Below the pieces are notes generated by a model that saw only the letters and a list, made by a program, of their open reading frames with translations, searched no databases and had not been told where the DNA came from. A stretch of DNA of 49,754 nucleotides, from the NCBI GenBank assembly GCA_018668255.1, contig JABISZ010000085.1:1-49754 (forward strand), given 5' to 3'. The DNA comes from Pseudomonadota bacterium (GTDB lineage: Bacteria; Pseudomonadota; Gammaproteobacteria; Ga0077536). Shown here one piece after another: positions 1 to 49,754 of this stretch (positions within the stretch are counted from its first letter, which is position 1; each line of letters opens with the position of its first letter). A program made the translations under genes and the position numbers.

Positions 1-1155
1 GAGTATGAAGATTTTCTAGCAACAGGCGACCCAGAAGCTCCATGGACGCTACCCACAGATGAATGGCAAGCCATGGCGCTATGCTATACATCAGGGACTA
101 CGGGGAACCCGAAAGGAGTTGTTTATCACCACCGAGGAGCCTACCTAAATGCTATCGGCTGTGCAACAGCATGGAATATGACACACCACCCAACTTATCT
201 ATGGACCCTCCCAATGTTTCACTGCTGTGGCTGGACTTTTCCATGGACTATAGCCGCATTGGCGGGAACAAATATTTGCCTGCGAAAAATTGCTGCGAAA
301 AACATTTACGATGCAATTGAGAAACATGAGGTAACTCATTTTTGTGGTGCACCGATTGTCTTGAATTTCATTGTCAACGCTGATCCTAAGGACACAAAGC
401 CACTTCCTCATCTAGTAGAAGTAATGACCGCCGGAGCAGCACCTCCTGCCGCTGTGCTAAAAGCGACCGAAAAAGCAGGGTTTCACATTACACATACCTA
501 TGGATTAACCGAAACCTATGGCCCAGCAGTCTTCAATGCCCCCCAAGACGACTGGGCGACACTTAACGAAGATGAATATGCAGAGACATTGATACGCCAA
601 GGAGTGCGATATCCAGTGCTCCAGGATCTGGATGTCATGGATCCGGAAACAATGATGCCGGTACCGCGGGATGGCGAAACGATTGGTGAAATCATGTTTA
701 AAGGCAATGTTGTGATGCGAGGCTATCTCAAAAACCCGCGTGCGACTGAGGAATCTCTGCGCGGTGGTTATTTTCACTCCGGAGATCTAGCTGTAATGCA
801 TCCAGACGGTTATCTTCAAATTAAAGACCGTTCTAAAGACATCATTATCTCTGGTGGTGAAAACATCTCATCCATAGAAGTAGAAGAATTGCTGTATAAG
901 CATCCGTCTATCTTGGAAGCCGCAGTTGTCGCAAGACCCGATGACAAGTGGGGAGAAACTCCTTGTGCTTTTGTGACACTTAAGCCCACAAGTGTGAAAA
1001 CCACAGAACAGGACATAATTAATTACTGCAAAGAAAAAATAGCTAAATTTAAGTCCCCAAAAACCGTGATTTTTATCGATTTACCTAAGACGTCAACTGG
1101 AAAAATTCAAAAGTTTAAATTAAGAGCACAGGCTGAAGCCATGGGAAGCCTTTAA
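1..1155 (+). CDS. Acyl-CoA synthetase (AMP-binding), 5' truncated by the window edge
   Basis: Frame 1 is open from the first base, so the gene begins upstream; 384 residues of its C-terminal part are visible against about 540 for the family. ANL-superfamily motifs run in order: the P-loop YTSGTTGNPKG (about residue 30 of the fragment), the PMFHCCGW block, YGLTETYGP, HSGDLAVMHPDGY, the hinge KDRSKDIIISGGENIS, and the C-terminal catalytic lysine in PKTSTGKIQK. These enzymes adenylate a carboxylic acid and transfer it to CoA in the cytoplasm. The PMFHCCGW and YGP signatures fit the medium/short-chain acyl-CoA synthetase group that includes AlkK- and DmdB-type ligases; the substrate cannot be read from sequence. 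It converges with leuD, with only 11 bp between the stops. Confidence 0.9.
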   Translation, partial: EYEDFLATGDPEAPWTLPTDEWQAMALCYTSGTTGNPKGVVYHHRGAYLNAIGCATAWNMTHHPTYLWTLPMFHCCGWTFPWTIAALAGTNICLRKIAAKNIYDAIEKHEVTHFCGAPIVLNFIVNADPKDTKPLPHLVEVMTAGAAPPAAVLKATEKAGFHITHTYGLTETYGPAVFNAPQDDWATLNEDEYAETLIRQGVRYPVLQDLDVMDPETMMPVPRDGETIGEIMFKGNVVMRGYLKNPRATEESLRGGYFHSGDLAVMHPDGYLQIKDRSKDIIISGGENISSIEVEELLYKHPSILEAAVVARPDDKWGETPCAFVTLKPTSVKTTEQDIINYCKEKIAKFKSPKTVIFIDLPKTSTGKIQKFKLRAQAEAMGSL

Positions 1156-1166
1156 CGATTAACGAG

Positions 1167-1805
1167 CTACGAGAAAAGCCAGGGGCATTCTTTCATACGG
1201 CGATCCTCATAATCTCGAATGTCTGGTTCGTTTTGCAAGGTAATTCCAATATCGTCCAAGCCATTGAGTAGCCGAAACCTCAGTCCATCGTCAAAATCGA
1301 ATGACAACTCGTTTCCCGCTGGCGTAGTGACCAAACACGCCTCAAGATCTACCTCAAGTTCGTATCCTGGGTTAGCTTCAACCTCGAGAAATAGTTGATC
1401 TACTTTCATAGAATCCAAGACTATAGGTAATAAGCCGTTTTTACAGGAGTTGTTAAAAAAGATATCTGCAAAGCTAGGGGCAATAATAGCCCTAATCCCA
1501 TAGTCATATAGGGCCCAGGGTGCATGTTCCCGGGAAGATCCGCAACCAAAATTCTCTCTAGCCAGCAAAACTCCTGCGCCAGCGTACCGCGGCTTATTTA
1601 AAGAAAATGCCGTGTTCAATGGTCTGTCCGAGTTATCCACACCCGGCACACCGGCATCAAGATAACGCCACTCATCAAACAAATTCGGTCCAAAGCCAGT
1701 TCTCTTAATGGATTTCAAAAACTGCTTAGGAATAATTGCATCAGTGTCAACATTTGGCCTATCAATAGGTACAACAACACGTTTGATCTGAGTAAATTTT
1801 TCCAT
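1167..1805 (-). CDS. leuD: 3-isopropylmalate dehydratase small subunit
   Basis: A 212-residue protein of normal length for LeuD. It carries the N-terminal [14 protein letters not shown] block, the swivelling-domain signature [15 protein letters not shown] (about residues 85-99) and the [21 protein letters not shown] block. With LeuC it isomerises 2-isopropylmalate to 3-isopropylmalate in leucine synthesis. Its ATG lies 3 nt after the leuC stop, so the two subunits are co-translated. No leuB or asd follows, unlike the common leuCDB(-asd) operon; the next gene is convergent. Confidence 0.96.
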
Positions 1806-1808
1806 AGT

Positions 1809-3209
1809 TTATAGACCTCTCACATCAACGAAATGACCGAAAACACCAGCCGCCGAAGCCATAGCCGGACTTACCAAATGCGTCCGTCCCCCCCGACCTT
1901 GTCTACCTTCAAAATTTCTATTCGACGTACTGGCACACCGCTCTCCTTCATCTAGCTGATCAGCATTCATTCCAAGACACATGGAACAACCAGGCTCACG
2001 CCATTCAAAGCCTGCGTCTTTAAAAATGACGTCCAGTCCCTCTTTCTCGGCTTGCGCTTTAACCAGACCCGATCCAGGCACAACAAGCACAGCTTTAACA
2101 TTTTCAGCACGTTTGCGACCTTTCGCTACTGCAGCCGCAATCCGGAGATCTTCGATCCTTGAGTTAGTACACGAACCGATAAATACTTTATCAACTTGGA
2201 TCTTTGTAATAGGGGTGCCTGGAACTAAATCCATATACGATAATGCGTTTTTCATGCCTACTTGTTTCATATTGTCGTCAACGTGCTCGGGATCCGGCAC
2301 ACTTCCGTTGATCGAAGTTACCATCTCCGGGGAAGTCCCCCAAGAAACCTGCGGCTCTACATCTTTCGCATCTACCTCCAGCTCTAAATCAAAACTAGCT
2401 CCTTCATCAGAGTGCAGATTGCCCCAGGCAGTTAAAGCATCCTGCCATTGGTTGCCTATTGGGGCAAACGGACGTCCTTTCACATACTCCATCGTAGTGT
2501 TATCGAACGCAACTAACCCTGCTCTAGCCCCAGCTTCTATCGACATGTTACAAATAGTCATCCGACTTTCCATACTAAGGCTTCTAATAGCTGCACCAGC
2601 ATACTCTATCGTATAGCCCGTCGCTCCAGCTGTGCCAAGGAGGCCAATGATATGAAGAATGAGATCTTTCGCTGAGACACCGATAGAAAGTTGATTATTC
2701 ACTGTGATACGCATATTTTTAGCCTTACGAAGACGTAAGCACTGAGTCGCCATCACATGCTCAACCTCCGAAGTCCCTATTCCAAAAGCCAACGCTGCTA
2801 AAGCGCCATTGGTTGACGTATGGGAATCTCCGCAAACAATCGTCATCCCAGGCAGGCACCAACCCTGCTCCGGACCGGTCACATGCACAATGCCTTGTTG
2901 AGGCGCCCCGATATCATGATGAAGGATTCCATGTTGCTCGCAATTTTTAGATAGTGTATCCAGCTGCAGCTGAGCAATGGGATCAGTGATATTAGTCACA
3001 TCAACAGTAGGGACATTATGATCGGACACAGCTTTGTGGGAAAGAACACGCCATAAAGCTCGGCCCGCTAACTCTAACCCCTCAAAGGCTTGAGGCGAAG
3101 TCACTTCGTGCGTCAGATGCCGGTCAATGTAAATTAGCGCCCCCCCGTCATCAGTGGAGCAAACTAAATGTCCATCCCAAATCTTATCGTATAGCGTTTT
3201 TAAAGGCAT
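1809..3209 (-). CDS. leuC: 3-isopropylmalate dehydratase large subunit
   Basis: An aconitase-family [4Fe-4S] enzyme that pairs with LeuD in leucine biosynthesis. Visible motifs are [22 protein letters not shown] near the N-terminus, [26 protein letters not shown], the cluster Cys in [14 protein letters not shown], the paired Cys in [11 protein letters not shown], and the C-terminal [20 protein letters not shown]. The reading frame is open up to 3311, but the conserved N-terminus begins at [14 protein letters not shown], so I place the start at ATG 3209, giving 466 residues, the usual LeuC length. ATG 3215, two codons earlier, is possible. The divergent spacer to ubiG is AT-rich and presumably holds both promoters. 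Confidence 0.95.
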
Positions 3210-3398
3210 ATTCATGTCCGTAACAGTTATAACTAAAATGTAGTTTAACATTGTAACTTGGGGAATGTTTAATAGCCTATGAACGGGCTGAAATAAAAGA
3301 TTAATTCTCAAAAGAGTAGTAAAATTTTAATCCAAGTCGGTATCTCGATCGTAATAATTACTATAACACAGTGGAAAATTACTAAAAATAAAAATTCA

Positions 3399-4100
3399 AT
3401 GACTAACCTCGACGAACAAGAAAAAGAAAAATTCAACAGTCTAGATCACAGTTGGTGGGACCCCGAAGGACCACTAAAAACGCTGCACGACATTAACCCT
3501 ACAAGAATAGGATACATCAAAAAATTTACCGACCTAGAAGGCTGTGTTGCCTGTGATATAGGGTGTGGTGGGGGTATTCTTACAGAAGGATTAGCGGATC
3601 AAGGGGCTCACGTTAGCGGAGTGGATGCTGCGGAAAATCTAATTAAAATCGCAAAAAAGCATGCTCAAGACAATGGACAGACCATAGACTACAGAGTCGA
3701 ACTATCTAATGTCACCGCAACTAGTCATGAGGAAAACTTCGACCTCGTAACCTGTCTCGAGCTAATAGAACATGTTCCAGATCCGGAAGCACTTATTGCC
3801 GACTGTGAAAGACTATTGAAGCCAGGAGGAACCTTAGTCATATCAACGCTCAACAGAAATCCTGTTTCCTATGCTCTAGGGATTGTTGCTGCAGAATATA
3901 TCCTCAAGATTCTTCCTATAGGGACACATGACTATTCTCGGTTCCTAAAACCTTCAGAAATAGCAAAATGGGCAAGGCGCGTGAATTTAGAGCTGCAAGA
4001 TGTCAGCGGCCTCTACTACAACCCACTGACTCGTTCAACAAAGATTGGAGGGCTTCCCATAGTCAACTACTTAGCTACTTTTATAAAAGAAAAAAGCTAG
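3399..4100 (+). CDS. ubiG: Ubiquinone biosynthesis O-methyltransferase
   Basis: A 233-residue SAM-dependent methyltransferase that catalyses both O-methylations of the ubiquinone ring. The N-terminal FNSLDHSWWDPEGPLKTLHDINPTR block is the UbiG signature. The SAM site is CDIGCGGGILTEGLA (motif I), followed by VDAAENLIKIAKKHA, LVTCLELIEHVPDPE and LKPGGTLVISTLNRN. It is followed 5 nt later by a HAD phosphatase, the ubiG-mupP arrangement known from Pseudomonas. Quinone supply fits the succinate dehydrogenase operon just downstream. Confidence 0.96.
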   Translation: MTNLDEQEKEKFNSLDHSWWDPEGPLKTLHDINPTRIGYIKKFTDLEGCVACDIGCGGGILTEGLADQGAHVSGVDAAENLIKIAKKHAQDNGQTIDYRVELSNVTATSHEENFDLVTCLELIEHVPDPEALIADCERLLKPGGTLVISTLNRNPVSYALGIVAAEYILKILPIGTHDYSRFLKPSEIAKWARRVNLELQDVSGLYYNPLTRSTKIGGLPIVNYLATFIKEKS

Positions 4101-4105
4101 ACCTG

Positions 4106-4780
4106 ATGGCTGCGCTGCCGCGGGTTATACTTTTTGACCTAGATGGGACTTTGTTAGACACAGCACCAGAGTTCGAGCGCTGCATTAATGACTTACGCCA
4201 AAGGTATGGTTTTTCAGTGCTGCCGCCCGATATCGTTCGCAATCAAGTCTCAAAGGGTAGCAAAAAAATCGTTGAGCTAGGCTTTCCACATATTACGAAT
4301 GCCAGTGAGATCGAGTTACTCCGACAAGAATTCTTAGAACTGTACGAAGGAAATATTGGGAGCCACACCACTCTGTTCCCAGGTATAGAGGAGGTTTTAA
4401 AAGCAATCGAGTCGACCGAGAGGGTTTGGGGAGTTGTGACGAATAAAATCGCCTCCTTAACTAACCCTCTTTTAGCAAAATTAGGACTTTCGCAAAGAGC
4501 TGGATGCATCATTTCGGGGGATACCACGGCCCACTATAAGCCTCATCCTGAGTCACTTTATACAGCGATGAACACCCTGCAGGCAGAACCGTCTGAATGC
4601 ATATACATTGGAGATGACGAGCGAGATATTGTCGCTGCCAACGCAGCAAATATGAAAGCAATAGTTGCGCTCTACGGATATATAGATCCCACTGACAAGC
4701 CGTCTCTATGGCATGCCGACAGAAGCATCGACTCTCCTCTGGATCTCTTAGTTGACCTAGCGGAATCACCAGATGAGTAG
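4106..4780 (+). CDS. mupP: HAD-family phosphatase, MupP / phosphoglycolate phosphatase type
   Basis: A 224-residue HAD hydrolase. Motif I is FDLDGTLLDT with nucleophile D11 and acid/base D13; motif II is in WGVVTNK; the motif III lysine is in YKPHPESL; motif IV is YIGDDERDI. The ATG at 4106, 5 nt after ubiG, puts motif I at its usual distance from the N-terminus. Automatic annotation usually says Gph. Position directly after ubiG is that of Pseudomonas mupP, the N-acetylmuramate-6-phosphate phosphatase of cell-wall recycling, so I prefer that reading. Its partners amgK and murU are not in the window, so the substrate remains uncertain. Confidence 0.75.
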   Translation: MAALPRVILFDLDGTLLDTAPEFERCINDLRQRYGFSVLPPDIVRNQVSKGSKKIVELGFPHITNASEIELLRQEFLELYEGNIGSHTTLFPGIEEVLKAIESTERVWGVVTNKIASLTNPLLAKLGLSQRAGCIISGDTTAHYKPHPESLYTAMNTLQAEPSECIYIGDDERDIVAANAANMKAIVALYGYIDPTDKPSLWHADRSIDSPLDLLVDLAESPDE

Positions 4781-5609
4781 TGCTATGGCCGACAAGGTCG
4801 GAGCTCAAATCAAAGAAGGTAGCGATCTCTACTACTCGACTCTCTACCTGAACAAAGAAATACGCAATCAGGCATTCCTAATTGAGATGCTTCGGAGAGA
4901 AGTTTGTCGCATCCCAGAATCCTGTAGCGAACCTGACATTGCCCGTGCCAAGTTAGCCTGGTGGATCGAGGAATTTAAACGTACCAAGGATCGCCTGAGT
5001 CGACACCCACTAACCAGAGCTTTAACCTTAAATGAACTGTCTAGAGCTCATCTAATGAACGTTTTTCTAACCTTGGCCGCAGGCATCTTTGAAGAAGTGA
5101 CTACGAAGACCTTTTTTGACCGAGCCGCAGTAACAAAGCATTTGCGCCATCTAAATGCGGACTTAGTGAGCCTGATGGCTAAATTATTTGAAATATACTC
5201 CAGCGATGACATAGACTTGATACTAAACCTGATGTGCTCTATAGAGCGCTCAAACGCGATACTTGGCCTTAGAGATCATCGGAATTCGCCAACTTTATAT
5301 TTCTGTGAGCTGGATATGAGAACCTGCGGGTTAACTCCGCAAAGTATTCGTAGCAGCCGATCGTCTTCAGAACTTGAGTCATTCCTCGAAGGTCAGATTA
5401 TTGTAGTGAGAAGCGACTTGATTTCCACATTATCTCAACTCGACCGGAATCTGAGAAAACGCGGTAAGTTTTTCACCACACAGGCGGAAATAAATCTGCA
5501 GGTATTAGATTTAGCATTAAAAAAAAATTGTCGCGTGTTGGAGAGCAGGATGGAGCTCCTCCCTATACGGAAGCTCTGGTTAGCTTGGAAATTAAAAAAT
5601 TGGGGTTAA
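4773..5609 (+). CDS. Squalene/phytoene synthase-like protein (NDUFAF6-like)
   Basis: A 278-residue mostly helical protein matching the trans-isoprenyl diphosphate synthase fold. An N-terminal DLYYSTLYLNKEIRNQAFLIE helix precedes KLAWWIEEFKR, and HPLTRAL follows, as in bacterial squalene/phytoene synthase-like proteins. The two DxxxD diphosphate-binding motifs of true synthases are not clearly present: the first appears reduced to AWWIEEF and the second region reads GLRDHRNS. Catalysis is therefore doubtful, and the family resembles the mitochondrial complex I assembly factor NDUFAF6. It overlaps mupP by 8 nt (start 4773; ATG 4785 is an alternative) and sits just upstream of the sdh operon. 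I can assign the fold but not a function. Confidence 0.6.
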   Translation: MSSAMADKVGAQIKEGSDLYYSTLYLNKEIRNQAFLIEMLRREVCRIPESCSEPDIARAKLAWWIEEFKRTKDRLSRHPLTRALTLNELSRAHLMNVFLTLAAGIFEEVTTKTFFDRAAVTKHLRHLNADLVSLMAKLFEIYSSDDIDLILNLMCSIERSNAILGLRDHRNSPTLYFCELDMRTCGLTPQSIRSSRSSSELESFLEGQIIVVRSDLISTLSQLDRNLRKRGKFFTTQAEINLQVLDLALKKNCRVLESRMELLPIRKLWLAWKLKNWG

Positions 5610-5628
5610 AACATCACTTTTTAGAGCC

Positions 5629-5657
5629 ATGACAAAGATCAAATGCGAAGGTACAAT
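5629..5657 (+). promoter_or_regulatory. Candidate sigma70 promoter of the sdh operon
   Basis: ATGACA (5629-5634, 5/6 to the -35 consensus) and TACAAT (5652-5657, 5/6 to the -10 consensus) are separated by exactly 17 nt. Transcription would start near 5664, about 35 nt before the SDHAF4-like gene. No other comparable promoter is visible before sdhC. Confidence 0.6.
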
Positions 5658-5697
5658 TAGCATATGTCATTTAAAGAAAAACTAGGGGGCTGCGACT

Positions 5698-5853
5698 ATG
5701 GACGATAAGAAAAATTCTCAAGAGATTACTGGCAAAGAAGTTAAAAAGCAGTTACCAAGTAAAACCCTTCCGGGTGAAACCGGAGGCCCAAAAGGTTTAG
5801 AGCCGACTCGCTACGGTGATTGGGAAAAAAATGGTCGCTGTATAGACTTCTAG
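5698..5853 (+). CDS. Succinate dehydrogenase assembly factor 4-like peptide (DUF1674)
   Basis: A 51-codon gene with a strong Shine-Dalgarno run (AGGGGG near 5683-5689). Its C-terminal half reads GGPKGLEPTRYGDWEKNGRC followed by IDF, the hallmark of DUF1674/SDHAF4, ending in the conserved DWE-x-x-GRC-x-DF. In mitochondria SDHAF4 binds flavinylated SDHA and aids its assembly with SDHB. The gene lies 55 nt before sdhC, which supports the same role here. The N-terminus is lysine-rich and probably disordered. It is easily missed because of its size. Confidence 0.88.
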   Translation: MDDKKNSQEITGKEVKKQLPSKTLPGETGGPKGLEPTRYGDWEKNGRCIDF

Positions 5854-5908
5854 TGGCATTAAAATAATGTCAACACTGTCAAATAATTTCTAGGAAGGTT
5901 AACCACAT

Positions 5909-6298
5909 ATGGACAAAACCCCACTATCGCCGCATCTGCAAGTCTACAGACCTCAATTGACCTCGGTGCTATCAATTTCACACCGGGCTACTGGCGTAGT
6001 ACTCAGTGTTGCCGGAACAGCAATTATACTTTATTGGCTCATAGCTACCGCGCTCGGAACTGATACTTATTCTGAAGCCAAGCAGATCTTAGGGTCTCTG
6101 CCTGCAAAAATCGTTCTGTTTGGCTGGACGGGCGCCTTCTACTACCATCTATTAAATGGTGTCCGACACTTGCTTTGGGACACTGGTTGGGGACTCGATC
6201 TTCCAACTGCTTACAAAACAGGTTATGGCGTACTCGTATTTTCAATTTTGCTGAGCATTTCCACATGGGCATATGTGCTCCAAAAGGCTGCGATATGA
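5909..6298 (+). CDS. sdhC: Succinate dehydrogenase cytochrome b556 subunit
   Basis: A 129-residue membrane anchor of complex II. It begins with the SPHLQVYRPQLTSVLSISHR signature, whose Ser/Arg residues line the quinone site, and has three predicted transmembrane helices (about residues 30-50, 66-88, 105-126). YHLLNGVRHLLWDTG carries the haem-ligand histidine of the family. AGGAAGG lies 8-9 nt before the ATG. The stop overlaps the sdhD start (ATGA), indicating coupled translation. Confidence 0.95.
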   Translation: MDKTPLSPHLQVYRPQLTSVLSISHRATGVVLSVAGTAIILYWLIATALGTDTYSEAKQILGSLPAKIVLFGWTGAFYYHLLNGVRHLLWDTGWGLDLPTAYKTGYGVLVFSILLSISTWAYVLQKAAI

Positions 6299-6666
6299 GT
6301 ATTAGTTTCCCAAGTAAGCCCAACGCTGCAAACACAGGCACGAACCACTGGTGGTGGCAAAGAGTCACCGCTATATGTCTAATTCCTTTATCTATCTGGT
6401 TTGTGGTGTCAGTTTTGGGGCACATTAACGACGACCATGCTGCCGCCTCAAACTGGATAAAAAGCATTCCAGTCACCGTATTACTATTATCTTTCATGGT
6501 TACAGTCTTCTATCACGCCAAATTTGGCCTGCAAGTGATCGCTGAAGACTACGTCCATGACCCATCTACATTGAAAACTATTTTGTTTTTCATAAACGCA
6601 AGTATGATCCTTGCAGGATTGGCAAGCGTTTCAGCTATTGTAGTTATTTCGTTCATAATCCCTTAA
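6295..6666 (+). CDS. sdhD: Succinate dehydrogenase hydrophobic membrane anchor subunit
   Basis: A 123-residue protein starting at the ATG that overlaps the sdhC stop; the frame is open further upstream but those codons lie inside sdhC. It begins with [13 protein letters not shown], the SdhD signature, has three membrane spans, and carries [18 protein letters not shown], which contains the haem-ligand His and the conserved loop Asp-Tyr. It completes the membrane domain that passes electrons to ubiquinone. sdhA begins 11 nt downstream. Confidence 0.93.
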
Positions 6667-6677
6667 AGAGAAAAATT

Positions 6678-8468
6678 ATGCCTTCCGAATATCAATTTGT
6701 AGAACACCAACACGACGTTATTGTTATAGGAGCCGGAGGAGCCGGACTACGAGCAACTTTTGGCATGGCTGAAAAAGGTCTGTCGACAGCATGTATCACA
6801 AAGGTTTTTCCTACAAGAAGTCATACTGTTGCCGCACAAGGCGGCATGAGCGCAGCCTTGGGCAATATGGGAGAGGACGACTGGCGTTGGCACATGTATG
6901 ACACTATCAAAGGATCAGACTGGCTAGGTGACCAAGACGCGATAGAGTACATGTGCAAAGAAGCTATACCTGCCGTAATTGAGCTTGAACACTATGGTGT
7001 TCCGTTTTCTCGAACCGAATCTGGAGAGATTTACCAGAGACCTTTTGGCGGAATGACAACCAACTATGGTGAAGGTACTGCGCAACGAACTTGCGCGGCG
7101 GCTGATAGGACTGGCCATGCCATTTTACATACTCTTTATCAACAATCACTCAAGCACAATGCTGAATTTCTTATAGAATATTTCGCAGTCGATCTTGTGA
7201 TGGATAAAGATGGAGTCTGTCGAGGGGTAATAGCGTGGAATTTAGAAGATGGCACCATGCATCTATTCCGAGCCCATTCAGTCATCATTGCGACTGGAGG
7301 CTATGGCAGATCGTATTTTTCGTGCACCTCTGCCCATACCTGCACTGGAGACGGCAATGGCATGATTTTAAGGGCTGGACTACCACTTCAGGACATGGAA
7401 TTTACTCAATTTCATCCAACTGGGATTTATGGCGCAGGTTGCCTCATTACAGAGGGCGTCCGAGGAGAAGGCGGTTATCTCACGAACGCAAATGGTGAGC
7501 GATTCATGGAACGTTATGCGCCAAATGCAAAAGATCTTGCTTCGCGAGACGTCGTATCTCGCTCAATGACTGTAGAAATAACTGAAGGGAGAGGAGTTGG
7601 TGCAGAAGGCGACCACATATTTCTGCATCTTGAACACCTAGGATCCGATGTTATCAATGAACGACTTCCGGGAATAGCAGAGTCTGCTGAAATTTTCGCT
7701 GGCGTCGATGTTACAAAAGAGCCCATCCCCGTTCTACCGACGGTACACTACAACATGGGAGGGATCCCTACGAATATCCATGGTGAAGTAGTGACCACCA
7801 AAGACGGCAATCCTGATAGTGTGGTGCCAGGTCTAATGTCTATCGGAGAAGCAGCCTGTGTATCTGTGCACGGGGCAAATCGCTTAGGTTCAAACTCATT
7901 ACTTGACTTAGTAGTCTTTGGTAGAGCTGCCGCTCAACACTGTGCGGCAACCATAAAACCCGGAGAAAAACATGCCCCTCTTGATAACGAGTCTACAGAT
8001 CGCGTCCTATCCCATTTCGATGCCATGAGATATGCCGATGGCTCTGAGCCAGTGGCGAAAATTCGTCTCGACATGCAGAAAACAATGCAGAAGCACGCTG
8101 CGGTATTCAGAACTGGTGAATTAATGAACGAAGGGATTGAAAAGCTCGAGGAGATATGGGAGTCCTTCAAACACGTCAAAGTCACCGATAGGTCACTGAT
8201 TTGGAATACTGACCTTGTAGAAACGTTAGAGCTCGAGAATTTACTAGGTAGTGCGATGACAAGCATTAAAGCTGCCGCCAATCGTGAAGAGAGCAGAGGA
8301 GCCCATGCTAGAGAGGATTTTCCTGACCGTGACGATGAAAACTGGATGAAGCATACCCTTACTTGGTTGGATACAGAAGGCAAGGTAAAATTCGACTACA
8401 GGCCAGTCCACATGTACACATTAACGGATGATGTAGAAGTTGTCCCACCCAAAAAACGGGTTTATTAG
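6678..8468 (+). CDS. sdhA: Succinate dehydrogenase flavoprotein subunit
   Basis: A 596-residue full-length subunit. The N-terminal dinucleotide fold is [25 protein letters not shown] contains the covalent FAD histidine (H49). Also visible are [14 protein letters not shown], the substrate loop with [21 protein letters not shown] and [11 protein letters not shown], and [19 protein letters not shown]. The N-terminal half ([35 protein letters not shown]) is strikingly like alphaproteobacterial and mitochondrial SDHA rather than the E. coli type, which matches the SDHAF4-like gene. It oxidises succinate to fumarate in the TCA cycle and respiratory chain. Confidence 0.97.
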
Positions 8469-8490
8469 ATTTAAAAACGGTTGATCAATC

Positions 8491-9273
8491 ATGGCTAAAT
8501 TTAGACTTCCAAAAAATTCAAAAATTGCTAAAGGGAAAACAATCGATGTGTCTGCCGGCACGAAGAATGCTAAGACATTTAAAGTCTACCGATGGGACCC
8601 AGATAGTGGAGAGAACCCTCGAACTGACTTGTATACGATCGATTTAGATAAATGCGGACCGATGGTGCTCGATGCAATAATTTATATTAAAAATGAAATT
8701 GATCCTTCACTTACTTTCCGGAGATCTTGTAGAGAAGGAATATGTGGATCCTGTGCAATGAATATTGACGGGACAAATACGTTAGCCTGCACAAAATCTA
8801 TAAAGTCCGTGAAAAAAGAGATTAGTATTTACCCTTTGCCTCATATGCAAGTCCGCAAAGACCTGGTACCAGATCTTAATAATTTCTATAAGCAATATGC
8901 CTCTGTAAAACCTTGGCTGCAATCTAAAACCAAAGCCCCGGCGAAGAAAGAGCGGCTACAGAGCAAGCAAGAAAGAGCGAAGGTCGATGGCCTTTACGAA
9001 TGTATACTTTGCGCATGCTGCTCAACCAGCTGCCCCAGCTATTGGTGGAACAGCGACAAATACCTTGGGCCAGCAACATTGTTACAGTCATATCGATGGT
9101 TGGTAGATAGCAGAGATGACGCGACGGATGAACGGCTAGATGAGTTAGAAGGTCCATTCAAGCTCTTTAGATGTCATACCATAATGAATTGCACAAATAG
9201 TTGTCCTAAAGGGTTAAATCCAGCCAAAGCTATATCGGAAATCAAAAAGATGATGGTGGCTCGAGGAAACTGA
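8491..9273 (+). CDS. sdhB: Succinate dehydrogenase iron-sulfur subunit
   Basis: A 260-residue protein. The [2Fe-2S] ligands are in [15 protein letters not shown] plus a later LAC; the [4Fe-4S] motif is [12 protein letters not shown]; the [3Fe-4S] cysteines lie in CHTIMNC and [12 protein letters not shown]. It relays electrons from FAD to quinone. It has about 25 extra N-terminal residues and a lysine-rich linker ([18 protein letters not shown]) between the two domains. sdhE begins 4 nt after the stop. Confidence 0.97.
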
Positions 9274-9277
9274 AATA

Positions 9278-9520
9278 GTGGAGCCCTCTCTGATCAATAA
9301 ACTAAGGTGGCGCTGCAGAAGAGGAATGCGCGAACTGGATGTGATGCTGGTCAACTTTCTAGAGCGAGAAGACACCATATCGTCCGATGAGAGTATCAAT
9401 ACATTTCAATTGTTTCTGGACTCTTCGGATATGGACTTGTACAGTTGGCTCACAAGAAGGTCAATTCCTCAGGATATTCGATTTAAAAAAATCGTTGAAA
9501 AAATGTTATTCAAACCATGA
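9278..9520 (+). CDS. sdhE: SDH FAD assembly factor SdhE
   Basis: An 80-residue protein starting at GTG, with GAGGAA 9 nt upstream. The RRGMRELD motif (residues 14-21) is the conserved FAD-attachment surface of SdhE/SDHAF2, followed by DVMLVNFLERE and DMDLYSWLT. It promotes covalent flavinylation of SdhA. Its stop overlaps the ygfZ start (ATGA). The operon thus carries two assembly factors, the SDHAF2-type SdhE and the SDHAF4-type peptide. Confidence 0.93.
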   Translation: MEPSLINKLRWRCRRGMRELDVMLVNFLEREDTISSDESINTFQLFLDSSDMDLYSWLTRRSIPQDIRFKKIVEKMLFKP

Positions 9521-10425
9521 GTGAAAAACATCCAACAAACCAAGCATCCGATCGTTCTGTTCTCAAAGAACTCGAGCTCAGCGCTGAGCTTCCTTGCAAA
9601 ATAAAACCTCAGAATTATTCAGTCATAAAAGTCTCCGGGTCAGATGCTCCGGTGTTTCTACAAGGACAACTGACTGGCGATTGCAACGCGATTGAGCCGC
9701 AACACTCGCTTTTGATGGCTTGGTGTGCACCTAACGGACGAGTGCAAAACCTTATTCATGTTATAAGAAGCGGCGATTTATTTTTTCTCCTCATACCTAA
9801 AGAACAGATGCTCAAGATGGTCAAAAAGCTGAAAATGTTTGTGCTCAGATCTGACGTTGAAGTCGCCGACTTGTCTACTGATTATGAATTATTTCTAACC
9901 CTTAACTCTAATCAATCTGACACCTCTTTCGCAACAATAGGAAGACAGGATAGTCGATGTTGGTGGATAGTGCCAAACGGGAAGGCCACAGAGGTTTGGG
10001 AGAGAATTGCAGCACAGCAAGTCAATGAGGACGTCATCGAGTTTCACTCAATAGTGCATAGGATCCCCTATCTGACAGAAGAATTAACTAATACATTTCT
10101 ACCTCAAGAAATTGGTTTAGAAGAGTTAAAAGGCCTTAGTTTCAGCAAAGGCTGCTACCCTGGCCAAGAAATAATCGCTCGTGTAAAATACCGAGGGAAA
10201 GTTAAGCGAGAACTCGTCAACATTTATGTTGTTGCTACTGAGGAAATTCCTTCAGCTGCCCAATTATTAGGCAAATCTGACACGTCCGTGGGCCTTGTCT
10301 TAAGATCAGTCACAACCGGCAAAGGGACTCATCAAATTCTCGCAGTTCTAAACTGCGGAATCGACTACGTTGTTCTACCAAGTATGCCTGACGCGGTGTT
10401 AGAGATGACACCTATGCATATTTAA
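9517..10425 (+). CDS. ygfZ: Folate-binding Fe-S cluster maintenance protein YgfZ
   Basis: A 302-residue GcvT-like tetrahydrofolate-binding protein. The diagnostic KGCYPGQE motif lies at residues 211-218 with the functional Cys213, followed by IIARVKYRGKVKREL. The N-terminal VSGSDAPVFLQGQLTGDCN block is the GcvT-like start. YgfZ/IBA57 proteins support [4Fe-4S] enzymes. Coupling to sdhE by an ATGA overlap makes sense because SdhB needs three Fe-S clusters. Confidence 0.93.
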   Translation: MSEKHPTNQASDRSVLKELELSAELPCKIKPQNYSVIKVSGSDAPVFLQGQLTGDCNAIEPQHSLLMAWCAPNGRVQNLIHVIRSGDLFFLLIPKEQMLKMVKKLKMFVLRSDVEVADLSTDYELFLTLNSNQSDTSFATIGRQDSRCWWIVPNGKATEVWERIAAQQVNEDVIEFHSIVHRIPYLTEELTNTFLPQEIGLEELKGLSFSKGCYPGQEIIARVKYRGKVKRELVNIYVVATEEIPSAAQLLGKSDTSVGLVLRSVTTGKGTHQILAVLNCGIDYVVLPSMPDAVLEMTPMHI

Positions 10426-10427
10426 AA

Positions 10428-11420
10428 TTGAAAGTACAAGAGCGACCTAAGGTCACGAAAAGTGTCCGTATTAGTTCATTCCAACCCGCTGCAATTCTAA
10501 AAAATCCACACCTGCAAACAATTTGGGCTGCGAAAGTGCGTCGACCAGCACAACTTAATACTTATAGTGAGCAGATAGAGCTTCCTGACGGTGATTTTTT
10601 AGATCTGGAATGGTCGCCAAAAAACCGCAAAGGACCGATACTTTTACTCCATGGTCTTGAGGGTGGCATCGGCTCAAACTACGTCCAAGGCATAATGAAA
10701 GCTCTCGATAAAGAAGGCTATCAATCTGTCTTATTACAATTTCGTGGATGTTCCGGAAAGCCGAATAGGTTATCGAGAAGTTACCATGCAGGAGAAACTG
10801 GAGATCTTTCTTACATAGCCACTGTGTTGCGCGACCGTTTAAAGAAAAATCTGACAGCTATTGTTGGATTCTCTTTAGGCGCTAACGTTATGCTGAAGTG
10901 GCTAGGAGAGTCGAACAGAGAACATATCTGCAATACGGCTATTGCTGTGTCGCCTCCTTTTGATTTATCTGCAAGTGCCAATTTCCTGAGTACCGGCTTC
11001 TCACAAATCTATCAACATAGTCTAGTCGCCGCTATGAAAAAAAAATATCAGGAGAAATTCTTGGGTCAACCCCGCTCTCTGTCCGATAAATGTTTAAGTA
11101 AATTAACTTCTTTTAGAGACTTCGACAACTTAGTCACCGCTCCTTTACATGGTTTCGAAGGGGTAGAAGAATACTATGCTCAATCTAGCTGCCGCCAGTA
11201 TTTGAAAGACAACCTGACTTCTACTCTGATACTCCATTCAAAGGATGATCCTTTCCTACCAATTTCGGCTATTCCAGAAGCACCTGAGCTCGGACCAAAG
11301 ACGACTATGGAATTATCTGAAAACGGTGGACATATTGGCTTTATATCGAGAGGCAAAAATGGGAGCTTGGCTTACTGGCTAGAATCCAGAATACTTTCTC
11401 ATTTATCCATCTTCAACTAA
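10428..11420 (+). CDS. YheT-like alpha/beta hydrolase
   Basis: A 330-residue hydrolase with the YheT signatures NPHLQTIW near the N-terminus, LELPDGDFLDLEW-like beta strands, LLHGLEGGIGSNYVQGI (oxyanion region), FRGCSGKPNRLSRSYHAGETGD, the nucleophile elbow VGFSLGANVMLKWLGE, a late SKDDPFLP acid and a GGHIGFI histidine. YheT/ABHD1-3-type proteins are putative esterases or lipases of unclear substrate. The start is TTG, 2 nt after the ygfZ stop, with no obvious Shine-Dalgarno, so it probably relies on coupling. Confidence 0.85.
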   Translation: MKVQERPKVTKSVRISSFQPAAILKNPHLQTIWAAKVRRPAQLNTYSEQIELPDGDFLDLEWSPKNRKGPILLLHGLEGGIGSNYVQGIMKALDKEGYQSVLLQFRGCSGKPNRLSRSYHAGETGDLSYIATVLRDRLKKNLTAIVGFSLGANVMLKWLGESNREHICNTAIAVSPPFDLSASANFLSTGFSQIYQHSLVAAMKKKYQEKFLGQPRSLSDKCLSKLTSFRDFDNLVTAPLHGFEGVEEYYAQSSCRQYLKDNLTSTLILHSKDDPFLPISAIPEAPELGPKTTMELSENGGHIGFISRGKNGSLAYWLESRILSHLSIFN

Positions 11421-11445
11421 AATTACATTTTAAAAAAGTACAAAC

Positions 11446-11967
11446 ATGCTTTTACGAATTCTCTTCAAAAAATATGCAGCCTTCACAGTTGCTTTTTTGT
11501 GTGTTGCTTTACTTTTATTCGGCTACTATCTGGAATTTTATCACCAGCTCAATCCATGCCCTTTATGTATTTTTCAAAGATTATGTTACGCAATTATTTT
11601 CCTAATATATATATTCTATATGTTAGGCAAAACCTCTCCACTAGCAAAACCACTACTTTCAATAGCATCGTTTATTTTTGCCGGAATTGGATGTGTTCTT
11701 GCTGGCCGTCAGACGTGGCTGCAGCACCTTCCCACAGATAAAGTCCCAGAATGTGGGCCAGGCTTAGAGTACCTTTTAGAAGTGTACCCTTTGTTTGATG
11801 TCTTAAAAACAGTACTCAAGGGATCTGGAGATTGCGCGGAAACACAATGGGTTTTCCTGAACCTCTCTATTGCGGAGTGGTCTCTCTTTTCATTTTCGTT
11901 GATTGCAATATGCCACTTACTTCTCCTGATTCAAGAAAAAAAAGTACTCAAATATGAAAGGCTATGA
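11446..11967 (+). CDS. dsbB: Disulfide bond formation protein B
   Basis: A 173-residue inner-membrane protein with four predicted helices. The first periplasmic loop has the CPLC redox pair (C38/C41) after a QLNP segment, followed by FQRLCYAI. The second loop has the other pair (C103 in PECGPGLEYL and C130 in GSGDCAE). DsbB reoxidises DsbA and passes electrons to quinone. It ends convergently with ffh, overlapping it by 6 nt. Confidence 0.95.
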   Translation: MLLRILFKKYAAFTVAFLCVALLLFGYYLEFYHQLNPCPLCIFQRLCYAIIFLIYIFYMLGKTSPLAKPLLSIASFIFAGIGCVLAGRQTWLQHLPTDKVPECGPGLEYLLEVYPLFDVLKTVLKGSGDCAETQWVFLNLSIAEWSLFSFSLIAICHLLLLIQEKKVLKYERL

Positions 11968-13329
11968 GCGGGGGAAATTCGGAGGGACTTGCCCACCCAT
12001 ACCTCGCATTAAATTTTTCATCCCACCTTTTTTAGACATTTTCTTCATCATCTTCTGCATTTGATCGAATTGTTTCAGAAGCCTATTAACATCAGGGATT
12101 AACGTTCCCGATCCGGCAGCAATCCGCTTTTTTCTTGAGCCTTTGATAAGCGCTGGAAACTGCCTCTCTTTCGCAGTCATTGAATCAATAATTGCTGCAA
12201 GTTTAACCATTGCCCCATCATTTACCTGATCTTGGACGGCGCTATCAACGCTCCCCATACCAGGCAACTTCCCTAACAACGCCTTTACGCCTCCCATTTT
12301 ACCCATTTGATCAAGTTGGTCACGAAAATCCTGCAAGTCAAACCCAGAACCCGATTGGATTTTTTTAGCAACTACAGCGGCCTTCTCTTTATCGACTTTT
12401 TCTTCAGCTTCCTCAATTAGAGACAATACGTCTCCCATTCCAAGAATACGAGACGCGATCCTATCAGGATGGAAACTTTCAAGACCGTCCATTTTTTCTC
12501 CGGAGCCAAGAAATTTAATAGGCTTTCCAGTGACCTTCCTCACCGACAAAGCCGCTCCTCCGCGAGAATCTCCGTCTGTTTTTGTAAGGATAATTCCTGT
12601 TAACGGTAAAGCGTCATTAAAGGATTTAGCAGTCATTACCGCGTCTTGTCCCATCATACTGTCGACAATAAACAATGTTTCATGCGGCGATAAAGCTTCA
12701 TGTAGTCCCGATATTTCAGCCATCATTGCTGCATCAACGGTAAGCCGACCTGCAGTATCAACAATTAGGACATCATCATGTGCCCGTCGCGATGCTTCGT
12801 AAGCCCTGCGCGCAATATCAATAGGGAGATCTGCGCTAGTAGACGGATAGTAGTTCGCTGCAACCTGAGATGACAACACACGTAGCTGTTCTATTGCTGC
12901 GGGCCGGTAGGTATCACAACTAACTACACCTACTTTCTTTTTTTTCTTATCTACCAACCATTTAGAAAGCTTTGCTACAGTTGTCGTCTTACCTGCTCCT
13001 TGAAGACCGACCACAAGAATGACGACAGGGGCTTGTGCAGACAAATCAAGCCCACTACTCTCCTCCCCCATAAGCTCCGTAAGTTGATCACGGACAATCT
13101 TAATCAACGCCTGACCAGGAGTTAAAGACCCGGTCACTGCAGTACCTTCAGCGGTTACAGACAGCTTGTCTATAAACTCTTTCACCACATCCAAGCCAAC
13201 ATCTGCCTCTAGCAGCGCTACGCGAACGTCTCTTAAAGAATCAGCAATATTTTCGGGTGTTAACCTCCCTCGTCCTTGTAAATTGCGCACAATGGCCGAA
13301 AAACGCCCCGTTAACGATTCAAATCCCAT
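11962..13329 (-). CDS. ffh: Signal recognition particle protein Ffh
   Basis: A 455-residue SRP54 GTPase. The N domain ends in RDVRVALLEADVGL; the G1 loop is GLQGAGKTT (108-116); CDTYRPAAIEQL, VDTAGRL and TKTDGDSRGGAALS follow. The methionine-rich M domain (QMQKMMKKMSKKGGMKNLM) binds 4.5S RNA and signal sequences. It targets nascent membrane proteins to FtsY and SecYEG. The divergent ypjD gene lies 108 bp away, as in E. coli. Confidence 0.97.
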   Translation of the reverse strand: MGFESLTGRFSAIVRNLQGRGRLTPENIADSLRDVRVALLEADVGLDVVKEFIDKLSVTAEGTAVTGSLTPGQALIKIVRDQLTELMGEESSGLDLSAQAPVVILVVGLQGAGKTTTVAKLSKWLVDKKKKKVGVVSCDTYRPAAIEQLRVLSSQVAANYYPSTSADLPIDIARRAYEASRRAHDDVLIVDTAGRLTVDAAMMAEISGLHEALSPHETLFIVDSMMGQDAVMTAKSFNDALPLTGIILTKTDGDSRGGAALSVRKVTGKPIKFLGSGEKMDGLESFHPDRIASRILGMGDVLSLIEEAEEKVDKEKAAVVAKKIQSGSGFDLQDFRDQLDQMGKMGGVKALLGKLPGMGSVDSAVQDQVNDGAMVKLAAIIDSMTAKERQFPALIKGSRKKRIAAGSGTLIPDVNRLLKQFDQMQKMMKKMSKKGGMKNLMRGMGGQVPPNFPRS

Positions 13330-13437
13330 AGTTTTTTATGCCCTAATTAATAGCCTTAATCATCGAGTAGCTAGATACTTCATTAAACAGCTTAATTATG
13401 GCATTATCTCAGATCAAATGGCTCAACAACAAATCTT

Positions 13438-14223
13438 ATGCTAACTATTACGGTAACCGTCATCACGGTGACGCTATATCTCGGTACGCTTTACAAATTC
13501 CTAGTGTCTAAGAGTTTAAATTCGACGTGGTCAGTGAATAATTCCGCTTTCATCTTCCTCTGCCTTGCACTCGCTGCTCATGGTGTATGCCTTTTTCTAG
13601 GGATGTTTGATGGGGCCGGCACAAACCTAGGAATCTTCAACATAGCGTCTCTTGTCGGATGGATAATTATGTTGCTTGCATCTTTGATTATGTTCATTAA
13701 ACCAATTGCCAATCTGACTATAATTTTACTACCAGTGTCTGGTGTCATGCTCGCACTGCCATCATTTTTAGGAGATCGGAACTTCATTCCTCGTTCTGGC
13801 GACATGGCACTTCACATTGGCATATCGCTAGTCGCATATAGTTTACTAGCCATAGCGGCCCTACAGGCTTTATACCTCTGGACTGCCCGCCGACGAATAA
13901 AAGCACACCGGTCAATTTTAACTTTTTTCCCGCCGCTACCAGAAATGGAAAAAACATTATTTCAAATTACAAGCGTAGCTTTTGTATTGCTCAGCGTCGG
14001 GCTTGCTGTCGGCGCAGCACATGTAGAAAACATAGTAGAGCAACACCTGGCTCATAAAATATTTTTCTCAATCCTTGCATGGGTTATTTTCGCTGTTTTG
14101 CTAGTTGGACGATATTTAAAAAACTGGCAAGGAGATCGAGCAATCACTTATGTGGTTTCAGGCTTCAGTGTATTGGCTATAGGTTTTTTTGGTTCCAAGT
14201 TTATCTTAGAGCTTGTTATTTAA
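13438..14223 (+). CDS. ypjD: YpjD-type inner membrane protein (CcsA/cytochrome c assembly-like)
   Basis: A 261-residue protein with about eight transmembrane helices. The C-terminal half has the cytochrome-c-assembly-type block with LHIGISLVAYSLLAIAALQA and the closing GFSVLAIGFFGSKFILEL, typical of YpjD. Position between ffh and a CorB-like gene is the conserved enterobacterial and pseudomonad arrangement. A link to metal transport or membrane haem handling is suggested by the family but not established. The last codons overlap no other gene if the next one starts at 14237. Confidence 0.85.
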   Translation: MLTITVTVITVTLYLGTLYKFLVSKSLNSTWSVNNSAFIFLCLALAAHGVCLFLGMFDGAGTNLGIFNIASLVGWIIMLLASLIMFIKPIANLTIILLPVSGVMLALPSFLGDRNFIPRSGDMALHIGISLVAYSLLAIAALQALYLWTARRRIKAHRSILTFFPPLPEMEKTLFQITSVAFVLLSVGLAVGAAHVENIVEQHLAHKIFFSILAWVIFAVLLVGRYLKNWQGDRAITYVVSGFSVLAIGFFGSKFILELVI

Positions 14224-14236
14224 CGGTCATCACATA

Positions 14237-15508
14237 ATGATTGAATTATCTACTTTAGTACTTACTATAATTTTGGCATGTCTCATCGTTGCCTCGGCTT
14301 ATTTCTCAAGCTCGGAGACCGCTATGATGTCTCTAAATCGCTACCGGCTAAAGCACCTTTCTGATAGAAAATATAAAGGGGCTCAAAGAGTTCAAAACCT
14401 ACTAGCCAGACCCGATAGGCTTATTGGGCTAATCCTACTAGGCAACAATTTTGTAAATATACTCGCGGCTATGATCGTAACGATCCTTGCCGAAAGATAT
14501 CTAGGGATGCATGGGCTTCTAATCTCGTCGTTAATGCTAACAGCTATTATTCTCGTGTTCGCCGAGGTCATACCAAAAACAGTAGCAGCGATTTACCCTG
14601 AACGTGTTGCCTTTCCGTCATCTGTACTGCTCAGAATGTTAATGTTTATCTTCTATCCTTTAGTTTGGGTTCTGAATAAGATCTCAAATGGAATCCTTGC
14701 AATCTTTGGACTAACAAATATAAAGCGGTCAGAAGACCCTTTAAGTCGAGAAGAACTCAGAACAATTGTGAAAGAGACTGGGGGTGTGATACCTCATCGC
14801 CACAGACAAATGCTATTTGGGATCTTAGATCTTGAGAATGCGTCTGTTGAAGACATAATGATACCTAGAACTGAAATGCACGGTATTAATTTAGAAGATG
14901 AGTGGTCAGACATCAGAGAGCAAATTATGAATAGTCGGCATACATATCTCCCTTGCTATTCAGGTTCCCTGGCTGAAATAAACGGAATCCTTCATGTTCG
15001 AAAGACTACTAAATACTTAGGCTCGGGAAATTTCACCTTAGAACAACTAACTAGCGTATTGGCTCCGCCGTACTTTATTCCAAACCAAACCGATCTTTAT
15101 TCTCAACTATTACATTTTCAAACAGAAAAAGAACACATTGCTTTCGTAGTAGATGAATACGGAGACATAGAAGGTTTAGTTACGCTGGATGACATCTTGG
15201 AAGAAATAATCGGAGAATTCACAACAGATCCTCAGAAACACGAAAAAGATGTTACCCCTTTGGGTAACGGAATGTTTATGGTTGATGGTAGCGCGAACAT
15301 CAGAGAAATAAATAGGGCATACCATTTCGAGTTACCAGAAGATGGACCAAAGACGCTTAACGGCTTCATCCTAGAAACGCTGGAAGACATTCCGACAATA
15401 GGCACTGCTTTTCGAACTGGCTCAATAACTATAGAGATATTACAAACTCGAGAAAGATCAGTCAAAAGTGCTCGATTAACGCTCAAGAAAGCAAAAACTG
15501 TAACTTAA
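14237..15508 (+). CDS. corB: CorB/HlyC-CorC family transporter (CNNM, CBS pair)
   Basis: A 423-residue protein: an N-terminal DUF21/CNNM membrane domain (ACLIVASAYFSSSETAMMSLNR, LGNNFVNILAA, FAEVIPKTVAAIYPE), a CBS pair from about residue 200 (VEDIMIPRTEMHGI, IAFVVDEYGDIEGLVTLDDILEEIIGEF), then a CorC_HlyC domain. The family affects Mg2+/Co2+ homeostasis and efflux. An in-frame TTG at 14213 would extend it into ypjD, but ATG 14237 gives the normal N-terminus, a few residues before the first membrane helix. It is convergent with radA. Confidence 0.9.
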   Translation: MIELSTLVLTIILACLIVASAYFSSSETAMMSLNRYRLKHLSDRKYKGAQRVQNLLARPDRLIGLILLGNNFVNILAAMIVTILAERYLGMHGLLISSLMLTAIILVFAEVIPKTVAAIYPERVAFPSSVLLRMLMFIFYPLVWVLNKISNGILAIFGLTNIKRSEDPLSREELRTIVKETGGVIPHRHRQMLFGILDLENASVEDIMIPRTEMHGINLEDEWSDIREQIMNSRHTYLPCYSGSLAEINGILHVRKTTKYLGSGNFTLEQLTSVLAPPYFIPNQTDLYSQLLHFQTEKEHIAFVVDEYGDIEGLVTLDDILEEIIGEFTTDPQKHEKDVTPLGNGMFMVDGSANIREINRAYHFELPEDGPKTLNGFILETLEDIPTIGTAFRTGSITIEILQTRERSVKSARLTLKKAKTVT

Positions 15509-15549
15509 GTTTACGCCGAAACTTACAAAACTAAAAAAGTGTTATTCCC

Positions 15550-16923
15550 TCATTGTTCAGTTCTAGAGATCACTTTCAAAGCATCTTCGACCCGAGAAAC
15601 TGCCCTCACTTTCATACCTTGAGGTAGAAGCTTAGGCACGTTCCCAATAGGAACTACAGCAAACTTAAATCCATGTTTGGCTGCTTCTTTCAGGCGTTCA
15701 GCACCCCCACTAACTGGTCGAATCTCCCCAGCCAAGCCAATTTCCCCAAAAGTAATCATATCGTTAGGAAGCGCCTTATCTCTAAGACTAGACACCACTG
15801 CCATAGCAATTGCTAGGTCAGCTCCGGTTTCCCCTACACGAATACCTCCTACTATATTCGCAAAAACGTCACTAGAGCCTGTCGAGATCCCACAATGCCT
15901 ATTCAGGACAGCTAACAACATACTGAGTCTATTTTGATCCAAGCCAACGGTAACTCTGCGTGGATTCATCAACTGGCTTTCATTTAGCAGTGCTTGTACC
16001 TCAACCAACATGGGTCTTGTGCCCTCTCGTGTGACCATTATCACACTTCCCGGAACTGCTTTTTCATGACGTGACAACAATATAGCACTAGGATTAGCTA
16101 CTTGACGAAGACCTTGATCGGTCATTGCAAAAACTCCAAGCTCGTTTACTGCGCCAAAGCGATTTTTTATCGCTCGTATCATTCTATAAAGTCCGTCTGG
16201 ATCACCTTCAAAATATAATGTAACGTCGACCATATGTTCTAGAACGCGAGGACCAGCAATAGCTCCGTCCTTTGTTACATGACCAACTAGGTATATTGCT
16301 ATTCCGGTGCTTTTCGCGAACCCCACCAGCCGACTAGCGCATTCCCTTACCTGGCCAACACTGCCCGGAGTAGACTGCAAATCCTCCGTGTACATTGTTT
16401 GTATTGAGTCAACAACCAAAATCGAAGGCTTAGTCTTGTTAGCTTCTCCTATCACAATGTCAACATTTGTCTCAGTCAAGACATTCAATTGAGACAATGG
16501 CAAACCAAGCCTACGAGCTCTTATAGCTAGTTGGGAAGCAGACTCTTCCCCACTCACATACACAGAATTAAAATTTCCACCCTCCGCTGTCGCAACCATG
16601 CTCTGCAGCAATAACGTAGTTTTCCCGATACCTGGATCACCACCTAGTAATACAACAGAACCAGGAACAAGACCTCCACCTAAAACTCTATCTAATTCAG
16701 ATAGTCCTGTTTTTAATCTGGCTTGCGCCTCTACGTCTACAGCGGCTAAGGTAACAATACTGGATTTTGCTAGATCATTTGATTTAAATCGACGACGGAC
16801 ATCCTTGTTCTCAATGTTTTCCACAACAGTGTTCCATTCATCGCACTCAGCACAGTGCCCTGTCCATTTAGTATAGACCGCACTGCATGCTTGGCAGGTA
16901 AACGAGGTTTTCTGTTTTATGAT
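15550..16923 (-). CDS. radA: DNA repair protein RadA, with an apparent AUC start
   Basis: A Lon-related RecA-like ATPase for branch migration. The first canonical start in frame is GTG 16824, but that would delete the N-terminal zinc finger. The codons upstream encode FTCQACSAVY and GHCAECDEWNTVVE, the classical CxxC...CxxC finger, and the frame stays open to a TGA only a few codons earlier. No ATG/GTG/TTG lies in between. GAGGA precedes an in-frame ATC at 16923 by 6-7 nt, giving a protein starting M-I-K-Q-K-T-S-F of 457 residues, the usual RadA length; ATA 16920 is the alternative. Walker A is GGDPGIGKTTLLLQ; the KNRFGAVNELGVFAM motif and Lon-like C-terminal domain are intact. The start overlaps the alr stop. 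Confidence 0.85.
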   Translation of the reverse strand: MIKQKTSFTCQACSAVYTKWTGHCAECDEWNTVVENIENKDVRRRFKSNDLAKSSIVTLAAVDVEAQARLKTGLSELDRVLGGGLVPGSVVLLGGDPGIGKTTLLLQSMVATAEGGNFNSVYVSGEESASQLAIRARRLGLPLSQLNVLTETNVDIVIGEANKTKPSILVVDSIQTMYTEDLQSTPGSVGQVRECASRLVGFAKSTGIAIYLVGHVTKDGAIAGPRVLEHMVDVTLYFEGDPDGLYRMIRAIKNRFGAVNELGVFAMTDQGLRQVANPSAILLSRHEKAVPGSVIMVTREGTRPMLVEVQALLNESQLMNPRRVTVGLDQNRLSMLLAVLNRHCGISTGSSDVFANIVGGIRVGETGADLAIAMAVVSSLRDKALPNDMITFGEIGLAGEIRPVSGGAERLKEAAKHGFKFAVVPIGNVPKLLPQGMKVRAVSRVEDALKVISRTEQ

Positions 16924-17984
16924 CCTACTTCCTCATAACGGGCGCGCATTCGTGCCCGACACAACAACTCATACGGAATAGTACCTGATGCTCTTGCGAC
17001 CTCTTCTATCGGGAGTTCTCCTCCCCACAAAACAACCTCATCGCCAAACTTAGCTTCAGCTGAATCTGGCAGCTGAACAGTCATCATATCCATCGAGCAT
17101 TCCCCAATGACTTGCGTCTTGACATTGTTAACAAGCACAGGAGTTCCCGTATTGGCGCTTCTCGGGTAGCCATCCCCGTAGCCATAAGCGACTACTCCTA
17201 CTTTCATATCATAAGGACAAACATAGCTACCACCATATCCGACAGTCCTACCGGCTTTAACATCGCGCACACTAATTAGCCTTGATTTAAGCGTCATTAC
17301 TGGAAGTAAACCCAGTGATCGAGCAGTTTCCCCATATAACGGCGAGACACCATATAGCATTAGACCCGGTCTTACCCAGTGCCGCTGAGCATTCGTGTAT
17401 GTTAACAACGCAGATGAATTAGCAAGACTTTGCTCTTCCTGAAAGCCGGAGATCGCTGTATCAAAAGTAGTCAACTGACTTCCAACAGTTGCATCTCCTC
17501 TTACCTGAGAATTAGCAAAGTGCGTCATGAAGATAATTGAGCTAGAGGTACCACTCAACCTGTGATGAGCGTGAGCGACAGCGTCGACATCAAACCCCAA
17601 GCGGTTCATTCCAGTATTGATTTTCATCCATACGGGTAGAATGGCTCTGGCATGTTCCAGCATACTTATCTGTTCAGACGAATGGATAACAACATCCAAA
17701 TCTAGTCTGTCAATAATCGCTATTTCGCCGAACTCAAAAGGACCTTCTAACAAAACGATCCGGTGCCGACACCCCGCTTCTCGAAGGGTAACGGCCTCAT
17801 CCAAAGAAGCTACCGCAAAGGCATCGGCTTCGTTAAAAATTCTGGCCATACGTAGAAGTCCATGCCCATAGGCATCAGCTTTTATCACCGCAAGTATCTT
17901 AGACTGCGGGCAGTGGAGACGGGTCGTCTCTAAATTCTTTTTTGCGGCATGGCCATCAATAATCACCTTGGCCGGTCTAGTCAC
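16917..17984 (-). CDS. alr: Alanine racemase
   Basis: A 355-residue fold-type III PLP enzyme that makes D-alanine for peptidoglycan. The PLP lysine is K35 in AVIKADAYGHG, and the catalytic tyrosine is in GRTVGYGGSYV; YGYGDGYPR, CSMDMMTV and PYELLCRARMRARY complete the C-terminal domain. It starts at GTG 17984, overlapping the dnaB stop (GTGA), and its TAA lies inside the first codons of radA, so dnaB-alr-radA look translationally coupled. Confidence 0.95.
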   Translation of the reverse strand: MTRPAKVIIDGHAAKKNLETTRLHCPQSKILAVIKADAYGHGLLRMARIFNEADAFAVASLDEAVTLREAGCRHRIVLLEGPFEFGEIAIIDRLDLDVVIHSSEQISMLEHARAILPVWMKINTGMNRLGFDVDAVAHAHHRLSGTSSSIIFMTHFANSQVRGDATVGSQLTTFDTAISGFQEEQSLANSSALLTYTNAQRHWVRPGLMLYGVSPLYGETARSLGLLPVMTLKSRLISVRDVKAGRTVGYGGSYVCPYDMKVGVVAYGYGDGYPRSANTGTPVLVNNVKTQVIGECSMDMMTVQLPDSAEAKFGDEVVLWGGELPIEEVARASGTIPYELLCRARMRARYEEVGS

Positions 17985-19375
17985 TCATTCGCCTCGTACC
18001 CACCATGTGCTAAATTTTCAAAAAGTGTGTATTGACCGAGAAAACGAAGTTTACGCATTCCAATTGGTCCATTGCGCTGCTTGCTTATAATAATTTCAGC
18101 AAGACCTTTATCCACGCTTTCATCGTCGTAGACTTCATCTCGATAAATAAACATTATTACATCCGCATCCTGCTCAATTGCACCAGACTCGCGTAGATCT
18201 GACATCACAGGCCGTTTGTCGGTCCTTTGCTCAAGACTTCTATTTAGCTGTGAAAGCGCGACAACGGGTGCCTCGAGCTCCTTAGCCAAAGCCTTTAAAG
18301 AGCGAGAGATCTCAGAGATTTCGGTTGCACGATTCTCTTTTGTTCCTGAGACCTGCATTAATTGAAGGTAATCAATAACCACTAATCCGAGCCCTTTTTG
18401 TTCTCGCGCTAATCGCCGACAGCGAGCTCTAAGATCTCCAGGACTTAACGCAGGAGTATCATCAATAAAAATTTTAGCGTCATTTAACATGGCACAGGCA
18501 CTTGCTAGTCTCGGCCAATCATCATCGCCAAGCTTTCCAATTCGCAACTTACTCTGGTCAATACGACCAAGAGAAGAAAGCATACGGGTAACTAACTGCT
18601 CGCCTGGCATCTCCATACTGAAAACTGCGACCGGAAGCGCATCCTTAAGAGCCGCATGTTGAGCAATATTGAGTGCAAACGCCGTTTTACCCATGGACGG
18701 ACGACCCGCTATGATAACTAAGTCTGATTTTTGCAGTCCCGAAGTCAGAGTATCTAAATCATAGAACCCTGTCGAAACTCCAGTAATAGGGTTATCTTTC
18801 TTGAATAATTCATCTATCCGATCTATCGCCGAACTAATTAGGTCGCTAACAGGCTGAAAGCCTTTACGACTTCTGGACTCTCGTTCGGCTATAGAGAATA
18901 CGAGGCTTTCTGCTGTATCAAGCAACTCATCTGAAGTCCGCCCTTCTGTGCGAAAAGCGCTTTCGGTTATTTTCGCACCCGCAGATATGAGATCACGAAG
19001 GATAGAACGCTGCCGGACGATATCAGCATATGAAGCAATATTGGCGGCACTGGGAGTGTTCTCCGCAAGCTGGGCTAAATAACCCATGCCTCCTATGTCA
19101 TCTAGCTTTTCATTAGAGTCGAGCCACTCCGCAACCGTAACTATGTCGTAAGGCTTAGAGCTATTAGCCAGCCCCTGAATAGCATCGTAAATCAAGCCGT
19201 GGTCTCGTCTGTAAAAATCCTCAGAACGAATACGCTCGGTCACATTGATAAATGCTTCGTTATCTAAGAATAATCCTCCTAGCACCGCTTGCTCAGCTTC
19301 CATAGAATGAGGTGGTACTTTTAAGAGTGCGGTCTCCGCATCAAACTCAACTAGCTGAGAATCTTCACTTTTCAT
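17981..19375 (-). CDS. dnaB: Replicative DNA helicase
   Basis: A 464-residue hexameric 5'-3' helicase of the replication fork. The N-terminal domain begins PPHSMEAEQAVLGGLFLDNEAF; Walker A is GRPSMGKTAFALN; Walker B is LVVIDYLQLM; the LSQLNRSLEQRTDKRPVMSD block with the arginine finger follows. The frame is open to a TTG at 19399, but GGAGG at 19384-19380 stands 4 nt before ATG 19375, so I choose that start. No intein interrupts the ATPase domain. The gene follows rplI by about 70 nt. Confidence 0.97.
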   Translation of the reverse strand: MKSEDSQLVEFDAETALLKVPPHSMEAEQAVLGGLFLDNEAFINVTERIRSEDFYRRDHGLIYDAIQGLANSSKPYDIVTVAEWLDSNEKLDDIGGMGYLAQLAENTPSAANIASYADIVRQRSILRDLISAGAKITESAFRTEGRTSDELLDTAESLVFSIAERESRSRKGFQPVSDLISSAIDRIDELFKKDNPITGVSTGFYDLDTLTSGLQKSDLVIIAGRPSMGKTAFALNIAQHAALKDALPVAVFSMEMPGEQLVTRMLSSLGRIDQSKLRIGKLGDDDWPRLASACAMLNDAKIFIDDTPALSPGDLRARCRRLAREQKGLGLVVIDYLQLMQVSGTKENRATEISEISRSLKALAKELEAPVVALSQLNRSLEQRTDKRPVMSDLRESGAIEQDADVIMFIYRDEVYDDESVDKGLAEIIISKQRNGPIGMRKLRFLGQYTLFENLAHGGYEANE

Positions 19376-19424
19376 CAGACCTCCGACGAGAACAACCAAG
19401 TTTCAAGGAGGGTTGATACGGTCC

Positions 19425-19445
19425 CCGCCGGTTAACCAGCGGCGG
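19425..19445 (-). other. GC-rich hairpin between rplI and dnaB
   Basis: CCGCCG (19425-19430) and CGGCGG (19440-19445) form a perfect 6-bp stem around a 9-nt loop. No U-run follows on the minus-strand transcript, so it is not a standard intrinsic terminator. It could stabilise the upstream ribosomal-protein mRNA or reduce read-through into dnaB. It sits immediately after the rplI stop. Confidence 0.4.
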
Positions 19446-19446
19446 T

Positions 19447-19911
19447 TTAGCTCGTCGTTTCACCAGCATCTTGGGCAATAGTAACCTTAATGTTTCCGCT
19501 CACGTCTGTATTTAGATAGACCTCCACTGAGAACTCTCCGAGCTCTCGCAGAGGGCCATCATGCAGTCTAATTTCACTTTTAGCTACTTCAACACCAGAT
19601 GCTACAACTGCAGCCGAGATCTCAGAGGCACCTACAGAGCCAAAAAGTTTACCTTCGGGCCCAGCATTGGCAAAAATCGATACTTCTACGCTATCTACTT
19701 CAATTTTCCGTGCTTCAGCTGCCGATAAGATCTCAGCTTGTGCTAGTTCCAAACCAGCGCGCCTTTCTTCAAATTTAGCGACATTATCATCTGTAGCAGG
19801 TACCGCTTTATTGCTAGGAATAAGGTAGTTCCGACCATAGCCAGCCTTGACACTTACGGTATCTCCTAGATTACCTAACCTATGCATTTTCTCTAATAGA
19901 ATGACGTCCAT
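19447..19911 (-). CDS. rplI: 50S ribosomal protein L9
   Basis: A 154-residue protein, normal length. The N-terminal rRNA-binding domain reads MDVILLEKMHRLGNLGDTVS then VKAGYGRNYLIPSNKAVPAT, the L9 signature. A long connecting helix (AKFEERRAGLELAQAEILSA) and the C-terminal domain GKLFGSVGASEIS follow. It belongs to the rpsF-rpsR-DUF2232-rplI ribosomal protein operon. Confidence 0.98.
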   Translation of the reverse strand: MDVILLEKMHRLGNLGDTVSVKAGYGRNYLIPSNKAVPATDDNVAKFEERRAGLELAQAEILSAAEARKIEVDSVEVSIFANAGPEGKLFGSVGASEISAAVVASGVEVAKSEIRLHDGPLRELGEFSVEVYLNTDVSGNIKVTIAQDAGETTS

Positions 19912-20041
19912 ACTTTCTCTGTTCCTTTTGATAGACTTCGCAACCCTAGTTTTCTCTAAAGTAGCCTCTTATTAACTTATCTCGGCATAAACCCACTGTT
20001 GTTGATGCTGACTGATTCAATACCTCTATGATAACTCTTTT

Positions 20042-20947
20042 TCAATCCTTAGCGCGACGAAAATCAGCGAACTCGTCGGCAACCCCAGTAGTTGCTAGAA
20101 TTAACCCAGAAAGCTGTGGTAATAATAACACTAAAGAGTAGAAAGCTATCATCCACCCTCTAGCCAACCCAATGCTTCGTGCCCGAAAATGCACCACCGA
20201 GAGTCCTTGAAAGGCAAACAACAACGTAAAAATTATGAAAATATCTATTATTAGGCCTGATTGCGATCCTATCAGAGCCTGAGAAACAACTAAAACCCCA
20301 ACTAAAGCTACTGTATAAATCGAGATTCGTGGCATCTTGATTTTTTTAAACTCATCACCAAAGCCTCCAAGGTTGAACAGTTCGGATTGCCACCAACGAG
20401 CTAGCAAAATAGTAGCTGAATAAAAAGCAAACAGCATAGCTACAGATACGTGATGCATCTGATTGGCTATTGATTGGATTGTAGAGTCTTGTATCCCGAT
20501 CTCTTGATTATTGTAGAGCTGCGTCAAGATGGGTGATATCTGAGTGTACCAAAATTGTTGCGTGTCACCTACTATAAAGCGAAACGCGCCCGCGTAGATG
20601 GCAACGATTATCGCCACAACCACGAGTGCACTTGCTTGACTCTCGCTTCTCCTCAGTACATATCCCAGAATAAGCGCAGGGAACCACAAGACACCGCACA
20701 AATACAAAAAATCTAAGTGACCCTCAACCAACTGGAGGACAAGTAAATCTAACAGTACTACTACCAGTGTCGAAAAAGCAATCAGCCGGAAGCCAACTCG
20801 AGCTCCTTCTCTCAGTGTGACAAATGACACACTAGCAGCGCTTATTACACCTAGGACGCTAAGGAAAATGGAGCATATGAGGGTGACACCGGTGACAGCA
20901 ATAGCCCACCGAAAGTCTCGCATCAACAACCGTGCTAAGAATCGCAC
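20042..20947 (-). CDS. DUF2232 (YybS-like) membrane protein
   Basis: A 301-residue polytopic membrane protein with about eight hydrophobic segments. Gene position, between rpsR and rplI, is exactly that of the DUF2232 gene in Pseudomonas and relatives. The segment SATILLARWWQSELFNLGGF followed by GDEF is the conserved C-terminal feature of the family: the RWWQ...NPGGFG-like pattern. Molecular function is unknown. It begins 11 nt after rpsR, so it is translated with the ribosomal proteins. Confidence 0.8.
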   Translation of the reverse strand: MRFLARLLMRDFRWAIAVTGVTLICSIFLSVLGVISAASVSFVTLREGARVGFRLIAFSTLVVVLLDLLVLQLVEGHLDFLYLCGVLWFPALILGYVLRRSESQASALVVVAIIVAIYAGAFRFIVGDTQQFWYTQISPILTQLYNNQEIGIQDSTIQSIANQMHHVSVAMLFAFYSATILLARWWQSELFNLGGFGDEFKKIKMPRISIYTVALVGVLVVSQALIGSQSGLIIDIFIIFTLLFAFQGLSVVHFRARSIGLARGWMIAFYSLVLLLPQLSGLILATTGVADEFADFRRAKD

Positions 20948-20958
20948 GACAGACCTCT

Positions 20959-21189
20959 CTAACCTTTATGTGCGTCGCAGAAGGGAATCAATGCGAGGTA
21001 ACGAGCATGTTTGATAGCTGTGGATAACTGACGTTGGAAATGTACCTTAGTACCCGAAATCCTACTTGGGACAATTTTTCCATTCTCAGTCAATGACCCA
21101 CGGAGAGTCGCCAGATCTTTGTAGTCAATTGACGTGAACCCTTCGGCTGTGAACTTGCAAAACCTTCGTCTTCTAACAAACTTAGCCAT
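20959..21189 (-). CDS. rpsR: 30S ribosomal protein S18
   Basis: A 76-residue protein with the S18 core: [51 protein letters not shown] and [11 protein letters not shown]. It forms a heterodimer with S6 on the 30S platform. The start ATG shares one base with the rpsF stop (TAATG), so the partners are made in equal amounts. Confidence 0.98.
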
Positions 21190-21725
21190 TATTTTTCCAC
21201 CTCTGCGTCGTCTTCTGGAGCAGCGTCTACTGCTACTGGTATTTCTGCCGCAGCTTCTACTACTGCAGGTGTTTCTGCCGCAGCTTCTACTGCTGCAGGT
21301 GTTTCTGCCGCAGCTTCTACTGCTGCAGGTGTTTCTGGTCGCTTATTCTCGCCCGTATAGGAATCAGTTCGCCTTGCTCTTTGAGTCTCCCTATCAGACT
21401 GCTCTTCCTTTGCCTGAGCTATAGGTGATGGGTCAGTAATAGCATCCCTTCGACTCAGAACTAAATCACGCAGAACAGCATCATTAAACTTAAATAGAGT
21501 TTTCAACTCTTCTAGTGATGCCCCGTCACATTCTATGTTCATCAACACGTAGTGTGCTTTATGAATTTTGTTGATAGGGTAAGCAAGTTGTCGCCGGCCC
21601 CAGTCTTCTAGGCGGTGAACTTTGCCGCCCTTCTCTTCTACAACGCCTCGGTAGCGGGCTGTCATTGCGGGGACTTGTTCACTCTGATCTGGGTGAACGA
21701 GAAAAACTACTTCGTAATGTCTCAT
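21189..21725 (-). CDS. rpsF: 30S ribosomal protein S6 with a repetitive acidic/alanine-rich tail
   Basis: The first 100 residues or so are ordinary S6: [20 protein letters not shown], then [20 protein letters not shown] and [20 protein letters not shown]. The protein is 178 residues against about 131-135 in E. coli. The extra C-terminus contains a charged linker ([15 protein letters not shown]) and four imperfect 10-residue repeats of the type [10 protein letters not shown], ending DDAEVEK. S6 C-termini are often acidic and, in enterobacteria, extended with glutamates by RimK. A well-placed Shine-Dalgarno (TAAGGAG, 21737-21731) precedes the ATG. Confidence 0.96.
21239..21328 (-). repeat. 30-nt tandem repeat inside rpsF, three good copies
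   Basis: Three in-phase copies of a 30-nt unit begin at 21239, 21269 and 21299; the last two are identical and the first differs at two positions. A degenerate fourth copy lies at about 21209-21238. Each encodes a 10-residue [10 protein letters not shown]-like block at the C-terminus of S6. The period is a multiple of three, so gain or loss of units keeps the frame. Confidence 0.9.
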
Positions 21726-21775
21726 AACTTCTCCTTACGGTTTTAGCTTCCCGAGCATAGGACAGTCGGTGAAGC
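21726..21775 (-). promoter_or_regulatory. Candidate S6:S18 autoregulatory leader of rpsF
   Basis: In the minus-strand transcript, GCTTC-A-CCGA, an 11-nt apical loop and TCGG-GAAGC (21775-21746) form a 9-bp stem with a single bulged A next to a CCG. It ends 9 nt before the Shine-Dalgarno. The S6:S18 complex is known to bind a structured leader with a conserved CCG in its own mRNA in many bacteria. Position, stem and the ACCG element fit that class. I could not score it against a covariance model. Confidence 0.6.
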
Positions 21776-22051
21776 AAGGATTAAATGTTCTTCATGGAAC
21801 AGTGTAATGATATGAGAAAGCGCGAACATAAGCAAAACTTGTCTCTAAACAGTGAAGATCTTCTTTTCTCAGGAATTGCCCCACTTCGTGATCTGCTATA
21901 CCATTTGTGTGGTACACAAATTCGATTGTTTTCTTTGGGTATTTAAATAACTTGGCTCGCGGCGTAAGTGCCAACTGTAGTCACAATGAGTAAAGCTAAC
22001 GGCAAAATGGGAAAGAGCTTTTGATTTTGTATCTATCCACGTGTTTCTTGC
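21776..22051. other. Intergenic region between the rpsF leader and rlmB
   Basis: About 275 bp with no gene I can support. It should hold the promoter of the rpsF operon (transcribed leftwards) and the end of the rnr-rlmB transcript. I found neither a convincing -35/-10 pair nor a clear intrinsic terminator. Confidence 0.5.
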
Positions 22052-22795
22052 TTAAGACTGTTGTCTTTTTATCTCAAACAGAAAGATCGAAGTTGCCGCA
22101 GAAACATTCAGACTACCTAAAGCTCCATGCATAGGTATAGACGCAAGATAATCACATCTTTCTTTGGTAAGGCGTCTTAAGCCGCTTCCTTCATTGCCCA
22201 TGACAATGGCAGTCGGTCCTGAGAAATCGAGACTATAGAGAGGCGCAGCATCGTCCGAGCAGGCGCCCGTGACCCAAATGCCAGCTTTTTGAACTTTCAC
22301 AATCGCCGATGACAGGTTCGACACCGGTACAAGTGGAACCGTATCAATTGCACCACTTGCCGCTTTGGCTAAAACACTGCCAAGTCTAGCACTGTTGTCT
22401 TTTGGATAAATAACGCCATCAACACCAGCTCCATCCGCAATCCGCAAACAAGCACCAAAATTTCTAGGGTCTTGGATGCTGTCTAAAATAAGGATTAGAG
22501 CTGTCTCAGTTTTTGTATTGCACCTATCAAGTAACTCCTCGATTGAAACTGTCGCAGGCAGCCTACGCTTGAGGACAATACCTTGATGATGGTCGTCACC
22601 GTACATTTTGTCTAAATTACTGGCCGAAGCACTCTGTACCTTAAGTCCCAGATTAGACAAAAGCACTCTAATCTCTTCTACCGCCGGGGAGTTAATGTCT
22701 CGCTTTATCCACACCTCCAGGCAATCCGCGGAGGCTTTGGAAAGAGCCGTTTTTACAGCGTGGAAACCACCGATAAAAATGTTATTTTCTGCCAT
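22052..22795 (-). CDS. rlmB: 23S rRNA (guanosine-2'-O-)-methyltransferase RlmB
   Basis: A 247-residue SPOUT methyltransferase that modifies G2251 of 23S rRNA. It has an N-terminal L30e-like domain (IFIGGFHAVKTAL, DHHQGIVLKRR) and the SPOUT motifs LILDSIQDPRNFGACLRIAD, AIVMGNEGSGLRR and IPMHGALGSLNVSAATSIFL (motif 3). It overlaps the 3' end of rnr by 14 nt, the standard rnr-rlmB order. Confidence 0.96.
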   Translation of the reverse strand: MAENNIFIGGFHAVKTALSKASADCLEVWIKRDINSPAVEEIRVLLSNLGLKVQSASASNLDKMYGDDHHQGIVLKRRLPATVSIEELLDRCNTKTETALILILDSIQDPRNFGACLRIADGAGVDGVIYPKDNSARLGSVLAKAASGAIDTVPLVPVSNLSSAIVKVQKAGIWVTGACSDDAAPLYSLDFSGPTAIVMGNEGSGLRRLTKERCDYLASIPMHGALGSLNVSAATSIFLFEIKRQQS

Positions 22796-24995
22796 CTCGA
22801 CCTTTTCGTGTTTTCTTTTTTCTAGGACTTCTCTTTTTCCGGGGCGCCTCGCCCGCCATAGAGAAGTCGATTTTCCTTTCGTCCAAACTAACCCTAGCTA
22901 CTTTTATTTGCACAGCTTGGCCGATTGAAAAAACCCTTCCACTAGATCGGCCCCGGAGCACGTGTGCAGTGGAGTCAAACACATAGTAATCGCTAGGTAA
23001 TTCACTGATATGGACAAGTCCTTCGATAAAGGTTTCGCCCACTTCCACAAACATCCCGAAATCCGTAATAGCGCTGACCACACCATCAAAAACGTCACCG
23101 ACTCTGTCCATCATATACTCACACTTCAACCAGGCAACAACATCCCGACTTGCAGTTTCAGCACGTCTTTCATTGGTCGAGCAATCTGTCGCTAAACTAG
23201 CAGTTACACTGAAGGCTGAGCTATCCGACGGAGTACTCCGTAAAAGGATAGATTTGATTGCACGATGCACTACCAAATCTGGATACCGGCGGATCGGCGA
23301 TGTGAAGTGTGAATAAGACTTAAGTCCTAATCCAAAATGCCCACTGTTTTCTGTGCTATATACCGCAAGTTGCAAACTCCTAAGTATCATGATCTCAATA
23401 ATCCGACGATCATCGCGCTCGCGTCCCAAATGTAAAACTTTCGCGAAATCCGCTGACTCAACTGTCGCTGCTCTAGAAAAATCTATCCCTAACGTCCCTA
23501 GCAGAGTAGATAAATTATCCAATTTCTCGTCTGATGGGAGGTCATGAACGCGGAACATGCCAGGTGAATTATTACGCAGTAGAAATTCTGCGGCAGCTAT
23601 ATTAGCAGCGACCATGCACTCTTCAATAACCTTATGTGCATCGACTCTCGCTACAGCATTTATACTTTCTATTTTACGGTATTCATCGAAAATAAATTGA
23701 GGCTCTCTGGATTCGATCTCCAGTGCCCCTCTTTTTAAACGTACCTTCTTAAAAGTATCATATAGCCTATATAGTTCATTTAAATTCTCGGCGACCGCCA
23801 CTGTAATAGAGCCCAATGCAGAAGAGTCTCCATCAACCCATGCTTGTACTTCTTCATAAATGAGTCGAGCGTGTGAACAAATGACTGCTTCGTAGAACTC
23901 CGAACGACCAATGCTACCATCAGCAGTAATATGAAGCTCAGCTACCAAAACAGCACGATCAACCGAAGGCATTAATGAGCAGATCCCGTTCGATAGCTCC
24001 TCTGGAAGCATTGGGATTACTTGACTGGGGAAATAAACTGACGTTCCTCGCGCAAGGGCCTCTGAATCAAGAGCGCTCCCAGGCCTGACATAGTGTGAAA
24101 CATCTGCAATCGCTACATATAAAACTTGCTCTCCGTTTACATGCATAGCACAGACAGCATCATCGAAATCTCGGGCGTCGGCTCCATCAATCGTAACAAA
24201 TGGAAGCGATCTCAAATCTTTACGCTGCTTAAATTGTCCGGCCTTGAAAGCTTCGGCGATAGCAGAAGCTTCTCCCAAAACGCTCTCGGACCACTTATGA
24301 GGGAGATCGTGGTTCCTCAAAGCTATCTGTATTTCCATCCCAGGGGCCATAAGATCCCCCAAAAGCTCAACGATGACACCGGAAGCTTTAGAGTTTTTTG
24401 AAGGCCCCTGTATTACTTTTAGAACAGCAACATCACCATCTTTTAACTTAAACCCGTTTTTATCAGAGATTATTATGCTCTGATTAAGTCTAGGATCATC
24501 AGGGATGATAAAAGCTCCACCTTTCTCCTCTGAATAACGGCCGACAATCTCACTATGGGCCCGATCTAACACCTCCACCAAATCACAAGAAGGCTTCCCT
24601 GCTCTTGAATTTTTCGCAACTTTAACAAGAACTTTATCGCCGTGAAATACTCGTCGCGCATCTCTAATACCCAAGTAAAAGTCTTTCCCTCCGGCGTCAG
24701 GTCGAACAAAAGCATATCCATCTCGATGCGACAATACAGAACCCGAAACAAGATCTGTGTTCTCTCTAATTACATACTTACCGCTATCGGCTTTTGACAA
24801 CTGTCCATCGCGCAGCATCGCTTCGAGTCTTAGCTTTAGAGCATCAGTCGCACGCCCCCGTCTTACATTCAGCATTTTTGCTAACGCACCGCTGCCCACA
24901 GCGGTTCCGGCATCAGTCAACGCTGCACGTATGTCCAACCTCGATGGCAGATCTTCAATAAATTCGTTATTTTTTCTTGGCTTTTTACTATTGAT
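22782..24995 (-). CDS. rnr: Ribonuclease R, with an apparent AUC start
   Basis: A processive 3'-5' exoribonuclease. It has OB cold-shock domains (SVLSHRDGYAFVRPDAGGKD), the RNB catalytic domain (FVTIDGADARDFDDAV with the metal-binding aspartates, YPDLVVHRAI), an S1 domain (GVVSAITDFGMFVEVGETFI) and a basic tail (RKKRSPRKKKTRKGRDGRK). The first canonical in-frame start is TTG 24938, which has no usable Shine-Dalgarno and would cut into the conserved LPSRxxI N-terminus. AAGGA (25009-25005) lies 9 nt before an in-frame ATC at 24995, giving a lysine-rich M-N-S-K-K-P-R-K-N start typical of RNase R and 737 residues. An in-frame TAA at 25010 excludes anything longer. E. coli RNase R is about 813 residues. 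Confidence 0.85.
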   Translation of the reverse strand: MNSKKPRKNNEFIEDLPSRLDIRAALTDAGTAVGSGALAKMLNVRRGRATDALKLRLEAMLRDGQLSKADSGKYVIRENTDLVSGSVLSHRDGYAFVRPDAGGKDFYLGIRDARRVFHGDKVLVKVAKNSRAGKPSCDLVEVLDRAHSEIVGRYSEEKGGAFIIPDDPRLNQSIIISDKNGFKLKDGDVAVLKVIQGPSKNSKASGVIVELLGDLMAPGMEIQIALRNHDLPHKWSESVLGEASAIAEAFKAGQFKQRKDLRSLPFVTIDGADARDFDDAVCAMHVNGEQVLYVAIADVSHYVRPGSALDSEALARGTSVYFPSQVIPMLPEELSNGICSLMPSVDRAVLVAELHITADGSIGRSEFYEAVICSHARLIYEEVQAWVDGDSSALGSITVAVAENLNELYRLYDTFKKVRLKRGALEIESREPQFIFDEYRKIESINAVARVDAHKVIEECMVAANIAAAEFLLRNNSPGMFRVHDLPSDEKLDNLSTLLGTLGIDFSRAATVESADFAKVLHLGRERDDRRIIEIMILRSLQLAVYSTENSGHFGLGLKSYSHFTSPIRRYPDLVVHRAIKSILLRSTPSDSSAFSVTASLATDCSTNERRAETASRDVVAWLKCEYMMDRVGDVFDGVVSAITDFGMFVEVGETFIEGLVHISELPSDYYVFDSTAHVLRGRSSGRVFSIGQAVQIKVARVSLDERKIDFSMAGEAPRKKRSPRKKKTRKGRDGRK

Positions 24996-25031
24996 TGAAA
25001 AAATTCCTTAGTGTGCTCAATCAAAATATAT

Positions 25032-25060
25032 TTGACTCGCTAGCATTGAGTAGTTAGATT
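25032..25060 (+). promoter_or_regulatory. Sigma70 promoter of tRNA-Leu
   Basis: TTGACT (25032-25037) and TAGATT (25055-25060) are separated by 17 nt, followed by a GC-rich GCGTC discriminator of the kind seen at growth-rate-controlled stable RNA promoters. The tRNA starts 17 nt after the -10 box. Confidence 0.65.
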
Positions 25061-25076
25061 GCGTCTACTTCATCAT

Positions 25077-25163
<87 letters not shown>

Positions 25164-25219
25164 GATGATTTAATTGAGTATATACCTAACTCTTATCTGG
25201 CGCGTAACAATAGAAGCAA

Positions 25220-25660
25220 CTAGCCTACCTGTGAATCCCACAAACCCTGAGCTTGCTCCCAGCCAACTACGGCCCGAGGGCTACTGTCTTCGTTGATAAA
25301 CTGCAGAGGACCGAGAAAGGTCATATAAAATTGACTGTCAATGGGAAAGTACGTCTGGTCATGACGGGCACCACAAGACTCGTAGCCATAACCTAATTCC
25401 AGAGCAGTTGCACCCCCTTCTCCATCGCCACCTCGTACTTCCATTTTACCTTTGATCAGTAAGTACTCGCCTGGACCGACATGAATATGGCTATCAAAGG
25501 AAGAACCCTTCGGACAATCAAAGATCGCTGTCCAAGCGCCCATCTCAGGAGAAGTGTGAAGTAATTTCCAGTTGATGCCCCCTTTTGAAAAGGCCTCTGG
25601 GAACGGCTGCCACTCTAACTCATTGATTTGAACATAATCTTGCTCTACTTTAGCTTTCAT
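25220..25660 (-). CDS. Cupin-domain protein
   Basis: A 146-residue single-domain cupin. Cupin motif 1 reads GSSFDSHIHVGPGEYLLIKGKM with metal-binding His/His/Glu, and the second motif is in GARHDQTYFPIDSQFYMTF. It resembles the acetylacetone-cleaving-enzyme/ChrR-type cupins, often Fe(II) dioxygenases, but the substrate is unknown. A GAGGGG Shine-Dalgarno stands just before its ATG. It is divergent from the GNAT gene and shares a 179-bp spacer with it. Confidence 0.75.
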   Translation of the reverse strand: MKAKVEQDYVQINELEWQPFPEAFSKGGINWKLLHTSPEMGAWTAIFDCPKGSSFDSHIHVGPGEYLLIKGKMEVRGGDGEGGATALELGYGYESCGARHDQTYFPIDSQFYMTFLGPLQFINEDSSPRAVVGWEQAQGLWDSQVG

Positions 25661-25724
25661 AGTTTCCCCTCTAAATTAATAGGCTAATAGATAAACAATA
25701 AATTAACACTTCCCATGTGAAGAT

Positions 25725-25741
25725 GCGATAAAATTTATCGC
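25725..25741. promoter_or_regulatory. Perfect 17-bp palindrome between the cupin and GNAT genes
   Basis: GCGATAAA and TTTATCGC (8-bp arms, single A at the centre, 25725-25741) form a perfect inverted repeat in the divergent spacer. It is 65 bp from the cupin start and about 100 bp from the GNAT start. Length and symmetry suit a dimeric repressor operator. No T-run follows, so it is unlikely to be a terminator. Confidence 0.45.
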
Positions 25742-25839
25742 AAGGATAGTTACTTATGCAGGTCGAATGATACGTCCCAGCTTGGCAAAAGGAATACACT
25801 ACATGGCTTCTCGAACCCTACTTTGGAACTTACTCACAT

Positions 25840-26970
25840 ATGCTTAAAATATTAGCCGTCGAAGATAAAAAACAACTCTCTGATTTTGTGAAAGTACCCT
25901 GGTATATCTACCAATCTGACAAAAACTGGGTACCGCCACTACTCCTAGAACGCAAACAGGCCTTATCACCGAGCCAAGGAATATTTAAGCACCTTATTTG
26001 GAAAGGTTGGGTGGCTTACGAAAACCAAACCCCGGTGGGTCGGATCAGTGCCCAAGTCGATCAAGCACATCTCGAGCAATACAATGACCACACAGGATTT
26101 TTTGGTAACTTTGAATGTATCGACGATATTAAGGTTGCAATGGAATTATTTCGGGTAGCTGAAAATTGGTTAAAAGAACAAGGAATGAACTCGGTACGCG
26201 GGCCTTTTAGCCTCAACATCAACCAAGAAGTGGGCTTGCTTGTTGAAGGTTTCGACACCCCTCCTTACTTCATGATGACTCATGCACCAAAATATTATGG
26301 GAAACTCATAGAACAGCTCAGCTACAAGAAATCGATGGATATGTTTGCATTCCTCATAAATACGAACTTTGAGCCACCGAGTTTTATGACCAAACTGCTA
26401 GCTAAGCTAGATGGGAAAGTGGCGTTAAGAGCAATTGATAGGAAAAATGCGAATGGAGATCTTGAGGTGATTAGGGAGATTTTCAATGACGCTTGGTCAG
26501 AAAATTGGGGCTTTGTTCCTTTTGATAAAGAAGAATTCTTGGCGATCGGTAAAGAGATGCTAATGTTGGTGCCAGCAGACTTCATACAGATAGCCGAAAT
26601 TGATCGAGAGCCCGTAGCGTTTCTTGTCCTTCTACCTAATTTAAATGAAGCGATCGCTGATCTTAATGGTCGGTTATGGCCGACCGGATTGTTTAAATTG
26701 ATACGAAGACTGAAGTTCGGGTACCCAAGTACTGGTCGTATACCTCTGATGGGCGTGCGTCGTAGGTTTCACAACACTCGGCTCGGGCCTGGGCTCGCTC
26801 TTTCGGTAATAGATGCAGTGCGCCCGCACGCAGTCAACAAGGGAATCACAAGTGTGGAAATGTCATGGGTTTTAGAAAATAACGAAGGAATGAAAACAAT
26901 TGTTGATATCCTAGGCGGATACCAATCCAAGCGCTACCGTGTATATGATAAAAAATTAGACGGTAGTTGA
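25840..26970 (+). CDS. YghO-like GNAT acyltransferase, candidate bacterial ceramide synthase
   Basis: A 376-residue protein of the YghO-like acyl-CoA N-acyltransferase family. It has VPWYIYQSDKNWVPPLLLER near the N-terminus, GRISAQVDQAH, GFFGNFECIDD, SVRGPFSLNINQEVGLLVEG, and a C-terminal GNAT half ending in SVEMSWVLENNEGMKTIVD and GGYQSKRYRVYDK. As I recall, the Caulobacter ceramide synthase bCerS is a GNAT protein of this kind; it N-acylates 3-ketosphinganine. The other ceramide genes lie at 35.1-39.3 kb, which makes that assignment attractive. Without that context it could be called only a GNAT protein. It is first in a plus-strand run with the two following genes. Confidence 0.65.
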   Translation: MLKILAVEDKKQLSDFVKVPWYIYQSDKNWVPPLLLERKQALSPSQGIFKHLIWKGWVAYENQTPVGRISAQVDQAHLEQYNDHTGFFGNFECIDDIKVAMELFRVAENWLKEQGMNSVRGPFSLNINQEVGLLVEGFDTPPYFMMTHAPKYYGKLIEQLSYKKSMDMFAFLINTNFEPPSFMTKLLAKLDGKVALRAIDRKNANGDLEVIREIFNDAWSENWGFVPFDKEEFLAIGKEMLMLVPADFIQIAEIDREPVAFLVLLPNLNEAIADLNGRLWPTGLFKLIRRLKFGYPSTGRIPLMGVRRRFHNTRLGPGLALSVIDAVRPHAVNKGITSVEMSWVLENNEGMKTIVDILGGYQSKRYRVYDKKLDGS

Positions 26971-27002
26971 AAACAAACTAACAGAATACAAAGGACAGAT
27001 GA

Positions 27003-27776
27003 ATGCATGCCATTATTCTTGCTGGAGATAGGCCAGGCGGAAGTCCACTAGCCAAATCTAATAATGTCTCAAGTGGCATATTCGTTAAAGTTAATGGTGT
27101 CACATGCATCAACCGAGTTTTAACAGCAATCCATAACAGCCGCTTAATAACTACTGCGTCGATTGTTGGGCCATCGAAAGAGAGCTTTTTAGGCGAGTCC
27201 TCATTAAGCGGTTTAATAGATAATTATGGCTTTGACTGGCTAAGCCCCGACAAAGGTCCTGCAGCTAGCGCAGCCAAGGCTTTAAGGCATGTGAATATCT
27301 TGCCCGCTTTACTAACAACGGCTGACCATGCATTACTTACACCTGAGATTATTGATGACTTTTGTAAGTCCGCGAAGACTGTTCAGGCCGATCTTGTGGT
27401 CGGCCTAGCGCTTCATACAGACGTCATAAAAGCATTCCCTCAGACCAAACGCACCCTGTTACGATTTGCAGACGGAATATACTGTGGATGTAATTTATTT
27501 TTACTTAACACTACAGAAAGTCAGTCTGTTTTAAGCTTCTGGAAAGCGCTCGAAGCCGATCGAAAAAAACCATGGCGGATAGTCATGAAACTCGGTCCTA
27601 AACTGTTACTGAAATATCTTTTTAGGCTGCTGACAATTGACGAACTATTTGAAAAACTTTCGAGTTGCTCAGGAGCTCGGGTCAGGTACGTATCAGTTTC
27701 AAATCCCATCGCCGCTATCGATGTTGACTCTGAAGGCGACCTAAAGTTAGCTAATGAGATCTGCTCAAATGATTGA
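27003..27776 (+). CDS. MobA-like NTP transferase
   Basis: A 257-residue nucleotidyltransferase fold. The N-terminal ILAGDRPGGSPLAKSN is a relaxed version of the GGxGTR/K loop, followed by KVNGVTCINRVLTAI and an LLTTADHALLTPEII segment with the metal-binding Asp. The CGCNLFLLN stretch and a PIAAIDVDSEGDLKLA C-terminus match MobA/GlmU-like transferases. It has good Shine-Dalgarno spacing (AAAGGA) and its stop overlaps the next gene by 8 nt. The sugar or alcohol phosphate it would activate is unknown; head-group synthesis for the sphingolipid locus is inference. Confidence 0.65.
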   Translation: MHAIILAGDRPGGSPLAKSNNVSSGIFVKVNGVTCINRVLTAIHNSRLITTASIVGPSKESFLGESSLSGLIDNYGFDWLSPDKGPAASAAKALRHVNILPALLTTADHALLTPEIIDDFCKSAKTVQADLVVGLALHTDVIKAFPQTKRTLLRFADGIYCGCNLFLLNTTESQSVLSFWKALEADRKKPWRIVMKLGPKLLLKYLFRLLTIDELFEKLSSCSGARVRYVSVSNPIAAIDVDSEGDLKLANEICSND

Positions 27777-28530
27777 ACAGGAAAAACAGCAAAGCCTAAA
27801 GCGCCGAATCACACATATGCTCGGGAAGAAATTTCTTAGAGTAATTGCGAGATTACAGTCAAGACACTCTCTTTTGCCCAATGACCCCATCCTTCCAAAC
27901 AGTTGCTTTACCTGGGTGCCCATGATGGAGAAATCTTATCCTGACATCCGCGAAGAATTCGAAAAGGTGTGGCTGCACCCTGAAAGTATTCCTGCCTTTC
28001 ATCAGCTCTCGCCCGATCAGTCTAGAATATCTAAAGCTGACAACTGGAAAACGTACCCTTTTTTTGTTTTCGGGCGCCCAATTACACAAAACTGTATTCA
28101 ATGTCCAAAAACTTCTACTCTTTTAAAAAAAATACCTGGTATACAAAATGCTTGGTTTTCAATTCTTGCTCCTAACTATCATATCCCCCCTCATCGGGGA
28201 CCGACTAAGGCTTTGGTAAGATGTCACTTAGGTATAAAGGTGCCTAACGATAATGCAAGTTGCTGGTTACGTGTCGACAAATTAATTTACAACTGGTCCG
28301 AAGGTGAATGCGTCCTCTTCGACGACACCTATGAGCACGAAGTTCATAACGACACAGCAGAATATCGAGCTGTCTTGTTTGTCGATGTAGACAGGCCCAT
28401 GGATAATTTTGGCAAGCTTTTAAATAAAGGAATACTCCGTTTGATGAAGGCCACACATTATGTAAAAGAACCTATGAAAAATATTTTGATATGGAACAGC
28501 AATCTACGATCAAAAAAACCAAATGCTTAA
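27769..28530 (+). CDS. Aspartyl/asparaginyl beta-hydroxylase (LpxO-like) family protein
   Basis: A 253-residue Fe(II)/2-oxoglutarate oxygenase. The double-stranded beta-helix motifs are IPPHRGPTKALVRCHLGIKV (first metal His and the 2OG-contacting region) and CVLFDDTYEHEVHNDTAEYR followed by AVLFVDVDRP (second His and the Arg that anchors 2-oxoglutarate). I choose ATG 27769, which overlaps the previous stop; ATG 27754 is possible. LpxO members 2-hydroxylate acyl chains of lipid A. Coupled to the preceding transferase inside a ceramide locus, 2-hydroxylation of the amide-linked fatty acid is a reasonable but unproven role. Confidence 0.7.
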   Translation: MIEQEKQQSLKRRITHMLGKKFLRVIARLQSRHSLLPNDPILPNSCFTWVPMMEKSYPDIREEFEKVWLHPESIPAFHQLSPDQSRISKADNWKTYPFFVFGRPITQNCIQCPKTSTLLKKIPGIQNAWFSILAPNYHIPPHRGPTKALVRCHLGIKVPNDNASCWLRVDKLIYNWSEGECVLFDDTYEHEVHNDTAEYRAVLFVDVDRPMDNFGKLLNKGILRLMKATHYVKEPMKNILIWNSNLRSKKPNA

Positions 28531-28642
28531 GATCAATCTTTTTTACATCAAAACTAGATTGTAGTAGATCGAATAAAGCAGCTATTCGTGTTAAGGTGCG
28601 CAGCAATTTCAAACAGCCACCAGATTTCTCTGAGGAAAAACG

Positions 28643-29368
28643 ATGAAAGCTATCATCCTAAGCGCAGGGCAAGGGAAACGACTCTTACCGTTAACAAAAA
28701 AAACACCTAAAGCCGCTCTTAGAGTGGGCAGCACTTCAGTTCTAGAGTGGCAACTCCAAGAACTAGCGAAATGTCAGATACACGAAGTTGTAGTAATCAC
28801 TGGTTTTGGAGCAGATCAAATAGACCACATCATCGACAACCAAAAAGATATGTCGGCACGTACTCTATACAATCCATTCTATTCTCAATCAGATAACTTA
28901 GGGACTTGTTGGATCGCTAGACATGAGATGACGGCTCCTTTCATGATCATCAACGGAGACACGCTATTTGAATCAGCTATAGTAGAGAAACTTTTAGCGG
29001 CCAACCCCGAAAATCCCATTAACTTAGTGACTGACTGTAAAGATCTGTATGACGACGATGATATGAAAGTTATTTTAGAGACCGGTATAGTAAAAAACGT
29101 TTCTAAGACACTTGATCGAGCGCGCGTAGATGGGGAATCAATCGGGATGATGTCTTTCAATCATGAGGGTGCGTCGCTATTTGTAAGCGAGCTAAACTCG
29201 ATGATGCGATCTGGTTCCGGACTATCTCAATGGTACCTCTCAGCAATAGATTCAATTGCACAGTCACTTAAGGTGTTTGCTTGCCCCATAGAGGGCTCTG
29301 AATGGTGTGAAATAGATTCAGTCGGTGATTTAGAGACAGCTGAAAAAACTGTCTCTCGCTGGCTGTAA
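28643..29368 (+). CDS. LicC/IMPCT-like cytidylyltransferase
   Basis: A 241-residue nucleotidyltransferase with an intact active site: LSAGQGKRLLPLTKKTPKAA (sugar-1-phosphate nucleotidyltransferase signature), the NPFYSQSDNLGTCWIARHEM segment that in choline-phosphate and inositol-1-phosphate cytidylyltransferases reads N-x-x-Y-x-x-(T/S)-N-N, metal-binding D106 in INGDTLFE and the late EWCEIDSVGDLETAE. A GAGGAAA Shine-Dalgarno precedes it. It would make a CDP-alcohol (CDP-inositol, CDP-choline or similar). The CDP-alcohol phosphotransferase 4 kb downstream is the natural user of that product. Confidence 0.7.
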   Translation: MKAIILSAGQGKRLLPLTKKTPKAALRVGSTSVLEWQLQELAKCQIHEVVVITGFGADQIDHIIDNQKDMSARTLYNPFYSQSDNLGTCWIARHEMTAPFMIINGDTLFESAIVEKLLAANPENPINLVTDCKDLYDDDDMKVILETGIVKNVSKTLDRARVDGESIGMMSFNHEGASLFVSELNSMMRSGSGLSQWYLSAIDSIAQSLKVFACPIEGSEWCEIDSVGDLETAEKTVSRWL

Positions 29369-29372
29369 CTTT

Positions 29373-29873
29373 CTACCGCATAATTCGACGAACTTTAACT
29401 CTCGAATTATTCCCGGCCTCCCATGTCCCATTTTCTAAATCATAATGAATGGCATTACTAGAAATCAATTGGGCATCAGCGGAAATTTCTGCGTCACCCC
29501 GCATATCCACTGTTTTCTTGACCACATCATAAGTTAATAGAGATCCCGTGCCTAAAAACGGGGCTTTATCTTCAAAGTTGTACCTGATACTCGCGGGGCT
29601 ACCAGCAACTTCAAGAACATCAGCATCTGTTAAAGGACCACTTATTAGGCCTTTCGATGCTTTTATTTCCCATTGTTCTTCTTTTATAGACAAGCCTCCA
29701 CTAATAAAAAATCCGCCTTCTAAGTTACTTTGGACCGCTTTTTCAGCGACTACTAACACAGGGTAATAAGCTGCTATGCTGTGCATATAAGACAAAAGAA
29801 GCAAACTAAAAATCTGTAAAAATAGAATCATACGAAAGTACATGTTGCGAAACAGTATAGTCGAAGCCATCAT
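29373..29873 (-). CDS. LptA/OstA-like periplasmic protein
   Basis: About 166 residues. A hydrophobic signal segment (FRMILFLQIFSLLLLSYMHS, ending near an A-Y-Y junction) is followed by beta-strand repeats typical of the OstA/LptA/LptC jellyroll: LVVAEKAVQSNLEGGFFISG, SPASIRYNF, LLTYDVVKKTVDMRGDAEIS and SNAIHYDLENGTWEAGN. LptA-type proteins bridge lipid across the periplasm. The start is uncertain (ATGs at 29873, 29870 or 29843; none has a clear Shine-Dalgarno). It is divergent from the LptF gene by about 50 bp, implying a shared promoter region. Confidence 0.65.
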   Translation of the reverse strand: MMASTILFRNMYFRMILFLQIFSLLLLSYMHSIAAYYPVLVVAEKAVQSNLEGGFFISGGLSIKEEQWEIKASKGLISGPLTDADVLEVAGSPASIRYNFEDKAPFLGTGSLLTYDVVKKTVDMRGDAEISADAQLISSNAIHYDLENGTWEAGNNSRVKVRRIMR

Positions 29874-29926
29874 ATGCAAAGGGAACTAGCCAAGCAACCA
29901 GCAGCTAGCATACATATGGATCTCCA

Positions 29927-30973
29927 GTGATTATAAATCGTTACATCTACCGAGAAATAAACTCAAACTTAATTGCAGCGGCGATAACACTCTTTGTCAT
30001 CTTCTTTTCATATAGCTTCACACGTTTCATGATCGATGCAGCAAGCGGATTATATAAATTAAACGAGGTACTAACGCTCACATTATATAAATTAATTATT
30101 GCTCTAGAGGTGTTGCTCCCGCTTTCTTTATATTTCGCAATTATATTTGGCATTGCAAATCTCGGCGTTCGAAACGAACTAGTTGTCATACGGTGCGCCG
30201 GAATGCGTGATCTAGATATCCTCAAGCCCATCATCACTGTTTGCGTAGCCGTTTCACTAATCGCAGGGCTACTGTCGTGTTTTGCTCGGCCAATGACCTA
30301 TGATGCCATTTTCCAGTTAAAAGAGACTGCACAAGCTTCTGCAGGCTTCGAACGCATAAAACCTGGCCAGTTTTACGACTTTAACGACGGACAGAGAACG
30401 GTGTATATCGAGGGGCTAGAAAAAGAAAGTAACCAGATAACTGGGGTATTCATACGCTCGACAAAAGAGGATTATCTGGAAATCGTATCAGCTCCTTCAG
30501 GGATGCTTAAACTCTTTGATAACGACGATTCTCATTTATTAGCCTTGCATAACGCGAGCGTATTCCGCCAGAGAACTGATGACAAAGATATTATAGGCAA
30601 ATTCAATTATCTTGAAATTCGGTTGAAGACCCGTATAGAAAACGAAACGGAATACCGTTCCAAATCAATCCCAACAATCGAACTGTTTAACTCAAATGAT
30701 TCATTTGACTCCGCTGAATTACAATGGCGCTTCTCAACGCCAGTCACTACTCTCTTACTAGGACTTATCGCATGGTTTTTAACCACTAACACTCCCAGAA
30801 AGAGTAGGTTCAGTAAATTACCTTTAGCGTTGGCAATCTACGCTGCCTACTATAATCTTCTTGGCTTATCGCGGTCTTGGGTAGAACAGGACATTCTATC
30901 CATCATTTGGTGGGTGCCGATCCTGACATTTACACTAGTCATAACTATAAAAAAGTTTCTGTGGAAGCAATGA
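29927..30973 (+). CDS. LptF-family permease
   Basis: A 348-residue YjgP/YjgQ (LptF/LptG) family membrane protein starting at GTG. Three N-terminal helices hold RYIYREINSN and the RNELVVIRCAGM cytoplasmic motif that contacts the LptB ATPase. A periplasmic jellyroll domain (about 130-255) precedes the AELQWRFSTPVTTLLLGLIA helices and PRKSRFSKLPLALAIYAAYY. The match is closer to LptF than LptG. It could be the organism's only LptF, but pepA, the usual neighbour, is absent and an LptA-like gene and sphingolipid genes surround it. Confidence 0.85.
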   Translation: MIINRYIYREINSNLIAAAITLFVIFFSYSFTRFMIDAASGLYKLNEVLTLTLYKLIIALEVLLPLSLYFAIIFGIANLGVRNELVVIRCAGMRDLDILKPIITVCVAVSLIAGLLSCFARPMTYDAIFQLKETAQASAGFERIKPGQFYDFNDGQRTVYIEGLEKESNQITGVFIRSTKEDYLEIVSAPSGMLKLFDNDDSHLLALHNASVFRQRTDDKDIIGKFNYLEIRLKTRIENETEYRSKSIPTIELFNSNDSFDSAELQWRFSTPVTTLLLGLIAWFLTTNTPRKSRFSKLPLALAIYAAYYNLLGLSRSWVEQDILSIIWWVPILTFTLVITIKKFLWKQ

Positions 30974-30977
30974 AAAC

Positions 30978-32036
30978 ATGATTCTAAGCCGCTACATTTT
31001 CTCTCAATTTTTCACTAGCGCTTTTTTTGCATTGGTAACTTTGCTTATTTTATTCAGCATTATAAGTCTAGTGGAAACACTAGAAAACGTCGGACAAGGC
31101 AGCTTTACTTCCTTGCACGCTTTTTTAGTCATACTATTTGAGACACCAAACAGAATTATTGAACTACTTCCGATAGTCACGCTCTTGGGCACAATCATGG
31201 GCTTAGGATCGCTTGCTAATAATCAAGAGATAGCAGCATCACGGTCCGCCGGAGTATCTGTGATCAAGTTCGTGAAAATATTTATTTGCATCACTATCCT
31301 AGTATCTCTTGTAGCCATCTTAATACAGACCTACCTTATTCCTGGATCGGAAAAACAAGTGATACGACTTAATAGCCTTGCCATCGAACAGACCAACGTC
31401 ACGGCGAAGGGTTTCTGGAGCAAGAAGGGTCAGACCATTGTCAGAATAGAGGAAATGCTATCTGCAAGTACAGCCGCCTCTATTGAAGTCTACAATTTAT
31501 CAGCACAAGATAATCTTGAAAGCATTACCATCGCCACATCTGCGGAGATTAAAGAGAACTCGAAGTGGCTTCTTAAGAAAGCGATCACTAGAGTCGTTAG
31601 CACCTCTTTAGGACTCTCTAAGAAAAACGAAGATACACTTACATGGGATAGTTTCCTAGAAGATAGCCAGCTAAAAACGCTAACAAGCCCGCTGTATGCT
31701 ATCTCCGCCCTAGACTTAATGCGCTATATCCGAGCCAACAGAGAATCCGGCGTGGATACTCGTTCTCATGAGGTAATTTTATGGCAACGACTGATTTTCC
31801 CTATAACATTACTTGCAATGGCACTTATAGGCGTATCTATAATATTAAGTTCCACTACAAACCGTGCAGCGGGATCTCGATTATTAATAGCAATGGGCAT
31901 AGGAGTATTTCTTTATCTCCTACAGCAGACAACGGGCCATCTATCCACCCTATTGAATATCAGCCCAGTGATTACGGTATGTATCCCACCATTAGTAATG
32001 TTGACTGTAGCACTACTTGCAATTAGACGAATATAA
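30978..32036 (+). CDS. LptG-family permease
   Basis: A 352-residue YjgP/YjgQ family protein, the partner of the preceding gene (4-nt gap, GGAAG Shine-Dalgarno). The LptG-type start LSRYIFSQFFTSAFF, ETLENVGQGSF, ELLPIVTLLGTIMGLGSLAN, the SRSAGVSVIKF coupling helix, a periplasmic jellyroll and a final set of membrane helices are present. LptF-LptG heterodimers with LptB extract lipopolysaccharide from the inner membrane. Here the cargo could be LPS or the locus's own sphingolipid. Confidence 0.85.
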   Translation: MILSRYIFSQFFTSAFFALVTLLILFSIISLVETLENVGQGSFTSLHAFLVILFETPNRIIELLPIVTLLGTIMGLGSLANNQEIAASRSAGVSVIKFVKIFICITILVSLVAILIQTYLIPGSEKQVIRLNSLAIEQTNVTAKGFWSKKGQTIVRIEEMLSASTAASIEVYNLSAQDNLESITIATSAEIKENSKWLLKKAITRVVSTSLGLSKKNEDTLTWDSFLEDSQLKTLTSPLYAISALDLMRYIRANRESGVDTRSHEVILWQRLIFPITLLAMALIGVSIILSSTTNRAAGSRLLIAMGIGVFLYLLQQTTGHLSTLLNISPVITVCIPPLVMLTVALLAIRRI

Positions 32037-32041
32037 AATCT

Positions 32042-32938
32042 TTATCTTAAGGCAGTGTCTTTCCATACTATCTCGCTCGTCATGATTTCCCCACAACGTG
32101 AGTCATGAACAACCTCTAAAGTCGAAACCATCCTCCAATCTGATTGATCTCGAACTACATCAAAGATTCGAAAAGAGCTAGAGGCGTGCCTTAAAGCATT
32201 TGATGCAGAGGCGGTGGAAAACACCTTTGTATAATCATTAATGCAGTATTCTGTATTACGATGAACATGGCCATGAAGCACAAACTCAGCCCTGCCTCGG
32301 TCAAGTACCCCCTGCAATGCCTTGCTATTTCTAAGTGCCTTTCGACCTGCACAGCGACCCTCAATTGGCGGGTGATGAATAAGAACACATCTCATGGACC
32401 CAGTAGAATCCTGCAATATCTTTTCGAGTTCGTTTAATTGTCCCTCATCTACCATACCTCTCGCCGACCAAAATGGTTCAGGTTGAGCAGAGGACAGTCC
32501 AATGATCGTGGTGTTGCCCACACGTATAACTGACGGGAAAGTATTTCTCTTATTCCCGTCAGGCCATAGATACTGAGCCCAGCTTTGACAGGCGGATGCC
32601 ACAGAGTCTGCCTGATAGAAATCATGGTTACCCGGAACAAGAACAACCTTTGCTATTTTCGAAAGACTGTCTAGCCATTGTGCGGCCTGATCTATCTCGC
32701 TGGCTAAACCAATCTGTACAAGATCACCAGTCACGACAATGACATCAGGTTCCTTTTTCTCAACATGGTTTGTAAGGCAATCCAAGGTTGCACGCAAATG
32801 ATGCTGACTCCTTCGGCGCCACGATAAAGCCCCTAAAAACCTCTTCCCGCCTAAAAATCTTCGCGCCATTACTCCGTCAAGACTGCTCAAATGAGGGTCA
32901 CTTAGATGCACGATCCTAGTTCTTTCTTTTGTATTCAT
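32042..32938 (-). CDS. Calcineurin-like metallophosphoesterase
   Basis: A 298-residue dimetal phosphoesterase with complete motifs: IVHLSDPHL, VVTGDLVQIG, VVLVPGNHDFY, VLIHHPP and VLHGHVHRN. The RRFLGGKRFLGALSWRRRSQ insertion after motif I is basic and aromatic and could touch membrane lipid. No signal peptide is visible, so it should act in the cytoplasm. It is convergent with lptG (5 bp) and divergent from the CDP-alcohol phosphotransferase gene. A lipid-phosphate or CDP-lipid hydrolase is plausible; the family is too broad for a firm substrate. Confidence 0.75.
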   Translation of the reverse strand: MNTKERTRIVHLSDPHLSSLDGVMARRFLGGKRFLGALSWRRRSQHHLRATLDCLTNHVEKKEPDVIVVTGDLVQIGLASEIDQAAQWLDSLSKIAKVVLVPGNHDFYQADSVASACQSWAQYLWPDGNKRNTFPSVIRVGNTTIIGLSSAQPEPFWSARGMVDEGQLNELEKILQDSTGSMRCVLIHHPPIEGRCAGRKALRNSKALQGVLDRGRAEFVLHGHVHRNTEYCINDYTKVFSTASASNALRHASSSFRIFDVVRDQSDWRMVSTLEVVHDSRCGEIMTSEIVWKDTALR

Positions 32939-33008
32939 TTTTGCTGCGCCGACTTTAACTCTCTATACTGCTGGCAATTATAGTTAACAATCATAAGTAG
33001 ATAATAAC

Positions 33009-34199
33009 ATGCTAAATGCTGCGTTGATCCTTTCTGGTAATAATCAAAACGTGTGGGGCCTCTCAGGAGTCGATAGAATACGAAAGCAACTAAATGCTCT
33101 AGACATTAGTAACATTGCAGAAGAACTCGGAGCAGTCTCAAGCGAGGAAGCTCTCGTTATCGATTCTAATTTTCTATTTGAACAAAAGACATTGAAAAAA
33201 TTTCTAGCGAGTTCTTCAATGTTTTTACTTTGTCCCCAATCTAAAATATTGGCAGCAGCTAAATGTAATCATGCAGAGCTCGAAAAGACCGCAGTAAAAA
33301 TCGGCACGAAAAACGCTGAGCTCGAAGTAGATCAAACAGTAGTCACACCGACTGATCTGGACGGCTTCGACAAAGAGTTAAGGAAAACAAAGCCACCTTT
33401 GTTACTGTATCAGGCAGACTTCACTACTCATCAAGTCGAATCTATTCTCTATGGAAACTCATACAAAGGCGTTACAGACTTTGTCACAAAATGGTGGTGG
33501 CCTGCTCCCGCGCGCTTACTGGTAAAGAAATGTTCTGCAATCGGAGTCACTCCAAACTATATCACAATACTAGGGGCTATTTTGGTCGTGCTCTCGACTT
33601 ATTTATTCCTCCAAGGCTATTTTCTTTCGGGCTTACTAAGTGGCTGGCTCATGACGCTTCTAGATACTGTTGACGGAAAGCTGGCTCGAGTGACAGAACA
33701 GAGTAGTAAAATTGGTCATGTGATGGATCACGGCATGGACATCATTCATCCACCTATCTGGTACTTTTTCTGGGGCTTAGGCTTGTCTGAAACAATGAAT
33801 TTATGGGGCTTTAACCTAGAGCTTCTCTCTGGCCTTATGATTGGGACATATATCTTGGGTAGAGTCATAGAAGGAGCATTTGAGGGGCTAGGTACCTGCT
33901 CAATGTTCGCATGGCGCCCATTTGACGCGTACTTTAGGCTGTTTGTAGCACGGAGAAACCCGTGCTTAATTCTACTGACTATAGGGACTATGGCAGGACA
34001 GCCGGGATTAGGTTTTGTTGCAGTGGTAGGGTGGACAGCTTTGTGTACGCTCATCCTAGCACTGAGGCTTTTGTATGCAGGGAAAGTTCGTTTAGGAACA
34101 GGTGTGCTTCACTCGTGGCTCGAAGATAAACTCGCGGCATCAACCAGGCATCCAAAAGCATATAGAACTTTTAGTGAAACAAAAAAAGCTTATGAATGA
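33009..34199 (+). CDS. CDP-alcohol phosphotransferase with a degenerate nucleotidyltransferase N-domain
   Basis: A 396-residue, two-part protein. Residues about 170-380 are a CDP-alcohol phosphatidyltransferase membrane domain with every signature residue: D219, D222-G223, A226-R227, G236, D240 and D244. It is preceded by IGVTPNYITILGA, the usual start of the domain. Residues 1-160 resemble a nucleotidyltransferase (LNAALILSGN at the N-terminus) but lack the GxGTR loop and metal Asp, so that half looks inactive. The architecture recalls fused inositol-phosphate cytidylyltransferase/CDP-alcohol transferase enzymes. Catalysis would transfer a phospho-alcohol head group onto a lipid alcohol, plausibly ceramide, with the separate cytidylyltransferase at 28.6 kb supplying CDP-alcohol. 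Confidence 0.75.
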   Translation: MLNAALILSGNNQNVWGLSGVDRIRKQLNALDISNIAEELGAVSSEEALVIDSNFLFEQKTLKKFLASSSMFLLCPQSKILAAAKCNHAELEKTAVKIGTKNAELEVDQTVVTPTDLDGFDKELRKTKPPLLLYQADFTTHQVESILYGNSYKGVTDFVTKWWWPAPARLLVKKCSAIGVTPNYITILGAILVVLSTYLFLQGYFLSGLLSGWLMTLLDTVDGKLARVTEQSSKIGHVMDHGMDIIHPPIWYFFWGLGLSETMNLWGFNLELLSGLMIGTYILGRVIEGAFEGLGTCSMFAWRPFDAYFRLFVARRNPCLILLTIGTMAGQPGLGFVAVVGWTALCTLILALRLLYAGKVRLGTGVLHSWLEDKLAASTRHPKAYRTFSETKKAYE

Positions 34200-35088
34200 A
34201 AACGTATCCAATCTTAATGAAAATTGGCCGGACATTTTTTCTCTGGCTTTGCAGGAAAAATTTCGACCTAATATTTTAGCTATAATACTTTACGGTTCTT
34301 GGTTAAGAGGAAACAGGGACACCCTTCCTGACTTCTACGTTATCTTAGATACCTATAGCTGCTTACCATCAAGATGGGAACGTTTAGGGAATCGAGTGTT
34401 GAAACCAAACGTTTATAATTTGTTATTACATGAAGAAGAGAAAACCTGTGTGGCTAAGTATGCGACGATAACACTGAAGCACTTTGTCTCAGGAATTACC
34501 AATGACTTCCACCCATATTTGTGGGCTCGCTTTAGCCAACCTACCAAAGTAATCTTTTCAAAGAGTTCAGCTATTTCTTCATCAATAAGTCACGCCTTCA
34601 CTAAGGCCAGCGAACGTATGCTCTCAGAGACTATTCCAATGGTCGCATCTGAATCCTCTTTAAATACACTATGGGAGACTAGCCTGGCGCTAACGTACAA
34701 AACTGAGTTGAGAAGTGAAAATTCACAAAAATCAAGAGAACTCGTGGGCCATTACGCTAAATACCTTGAGAAAAAAACCGACTTAATCGGCCCCAGATAT
34801 GGACTATCTAAGACCGAACGAGGTACATGGGTTTGTCATAGCAGCTGGCCGAAGCGATTTACTGCTGTTGTTAAGTGGAAACTACGAAATTACGTCGGGA
34901 CATTGTTATCCGTAATACGGCTCGTCAAAGCTGCTTTCACTTTTAATGAACCGCTCGAATACATTCTTTGGAAAGTTGAACGCCATACCGGTATCAAAAA
35001 AGAAGCTAGTCTTCGCCAGAAGCGCCACCCTCTTATTTTCGCCTGGGGCTTATTGTGGGAAATTTATCGAGAAGGTGGCTTCAAATAA
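34192..35088 (+). CDS. Polymerase-beta-like nucleotidyltransferase-fold protein, function unknown
   Basis: A 298-residue protein starting at ATG 34192, which overlaps the CDP-alcohol phosphotransferase stop by 8 nt, so the two are coupled. LYGSWLRGNRDTLPDFYVIL (residues 34-52) resembles the GS-x10-DxD core of polymerase-beta nucleotidyltransferases, but the second metal aspartate is a tyrosine (D47-F-Y49). A mostly helical C-terminal part follows with a basic, aromatic stretch (WPKRFTAVVKWKLRN, about 225-240). I do not recognise a characterised relative. Context suggests a partner or regulator in head-group transfer. Confidence 0.55.
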   Translation: MNENVSNLNENWPDIFSLALQEKFRPNILAIILYGSWLRGNRDTLPDFYVILDTYSCLPSRWERLGNRVLKPNVYNLLLHEEEKTCVAKYATITLKHFVSGITNDFHPYLWARFSQPTKVIFSKSSAISSSISHAFTKASERMLSETIPMVASESSLNTLWETSLALTYKTELRSENSQKSRELVGHYAKYLEKKTDLIGPRYGLSKTERGTWVCHSSWPKRFTAVVKWKLRNYVGTLLSVIRLVKAAFTFNEPLEYILWKVERHTGIKKEASLRQKRHPLIFAWGLLWEIYREGGFK

Positions 35089-35097
35089 CAACTGCTC

Positions 35098-36297
35098 TCA
35101 ATTCAGCCGACCAACGTTTCGTTCTTTACAGACTTTTTTGAAAGCAGATATTATGGAATCGACTTGAGTTTCTGAATGTGCCGCAGTAACGCTACAGCGA
35201 ATCAAGCTTCCCCCGTCAGGGGCGGCTGGCGGCAATATAAGATTGGTATATATACCCAAGGATAATAAATCTTGCCAGCATGAGAATGCTTTTTCACGAT
35301 CTTGAAAAGATACACCGATAACAGGGCTGACTGTCGGTCCTATGTCTAGTCCTAGCTCAACAAAGGCTTCATATAAATGCTTTGCATTGCGCCAGACTTT
35401 CTCACGTAAGCCTTGACCTTGCTGCACTTTTTTTAAGGCTTCTCGAGTAGTTGCGATCACCGATGGGGATGGCGATGCTGTAAAGATGTAAGGCCGGCTA
35501 GCGTAGCGGACAAGCTTGAGTTGAGGATGCTTACTAACACAAAACCCTCCAATAGACCCTAAGCTTTTACTAAAAGTCCCAACGATAAAATCAACATCGT
35601 TCATCAGATCATACTCTTCAACAAGACCTCTGCCATTCTCTCCATATAAACCGAGCGAATGCGCTTCATCAACCAAGAGTATCCCTCCATACTGTGCTTT
35701 CACATCGACGAATTCTTTAAGTGGAGCGCAATCCCCACGAACACTATAAAGGCCTTCAACTACGATAAGTGCATCTTTCGCTTTTTCTCCTAATCGACTA
35801 AGTCGTTTAGCCAACCCGTCAGGATCATTGTGTTTGAAACGATATATCTTTGCGCCACTCATCCGACACCCGTCATATAGGCTAGCATGTCCCTCAGAGT
35901 CTAATAATACTGAGTCATCTACATCTAATAATGCGGTTAGAATACCCAAATTCGCAGAATAACCAGTAGAAAAAACCATTGCATGAGGAAGGTCAAAGAA
36001 GACCGCCAGCTCATCTTCTAATTGCAAATGTTCTTTATAGGTTCCATTAGCCATGCGTGAGCCGGTAGTTCCAGTACCTGTTTCAGCTAAGGCTGCCTGA
36101 CCAGCTGAGATACAATCAGCATCGAAAGTTAAACCTAAGTAGTTATTCGTACCTGCCATAATTGTAGTTCGGCCATTTACGATAGCTTCGGATGCAGACA
36201 CTACATTACTTATTACAATCGAAGTCGGATTGACCGGCATCGAAGACAATGTAGATTCAAGAGCCGCGGCTGCATCAAACTTTGAAAATAAACTCAT
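35098..36297 (-). CDS. spt: Serine palmitoyltransferase-like alpha-oxoamine synthase
   Basis: A 399-residue PLP enzyme of the alpha-oxoamine synthase family. Key features are TNNYLGLTFD, GTGTTGSRMANGTYKEHLQL, SEGHASLYDG (H137), VDEAHSLGLYGENGRG (D210, H213), the Schiff-base lysine K244 in GTFSKSLGSIGGF and the PPAAPDGGSLIRCSVTAAHS C-terminal block. Alternatives are BioF or KBL. Co-transcription with an acyl carrier protein, an SDR and an acyl-activating ligase, and the PPAxPxGxSLIRxS motif, favour serine palmitoyltransferase, which makes 3-ketosphinganine from serine and acyl-ACP. It follows the acp gene by 5 nt. Confidence 0.85.
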   Translation of the reverse strand: MSLFSKFDAAAALESTLSSMPVNPTSIVISNVVSASEAIVNGRTTIMAGTNNYLGLTFDADCISAGQAALAETGTGTTGSRMANGTYKEHLQLEDELAVFFDLPHAMVFSTGYSANLGILTALLDVDDSVLLDSEGHASLYDGCRMSGAKIYRFKHNDPDGLAKRLSRLGEKAKDALIVVEGLYSVRGDCAPLKEFVDVKAQYGGILLVDEAHSLGLYGENGRGLVEEYDLMNDVDFIVGTFSKSLGSIGGFCVSKHPQLKLVRYASRPYIFTASPSPSVIATTREALKKVQQGQGLREKVWRNAKHLYEAFVELGLDIGPTVSPVIGVSFQDREKAFSCWQDLLSLGIYTNLILPPAAPDGGSLIRCSVTAAHSETQVDSIISAFKKVCKERNVGRLN

Positions 36298-36302
36298 TTA
36301 AC

Positions 36303-36545
36303 TCACTCACTACTAATTCTTTCAACAACAGATGCAAGGTCACCAAAAGTGCTGACATGCGACAGTGACTCCTCGTCCACAACCACATCGAAAGCATCTT
36401 CAACTTCGCAGAGATATTCAATGACTTGTATTGATTCTAAACCAGCATCACCCAAAAGAGTTGAATCTTTAGATAATACTAATGACTTCCCAAGAGAGCC
36501 TTCGAGCAATTTTATGAGCTTCTCAACAACGGCATTCTTATCCAT
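36303..36545 (-). CDS. Acyl carrier protein of the sphingolipid operon
   Basis: An 80-residue carrier protein with the phosphopantetheine serine S38 in GDAGLESIQVIEYL (ESI instead of the DSL of general AcpP) and an acidic C-terminal helix region. GAGG lies 6-7 nt before the ATG. In Caulobacter a dedicated ACP (AcpR) delivers the acyl chain to serine palmitoyltransferase. The position between the SDR and spt genes fits that role. Confidence 0.88.
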   Translation of the reverse strand: MDKNAVVEKLIKLLEGSLGKSLVLSKDSTLLGDAGLESIQVIEYLCEVEDAFDVVVDEESLSHVSTFGDLASVVERISSE

Positions 36546-36583
36546 ATATACCTCATAACTGTTTGTGTAATCAGCATACCCAG

Positions 36584-37546
36584 TCAGACTAGCTGGCGTA
36601 CACCTTCAATTAAGTCAATTCTAGGGGTCCAACCAGTCTTTTCTGTGATGCGGCTATTATCACAAATCCATTCTTGCTGTGAAAGCTCTCGCACCTTGCC
36701 TTCTGTCAACATTGGTGCGTAGTGCAAACGCTCTGCCATCTTACGATTTAACGCCGCCAAAATATTGGCAACTTGTCTTGGTATAGGAAGCCTGAGGGCT
36801 ATTGAGTTCCCCCGCACTGCCTTGATAATATCAGACCAAGAATAGCCTCCAAGCTGACCGTCATGCAAATCGACACAGCATCGATTCATGTCGTCGCCAG
36901 CATCAATAGTGCAAATAATTGACCGCGCAAGATCCTCTGCATGTAAAAAAGACAACATCTGATTACTAGAACCTATCAATGGAGCAATACCGATACGAAT
37001 AAGGCGGAAAATTTTGAGCATCTCCGTATCACCCAACCCATATACAGCAGGGGGTCGCAAGATAGACCATCGCAAGCCTGCAGTGCCTTTCAAGGCTTGC
37101 TCTCCTAAATATTTACTTTGGGCATAATCCGAGACATGGGGTCTCGATGCAGCAAGAGAAGATAATAGTAAAAAGCGAGCATTAGTAGATCCTACTAGCG
37201 ACAAAGCACTAGCAAATCTTTTGACTCCGGAGATATTCGCATCAGTAAAGTCTTTAAGCTCAGCACCTTTGACAGTACCCGCGCAATAGACAACTAAGTC
37301 GCAGTCGGTAACAGCTTCTCGCACGCTGTCTTGATCATTTAGGTCTCCAAAGACGGGAACACAACCCAACATGAGCCCCAGTGGCCTTGGTGACTTTTGT
37401 CTCACAAACACTTTAACGTCATGGCCTGCCGACAGCAGATATTTTTGGACGTGTTGTCCAATGAATCCGGTCCCACCAGTTAAAAGTATACGCAGCTTTC
37501 CTGTTGAGGTATCAGCCGTTTCCACCAGCAACCTGAGTGCCACCAT
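36584..37546 (-). CDS. Extended SDR, candidate ceramide reductase (CerR-like)
   Basis: A 320-residue NAD(P)-dependent extended SDR. The Rossmann motif is TGGTGFIGQHV (about residues 23-33); the catalytic pair is in YAQSKYLGE; the sugar-epimerase-like VYGLGD and late SQQEWICDNSRITEKTGWTP follow. CerR reduces the keto group of N-acylated 3-ketosphinganine to dihydroceramide in Caulobacter, and the operon position supports that. The start is uncertain: ATG 37546 overlaps the upstream gene by 35 nt and lacks a Shine-Dalgarno, while AGGAAAG lies just before the conserved LRILLTGG, where only CTG or ATA could initiate. Confidence 0.7.
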   Translation of the reverse strand: MVALRLLVETADTSTGKLRILLTGGTGFIGQHVQKYLLSAGHDVKVFVRQKSPRPLGLMLGCVPVFGDLNDQDSVREAVTDCDLVVYCAGTVKGAELKDFTDANISGVKRFASALSLVGSTNARFLLLSSLAASRPHVSDYAQSKYLGEQALKGTAGLRWSILRPPAVYGLGDTEMLKIFRLIRIGIAPLIGSSNQMLSFLHAEDLARSIICTIDAGDDMNRCCVDLHDGQLGGYSWSDIIKAVRGNSIALRLPIPRQVANILAALNRKMAERLHYAPMLTEGKVRELSQQEWICDNSRITEKTGWTPRIDLIEGVRQLV

Positions 37547-39266
37547 TGAAAAGTTCTAGCCTGGCGAGAAAGTCTTGCTTCGCTTTAGAACGCGATAGTT
37601 TGCCGGAAGAAGTGCGTGGAAGAGTTCGGGGTGGGACCAAATCAAGATGACAAACTATTCCGAAATTTTCAGTCATTAGCGCTGATAATTCAGACACCAG
37701 AGTTCTAATCTTAGCAGGGTTCTTTTCCCTAGACTCAACCACGATAACCACTTGATCAGAGCCTTTCTCATCCGAGAATGAAAAAGCGGACACATTACCA
37801 AAGCGGACTCCTGGAAGTGTCTCAGCGAGATACTCAAGATCATGTGGCCATATGTTTCGGCCATTAACAATAATTACGTCTTTTCTTCGAGCAGTAACTA
37901 CTATGTTTTCTCCAATCCTGTAACCGATATCCCCTGTATCCAGCCAGCCGTCTGAACTTAACGACTCTTCGGTTGCAGCAGGATTTTGAAAGTACCCCGT
38001 CATTACGCTAGGCCCTCTCAAGCAAATCCTTCCACATTGGTTGTCGGGAAGGTCGCTACCATCGTCGCCTCTTATAGCTAATTCAAAGCTCGGAAGAACC
38101 TTACCACAATCTACAAATGTGAGCGCTTTCACAGTGTTTTCATCAACCTTGCTTACAGGTATGACTAGGCCTTCAGATGACATTTTGTCCTTATCAACTT
38201 GCATAGACTTAATACCCACGTCTAAGGCTTCAAAGCTTATAGCTAGGGCACACTCCGCCATCCCATAACATGCGACAAATGCCTTCGGATTGAAATTTGC
38301 TGCTTTTAGAACATGAGCAAACTGACGCAAAGGTTCCGGATGTATTCTCTCAGCACCGACACATGCCACTCGCCACGAACTGAGATCATATTTATCCTGG
38401 TCTGTTAGCCTGAGTCTTTTTGCACAAAGCGCGTAGCCAAACGGCGGGCTAGAAGAAATAGTCCCTTTGTTCTGCGAAAGTAACTTCAACCATAGTCTTG
38501 GCCTCATCCCAAATGTTCGCGGGCTCAAATAATCAGCCGAAAGCTGACTGCCCAATGGAAGTAATACGAAAGCCACTAAACCCATGTCGTGATAAAGAGG
38601 CAGCCAAGATACCATCCTGTCCTGCTCAGTTATCTTCAACCCATGGACCGAGATATCACGTAAATTCGCCATCACTGACTTCTGAGATATCTCTACTCCT
38701 CTCGGGAAACGTGTGCTGCCAGAAGTGTACTGGAGATAAGCGATATCATCTGCATTTAAAGGAAATAACTTCTTTCCAGATTCGTGAAGCGTATCAAACT
38801 CGTCTGATGTTCCTGCTTTTACTAAATCTAATCGCTCAACCGCCTGTTTTAAAAATCCGATATGCGACTCGGGAGCGACTGCGACATCCGCACCACAGGT
38901 ATCTAGCATTCTTTCTAGCTGTTCAACATAGGCTTTGCGAGCACCTATCTGAAAACCTGCAGGTAAGGCAACTGGAACAAAGCCTGCATATTGGCAGGCG
39001 AAGAAGAATCGATGGAACGTAGGGTCAGTCTCAGCGACAATTGCAACCCTTGCGCCTCGTTTAAGCCCAAGTCCTACAAGCTTTTTAGCCAAGCATTTAG
39101 CCTCTAAGCGCAGATCTTTGTAACTTAGGACAGATGAGAGCTCGCCTCGCCCATCATAAAAATTATAACCAGTTTCACCTTCAGCGGCGTACTCTAAGGC
39201 CTCGACTAAAGTGTCGAAAGACGCGTTTCTTAATGGTAAAGAACTGTTAAGTGGAGTGATTTTCAT
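37512..39266 (-). CDS. Fatty acyl-AMP/acyl-ACP ligase of the sphingolipid operon
   Basis: A 584-residue ANL-superfamily enzyme of the FAAL/acyl-ACP synthetase type. Motifs are AYLQYTSGSTRFPRGVEISQ, SWLPLYHDMGLVAFVLLPLG, SSPPFGYALC, YGMAECALAISF, WLDTGDIGY, the hinge ARRKDVIIVNGRNIWP and the C-terminal lysine in TSSGKLSRSKAKQDFL. The HDMGL block and GRNIWPHDLE are FAAL-like. It should activate a fatty acid and load the neighbouring ACP, as the Caulobacter Acps/AasR ligase does. The first gene of the operon; I prefer ATG 39266 over an upstream TTG at 39290, though neither has a clear Shine-Dalgarno. Confidence 0.85.
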   Translation of the reverse strand: MKITPLNSSLPLRNASFDTLVEALEYAAEGETGYNFYDGRGELSSVLSYKDLRLEAKCLAKKLVGLGLKRGARVAIVAETDPTFHRFFFACQYAGFVPVALPAGFQIGARKAYVEQLERMLDTCGADVAVAPESHIGFLKQAVERLDLVKAGTSDEFDTLHESGKKLFPLNADDIAYLQYTSGSTRFPRGVEISQKSVMANLRDISVHGLKITEQDRMVSWLPLYHDMGLVAFVLLPLGSQLSADYLSPRTFGMRPRLWLKLLSQNKGTISSSPPFGYALCAKRLRLTDQDKYDLSSWRVACVGAERIHPEPLRQFAHVLKAANFNPKAFVACYGMAECALAISFEALDVGIKSMQVDKDKMSSEGLVIPVSKVDENTVKALTFVDCGKVLPSFELAIRGDDGSDLPDNQCGRICLRGPSVMTGYFQNPAATEESLSSDGWLDTGDIGYRIGENIVVTARRKDVIIVNGRNIWPHDLEYLAETLPGVRFGNVSAFSFSDEKGSDQVVIVVESREKNPAKIRTLVSELSALMTENFGIVCHLDLVPPRTLPRTSSGKLSRSKAKQDFLARLELFNGGTQVAGGNG

Positions 39267-39290
39267 GTCAATTTGATCGGTTTTTTCCAA

Positions 39291-39628
39291 ACTTCGCGTA
39301 CGCAGCCAACAATTGCGGCTCGCCCCCTATAGTGACAATTGGATGACAATATAACCTGTTCCCAACATAAGTGAAGTCTTTTATTTAACTTGCACATTTA
39401 TAACGATTTTTGAACTGGTTTAACTGCTGTTTTTCTTAGTATATCTGTTGATTAGGGAAAAGTCATCAAACTGTCACTATTTAGTTACTACCAAATTTCA
39501 TAAGTTATAAGGCTCTTACGTAGAACAAATGTATTTAGTTGCGTTTTCGCAACGCGCAAGCAAGACTGAAAACTACAATATTTCCTTCTTCATCTTTAGT
39601 TTTGGCCTTTCAGATTTTTTATGTGGAA
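39291..39628. other. Intergenic region between imuB and the sphingolipid operon
   Basis: A 338-bp AT-rich stretch with no coding signal. It must hold the promoter of the leftward ligase-SDR-ACP-spt operon. Several TATA-like hexamers are visible but none has a matching -35 at good spacing. A perfect inverted repeat, GTTGCG-TTTT-CGCAAC, lies at 39538-39553 without a following T-run. There is no trace of dnaE2, which normally follows imuB. Confidence 0.6.
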
Positions 39629-41166
39629 TCAATCAAAGTAACCTTGTAAATACCACTCAGCTGAATCTGCAAGCTCCTTATACAGCCACAACCTAACTCC
39701 TTGAGCAGTAGTTGCCATAAAATAGTCTCTCGCAACTTCTTCAGAATCCCACCAACCGCTGACAATTCGCTCACGCTCTGTTGTGAAAGATAGACTCCCT
39801 TGATAAAAAGGGCGGCCCATTATACTTTCTAACTTTATAGGCTCTCTCAATAGCCATAACGGTCGTACTCTGAAAACATGTTCAATAACTTGGGTTTGAA
39901 GGGATTGTTGTCCTTGTTTTATGAAAGTACAAGTCTTCTCAGGAACATGGCTATTACCAATGACTGGTTGATAGGTTGAAGCTCTCCCAAGCCGCGCTTT
40001 TAGAAGCTCAATGAAGTCTGAACTTTCTTTTGTTAATGTGTCTTTTTTTTAAATAGATCTGTTGATTCGCTGTCTTTACTGTCATATAGATCCGTAACTT
40101 TAAGACTAATAGCATACACCGTTGATTTTAAATTCTTTTGAGCCAATATTTGACGAACAAGTAAGAGCATACTTTCGGTATCTCTCTCAGTCTCTCTAAG
40201 ACTAATTGAGCGTTTATCTATCTCTTGGCAGTCTCCCCGCAACTCCCATTGAAGAAAATTCGTCACTAGCCTTCTGTTAAAAAGATATGTTTGCAGCTCA
40301 GACAGTAAGTGTTGCATCGCTGTCAAAAGAGCATAACTATTCTCCACGCCCCAAGGCAAAGAAATTTCAGACTCAAAAAAATTGGGTAATTGGAACCCAA
40401 TTTGTGGATCCACAATATCCCCAAACAAACGATCTAACGTGCTAACGAAAGCTACAGAGAACCTCTCGGAGAGACCTCCACGAGGCAGGCGACGACAATC
40501 ACCAATTAGCTTAACTCCCAAGGTGGCTAGTTCTAGCTTCTGCTTATCTTTAACTGGTAAAGCGTCAATCGAAAGTCCATTTATGAATGTTTTCATTTGC
40601 TCCTTATCTAGAAAAACCTTACCCAAGGATTGCTTGGATAGCACTCTTGCGGCAAGAGGCGTCGGTGCAACAGCATACTCTGCACGATAACCTAACCGCC
40701 TAACCCCAATACGAATATCGTTTACTAGCGAATCTAAACCACCAAAAAGTTTGACACTAGAACCTACATTCAGAAGTAATCCAAAACTAGAGGACTTCAC
40801 AACAACAGGGGTAAATTGAAGCGCCCATGAACATAACCCGTCAAACGCTGCCGCCTCCGCACTTTTATCTCGCTCCAAAACTCTGACCGGGACAATGAGC
40901 TTCGCTGTTTGAATAGAGCTGCCTACTCGAACACCTAATGCCGCCGCACTTACGTTACATAGTTCAATCTTAGAACACCCATTACTCGACGAGGCAAGCA
41001 CACAAGGCTCTTTTCTATCCATATTTCTTGTTAGAACTTCCAGCGAGAAATGTGGAAGATATAGAGCAAGCCACAGCTCTTGTTGAGCGTCACTATTGGT
41101 TTTTTTATCATTAGACAACATTGAAATATCATGAGGTCGTGGAAAAACAGAAGGGACAATATTCAT
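39629..41166 (-). CDS. imuB: ImuB, Y-family polymerase-like protein split by a -1 frameshift
   Basis: The N-terminal frame (41166 to a TAA at 40033, 377 residues) has the ImuB start LWLALYLPHFSLEVL, where active Y-family polymerases carry metal-binding Asp, and KLFGGLDSLVNDI. The C-terminal frame is open from the A-run at about 40050 to 39629 and encodes FIELLKARLGRAS, HVFRVRPLWLLREPIKLE, FTTERERIVSGWWDSEEVARDYF and EWYLQGYFD, the ImuB tail that binds the sliding clamp and ImuA/DnaE2. Joining them needs one -1 shift, at A_AAA_AAG (40048-40042). The joined protein is 512 residues, normal for ImuB. It may be frameshifted deliberately, rescued by transcript slippage on A8, or broken. Translation is coupled to imuA by an ATGA overlap. 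Confidence 0.85.
40042..40048 (-). other. Slippery heptamer A_AAA_AAG in imuB
   Basis: Read on the minus strand, zero-frame codons TTT AAA AAA AAG ACA CAT TAA put A_AAA_AAG, the dnaX-type -1 slippery site, three codons before the stop. A -1 slip makes the next codon GAC and enters the frame of the conserved ImuB C-terminus. The heptamer is part of an A8 run (40050-40043), which also favours RNA polymerase slippage. I see no strong upstream Shine-Dalgarno-like element and only a weak AAGC-GCG-GCTT hairpin well downstream. Confidence 0.6.
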
Positions 41167-41822
41167 AACGTTAAAATGTACTCTTGCTTGTTCGGCGCCC
41201 CATTTCCTTTTATATGCGTCACCTTTAAAGAGAGAGGAGCGTACTCTCGAGGTTCTACGTACTCGGGATCCTTAGGAATAATGTCTAACTGCAGACGAGA
41301 TGATGCCGCTAGAGGATGTCGACGATATATCGAAGGTCGAAGTATCAAACCTAAAGTCTCGCCGCTTTCAGCAGAAAGTTTCAGCCGTCTCCCCTTTCCT
41401 ATTGCTAACTCGTCACACCAAAATAGAGCAATCCCACAACCATGAAACTTTAATGCTTGCTCATATGCCCAAAGATATTTTTTTTCTATGTCCTCATCAG
41501 TCTCAGGAAAATCAATCACCAAAACATTGGAGAGGATTACCCCCTCTCTCACCCATTCCGAAAATAGAGGGGTATGGGGGGGATTAATCAAAATAATCCA
41601 TTTGCCTTCTTGGCTAAGCTTAACCAATAAAGGCATCATCAGACGTAATGCCCCGCAGCTCGGTGTCGAAAGTAAAATTTCAACTAACCCTGTTTTTGGC
41701 CAACCTCCACCTAGTAAGGCTTGATTTAAAAGATCAAATCCAGTCGGATACGTCTCAAGACAACGTGTTGCTTCATTTCCACTCATGAGCCCCGATTTTT
41801 TCAACAAATCTTCAACGCCCAT
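41163..41822 (-). CDS. imuA: ImuA, RecA-like SOS mutagenesis protein
   Basis: A 219-residue ImuA/SulA-like RecA-related protein. TGFDLLNQALLGGGWPKTGL is the ImuA entry motif, followed by VEILLSTPSCGALRLMMPLL where a classic Walker A is degenerate, and WIILINPPHTPLFSEWV and LEVDLP-like WCDELAIGKGRRLKLSAE. It starts on ATG 41822, sharing a base with the lexA stop (TGATG), and its own stop overlaps the imuB ATG. It works with ImuB in damage-induced translesion synthesis. Confidence 0.88.
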   Translation of the reverse strand: MGVEDLLKKSGLMSGNEATRCLETYPTGFDLLNQALLGGGWPKTGLVEILLSTPSCGALRLMMPLLVKLSQEGKWIILINPPHTPLFSEWVREGVILSNVLVIDFPETDEDIEKKYLWAYEQALKFHGCGIALFWCDELAIGKGRRLKLSAESGETLGLILRPSIYRRHPLAASSRLQLDIIPKDPEYVEPREYAPLSLKVTHIKGNGAPNKQEYILTL

Positions 41823-42433
41823 CAGATACCCAATCTCACAACACCAACACCTAAGCCCTCAATAAATAGCTCTTCTTCGCGGAGATCTACTTTAAGAATT
41901 TCAAAGTCAGAGTTTTCAGGTAAAAGAGAGACAACTGATCCCATTCTTTTAAAGCGCTTCACCGTCACTTCATCATTTATACGTGCAACAACTATTTGGC
42001 CATTCGAGACATCTTGAGTAGACTTTACAGCCAATAAATCTCCATCCAAGATTCCTACATCCTTCATACTTAACCCCTCAACTCGGAGTAAATAGTCTGC
42101 CCTTGGATGGAACACGCTAGGATCAATAACATAATTCTCTTCTATATTCTCAATGGCCAAAATAGGCTGCCCTGCTGCGACTCTCCCCACTACCGGCAAA
42201 GCATTTATCGACATCTTGTTATCTATCAAACGAATTCCACGAGAAGTTCCTGGTATCAGCTCAATAAAGCCTTTTCGGGCAATTGCTCTTAAATGTTCTT
42301 CTGCAGCATTAGCTGATCGGAACCCAAGCTGATCTGATATTTCAATACGAGTCGGAGGCCTTCCTGTCGTATTAATTAATTTTCTCACGATTGAAAGCAC
42401 TTCAGATTGACGCTTGGTAAGTAATAAAGTCAT
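41822..42433 (-). CDS. lexA: LexA repressor
   Basis: A 203-residue SOS repressor. The N-terminal winged helix contains [20 protein letters not shown], matching the E. coli recognition helix. The cleavage site is A87-G88 (GRVAAGQP); the catalytic dyad is S122 (EGLSMKD) and K159 (EVTVKRF), 37 residues apart as in E. coli. On RecA-stimulated self-cleavage it releases its targets, here including its own lexA-imuA-imuB operon. No Shine-Dalgarno is obvious, so lexA may be poorly translated or have a short leader. Confidence 0.96.
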
Positions 42434-42443
42434 TTAATTTATA

Positions 42444-42459
42444 CTGTATAAAAAAACAT
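42444..42459. promoter_or_regulatory. SOS box 1 upstream of lexA
   Basis: CTGT-N8-ACAT, one mismatch from the gammaproteobacterial LexA consensus CTGT-N8-ACAG, with an AT-only spacer. It lies 11 bp before the lexA ATG, over the expected transcription start. Confidence 0.7.
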
Positions 42460-42461
42460 AT

Positions 42462-42477
42462 ATGTGATTATATACAG
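42462..42477. promoter_or_regulatory. SOS box 2 upstream of lexA
   Basis: ATGT-N8-ACAG, one mismatch from CTGT-N8-ACAG, centred 18 bp from box 1 (less than two helical turns). It overlaps the -10 hexamer of the lexA promoter. Two adjacent boxes also occur at E. coli lexA, where they give cooperative autorepression. Confidence 0.7.
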
Positions 42478-42494
42478 TATACATACAAATACAA
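42467..42494 (-). promoter_or_regulatory. Promoter of the lexA-imuAB operon
   Basis: TTGTAT (42494-42489) and a perfect TATAAT (42472-42467) are separated by 16 nt on the minus strand. The -10 lies inside SOS box 2, so LexA binding would block RNA polymerase directly. Confidence 0.6.
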
Positions 42495-42608
42495 TCATTT
42501 CCCTTAAACACTTAGATTCCACTCATGCTTCAAGGATCTTGAGCATGATGTAGGTCACCCAATCCGTTATACTTTCAATTCAATCAAGCCATCTTTGAAG
42601 AAAGCGTA

Positions 42609-42989
42609 ATGAGTAATAAAGATAAACCAACCGGATTTCCAAGACTGGTAAAAGCCTTAGGCTACTCACTGAACGGACTACGCGCAGCTTGGGTTCATGA
42701 AGAAGCATTTCGGCTGGAATCCATCGTTACTTTATTTCTAATGCCAGCTGTTTTTCTAGTCGGAGATAGCCCGCTCGAATACCTTATATTAGCTCTCTCT
42801 CTATTCGCTCTAATAGTTGCAGAGCTGTTCAACTCGGCAATAGAAGGATTGTGTGATCATGTCAATCCGACACACCATGCACTTATAGGTCGGATAAAAG
42901 ACTATTGTGCCGCAGCAGTTTTTTTGGCAATACTGATTGTAATCACTCTCTGGATCGCTATTGGATGGATGAACTGGATTAGCTTATAA
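42609..42989 (+). CDS. dgkA: Diacylglycerol kinase
   Basis: A 126-residue integral membrane kinase with three helices. The active-site blocks are HEEAFRLE and AELFNSAIEGLCDHVNP, followed by GRIKDYCAAAVFLA, as in E. coli DgkA. It phosphorylates diacylglycerol to phosphatidate. Divergent from lexA, as dgkA is adjacent to lexA in E. coli. E. coli DgkA accepts ceramide in vitro, so ceramide from the nearby locus is a conceivable side substrate. Confidence 0.95.
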   Translation: MSNKDKPTGFPRLVKALGYSLNGLRAAWVHEEAFRLESIVTLFLMPAVFLVGDSPLEYLILALSLFALIVAELFNSAIEGLCDHVNPTHHALIGRIKDYCAAAVFLAILIVITLWIAIGWMNWISL

Positions 42990-43042
42990 CAGCACATATT
43001 TCTCTTCAGCAAGACTAGAGTACAATAGTACAAACACCAAAA

Positions 43043-44722
43043 ATGAAAAAAACAATGTCTGAAAAACTAACTGCAAACTTCATTCGCCATATTATTAATA
43101 ATGATATGACAAACGGAAAGATACCTAACGGGATTGTGACGCGATTTCCACCAGAACCTAATGGCTTTTTACATATTGGCCATGCAAAGTCTATGTGCTT
43201 AAATTTTGGTTTATCATCCGAATTTTCTGGCCACTGTAATCTACGGTTCGACGATACCAATCCCGAAAAAGAAAACAAAGAATATGTGGCGGCGATAAAA
43301 GAAGATGTTTCTTGGCTTGGATTCAACGCAGAAGATAAGTGCTTTCATGCATCCGATTACTTTGGACAACTACACGACTTTGCTATCGAGCTGATCTCTA
43401 ACAGCAAAGCTTATGTAGATAGTCAGTCCGCAGAGGAAATCCGACTGAGTCGAGGCACCTTGACTAAAGCCGGAACAGCCAGCCCTTTTCGAGAGCGCAC
43501 AGTAGAAGAAAACTTGTTCTTATTTGAACAAATGCAAGAAGGTAAACTTCCTGAAGGCAGCCATGTTCTGCGCGCCCTTATAGACATGGACTCACCAAAC
43601 ATAAATATGAGAGACCCGACTCTCTATCGGATTCGACAATCAGTGCACCATCGTACAGGAGAAAAATGGTGTATTTATCCAATGTATGATTTCACTCATT
43701 GTATCTCCGATGCCTTAGAAGGCGTTACACATAGCTTATGTACGTTAGAGTTTGAAGACCACCGCCCACTATACGAGTGGGTCCTCGAAAACATCACAAT
43801 AAATGTCATACCAAAACAAATCGAGTTCGCCCGCCTCGACCTGAGCTATACGCTAACAAGCAAAAGGAAACTACTGGAACTTGTAGACGGAAATCATGTG
43901 AGTGGCTGGGACGATCCAAGACTTCCAACCCTCAAAGGAATGAGAAAAAGAGGCTATCCCCCTGAAGCCATCAGAGACTTTTGCGAGAGGATAGGTGTTA
44001 CAAAAAAACAAGCAACTATCGACATGACTGTTCTTGAGAACTGTGTCAGAGAAGAGCTCGATCGTACTTCAAGACGAGCTATGGCTGTATTGCGACCCGT
44101 AAAGATAGTACTTGAGAATTTTCCAGAAGATAAAATTGAATGGATAGAGGTCCCCAATCATCCTAAAGACCCTTCACTAGGGAAAAGGAAAATACCTCTC
44201 TCTCGAACACTATATATTGAGCATGATGACTTTATGGAAGTTCCGCCAAAAAAATTCTTTAGACTTTCTGTCGGTTCAGAAGTCCGACTAAGATATGCAT
44301 ATGGAATTTCTTGCAAACAAGTGATCAAAGATAAACAGGGTAACATTATCGAACTACGTTGCACTTATGATCCCGGCACAGGTGGGGGCAAAACCTCTGA
44401 TGGTAGAAAGATAAAAGGTATTATTCACTGGGTGTCGGCATCTCAAGGAGTCCCGGTGATTGTGAACCTTTTAGATCGATTGTTTAATGTAGAAGAGCCT
44501 TGGAGTTCAGAAAATTTTACCGACAATATTAATGAACAGTCCTTAGATGTCTGCACTACAGCGATAGCCGAGCCTCTGCTTGCACAAAGCGCAACAAGCG
44601 ATGTTTTTCAATTCGAACGGCTAGGATACTTCTGCAGGGAAAAAACAGAATTAAACAGTGAAATAATTTTCAACCGGACGGCGACTCTCAGAGACACTTG
44701 GGCGAAAATGTCAAAAAGCTAA
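43043..44722 (+). CDS. glnS: Glutaminyl-tRNA synthetase
   Basis: A 559-residue class I synthetase. The HIGH motif is in PPEPNGFLHIGHAKS; FDDTNPEKENKEYVAAI, YDFTHCISDALEGVTHSLCT and the KMSKS-equivalent LTSKRKLLELV are all present, then DDPRLPTLKGMRKRGYPPEA. Length and domain order are normal. ATG 43043 is used, though MSEKLTANF at 43055 would be the family-typical start. It charges tRNA-Gln directly, so the organism need not use the GatCAB route for glutamine. Confidence 0.97.
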   Translation: MKKTMSEKLTANFIRHIINNDMTNGKIPNGIVTRFPPEPNGFLHIGHAKSMCLNFGLSSEFSGHCNLRFDDTNPEKENKEYVAAIKEDVSWLGFNAEDKCFHASDYFGQLHDFAIELISNSKAYVDSQSAEEIRLSRGTLTKAGTASPFRERTVEENLFLFEQMQEGKLPEGSHVLRALIDMDSPNINMRDPTLYRIRQSVHHRTGEKWCIYPMYDFTHCISDALEGVTHSLCTLEFEDHRPLYEWVLENITINVIPKQIEFARLDLSYTLTSKRKLLELVDGNHVSGWDDPRLPTLKGMRKRGYPPEAIRDFCERIGVTKKQATIDMTVLENCVREELDRTSRRAMAVLRPVKIVLENFPEDKIEWIEVPNHPKDPSLGKRKIPLSRTLYIEHDDFMEVPPKKFFRLSVGSEVRLRYAYGISCKQVIKDKQGNIIELRCTYDPGTGGGKTSDGRKIKGIIHWVSASQGVPVIVNLLDRLFNVEEPWSSENFTDNINEQSLDVCTTAIAEPLLAQSATSDVFQFERLGYFCREKTELNSEIIFNRTATLRDTWAKMSKS

Positions 44723-44830
44723 AAAGATCATGGAACAGCCACTACCTTCTAATAAAGGTTTTATGAGATGTAAGAACAAGTCATTTTTTGCTAGTAAAAG
44801 TTTGTATGAAAGCGCTTCACGTTAATTATA

Positions 44831-44907
44831 GGCCCGGTAGTTCAGCTGGATAGAACGGTCCCCTCCTAAGGGACAGGTCGCAGGTTCGAATCCTGCCCGG
44901 GTCACCA
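44831..44907 (+). tRNA. tRNA-Arg (anticodon CCT)
   Basis: 77 nt with encoded CCA. Acceptor GGCCCGG pairs with CCGGGTC (one G-U); D-arm TTCAGCTGGATAGAA; anticodon stem GTCCC/GGGAC encloses CTCCTAA with CCT at 44865-44867, reading the rare AGG codon; T-arm CAGGTTCGAATCCTG. The flanking 108 bp before it hold nothing I can support. Confidence 0.97.
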
Positions 44908-45123
44908 GCTTTCAAATGACACTTGTGCCAAAAAGAATGGGCTACCTGTCAAGTGAAGCGCACAATTTGCTCACGATCGCCTTTGACGCTATTGATTAGC
45001 GACACGACTAAACTACCACAACAAAAGAATAATCAGGCTCTCTCGACACAACCGTTGCGGCATTTACCTTAATGTAAGAGTATTTAATCAATAGAGAATA
45101 CTGAATAATAGGAGGTTATCATT

Positions 45124-45966
45124 GTGAGCTATGAAGATATCCAATGTTCTATCGACTCGAAAGTACTTACTGTTACCCTAAATAGGCCAGAGCGCTTAAA
45201 CGCTTTCAATGCAAACATGTTGCATGAACTTCTCAAAGTATTGGAGGATGCAGACTCAAACGACAACATTAGAGCGATAATATTTACAGGATCTGGGCGA
45301 GGATTTTGCGCCGGGGCGGATCTTTCTGAAGGCTCAAAAACATTCCAGAAAAAAGGCTCTGCAGAGTCTCATCGTGACGGCGGAGGCAAACTAACATTGA
45401 GGCTCTATAATTGTAAAAAGCCCGTCATCGCTGCTATTAACGGACCAGCCGTTGGTGTCGGCGCCACAATGACCTTGCCAATGGATATCCGTATTGCTTC
45501 TACACAAGCTAAGTTTGGACTTGTTTTCGCGAGGAGAGGGATTGTACCTGAAGCTTGTTCGAGTTGGTTTCTCCCCAGAATAGTAGGGATTTCAAAAGCT
45601 TTAGAATGGAGCTATTCAGGCCGTGTCTTCGGCGCAGAAGAAGCTAAAAATGGTGGTCTAGTTTCCGAGATAGTACCGCCTGAATCACTTTTAGAACGTG
45701 CAACAGAAATAGCCCGCGAAATTGCTATCAATACATCAGCAGTTTCAGTGACAATGACTAGGCAAATGATGTGGCGAATGCTAGGAGAGACGCATCCTAT
45801 GCAAGCCCATAAAATTGACTCGAAAGCAATTTTTCATCTAGGTCAATCTGACGATGCGAAAGAAGGGATCAACGCGTTCCTGAACAAGCGTAATCCAAAA
45901 TTTTCAGATGCAGTAAACACTAACCTCCCAGATTTCTTTCCTTGGTGGGAAGAACCAGAATTTTAG
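45124..45966 (+). CDS. Enoyl-CoA hydratase/isomerase family protein
   Basis: A 280-residue crotonase. TLNRPERLNAFNANM, the oxyanion loop GSGRGFCAGADLSEGS and AINGPAVGVGATMTLPMDIRIAS are clear. The glutamate region reads VFARRGIVPEACSSWFLPRIVG, retaining one of the two hydratase-type acidic residues, so the reaction could be hydration or isomerisation. It starts at GTG 45124 with AGGAGG 8 nt upstream, a strong site. The 216 bp between the tRNA and this gene contain no recognised element. It is convergent with the efflux genes. Confidence 0.9.
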   Translation: MSYEDIQCSIDSKVLTVTLNRPERLNAFNANMLHELLKVLEDADSNDNIRAIIFTGSGRGFCAGADLSEGSKTFQKKGSAESHRDGGGKLTLRLYNCKKPVIAAINGPAVGVGATMTLPMDIRIASTQAKFGLVFARRGIVPEACSSWFLPRIVGISKALEWSYSGRVFGAEEAKNGGLVSEIVPPESLLERATEIAREIAINTSAVSVTMTRQMMWRMLGETHPMQAHKIDSKAIFHLGQSDDAKEGINAFLNKRNPKFSDAVNTNLPDFFPWWEEPEF

Positions 45967-45972
45967 AGGTAT

Positions 45973-47511
45973 CTATTCCTTCAGGTTAGACAACCAATGC
46001 CGCCCTGTTAGTGTGTTGTTCATAAAGAACAAAAGCGGAAGCAAGGATAAAAACATTATCCCAATAAGAGCAAAAACATCATTAAATGATAGCATTTCTG
46101 CATGTCGGGAAACCTCCTCAGCTAACCTACTCACAGCAATAGAATCCTCGAGTTCCATCCCGTTTTTCTCCGCCCAGAGGTAAGCCGCAGAATTTAACTC
46201 GTTAACGTTAGAGCCCAAATATTGCCAATAAACTTGTTCCCTTTGCACCAGAAAGGTACTAGTGATGGCAATTCCTATAGAGCCGCCTACTCCTCTGACA
46301 GCATTATAAATCCCTGCTGCATCTGAACTTTTTTCAGGTGCAATATTAGCGAAAGTCGATGTTGATAACTGAGCAAAAACACAAGCCATTGCCAGTCCCA
46401 TAATAAGACCGGGGACGATTAAAGACATTCTACCTGCTTCTAATGACAACGTGCCCATTGAGTACGCGGCTAATGCGGACAGAATTAGCCCTATCGCCAT
46501 AATCCATCGGGTATCAACTCGAGGAGCTATCCATGCACTAATGGCTATCATCAGCACAGCGCTGACAAATCCACGCGGTGCCATTATCCAACCAGCCTGA
46601 TCGGCTGGATAATTAAACACTGATTGTGCCAACAAAGGCCACATCACAATGTTAGAATACATAGCCATTCCGTACCCCGCCATTAGTAAACAGCCAAATG
46701 TAAAATTTCTGTCCGAAAAAAGACGGATATCCACAAAGTTATCAGTTCTCCCCCTCGCTCTAACAATGAAAGAGAAAAATGCACACAGCGCAAGCCAAGA
46801 GAAAAACCAAACGAATTTTGACTCAAACCAATGTCTCATATGTCCTTGATCGAGAACAGTTTGGAATGATGCTAACGCAATAGCTAAAAGTAGGAAGCCC
46901 CCCCAATCAGCATTGATTTTTTTCCCTCCATAAATCGGTGCATTTTTATCAAATACGAGGAAAAGCGCTAATAAACCCAGAGGAATATTTATAAAAAACA
47001 CCCAATGCCAAGTCCATCGCTCCGTAATATACCCACCGATGACAGGTCCCATAATCGGCGCCACCATAATCGCCAAACCCCAAATAGCCATAGCCTGATT
47101 AGCTTTTTCTCGAGGAAAAGCAGCTAGTAAAATAGATTGAGAAATAGGCACAAGTACCGCGCCAAAGGCACCTTGTAAAAAGCGAAAGAAAACTAGCGAT
47201 GCTAGACTCCACGAAAATCCGCATGCAACAGAGGCAATAGTAAAGCCTATCACTCCGACATACATAGTCATTTGTCGACCAAACCGTGAAACAAAATACC
47301 CTGTAATTGGCATAACAATAACAGTCGCAATTACATATGAAGTGATCATCCAAGTTACTTGATCTGGCGTCGCCCCAAAGCTACCCATAATATGCGGCAA
47401 GGCGATATTAACGACCGTAATATCCAAGGTTTCAATGGTTGCAACCAGCATGACGCCAATCACCAAACCAATGTTTGGTTTTTCGTCACTCGCAGTAAGC
47501 TGTGCGCTCAA
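45973..47511 (-). CDS. EmrB/QacA-type MFS drug efflux transporter (DHA2)
   Basis: A 512-residue, 14-helix major facilitator. The DHA2 motif ETLDITVVNIALPHIMGSFG, then VTWMITSYVIATVIVMPITG and RFGRQMTMYVGVIGF are typical of EmrB. It overlaps the preceding HlyD-family gene by 4 nt. Together with the adaptor and an outer membrane channel, such proteins expel hydrophobic drugs or lipophilic compounds. The natural substrate is unknown. Confidence 0.93.
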   Translation of the reverse strand: MSAQLTASDEKPNIGLVIGVMLVATIETLDITVVNIALPHIMGSFGATPDQVTWMITSYVIATVIVMPITGYFVSRFGRQMTMYVGVIGFTIASVACGFSWSLASLVFFRFLQGAFGAVLVPISQSILLAAFPREKANQAMAIWGLAIMVAPIMGPVIGGYITERWTWHWVFFINIPLGLLALFLVFDKNAPIYGGKKINADWGGFLLLAIALASFQTVLDQGHMRHWFESKFVWFFSWLALCAFFSFIVRARGRTDNFVDIRLFSDRNFTFGCLLMAGYGMAMYSNIVMWPLLAQSVFNYPADQAGWIMAPRGFVSAVLMIAISAWIAPRVDTRWIMAIGLILSALAAYSMGTLSLEAGRMSLIVPGLIMGLAMACVFAQLSTSTFANIAPEKSSDAAGIYNAVRGVGGSIGIAITSTFLVQREQVYWQYLGSNVNELNSAAYLWAEKNGMELEDSIAVSRLAEEVSRHAEMLSFNDVFALIGIMFLSLLPLLFFMNNTLTGRHWLSNLKE

Positions 47512-48503
47512 GGGTCGACGTGGACAGTTACCACGGCACTCGAACCCACCCGTAACGGTCTGGCAAAATTTTCTCCATCTTCATTTCTATCAAGGGAGAT
47601 CGTTACCGGAAATCTCTGAGTGATTTTTACCCAATTGCCTGTGGCGTTTTCAGGCGGGAGTAGAGAAAATACTGCCCCAGAGCCAGCACCCAAACTACTT
47701 ACTCTCCCTGATAAGCGCAGGTCTGGATACATATCTATCCTAATACTTGCTAATTGGTTGGGCCTCATTCGCTTTAGATCAACTTCCTTGAAATTAGCTT
47801 CCACCCACCATGTAGCATCGTCAACTATAGAAAATTGAGCGCGCTCAGCGATAACCATTTCCCCTATTCTCAAAGACAGATTCGTCACCCAACCAGAAAC
47901 AGGGGCATATACTTTCGTAAAGCTAAGCTCTAATTTTGCGGACTGTAATCGCGCCTCCGCCGCTTTTACTATCGGGTTGTTTTCACCGAAAACACCTAGT
48001 TCACTTTCGGCTCGTAAAAGGTCAGCATTTGCGCTCCTTAAAGAAGCTAACGCCTTAGCATGCTCTGCCGCAGCCAAGTCAAACTTAGATTCAGAAATAA
48101 GCTCAGATTCAGCTAGAGTAGTAGCTCGCTCAAAAGTTCTTTTAGCTCTTGATAATACAACTGAGGTCTCTTGCACGTATGATTCAGCCGATTCAACCAT
48201 TGCTTTCCTCGCTGCATTTTTCTGGAGGGCGATACGGTAATTTGCTAAAGCTTCATCGGTATCTGTTTCGAAACTCGATGGCTCAAGTTCAAAAAGAAGC
48301 TGTCCTTCTTTAACGTACTCATTATCAGACACATGCATTCGAAGCACTGGACCCGATACTCTTGAAGCGATGCTAACAATGTGTGCTTTCACATAAGCGT
48401 CTTCAGTTAAGGGGTGTGCATCTCGATAATCAAAAAAAACAGCTATACTAATCCCCGTGAGGCAGCTAAAAGCTATGGTGAACCAAAAGCGCTTAGAGCG
48501 CAT
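47508..48503 (-). CDS. EmrA/HlyD-type membrane fusion protein
   Basis: A 331-residue adaptor with an N-terminal membrane anchor (FWFTIAFSCLTGISIAVFF), a lipoyl-like half (DAYVKAHIVSIASRVSGPVL, VKEGQLLFELEP), a coiled-coil of about 100 residues and the second half (VYAPVSGWVTNLSLRIGEMV, WWVEANFKEVDLKRMRPNQ). It connects the MFS pump to the outer membrane. A divergent 219-bp spacer separates it from argC. Confidence 0.93.
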   Translation of the reverse strand: MRSKRFWFTIAFSCLTGISIAVFFDYRDAHPLTEDAYVKAHIVSIASRVSGPVLRMHVSDNEYVKEGQLLFELEPSSFETDTDEALANYRIALQKNAARKAMVESAESYVQETSVVLSRAKRTFERATTLAESELISESKFDLAAAEHAKALASLRSANADLLRAESELGVFGENNPIVKAAEARLQSAKLELSFTKVYAPVSGWVTNLSLRIGEMVIAERAQFSIVDDATWWVEANFKEVDLKRMRPNQLASIRIDMYPDLRLSGRVSSLGAGSGAVFSLLPPENATGNWVKITQRFPVTISLDRNEDGENFARPLRVGSSAVVTVHVDP

Positions 48504-48722
48504 AAGTTATCTCCCTGGGCGAGTCAAAAATACAAGTCGAATCTTCTATTATACCTAGATAGTTTGTTGGCGACGAATTGACTTCTTCACACAAAATTAA
48601 AACCCTAAAAACTTGCAAAGCCAATCCATTACTATGCTAAATAGTAGACCTTGGTAATGTCCCTTTTTGTAAAAGGGCATAATGCAGACATTTACGTACG
48701 ATGATCACACTAGGCAGTAGTT

Positions 48723-49673
48723 ATGGCGAACAACAAGAAAGTTTTTATCGATGGGGAGGCAGGTACAACTGGGTTACATCTCGCTCAAAGATTAGAGACG
48801 AGAAACGATATCGAACTGATTCAACTGAACCCCCAAGATCGAAAAAACAAGATAGCAAGGCAGAACGCATTAAATGAGGCAGACATTGCCATTCTTTGTC
48901 TTCCTGATGCCGCCGCCATTGAGGCAGTATCACTAGCTGAAGATCCAGAGACAGTCATCATCGATGCCTCCAGCGCTCATAGGGTAACCGAAGGATGGAC
49001 TTACGGCTTCACTGAATACAGTCCTCAGCAAAGAAAAGCTATCAAAGAAAGTAAGCGGATAACCAATCCTGGATGTTATGCAATTGGAGCGATAAGCCTC
49101 CTATATCCATTAATCTCTAGAGATGTTATCCCACGCGATCATCCTTTATCAATTCATGCTATTTCAGGGTATTCTGGAGGAGGCAAAAGTCTCATTGCAG
49201 ATTTCGAGCGAAGCTCTGCCCAATTAGGGAAAGATGGGTTCTCTTATGGGCTGCATTTAAATCACAAGCATCTGCCTGAGATTCAGCAGCTAGCAGGGAC
49301 AGATTACTATCCAGTTTTCTCTCCATCAGTTGGTCCTTATCTGCAGGGGATGCTTGTTAACATCCCATTGAATTTGCGCACGTTGGCTAATGTTTGGTCT
49401 GCCGCCGATTTAATCGAACTATATAATCGACATTACACAGATGAATACTTCATTCAGGTCGCTGATCTTAATGAAATACAATGCCTGGAAAAACTAGATC
49501 CGCAGACCCTAAATGGAACTAATAATTTAAAAATATACGTACTGCATAATGAAAAAGAAGACCAAATAATGCTCGTCTCTCAGCTTGACAACTTAGGCAA
49601 AGGTGCATCAGGTCAAGTCGTACAAACTATAAACTTATTACTTAATATCGATGAGGAAACAACACTCACGTGA
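48723..49673 (+). CDS. argC: N-acetyl-gamma-glutamyl-phosphate reductase, type 2
   Basis: A 316-residue NADPH-dependent reductase of arginine synthesis. The short (type 2) form is recognised by KVFIDGEAGTTGLHLAQRLE, DIAILCLPDAAAIEAV, the catalytic cysteine in RITNPGCYAIGAISLL, SGYSGGGKSL and a C-terminal LDNLGKGASGQVVQTINLLL. Type 2 ArgC is commoner in alphaproteobacteria than gammaproteobacteria, another alphaproteobacterial-like touch besides the SDH. Confidence 0.95.
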   Translation: MANNKKVFIDGEAGTTGLHLAQRLETRNDIELIQLNPQDRKNKIARQNALNEADIAILCLPDAAAIEAVSLAEDPETVIIDASSAHRVTEGWTYGFTEYSPQQRKAIKESKRITNPGCYAIGAISLLYPLISRDVIPRDHPLSIHAISGYSGGGKSLIADFERSSAQLGKDGFSYGLHLNHKHLPEIQQLAGTDYYPVFSPSVGPYLQGMLVNIPLNLRTLANVWSAADLIELYNRHYTDEYFIQVADLNEIQCLEKLDPQTLNGTNNLKIYVLHNEKEDQIMLVSQLDNLGKGASGQVVQTINLLLNIDEETTLT

Positions 49674-49738
49674 TAACTTATCATTAAAACCAAACGCTGA
49701 CGGTCAAAACACTGCTTCATTCATTTAGGGGAAAAACT

Positions 49739-49754
49739 ATGGACAAGCCTGTAA
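49739..49754 (+). CDS. Start of a gene cut by the window edge
   Basis: ATG at 49739 followed by GAC-AAG-CCT-GTA, preceded at 7 nt by AGGGG. Only five codons (MDKPV) are visible, too few to name the product. The 65 bp between argC and this gene carry no recognised element. Confidence 0.5.

Follow-up and report, generated by a model that had tools for sequence, protein, structure and literature searches.

A predicted ceramide phosphoglycerate locus lacking the ceramide kinase CpgB in a gammaproteobacterial lineage

Described sphingolipid clusters and the locus in the window

The CC_1152-CC_1168 cluster of Caulobacter crescentus (PMC11324152; PMC10331486; PMC12275187) combines five ceramide genes, the genes CpgA, CpgC, CpgD, CC_1153 and CC_1158, and a second LptF/LptG pair. 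Contiguous clusters of this ceramide phosphoglycerate (CPG) type also occur in gammaproteobacteria: those of Azotobacter vinelandii and Pseudomonas luteola were shown by Olea-Ozuna 2024 (PMC11324152), and another is found on pBYT5-2 of Pseudomonas sp. BYT-5. In E. coli, an spt-acp-cerR-aasR-yghO-lptFG cluster is located between glc and pitB. The SPT of E. coli B is active (PMC9386255), and a count over the 5,426 complete genomes of the species found spt in 4,047. In view of these cases, the expectation in an earlier note on this DNA that sphingolipids would be foreign to most gammaproteobacteria is not supported.

The window, which is the whole stretch of 49,754 nucleotides analysed here (contig JABISZ010000085.1 of a Pseudomonadota bacterium), carries at 25840-39290 a block in which open reading frames and profile matches reveal ceramide genes with head-group genes and Lpt export genes between them. 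Gene order in the block is kept gene for gene in near and far relatives, and dN/dS is 0.00-0.31 in both close pairs, except for one ratio (ntp3 vs L018) that is based on very few substitutions. This conservation and the low dN/dS argue that the block is not due to chance. We consider it highly probable, judging from sequence, that the locus is of the Rhodobacteria type and would make a ceramide phosphoglycerate (CPG/CPG2-class) phosphosphingolipid and export it to the outer membrane. Gene identities, conservation, the absence of CpgB and the presence of DgkA were read from the sequence of the window's organism, while we infer every reaction. Orthology to the Caulobacter CC_ genes was assigned by family, gene order and named relatives.

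All the Caulobacter genes listed above have counterparts here, although the operon order differs and the cluster includes neither the ceramide kinase CpgB nor a flippase gene of the CC_1166 type. Moreover, it holds an OlsC/LpxO-like hydroxylase, whereas Caulobacter relies on the unlinked DesA-type CC_0202, and an LptA/C-like protein in place of LptC2. The A. vinelandii, P. luteola and pBYT5-2 clusters, contiguous like that of the window, all keep CpgB (for the two chromosomes, according to the published list of missing orthologues), and the pBYT5-2 cluster also has an OlsC-like hydroxylase. The E. coli cluster shares the ceramide set and the LptF/G pair, but contains a YghQ-type flippase and YghR/S/T instead of the cpg head-group genes. 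The unusual points of the locus are the missing ceramide kinase and the added hydroxylase, neither of which the note remarked on.

Ceramide core, hydroxylase and export genes

Five ceramide-pathway families had been noticed in this stretch from the letters alone, and all five are open reading frames at the positions then given. The serine palmitoyltransferase (SPT; 35098..36297, minus strand) scored 579.4 bits on NF047599 (cut-off 500) and stayed below the cut-offs for BioF (312/426) and Kbl (308/460). It formed a fork (99/99) with the SPTs of S. wittichii, S. paucimobilis and E. coli, and all the active-site residues of the S. paucimobilis enzyme are present (H137, D210, H213, K244 and R367). 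Grouping with BioF or Kbl had been set beforehand as the check on this enzyme; profile scores and tree placement rule out a BioF, Kbl or ALAS identity. A dedicated acyl carrier protein, AcpR (36303..36545, minus; PF00550), adjoins spt, and a CerR-like ceramide reductase of the SDR/epimerase family (36584..37546, minus; PF01370; exact start uncertain) keeps its position between aasR and acp across relatives. The fatty-acyl-AMP ligase/acyl-ACP synthetase AasR (37512..39290, minus) has an AMP-binding domain and scored 741 bits on NF006624 (cut-off 600). Its low end and the in-frame ATG at 39266 agree with the earlier note, but the longest open reading frame begins at a TTG at 39290. The fifth gene (25840..26970, plus), conserved beside the cluster, encodes a bCerS/YghO-like acyltransferase, the counterpart of CC_1154; it shares 46.8% identity over 99% with the annotated YghO of E. 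coli and gave no match in profile searches of Pfam and NCBIfam.

With spt, acpR, aasR, cerR and cerS/bCerS together, the Caulobacter-type ceramide set is complete, and ceramide production by the locus is predicted. AasR would load a fatty acid onto AcpR, SPT would condense it with serine, and the YghO-like enzyme and CerR would attach the N-acyl chain and reduce the ketone, respectively. Acylation before reduction, as the note assumed, does correspond to a published model, but to one of two such models (PMC11087976).

An OlsC/LpxO-like 2-oxoglutarate dioxygenase (27754..28530, plus; PF05118, 166 bits) is the predicted acyl-chain hydroxylase. As it falls below the equivalog cut-offs for OlsC (NF052565, 204/450) and LpxO (114/500), its sequence places it in the same superfamily, and we call it an orthologue of neither. 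The gene recurs in other sphingolipid clusters, and a literature search found no paper on an OlsC/LpxO-type hydroxylase in bacterial sphingolipids. We favour, with some reserve, an acyl chain of ceramide as its target. A strict exclusion between CpgB and the OlsC-like enzyme was considered and rejected, since the Pseudomonas plasmid and two further genomes (G312 and G365) have both.

For export, the block encodes an LptA/LptC-like periplasmic bridge protein (29373..29879, minus; PF03968, 29.4/20.4; TIGR03002, 45.1, under the cut-off of 71.7) and the second-copy permeases LptF2 (29927..30973, plus; TIGR04407, 251/230 bits) and LptG2 (30978..32036, plus; TIGR04408, 279/240 bits). The genome has four LptF/G proteins in total, two in the cluster and two on other contigs. 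LptF2/LptG2 and the LptA/C-like protein may carry the finished sphingolipid outward. LpxC is present in the genome, so that LPS is probably made too, and a replacement of LPS as in Sphingomonas was rejected on this ground.

Head-group genes and the missing ceramide kinase

The surroundings of the ceramide genes were rightly recognised as a head-group and export module. The CpgD-like CTP:phosphoglycerate cytidylyltransferase (28643..29368, plus; counterpart of CC_1152) has an NTP_transferase domain and is a relative of LicC. Matched by spacing and alignment, the reported CDP-glycerate contacts are all found (G9, R13, K23, N85, T88, N104, G105, D106, M141, K155, S166 and W197), and they are invariant in 24 proteins except for T88, which is Thr or Ser. 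With its glycerate- and CTP-contact residues kept, the protein is a predicted phosphoglycerate cytidylyltransferase that would form CDP-glycerate. The CpgA-like CDP-alcohol phosphotransferase with an N-terminal domain (33009..34199, plus; PF01066; counterpart of CC_1159) shows the invariant motif D219..D222-G223..A226-R227..G236..D240..D244 and a predicted fold of the AF2299/PIP synthase/IPCT-DIPPS kind. The CpgC-like protein (34192..35088, plus; counterpart of CC_1161) is assigned to the Tam41 cytidylyltransferases by its predicted structure (pLDDT 86.6), which matches Tam41 (7ecd) with a Z of 19.7 over 223 residues, the next family reaching about 10. It would thus share the fold of the mitochondrial CDP-DAG synthase family at ~16% identity, its own substrate being presumed to be ceramide 1-phosphate. 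On PF09139 (cut-off 24) it scored 15.5 bits, and a homologue in L019 32.6. CpgC and CpgA together would build the phosphoglycerate head group.

Two further genes complete the module, a MobA/CofC-like NTP transferase (27003..27776, plus; PF12804, 29.3/27 bits) that is conserved in clusters, and a calcineurin-like phosphoesterase (32042..32938, minus; PF00149, 68 bits) that occupies the same place in L037 and in relatives. They are the counterparts of CC_1153, which is required for CPG2 in Caulobacter (PMC11324152), and of CC_1158, respectively. The head-group genes match clusters of Desertibaculum, Roseomonas, Diaphorobacter and Pseudomonas, and agree with the Caulobacter set at the family level.

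In several clusters, including L037 and L051, the CpgA and CpgC homologues adjoin CpgB. Profile and homology searches found no CpgB in the window's cluster, its genome or any of the 15 genomes of its lineage, and no DAGK_cat protein in the genome or lineage. These 15 genomes span six genera and some are 97-100% complete; the same search recovers CpgB in another genus (g10) of the same family with E values of 1e-115 to 1e-86. The longer spt-cpgA gap of some relatives was considered as a place for CpgB, and its extra gene proved to be a Wzx-like flippase (PF01943). CpgC is kept in the CpgB-less lineage under purifying selection. What is new here, on the evidence of these genomes, is that CpgB is missing from a whole lineage while CpgC is kept. 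Two further clusters also lack CpgB, and the loss may have happened more than once, probably three times.

Possible sources of ceramide 1-phosphate

DgkA, an integral-membrane lipid kinase (42609..42989, plus; PF01219, 102 bits), is encoded outside the operons and is the candidate source of ceramide 1-phosphate in place of the lost CpgB. The lineage's 15 kinase-less genomes all have it, and each CpgB-less genome that is well sampled retains DgkA as well as an OlsC/LpxO-like hydroxylase in the cluster. However, DgkA is a common housekeeping gene. Counted by independent lineage, the association of a missing CpgB with a present DgkA is 3/3 against about half (p 0.23), and a strict mutual exclusion of CpgB and DgkA holds inside the family but fails class-wide, where eight genomes have both. 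E. coli DgkA with ATP has been used as an in vitro reagent for ceramide quantification (PMC3779446). We put substitution of CpgB by DgkA at slightly under an even chance. The wider proposal, in which the pathway dropped CpgB more than once, took ceramide 1-phosphate from DgkA and used an OlsC/LpxO-type dioxygenase as the ceramide acyl hydroxylase, is less likely than not.

The absence of CpgB would also fit a kinase-free route, in which CpgA moves phosphoglycerate from CDP-glycerate directly onto ceramide, much as the CDP-ethanolamine phosphotransferases of eukaryotes act on their lipid alcohols; CpgA has the motif and fold for this, and CpgD would provide the donor. Such a route leaves no role for the Tam41-like CpgC, and in Caulobacter the need for CpgA and CpgD is confined to the second phosphoglycerate (PMC11324152, PMC12275187). 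Moreover, two members of the lineage (G006, only 62% complete, and G008) keep CpgC without CpgB, without CpgA in the genome and without CpgD in the cluster, which fits CpgC acting first. We therefore regard the kinase-free route as unlikely. The same two genomes could instead suggest that the head-group part is decaying after the loss of CpgB, leaving plain ceramide, but cpgA, cpgC and cpgD are intact in the window's genus, with dN/dS of 0.07-0.19, and conserved over deep divergence, so that decay seems very improbable.

Ceramide 1-phosphate might otherwise come from a kinase of neither the DAGK_cat nor the DgkA family, or from a CpgB missed in a genome that is 98% complete and in 106 contigs. 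The consistent absence across six genera and the recovery of CpgB in genus g10 by the same search make this improbable. Finally, the departures from the Caulobacter gene set (no CpgB or CC_1166-type flippase, with OlsC-like and LptA/C-like proteins added) could mean that the enzymes still present add a different phospho-alcohol and that the product is a novel sphingolipid. This is hard to reconcile with the CpgD contacts conserved in 24 proteins, and we hold it to be quite unlikely; the suggestion in the note of a lipid not yet described gives way to a module that is that of the described ceramide phosphoglycerate.

With DgkA kept as the favoured, if tentative, source, the CpgB-less lineage suggests that this enzyme may phosphorylate ceramide in vivo. 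The lineage, with the members that also lack CpgA and CpgD, offers natural deletions, and these constrain the role required of CpgC. To the known cases it adds gammaproteobacteria that have LpxC together with an export set dedicated to sphingolipids, and it draws attention to the OlsC/LpxO superfamily as a possible source of the hydroxylase of bacterial sphingolipids.

Ceramide genes and their setting

The window is an entire contig from the genome of an uncultured gammaproteobacterium (2.3 Mb, 98% complete), and its cluster of fourteen genes is flanked by a tRNA-Leu/rnr region on one side and by imuB-imuA-lexA on the other. The almost gapless group aasR-cerR-acp-spt (39290-35098) lies on the minus strand. 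On the plus strand are bcerS-ntp3-olsC-cpgD (25840-29368), lptF2-lptG2 (29927-32036) and cpgA-cpgC (33009-35088, with an 8-base overlap), and between these groups stand two minus-strand singletons, encoding an LptA/C-like protein and a metallophosphoesterase. The adjoining lexA-imuA-imuB genes (40033-42433) are arranged alike beside the cluster in relatives. Their ImuB-like product shows rapid divergence and matches the IMS family weakly.

The ceramide gene set proposed in the earlier note is all there: spt, acp, cerR, a fatty-acyl-AMP ligase and a YghO-like acyltransferase. The AOS enzyme scores 579 bits, above the serine palmitoyltransferase (SPT) equivalog cut-off of 500, and falls short of the BioF and Kbl profile cut-offs. 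A tree was built from SPTs together with other AOS enzymes, among them BioF and Kbl of E. coli and the AOS paralogue encoded in the same genome; in it, all SPTs formed one fork (support 99/99) with the window protein inside. Together, cut-offs and fork rule out a BioF or Kbl identity, and the original assignment as SPT held. Among solved structures, the Sphingomonas SPTs come closest to the window protein, which keeps their active-site His, Asp-His, Lys and Arg. The acyl-activating ligase matches the fatty-acyl-AMP ligase profile, in agreement with the published AasR, which loads AcpR only (PMC9386255). The acyltransferase, for which a Pfam search returned no match, shares 46.8% identity with annotated E. 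coli YghO. Against two congeners, dN/dS was 0.03-0.05 for spt, 0.07-0.14 for cpgD, 0.12-0.15 for cpgC and 0.18-0.19 for cpgA; the only value above 1 (ntp3 against the relative's locus L018) is based on almost no changes.

Head-group, export and hydroxylase genes

In Caulobacter, the ceramide phosphoglycerate CPG2 involves five ceramide genes, six further genes, LptC2/F2/G2 and a possible flippase (PMC11324152, Olea-Ozuna 2024). The window holds counterparts of CC_1152 (CpgD), CC_1153, CC_1158, CC_1159 (CpgA) and CC_1161 (CpgC), as judged by family, gene order and named relatives (loci L037 of Desertibaculum, L051 of Roseomonas, L052 of Diaphorobacter and L050 of a Pseudomonas plasmid) rather than by comparison with the Caulobacter sequences themselves. 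The LptF2/G2 pair comes on top of two other LptF/G proteins encoded in the genome, bearing out the suggestion of a head-group and export module; the presence of LpxC in the genome indicates that LPS is probably made too. A Wzx/MATE-like flippase gene (PF01943), which has a distant match (25%) in YghQ of E. coli, lies between spt and cpgC in loci L021, L023-L027, L073 and L074 of relatives and is absent from the window's genus.

The CTP- and glycerate-holding residues of CpgD have been named from structures (PMC13228409). The window's CpgD-like protein has them at matching spacing with one exception, S83 for T88, whose contact in CpgD goes via the backbone. The equivalents of N110, M147, K161, S170 and W201 are invariant in 24 proteins and altered in the phosphocholine enzyme LicC. 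This argues for CDP-glycerate as the product and a lipid of the known CPG class, and against an undescribed head group.

The CpgC-like protein scores under the Pfam Tam41 cut-off; its predicted structure (pLDDT 86.6) aligns with bacterial Tam41 at Z 19.7 (223 residues, 2.9 A), the next family reaching Z about 10. Tam41 converts CTP and phosphatidic acid to CDP-DAG, which makes ceramide 1-phosphate the natural guess for the CpgC acceptor. The CDP-alcohol phosphotransferase motif is complete in CpgA, whose model, of moderate confidence (pLDDT 76.6), resembles AF2299, PIP synthases and IPCT-DIPPS.

An OlsC/LpxO-like dioxygenase is encoded in every window-type cluster with a complete region, and also in the clusters of genomes G297, G280, G312 and G365 and of plasmid pBYT5-2, whereas the Roseomonas and Diaphorobacter clusters have a sterol-desaturase-type or desaturase gene in its place. 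As it scores under both curated cut-offs, the protein is named neither OlsC nor LpxO. In Caulobacter, an unlinked DesA-type enzyme hydroxylates the amide-linked acyl chain; we infer that the OlsC-like enzyme hydroxylates an acyl chain of the window's predicted sphingolipid.

Absence of the ceramide kinase CpgB

A search for DAGK_cat proteins gave none in the window's genome and none in any SPT-bearing genome of six related genera having the same cluster type. A CpgB profile, which recovers CpgB in a genus of the same GTDB family (E 1e-115 to 1e-86), found none in 15 lineage genomes, some of them 97-100% complete. Across the class, CpgC occurs in 20 of 369 genomes surveyed; among these, CpgB is again absent from G297 and G280, whose clusters were read, the sole DAGK_cat match of G280 being weak and unlinked to the cluster. 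The incomplete genomes G369 and G040 gave no CpgB match either. The CpgC, CpgA and bCerS trees each need three changes of the CpgB-presence label; the minimum required by well-supported branches is one change for CpgC and two each for CpgA and bCerS.

The integral-membrane lipid kinase DgkA may replace CpgB. It is present in all 15 lineage genomes, in G297 and in G280, compared with 8 of 19 CpgB-bearing genomes (none in the other 11), and ceramide has been quantified in vitro with E. coli DgkA and ATP (PMC3779446). The association between CpgB absence and DgkA gives p 0.0001 counted by genome but only 0.23 by independent lineage, so that the substitution is a lead, not proof. Alternatively, CpgA, with its conserved motif, could serve as a general bypass of the missing kinase. 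Against this, G006 (only 62% complete) and G008 lack CpgB and CpgA genome-wide and CpgD within the cluster, yet retain CpgC, ntp3 and the export genes. This pattern is consistent with Caulobacter genetics, in which CpgA and CpgD serve the second phosphoglycerate only. These reduced clusters (L072 of G008, L074 of G006) are predicted to yield only CPG or a simpler lipid.

Distribution and spread

The view that sphingolipid genes are unexpected in gammaproteobacteria was not supported: they are already known there, with contiguous clusters reported in A. vinelandii and P. luteola (PMC11324152). Among 5,426 complete genomes of E. coli, 4,047 carry spt (at least 80% of gene length). E. coli PN43 (locus L053) has spt-acp-cerR-FAAL-yghO-lptFG between glc and pitB, an arrangement shared by most E. 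coli. In K-12 (L049, NC_000913 3129043-3132408), only yghO and yghQ-T are left around an IS5, which adjoins yghO at the position of the cluster in other strains. A window-type cluster with 70% SPT identity (L024, CAMCBY010000067.1) lies on a MAG contig titled Klebsiella pneumoniae, a title that looks wrong.

What is new is the kinase-less form of the cluster, with DgkA and an OlsC-like hydroxylase. CPG-type gene sets are also found on conjugative plasmids (pBYT5-2 of Pseudomonas, L050; pDCB2 of Diaphorobacter, L052), which offer a ready route for horizontal spread.
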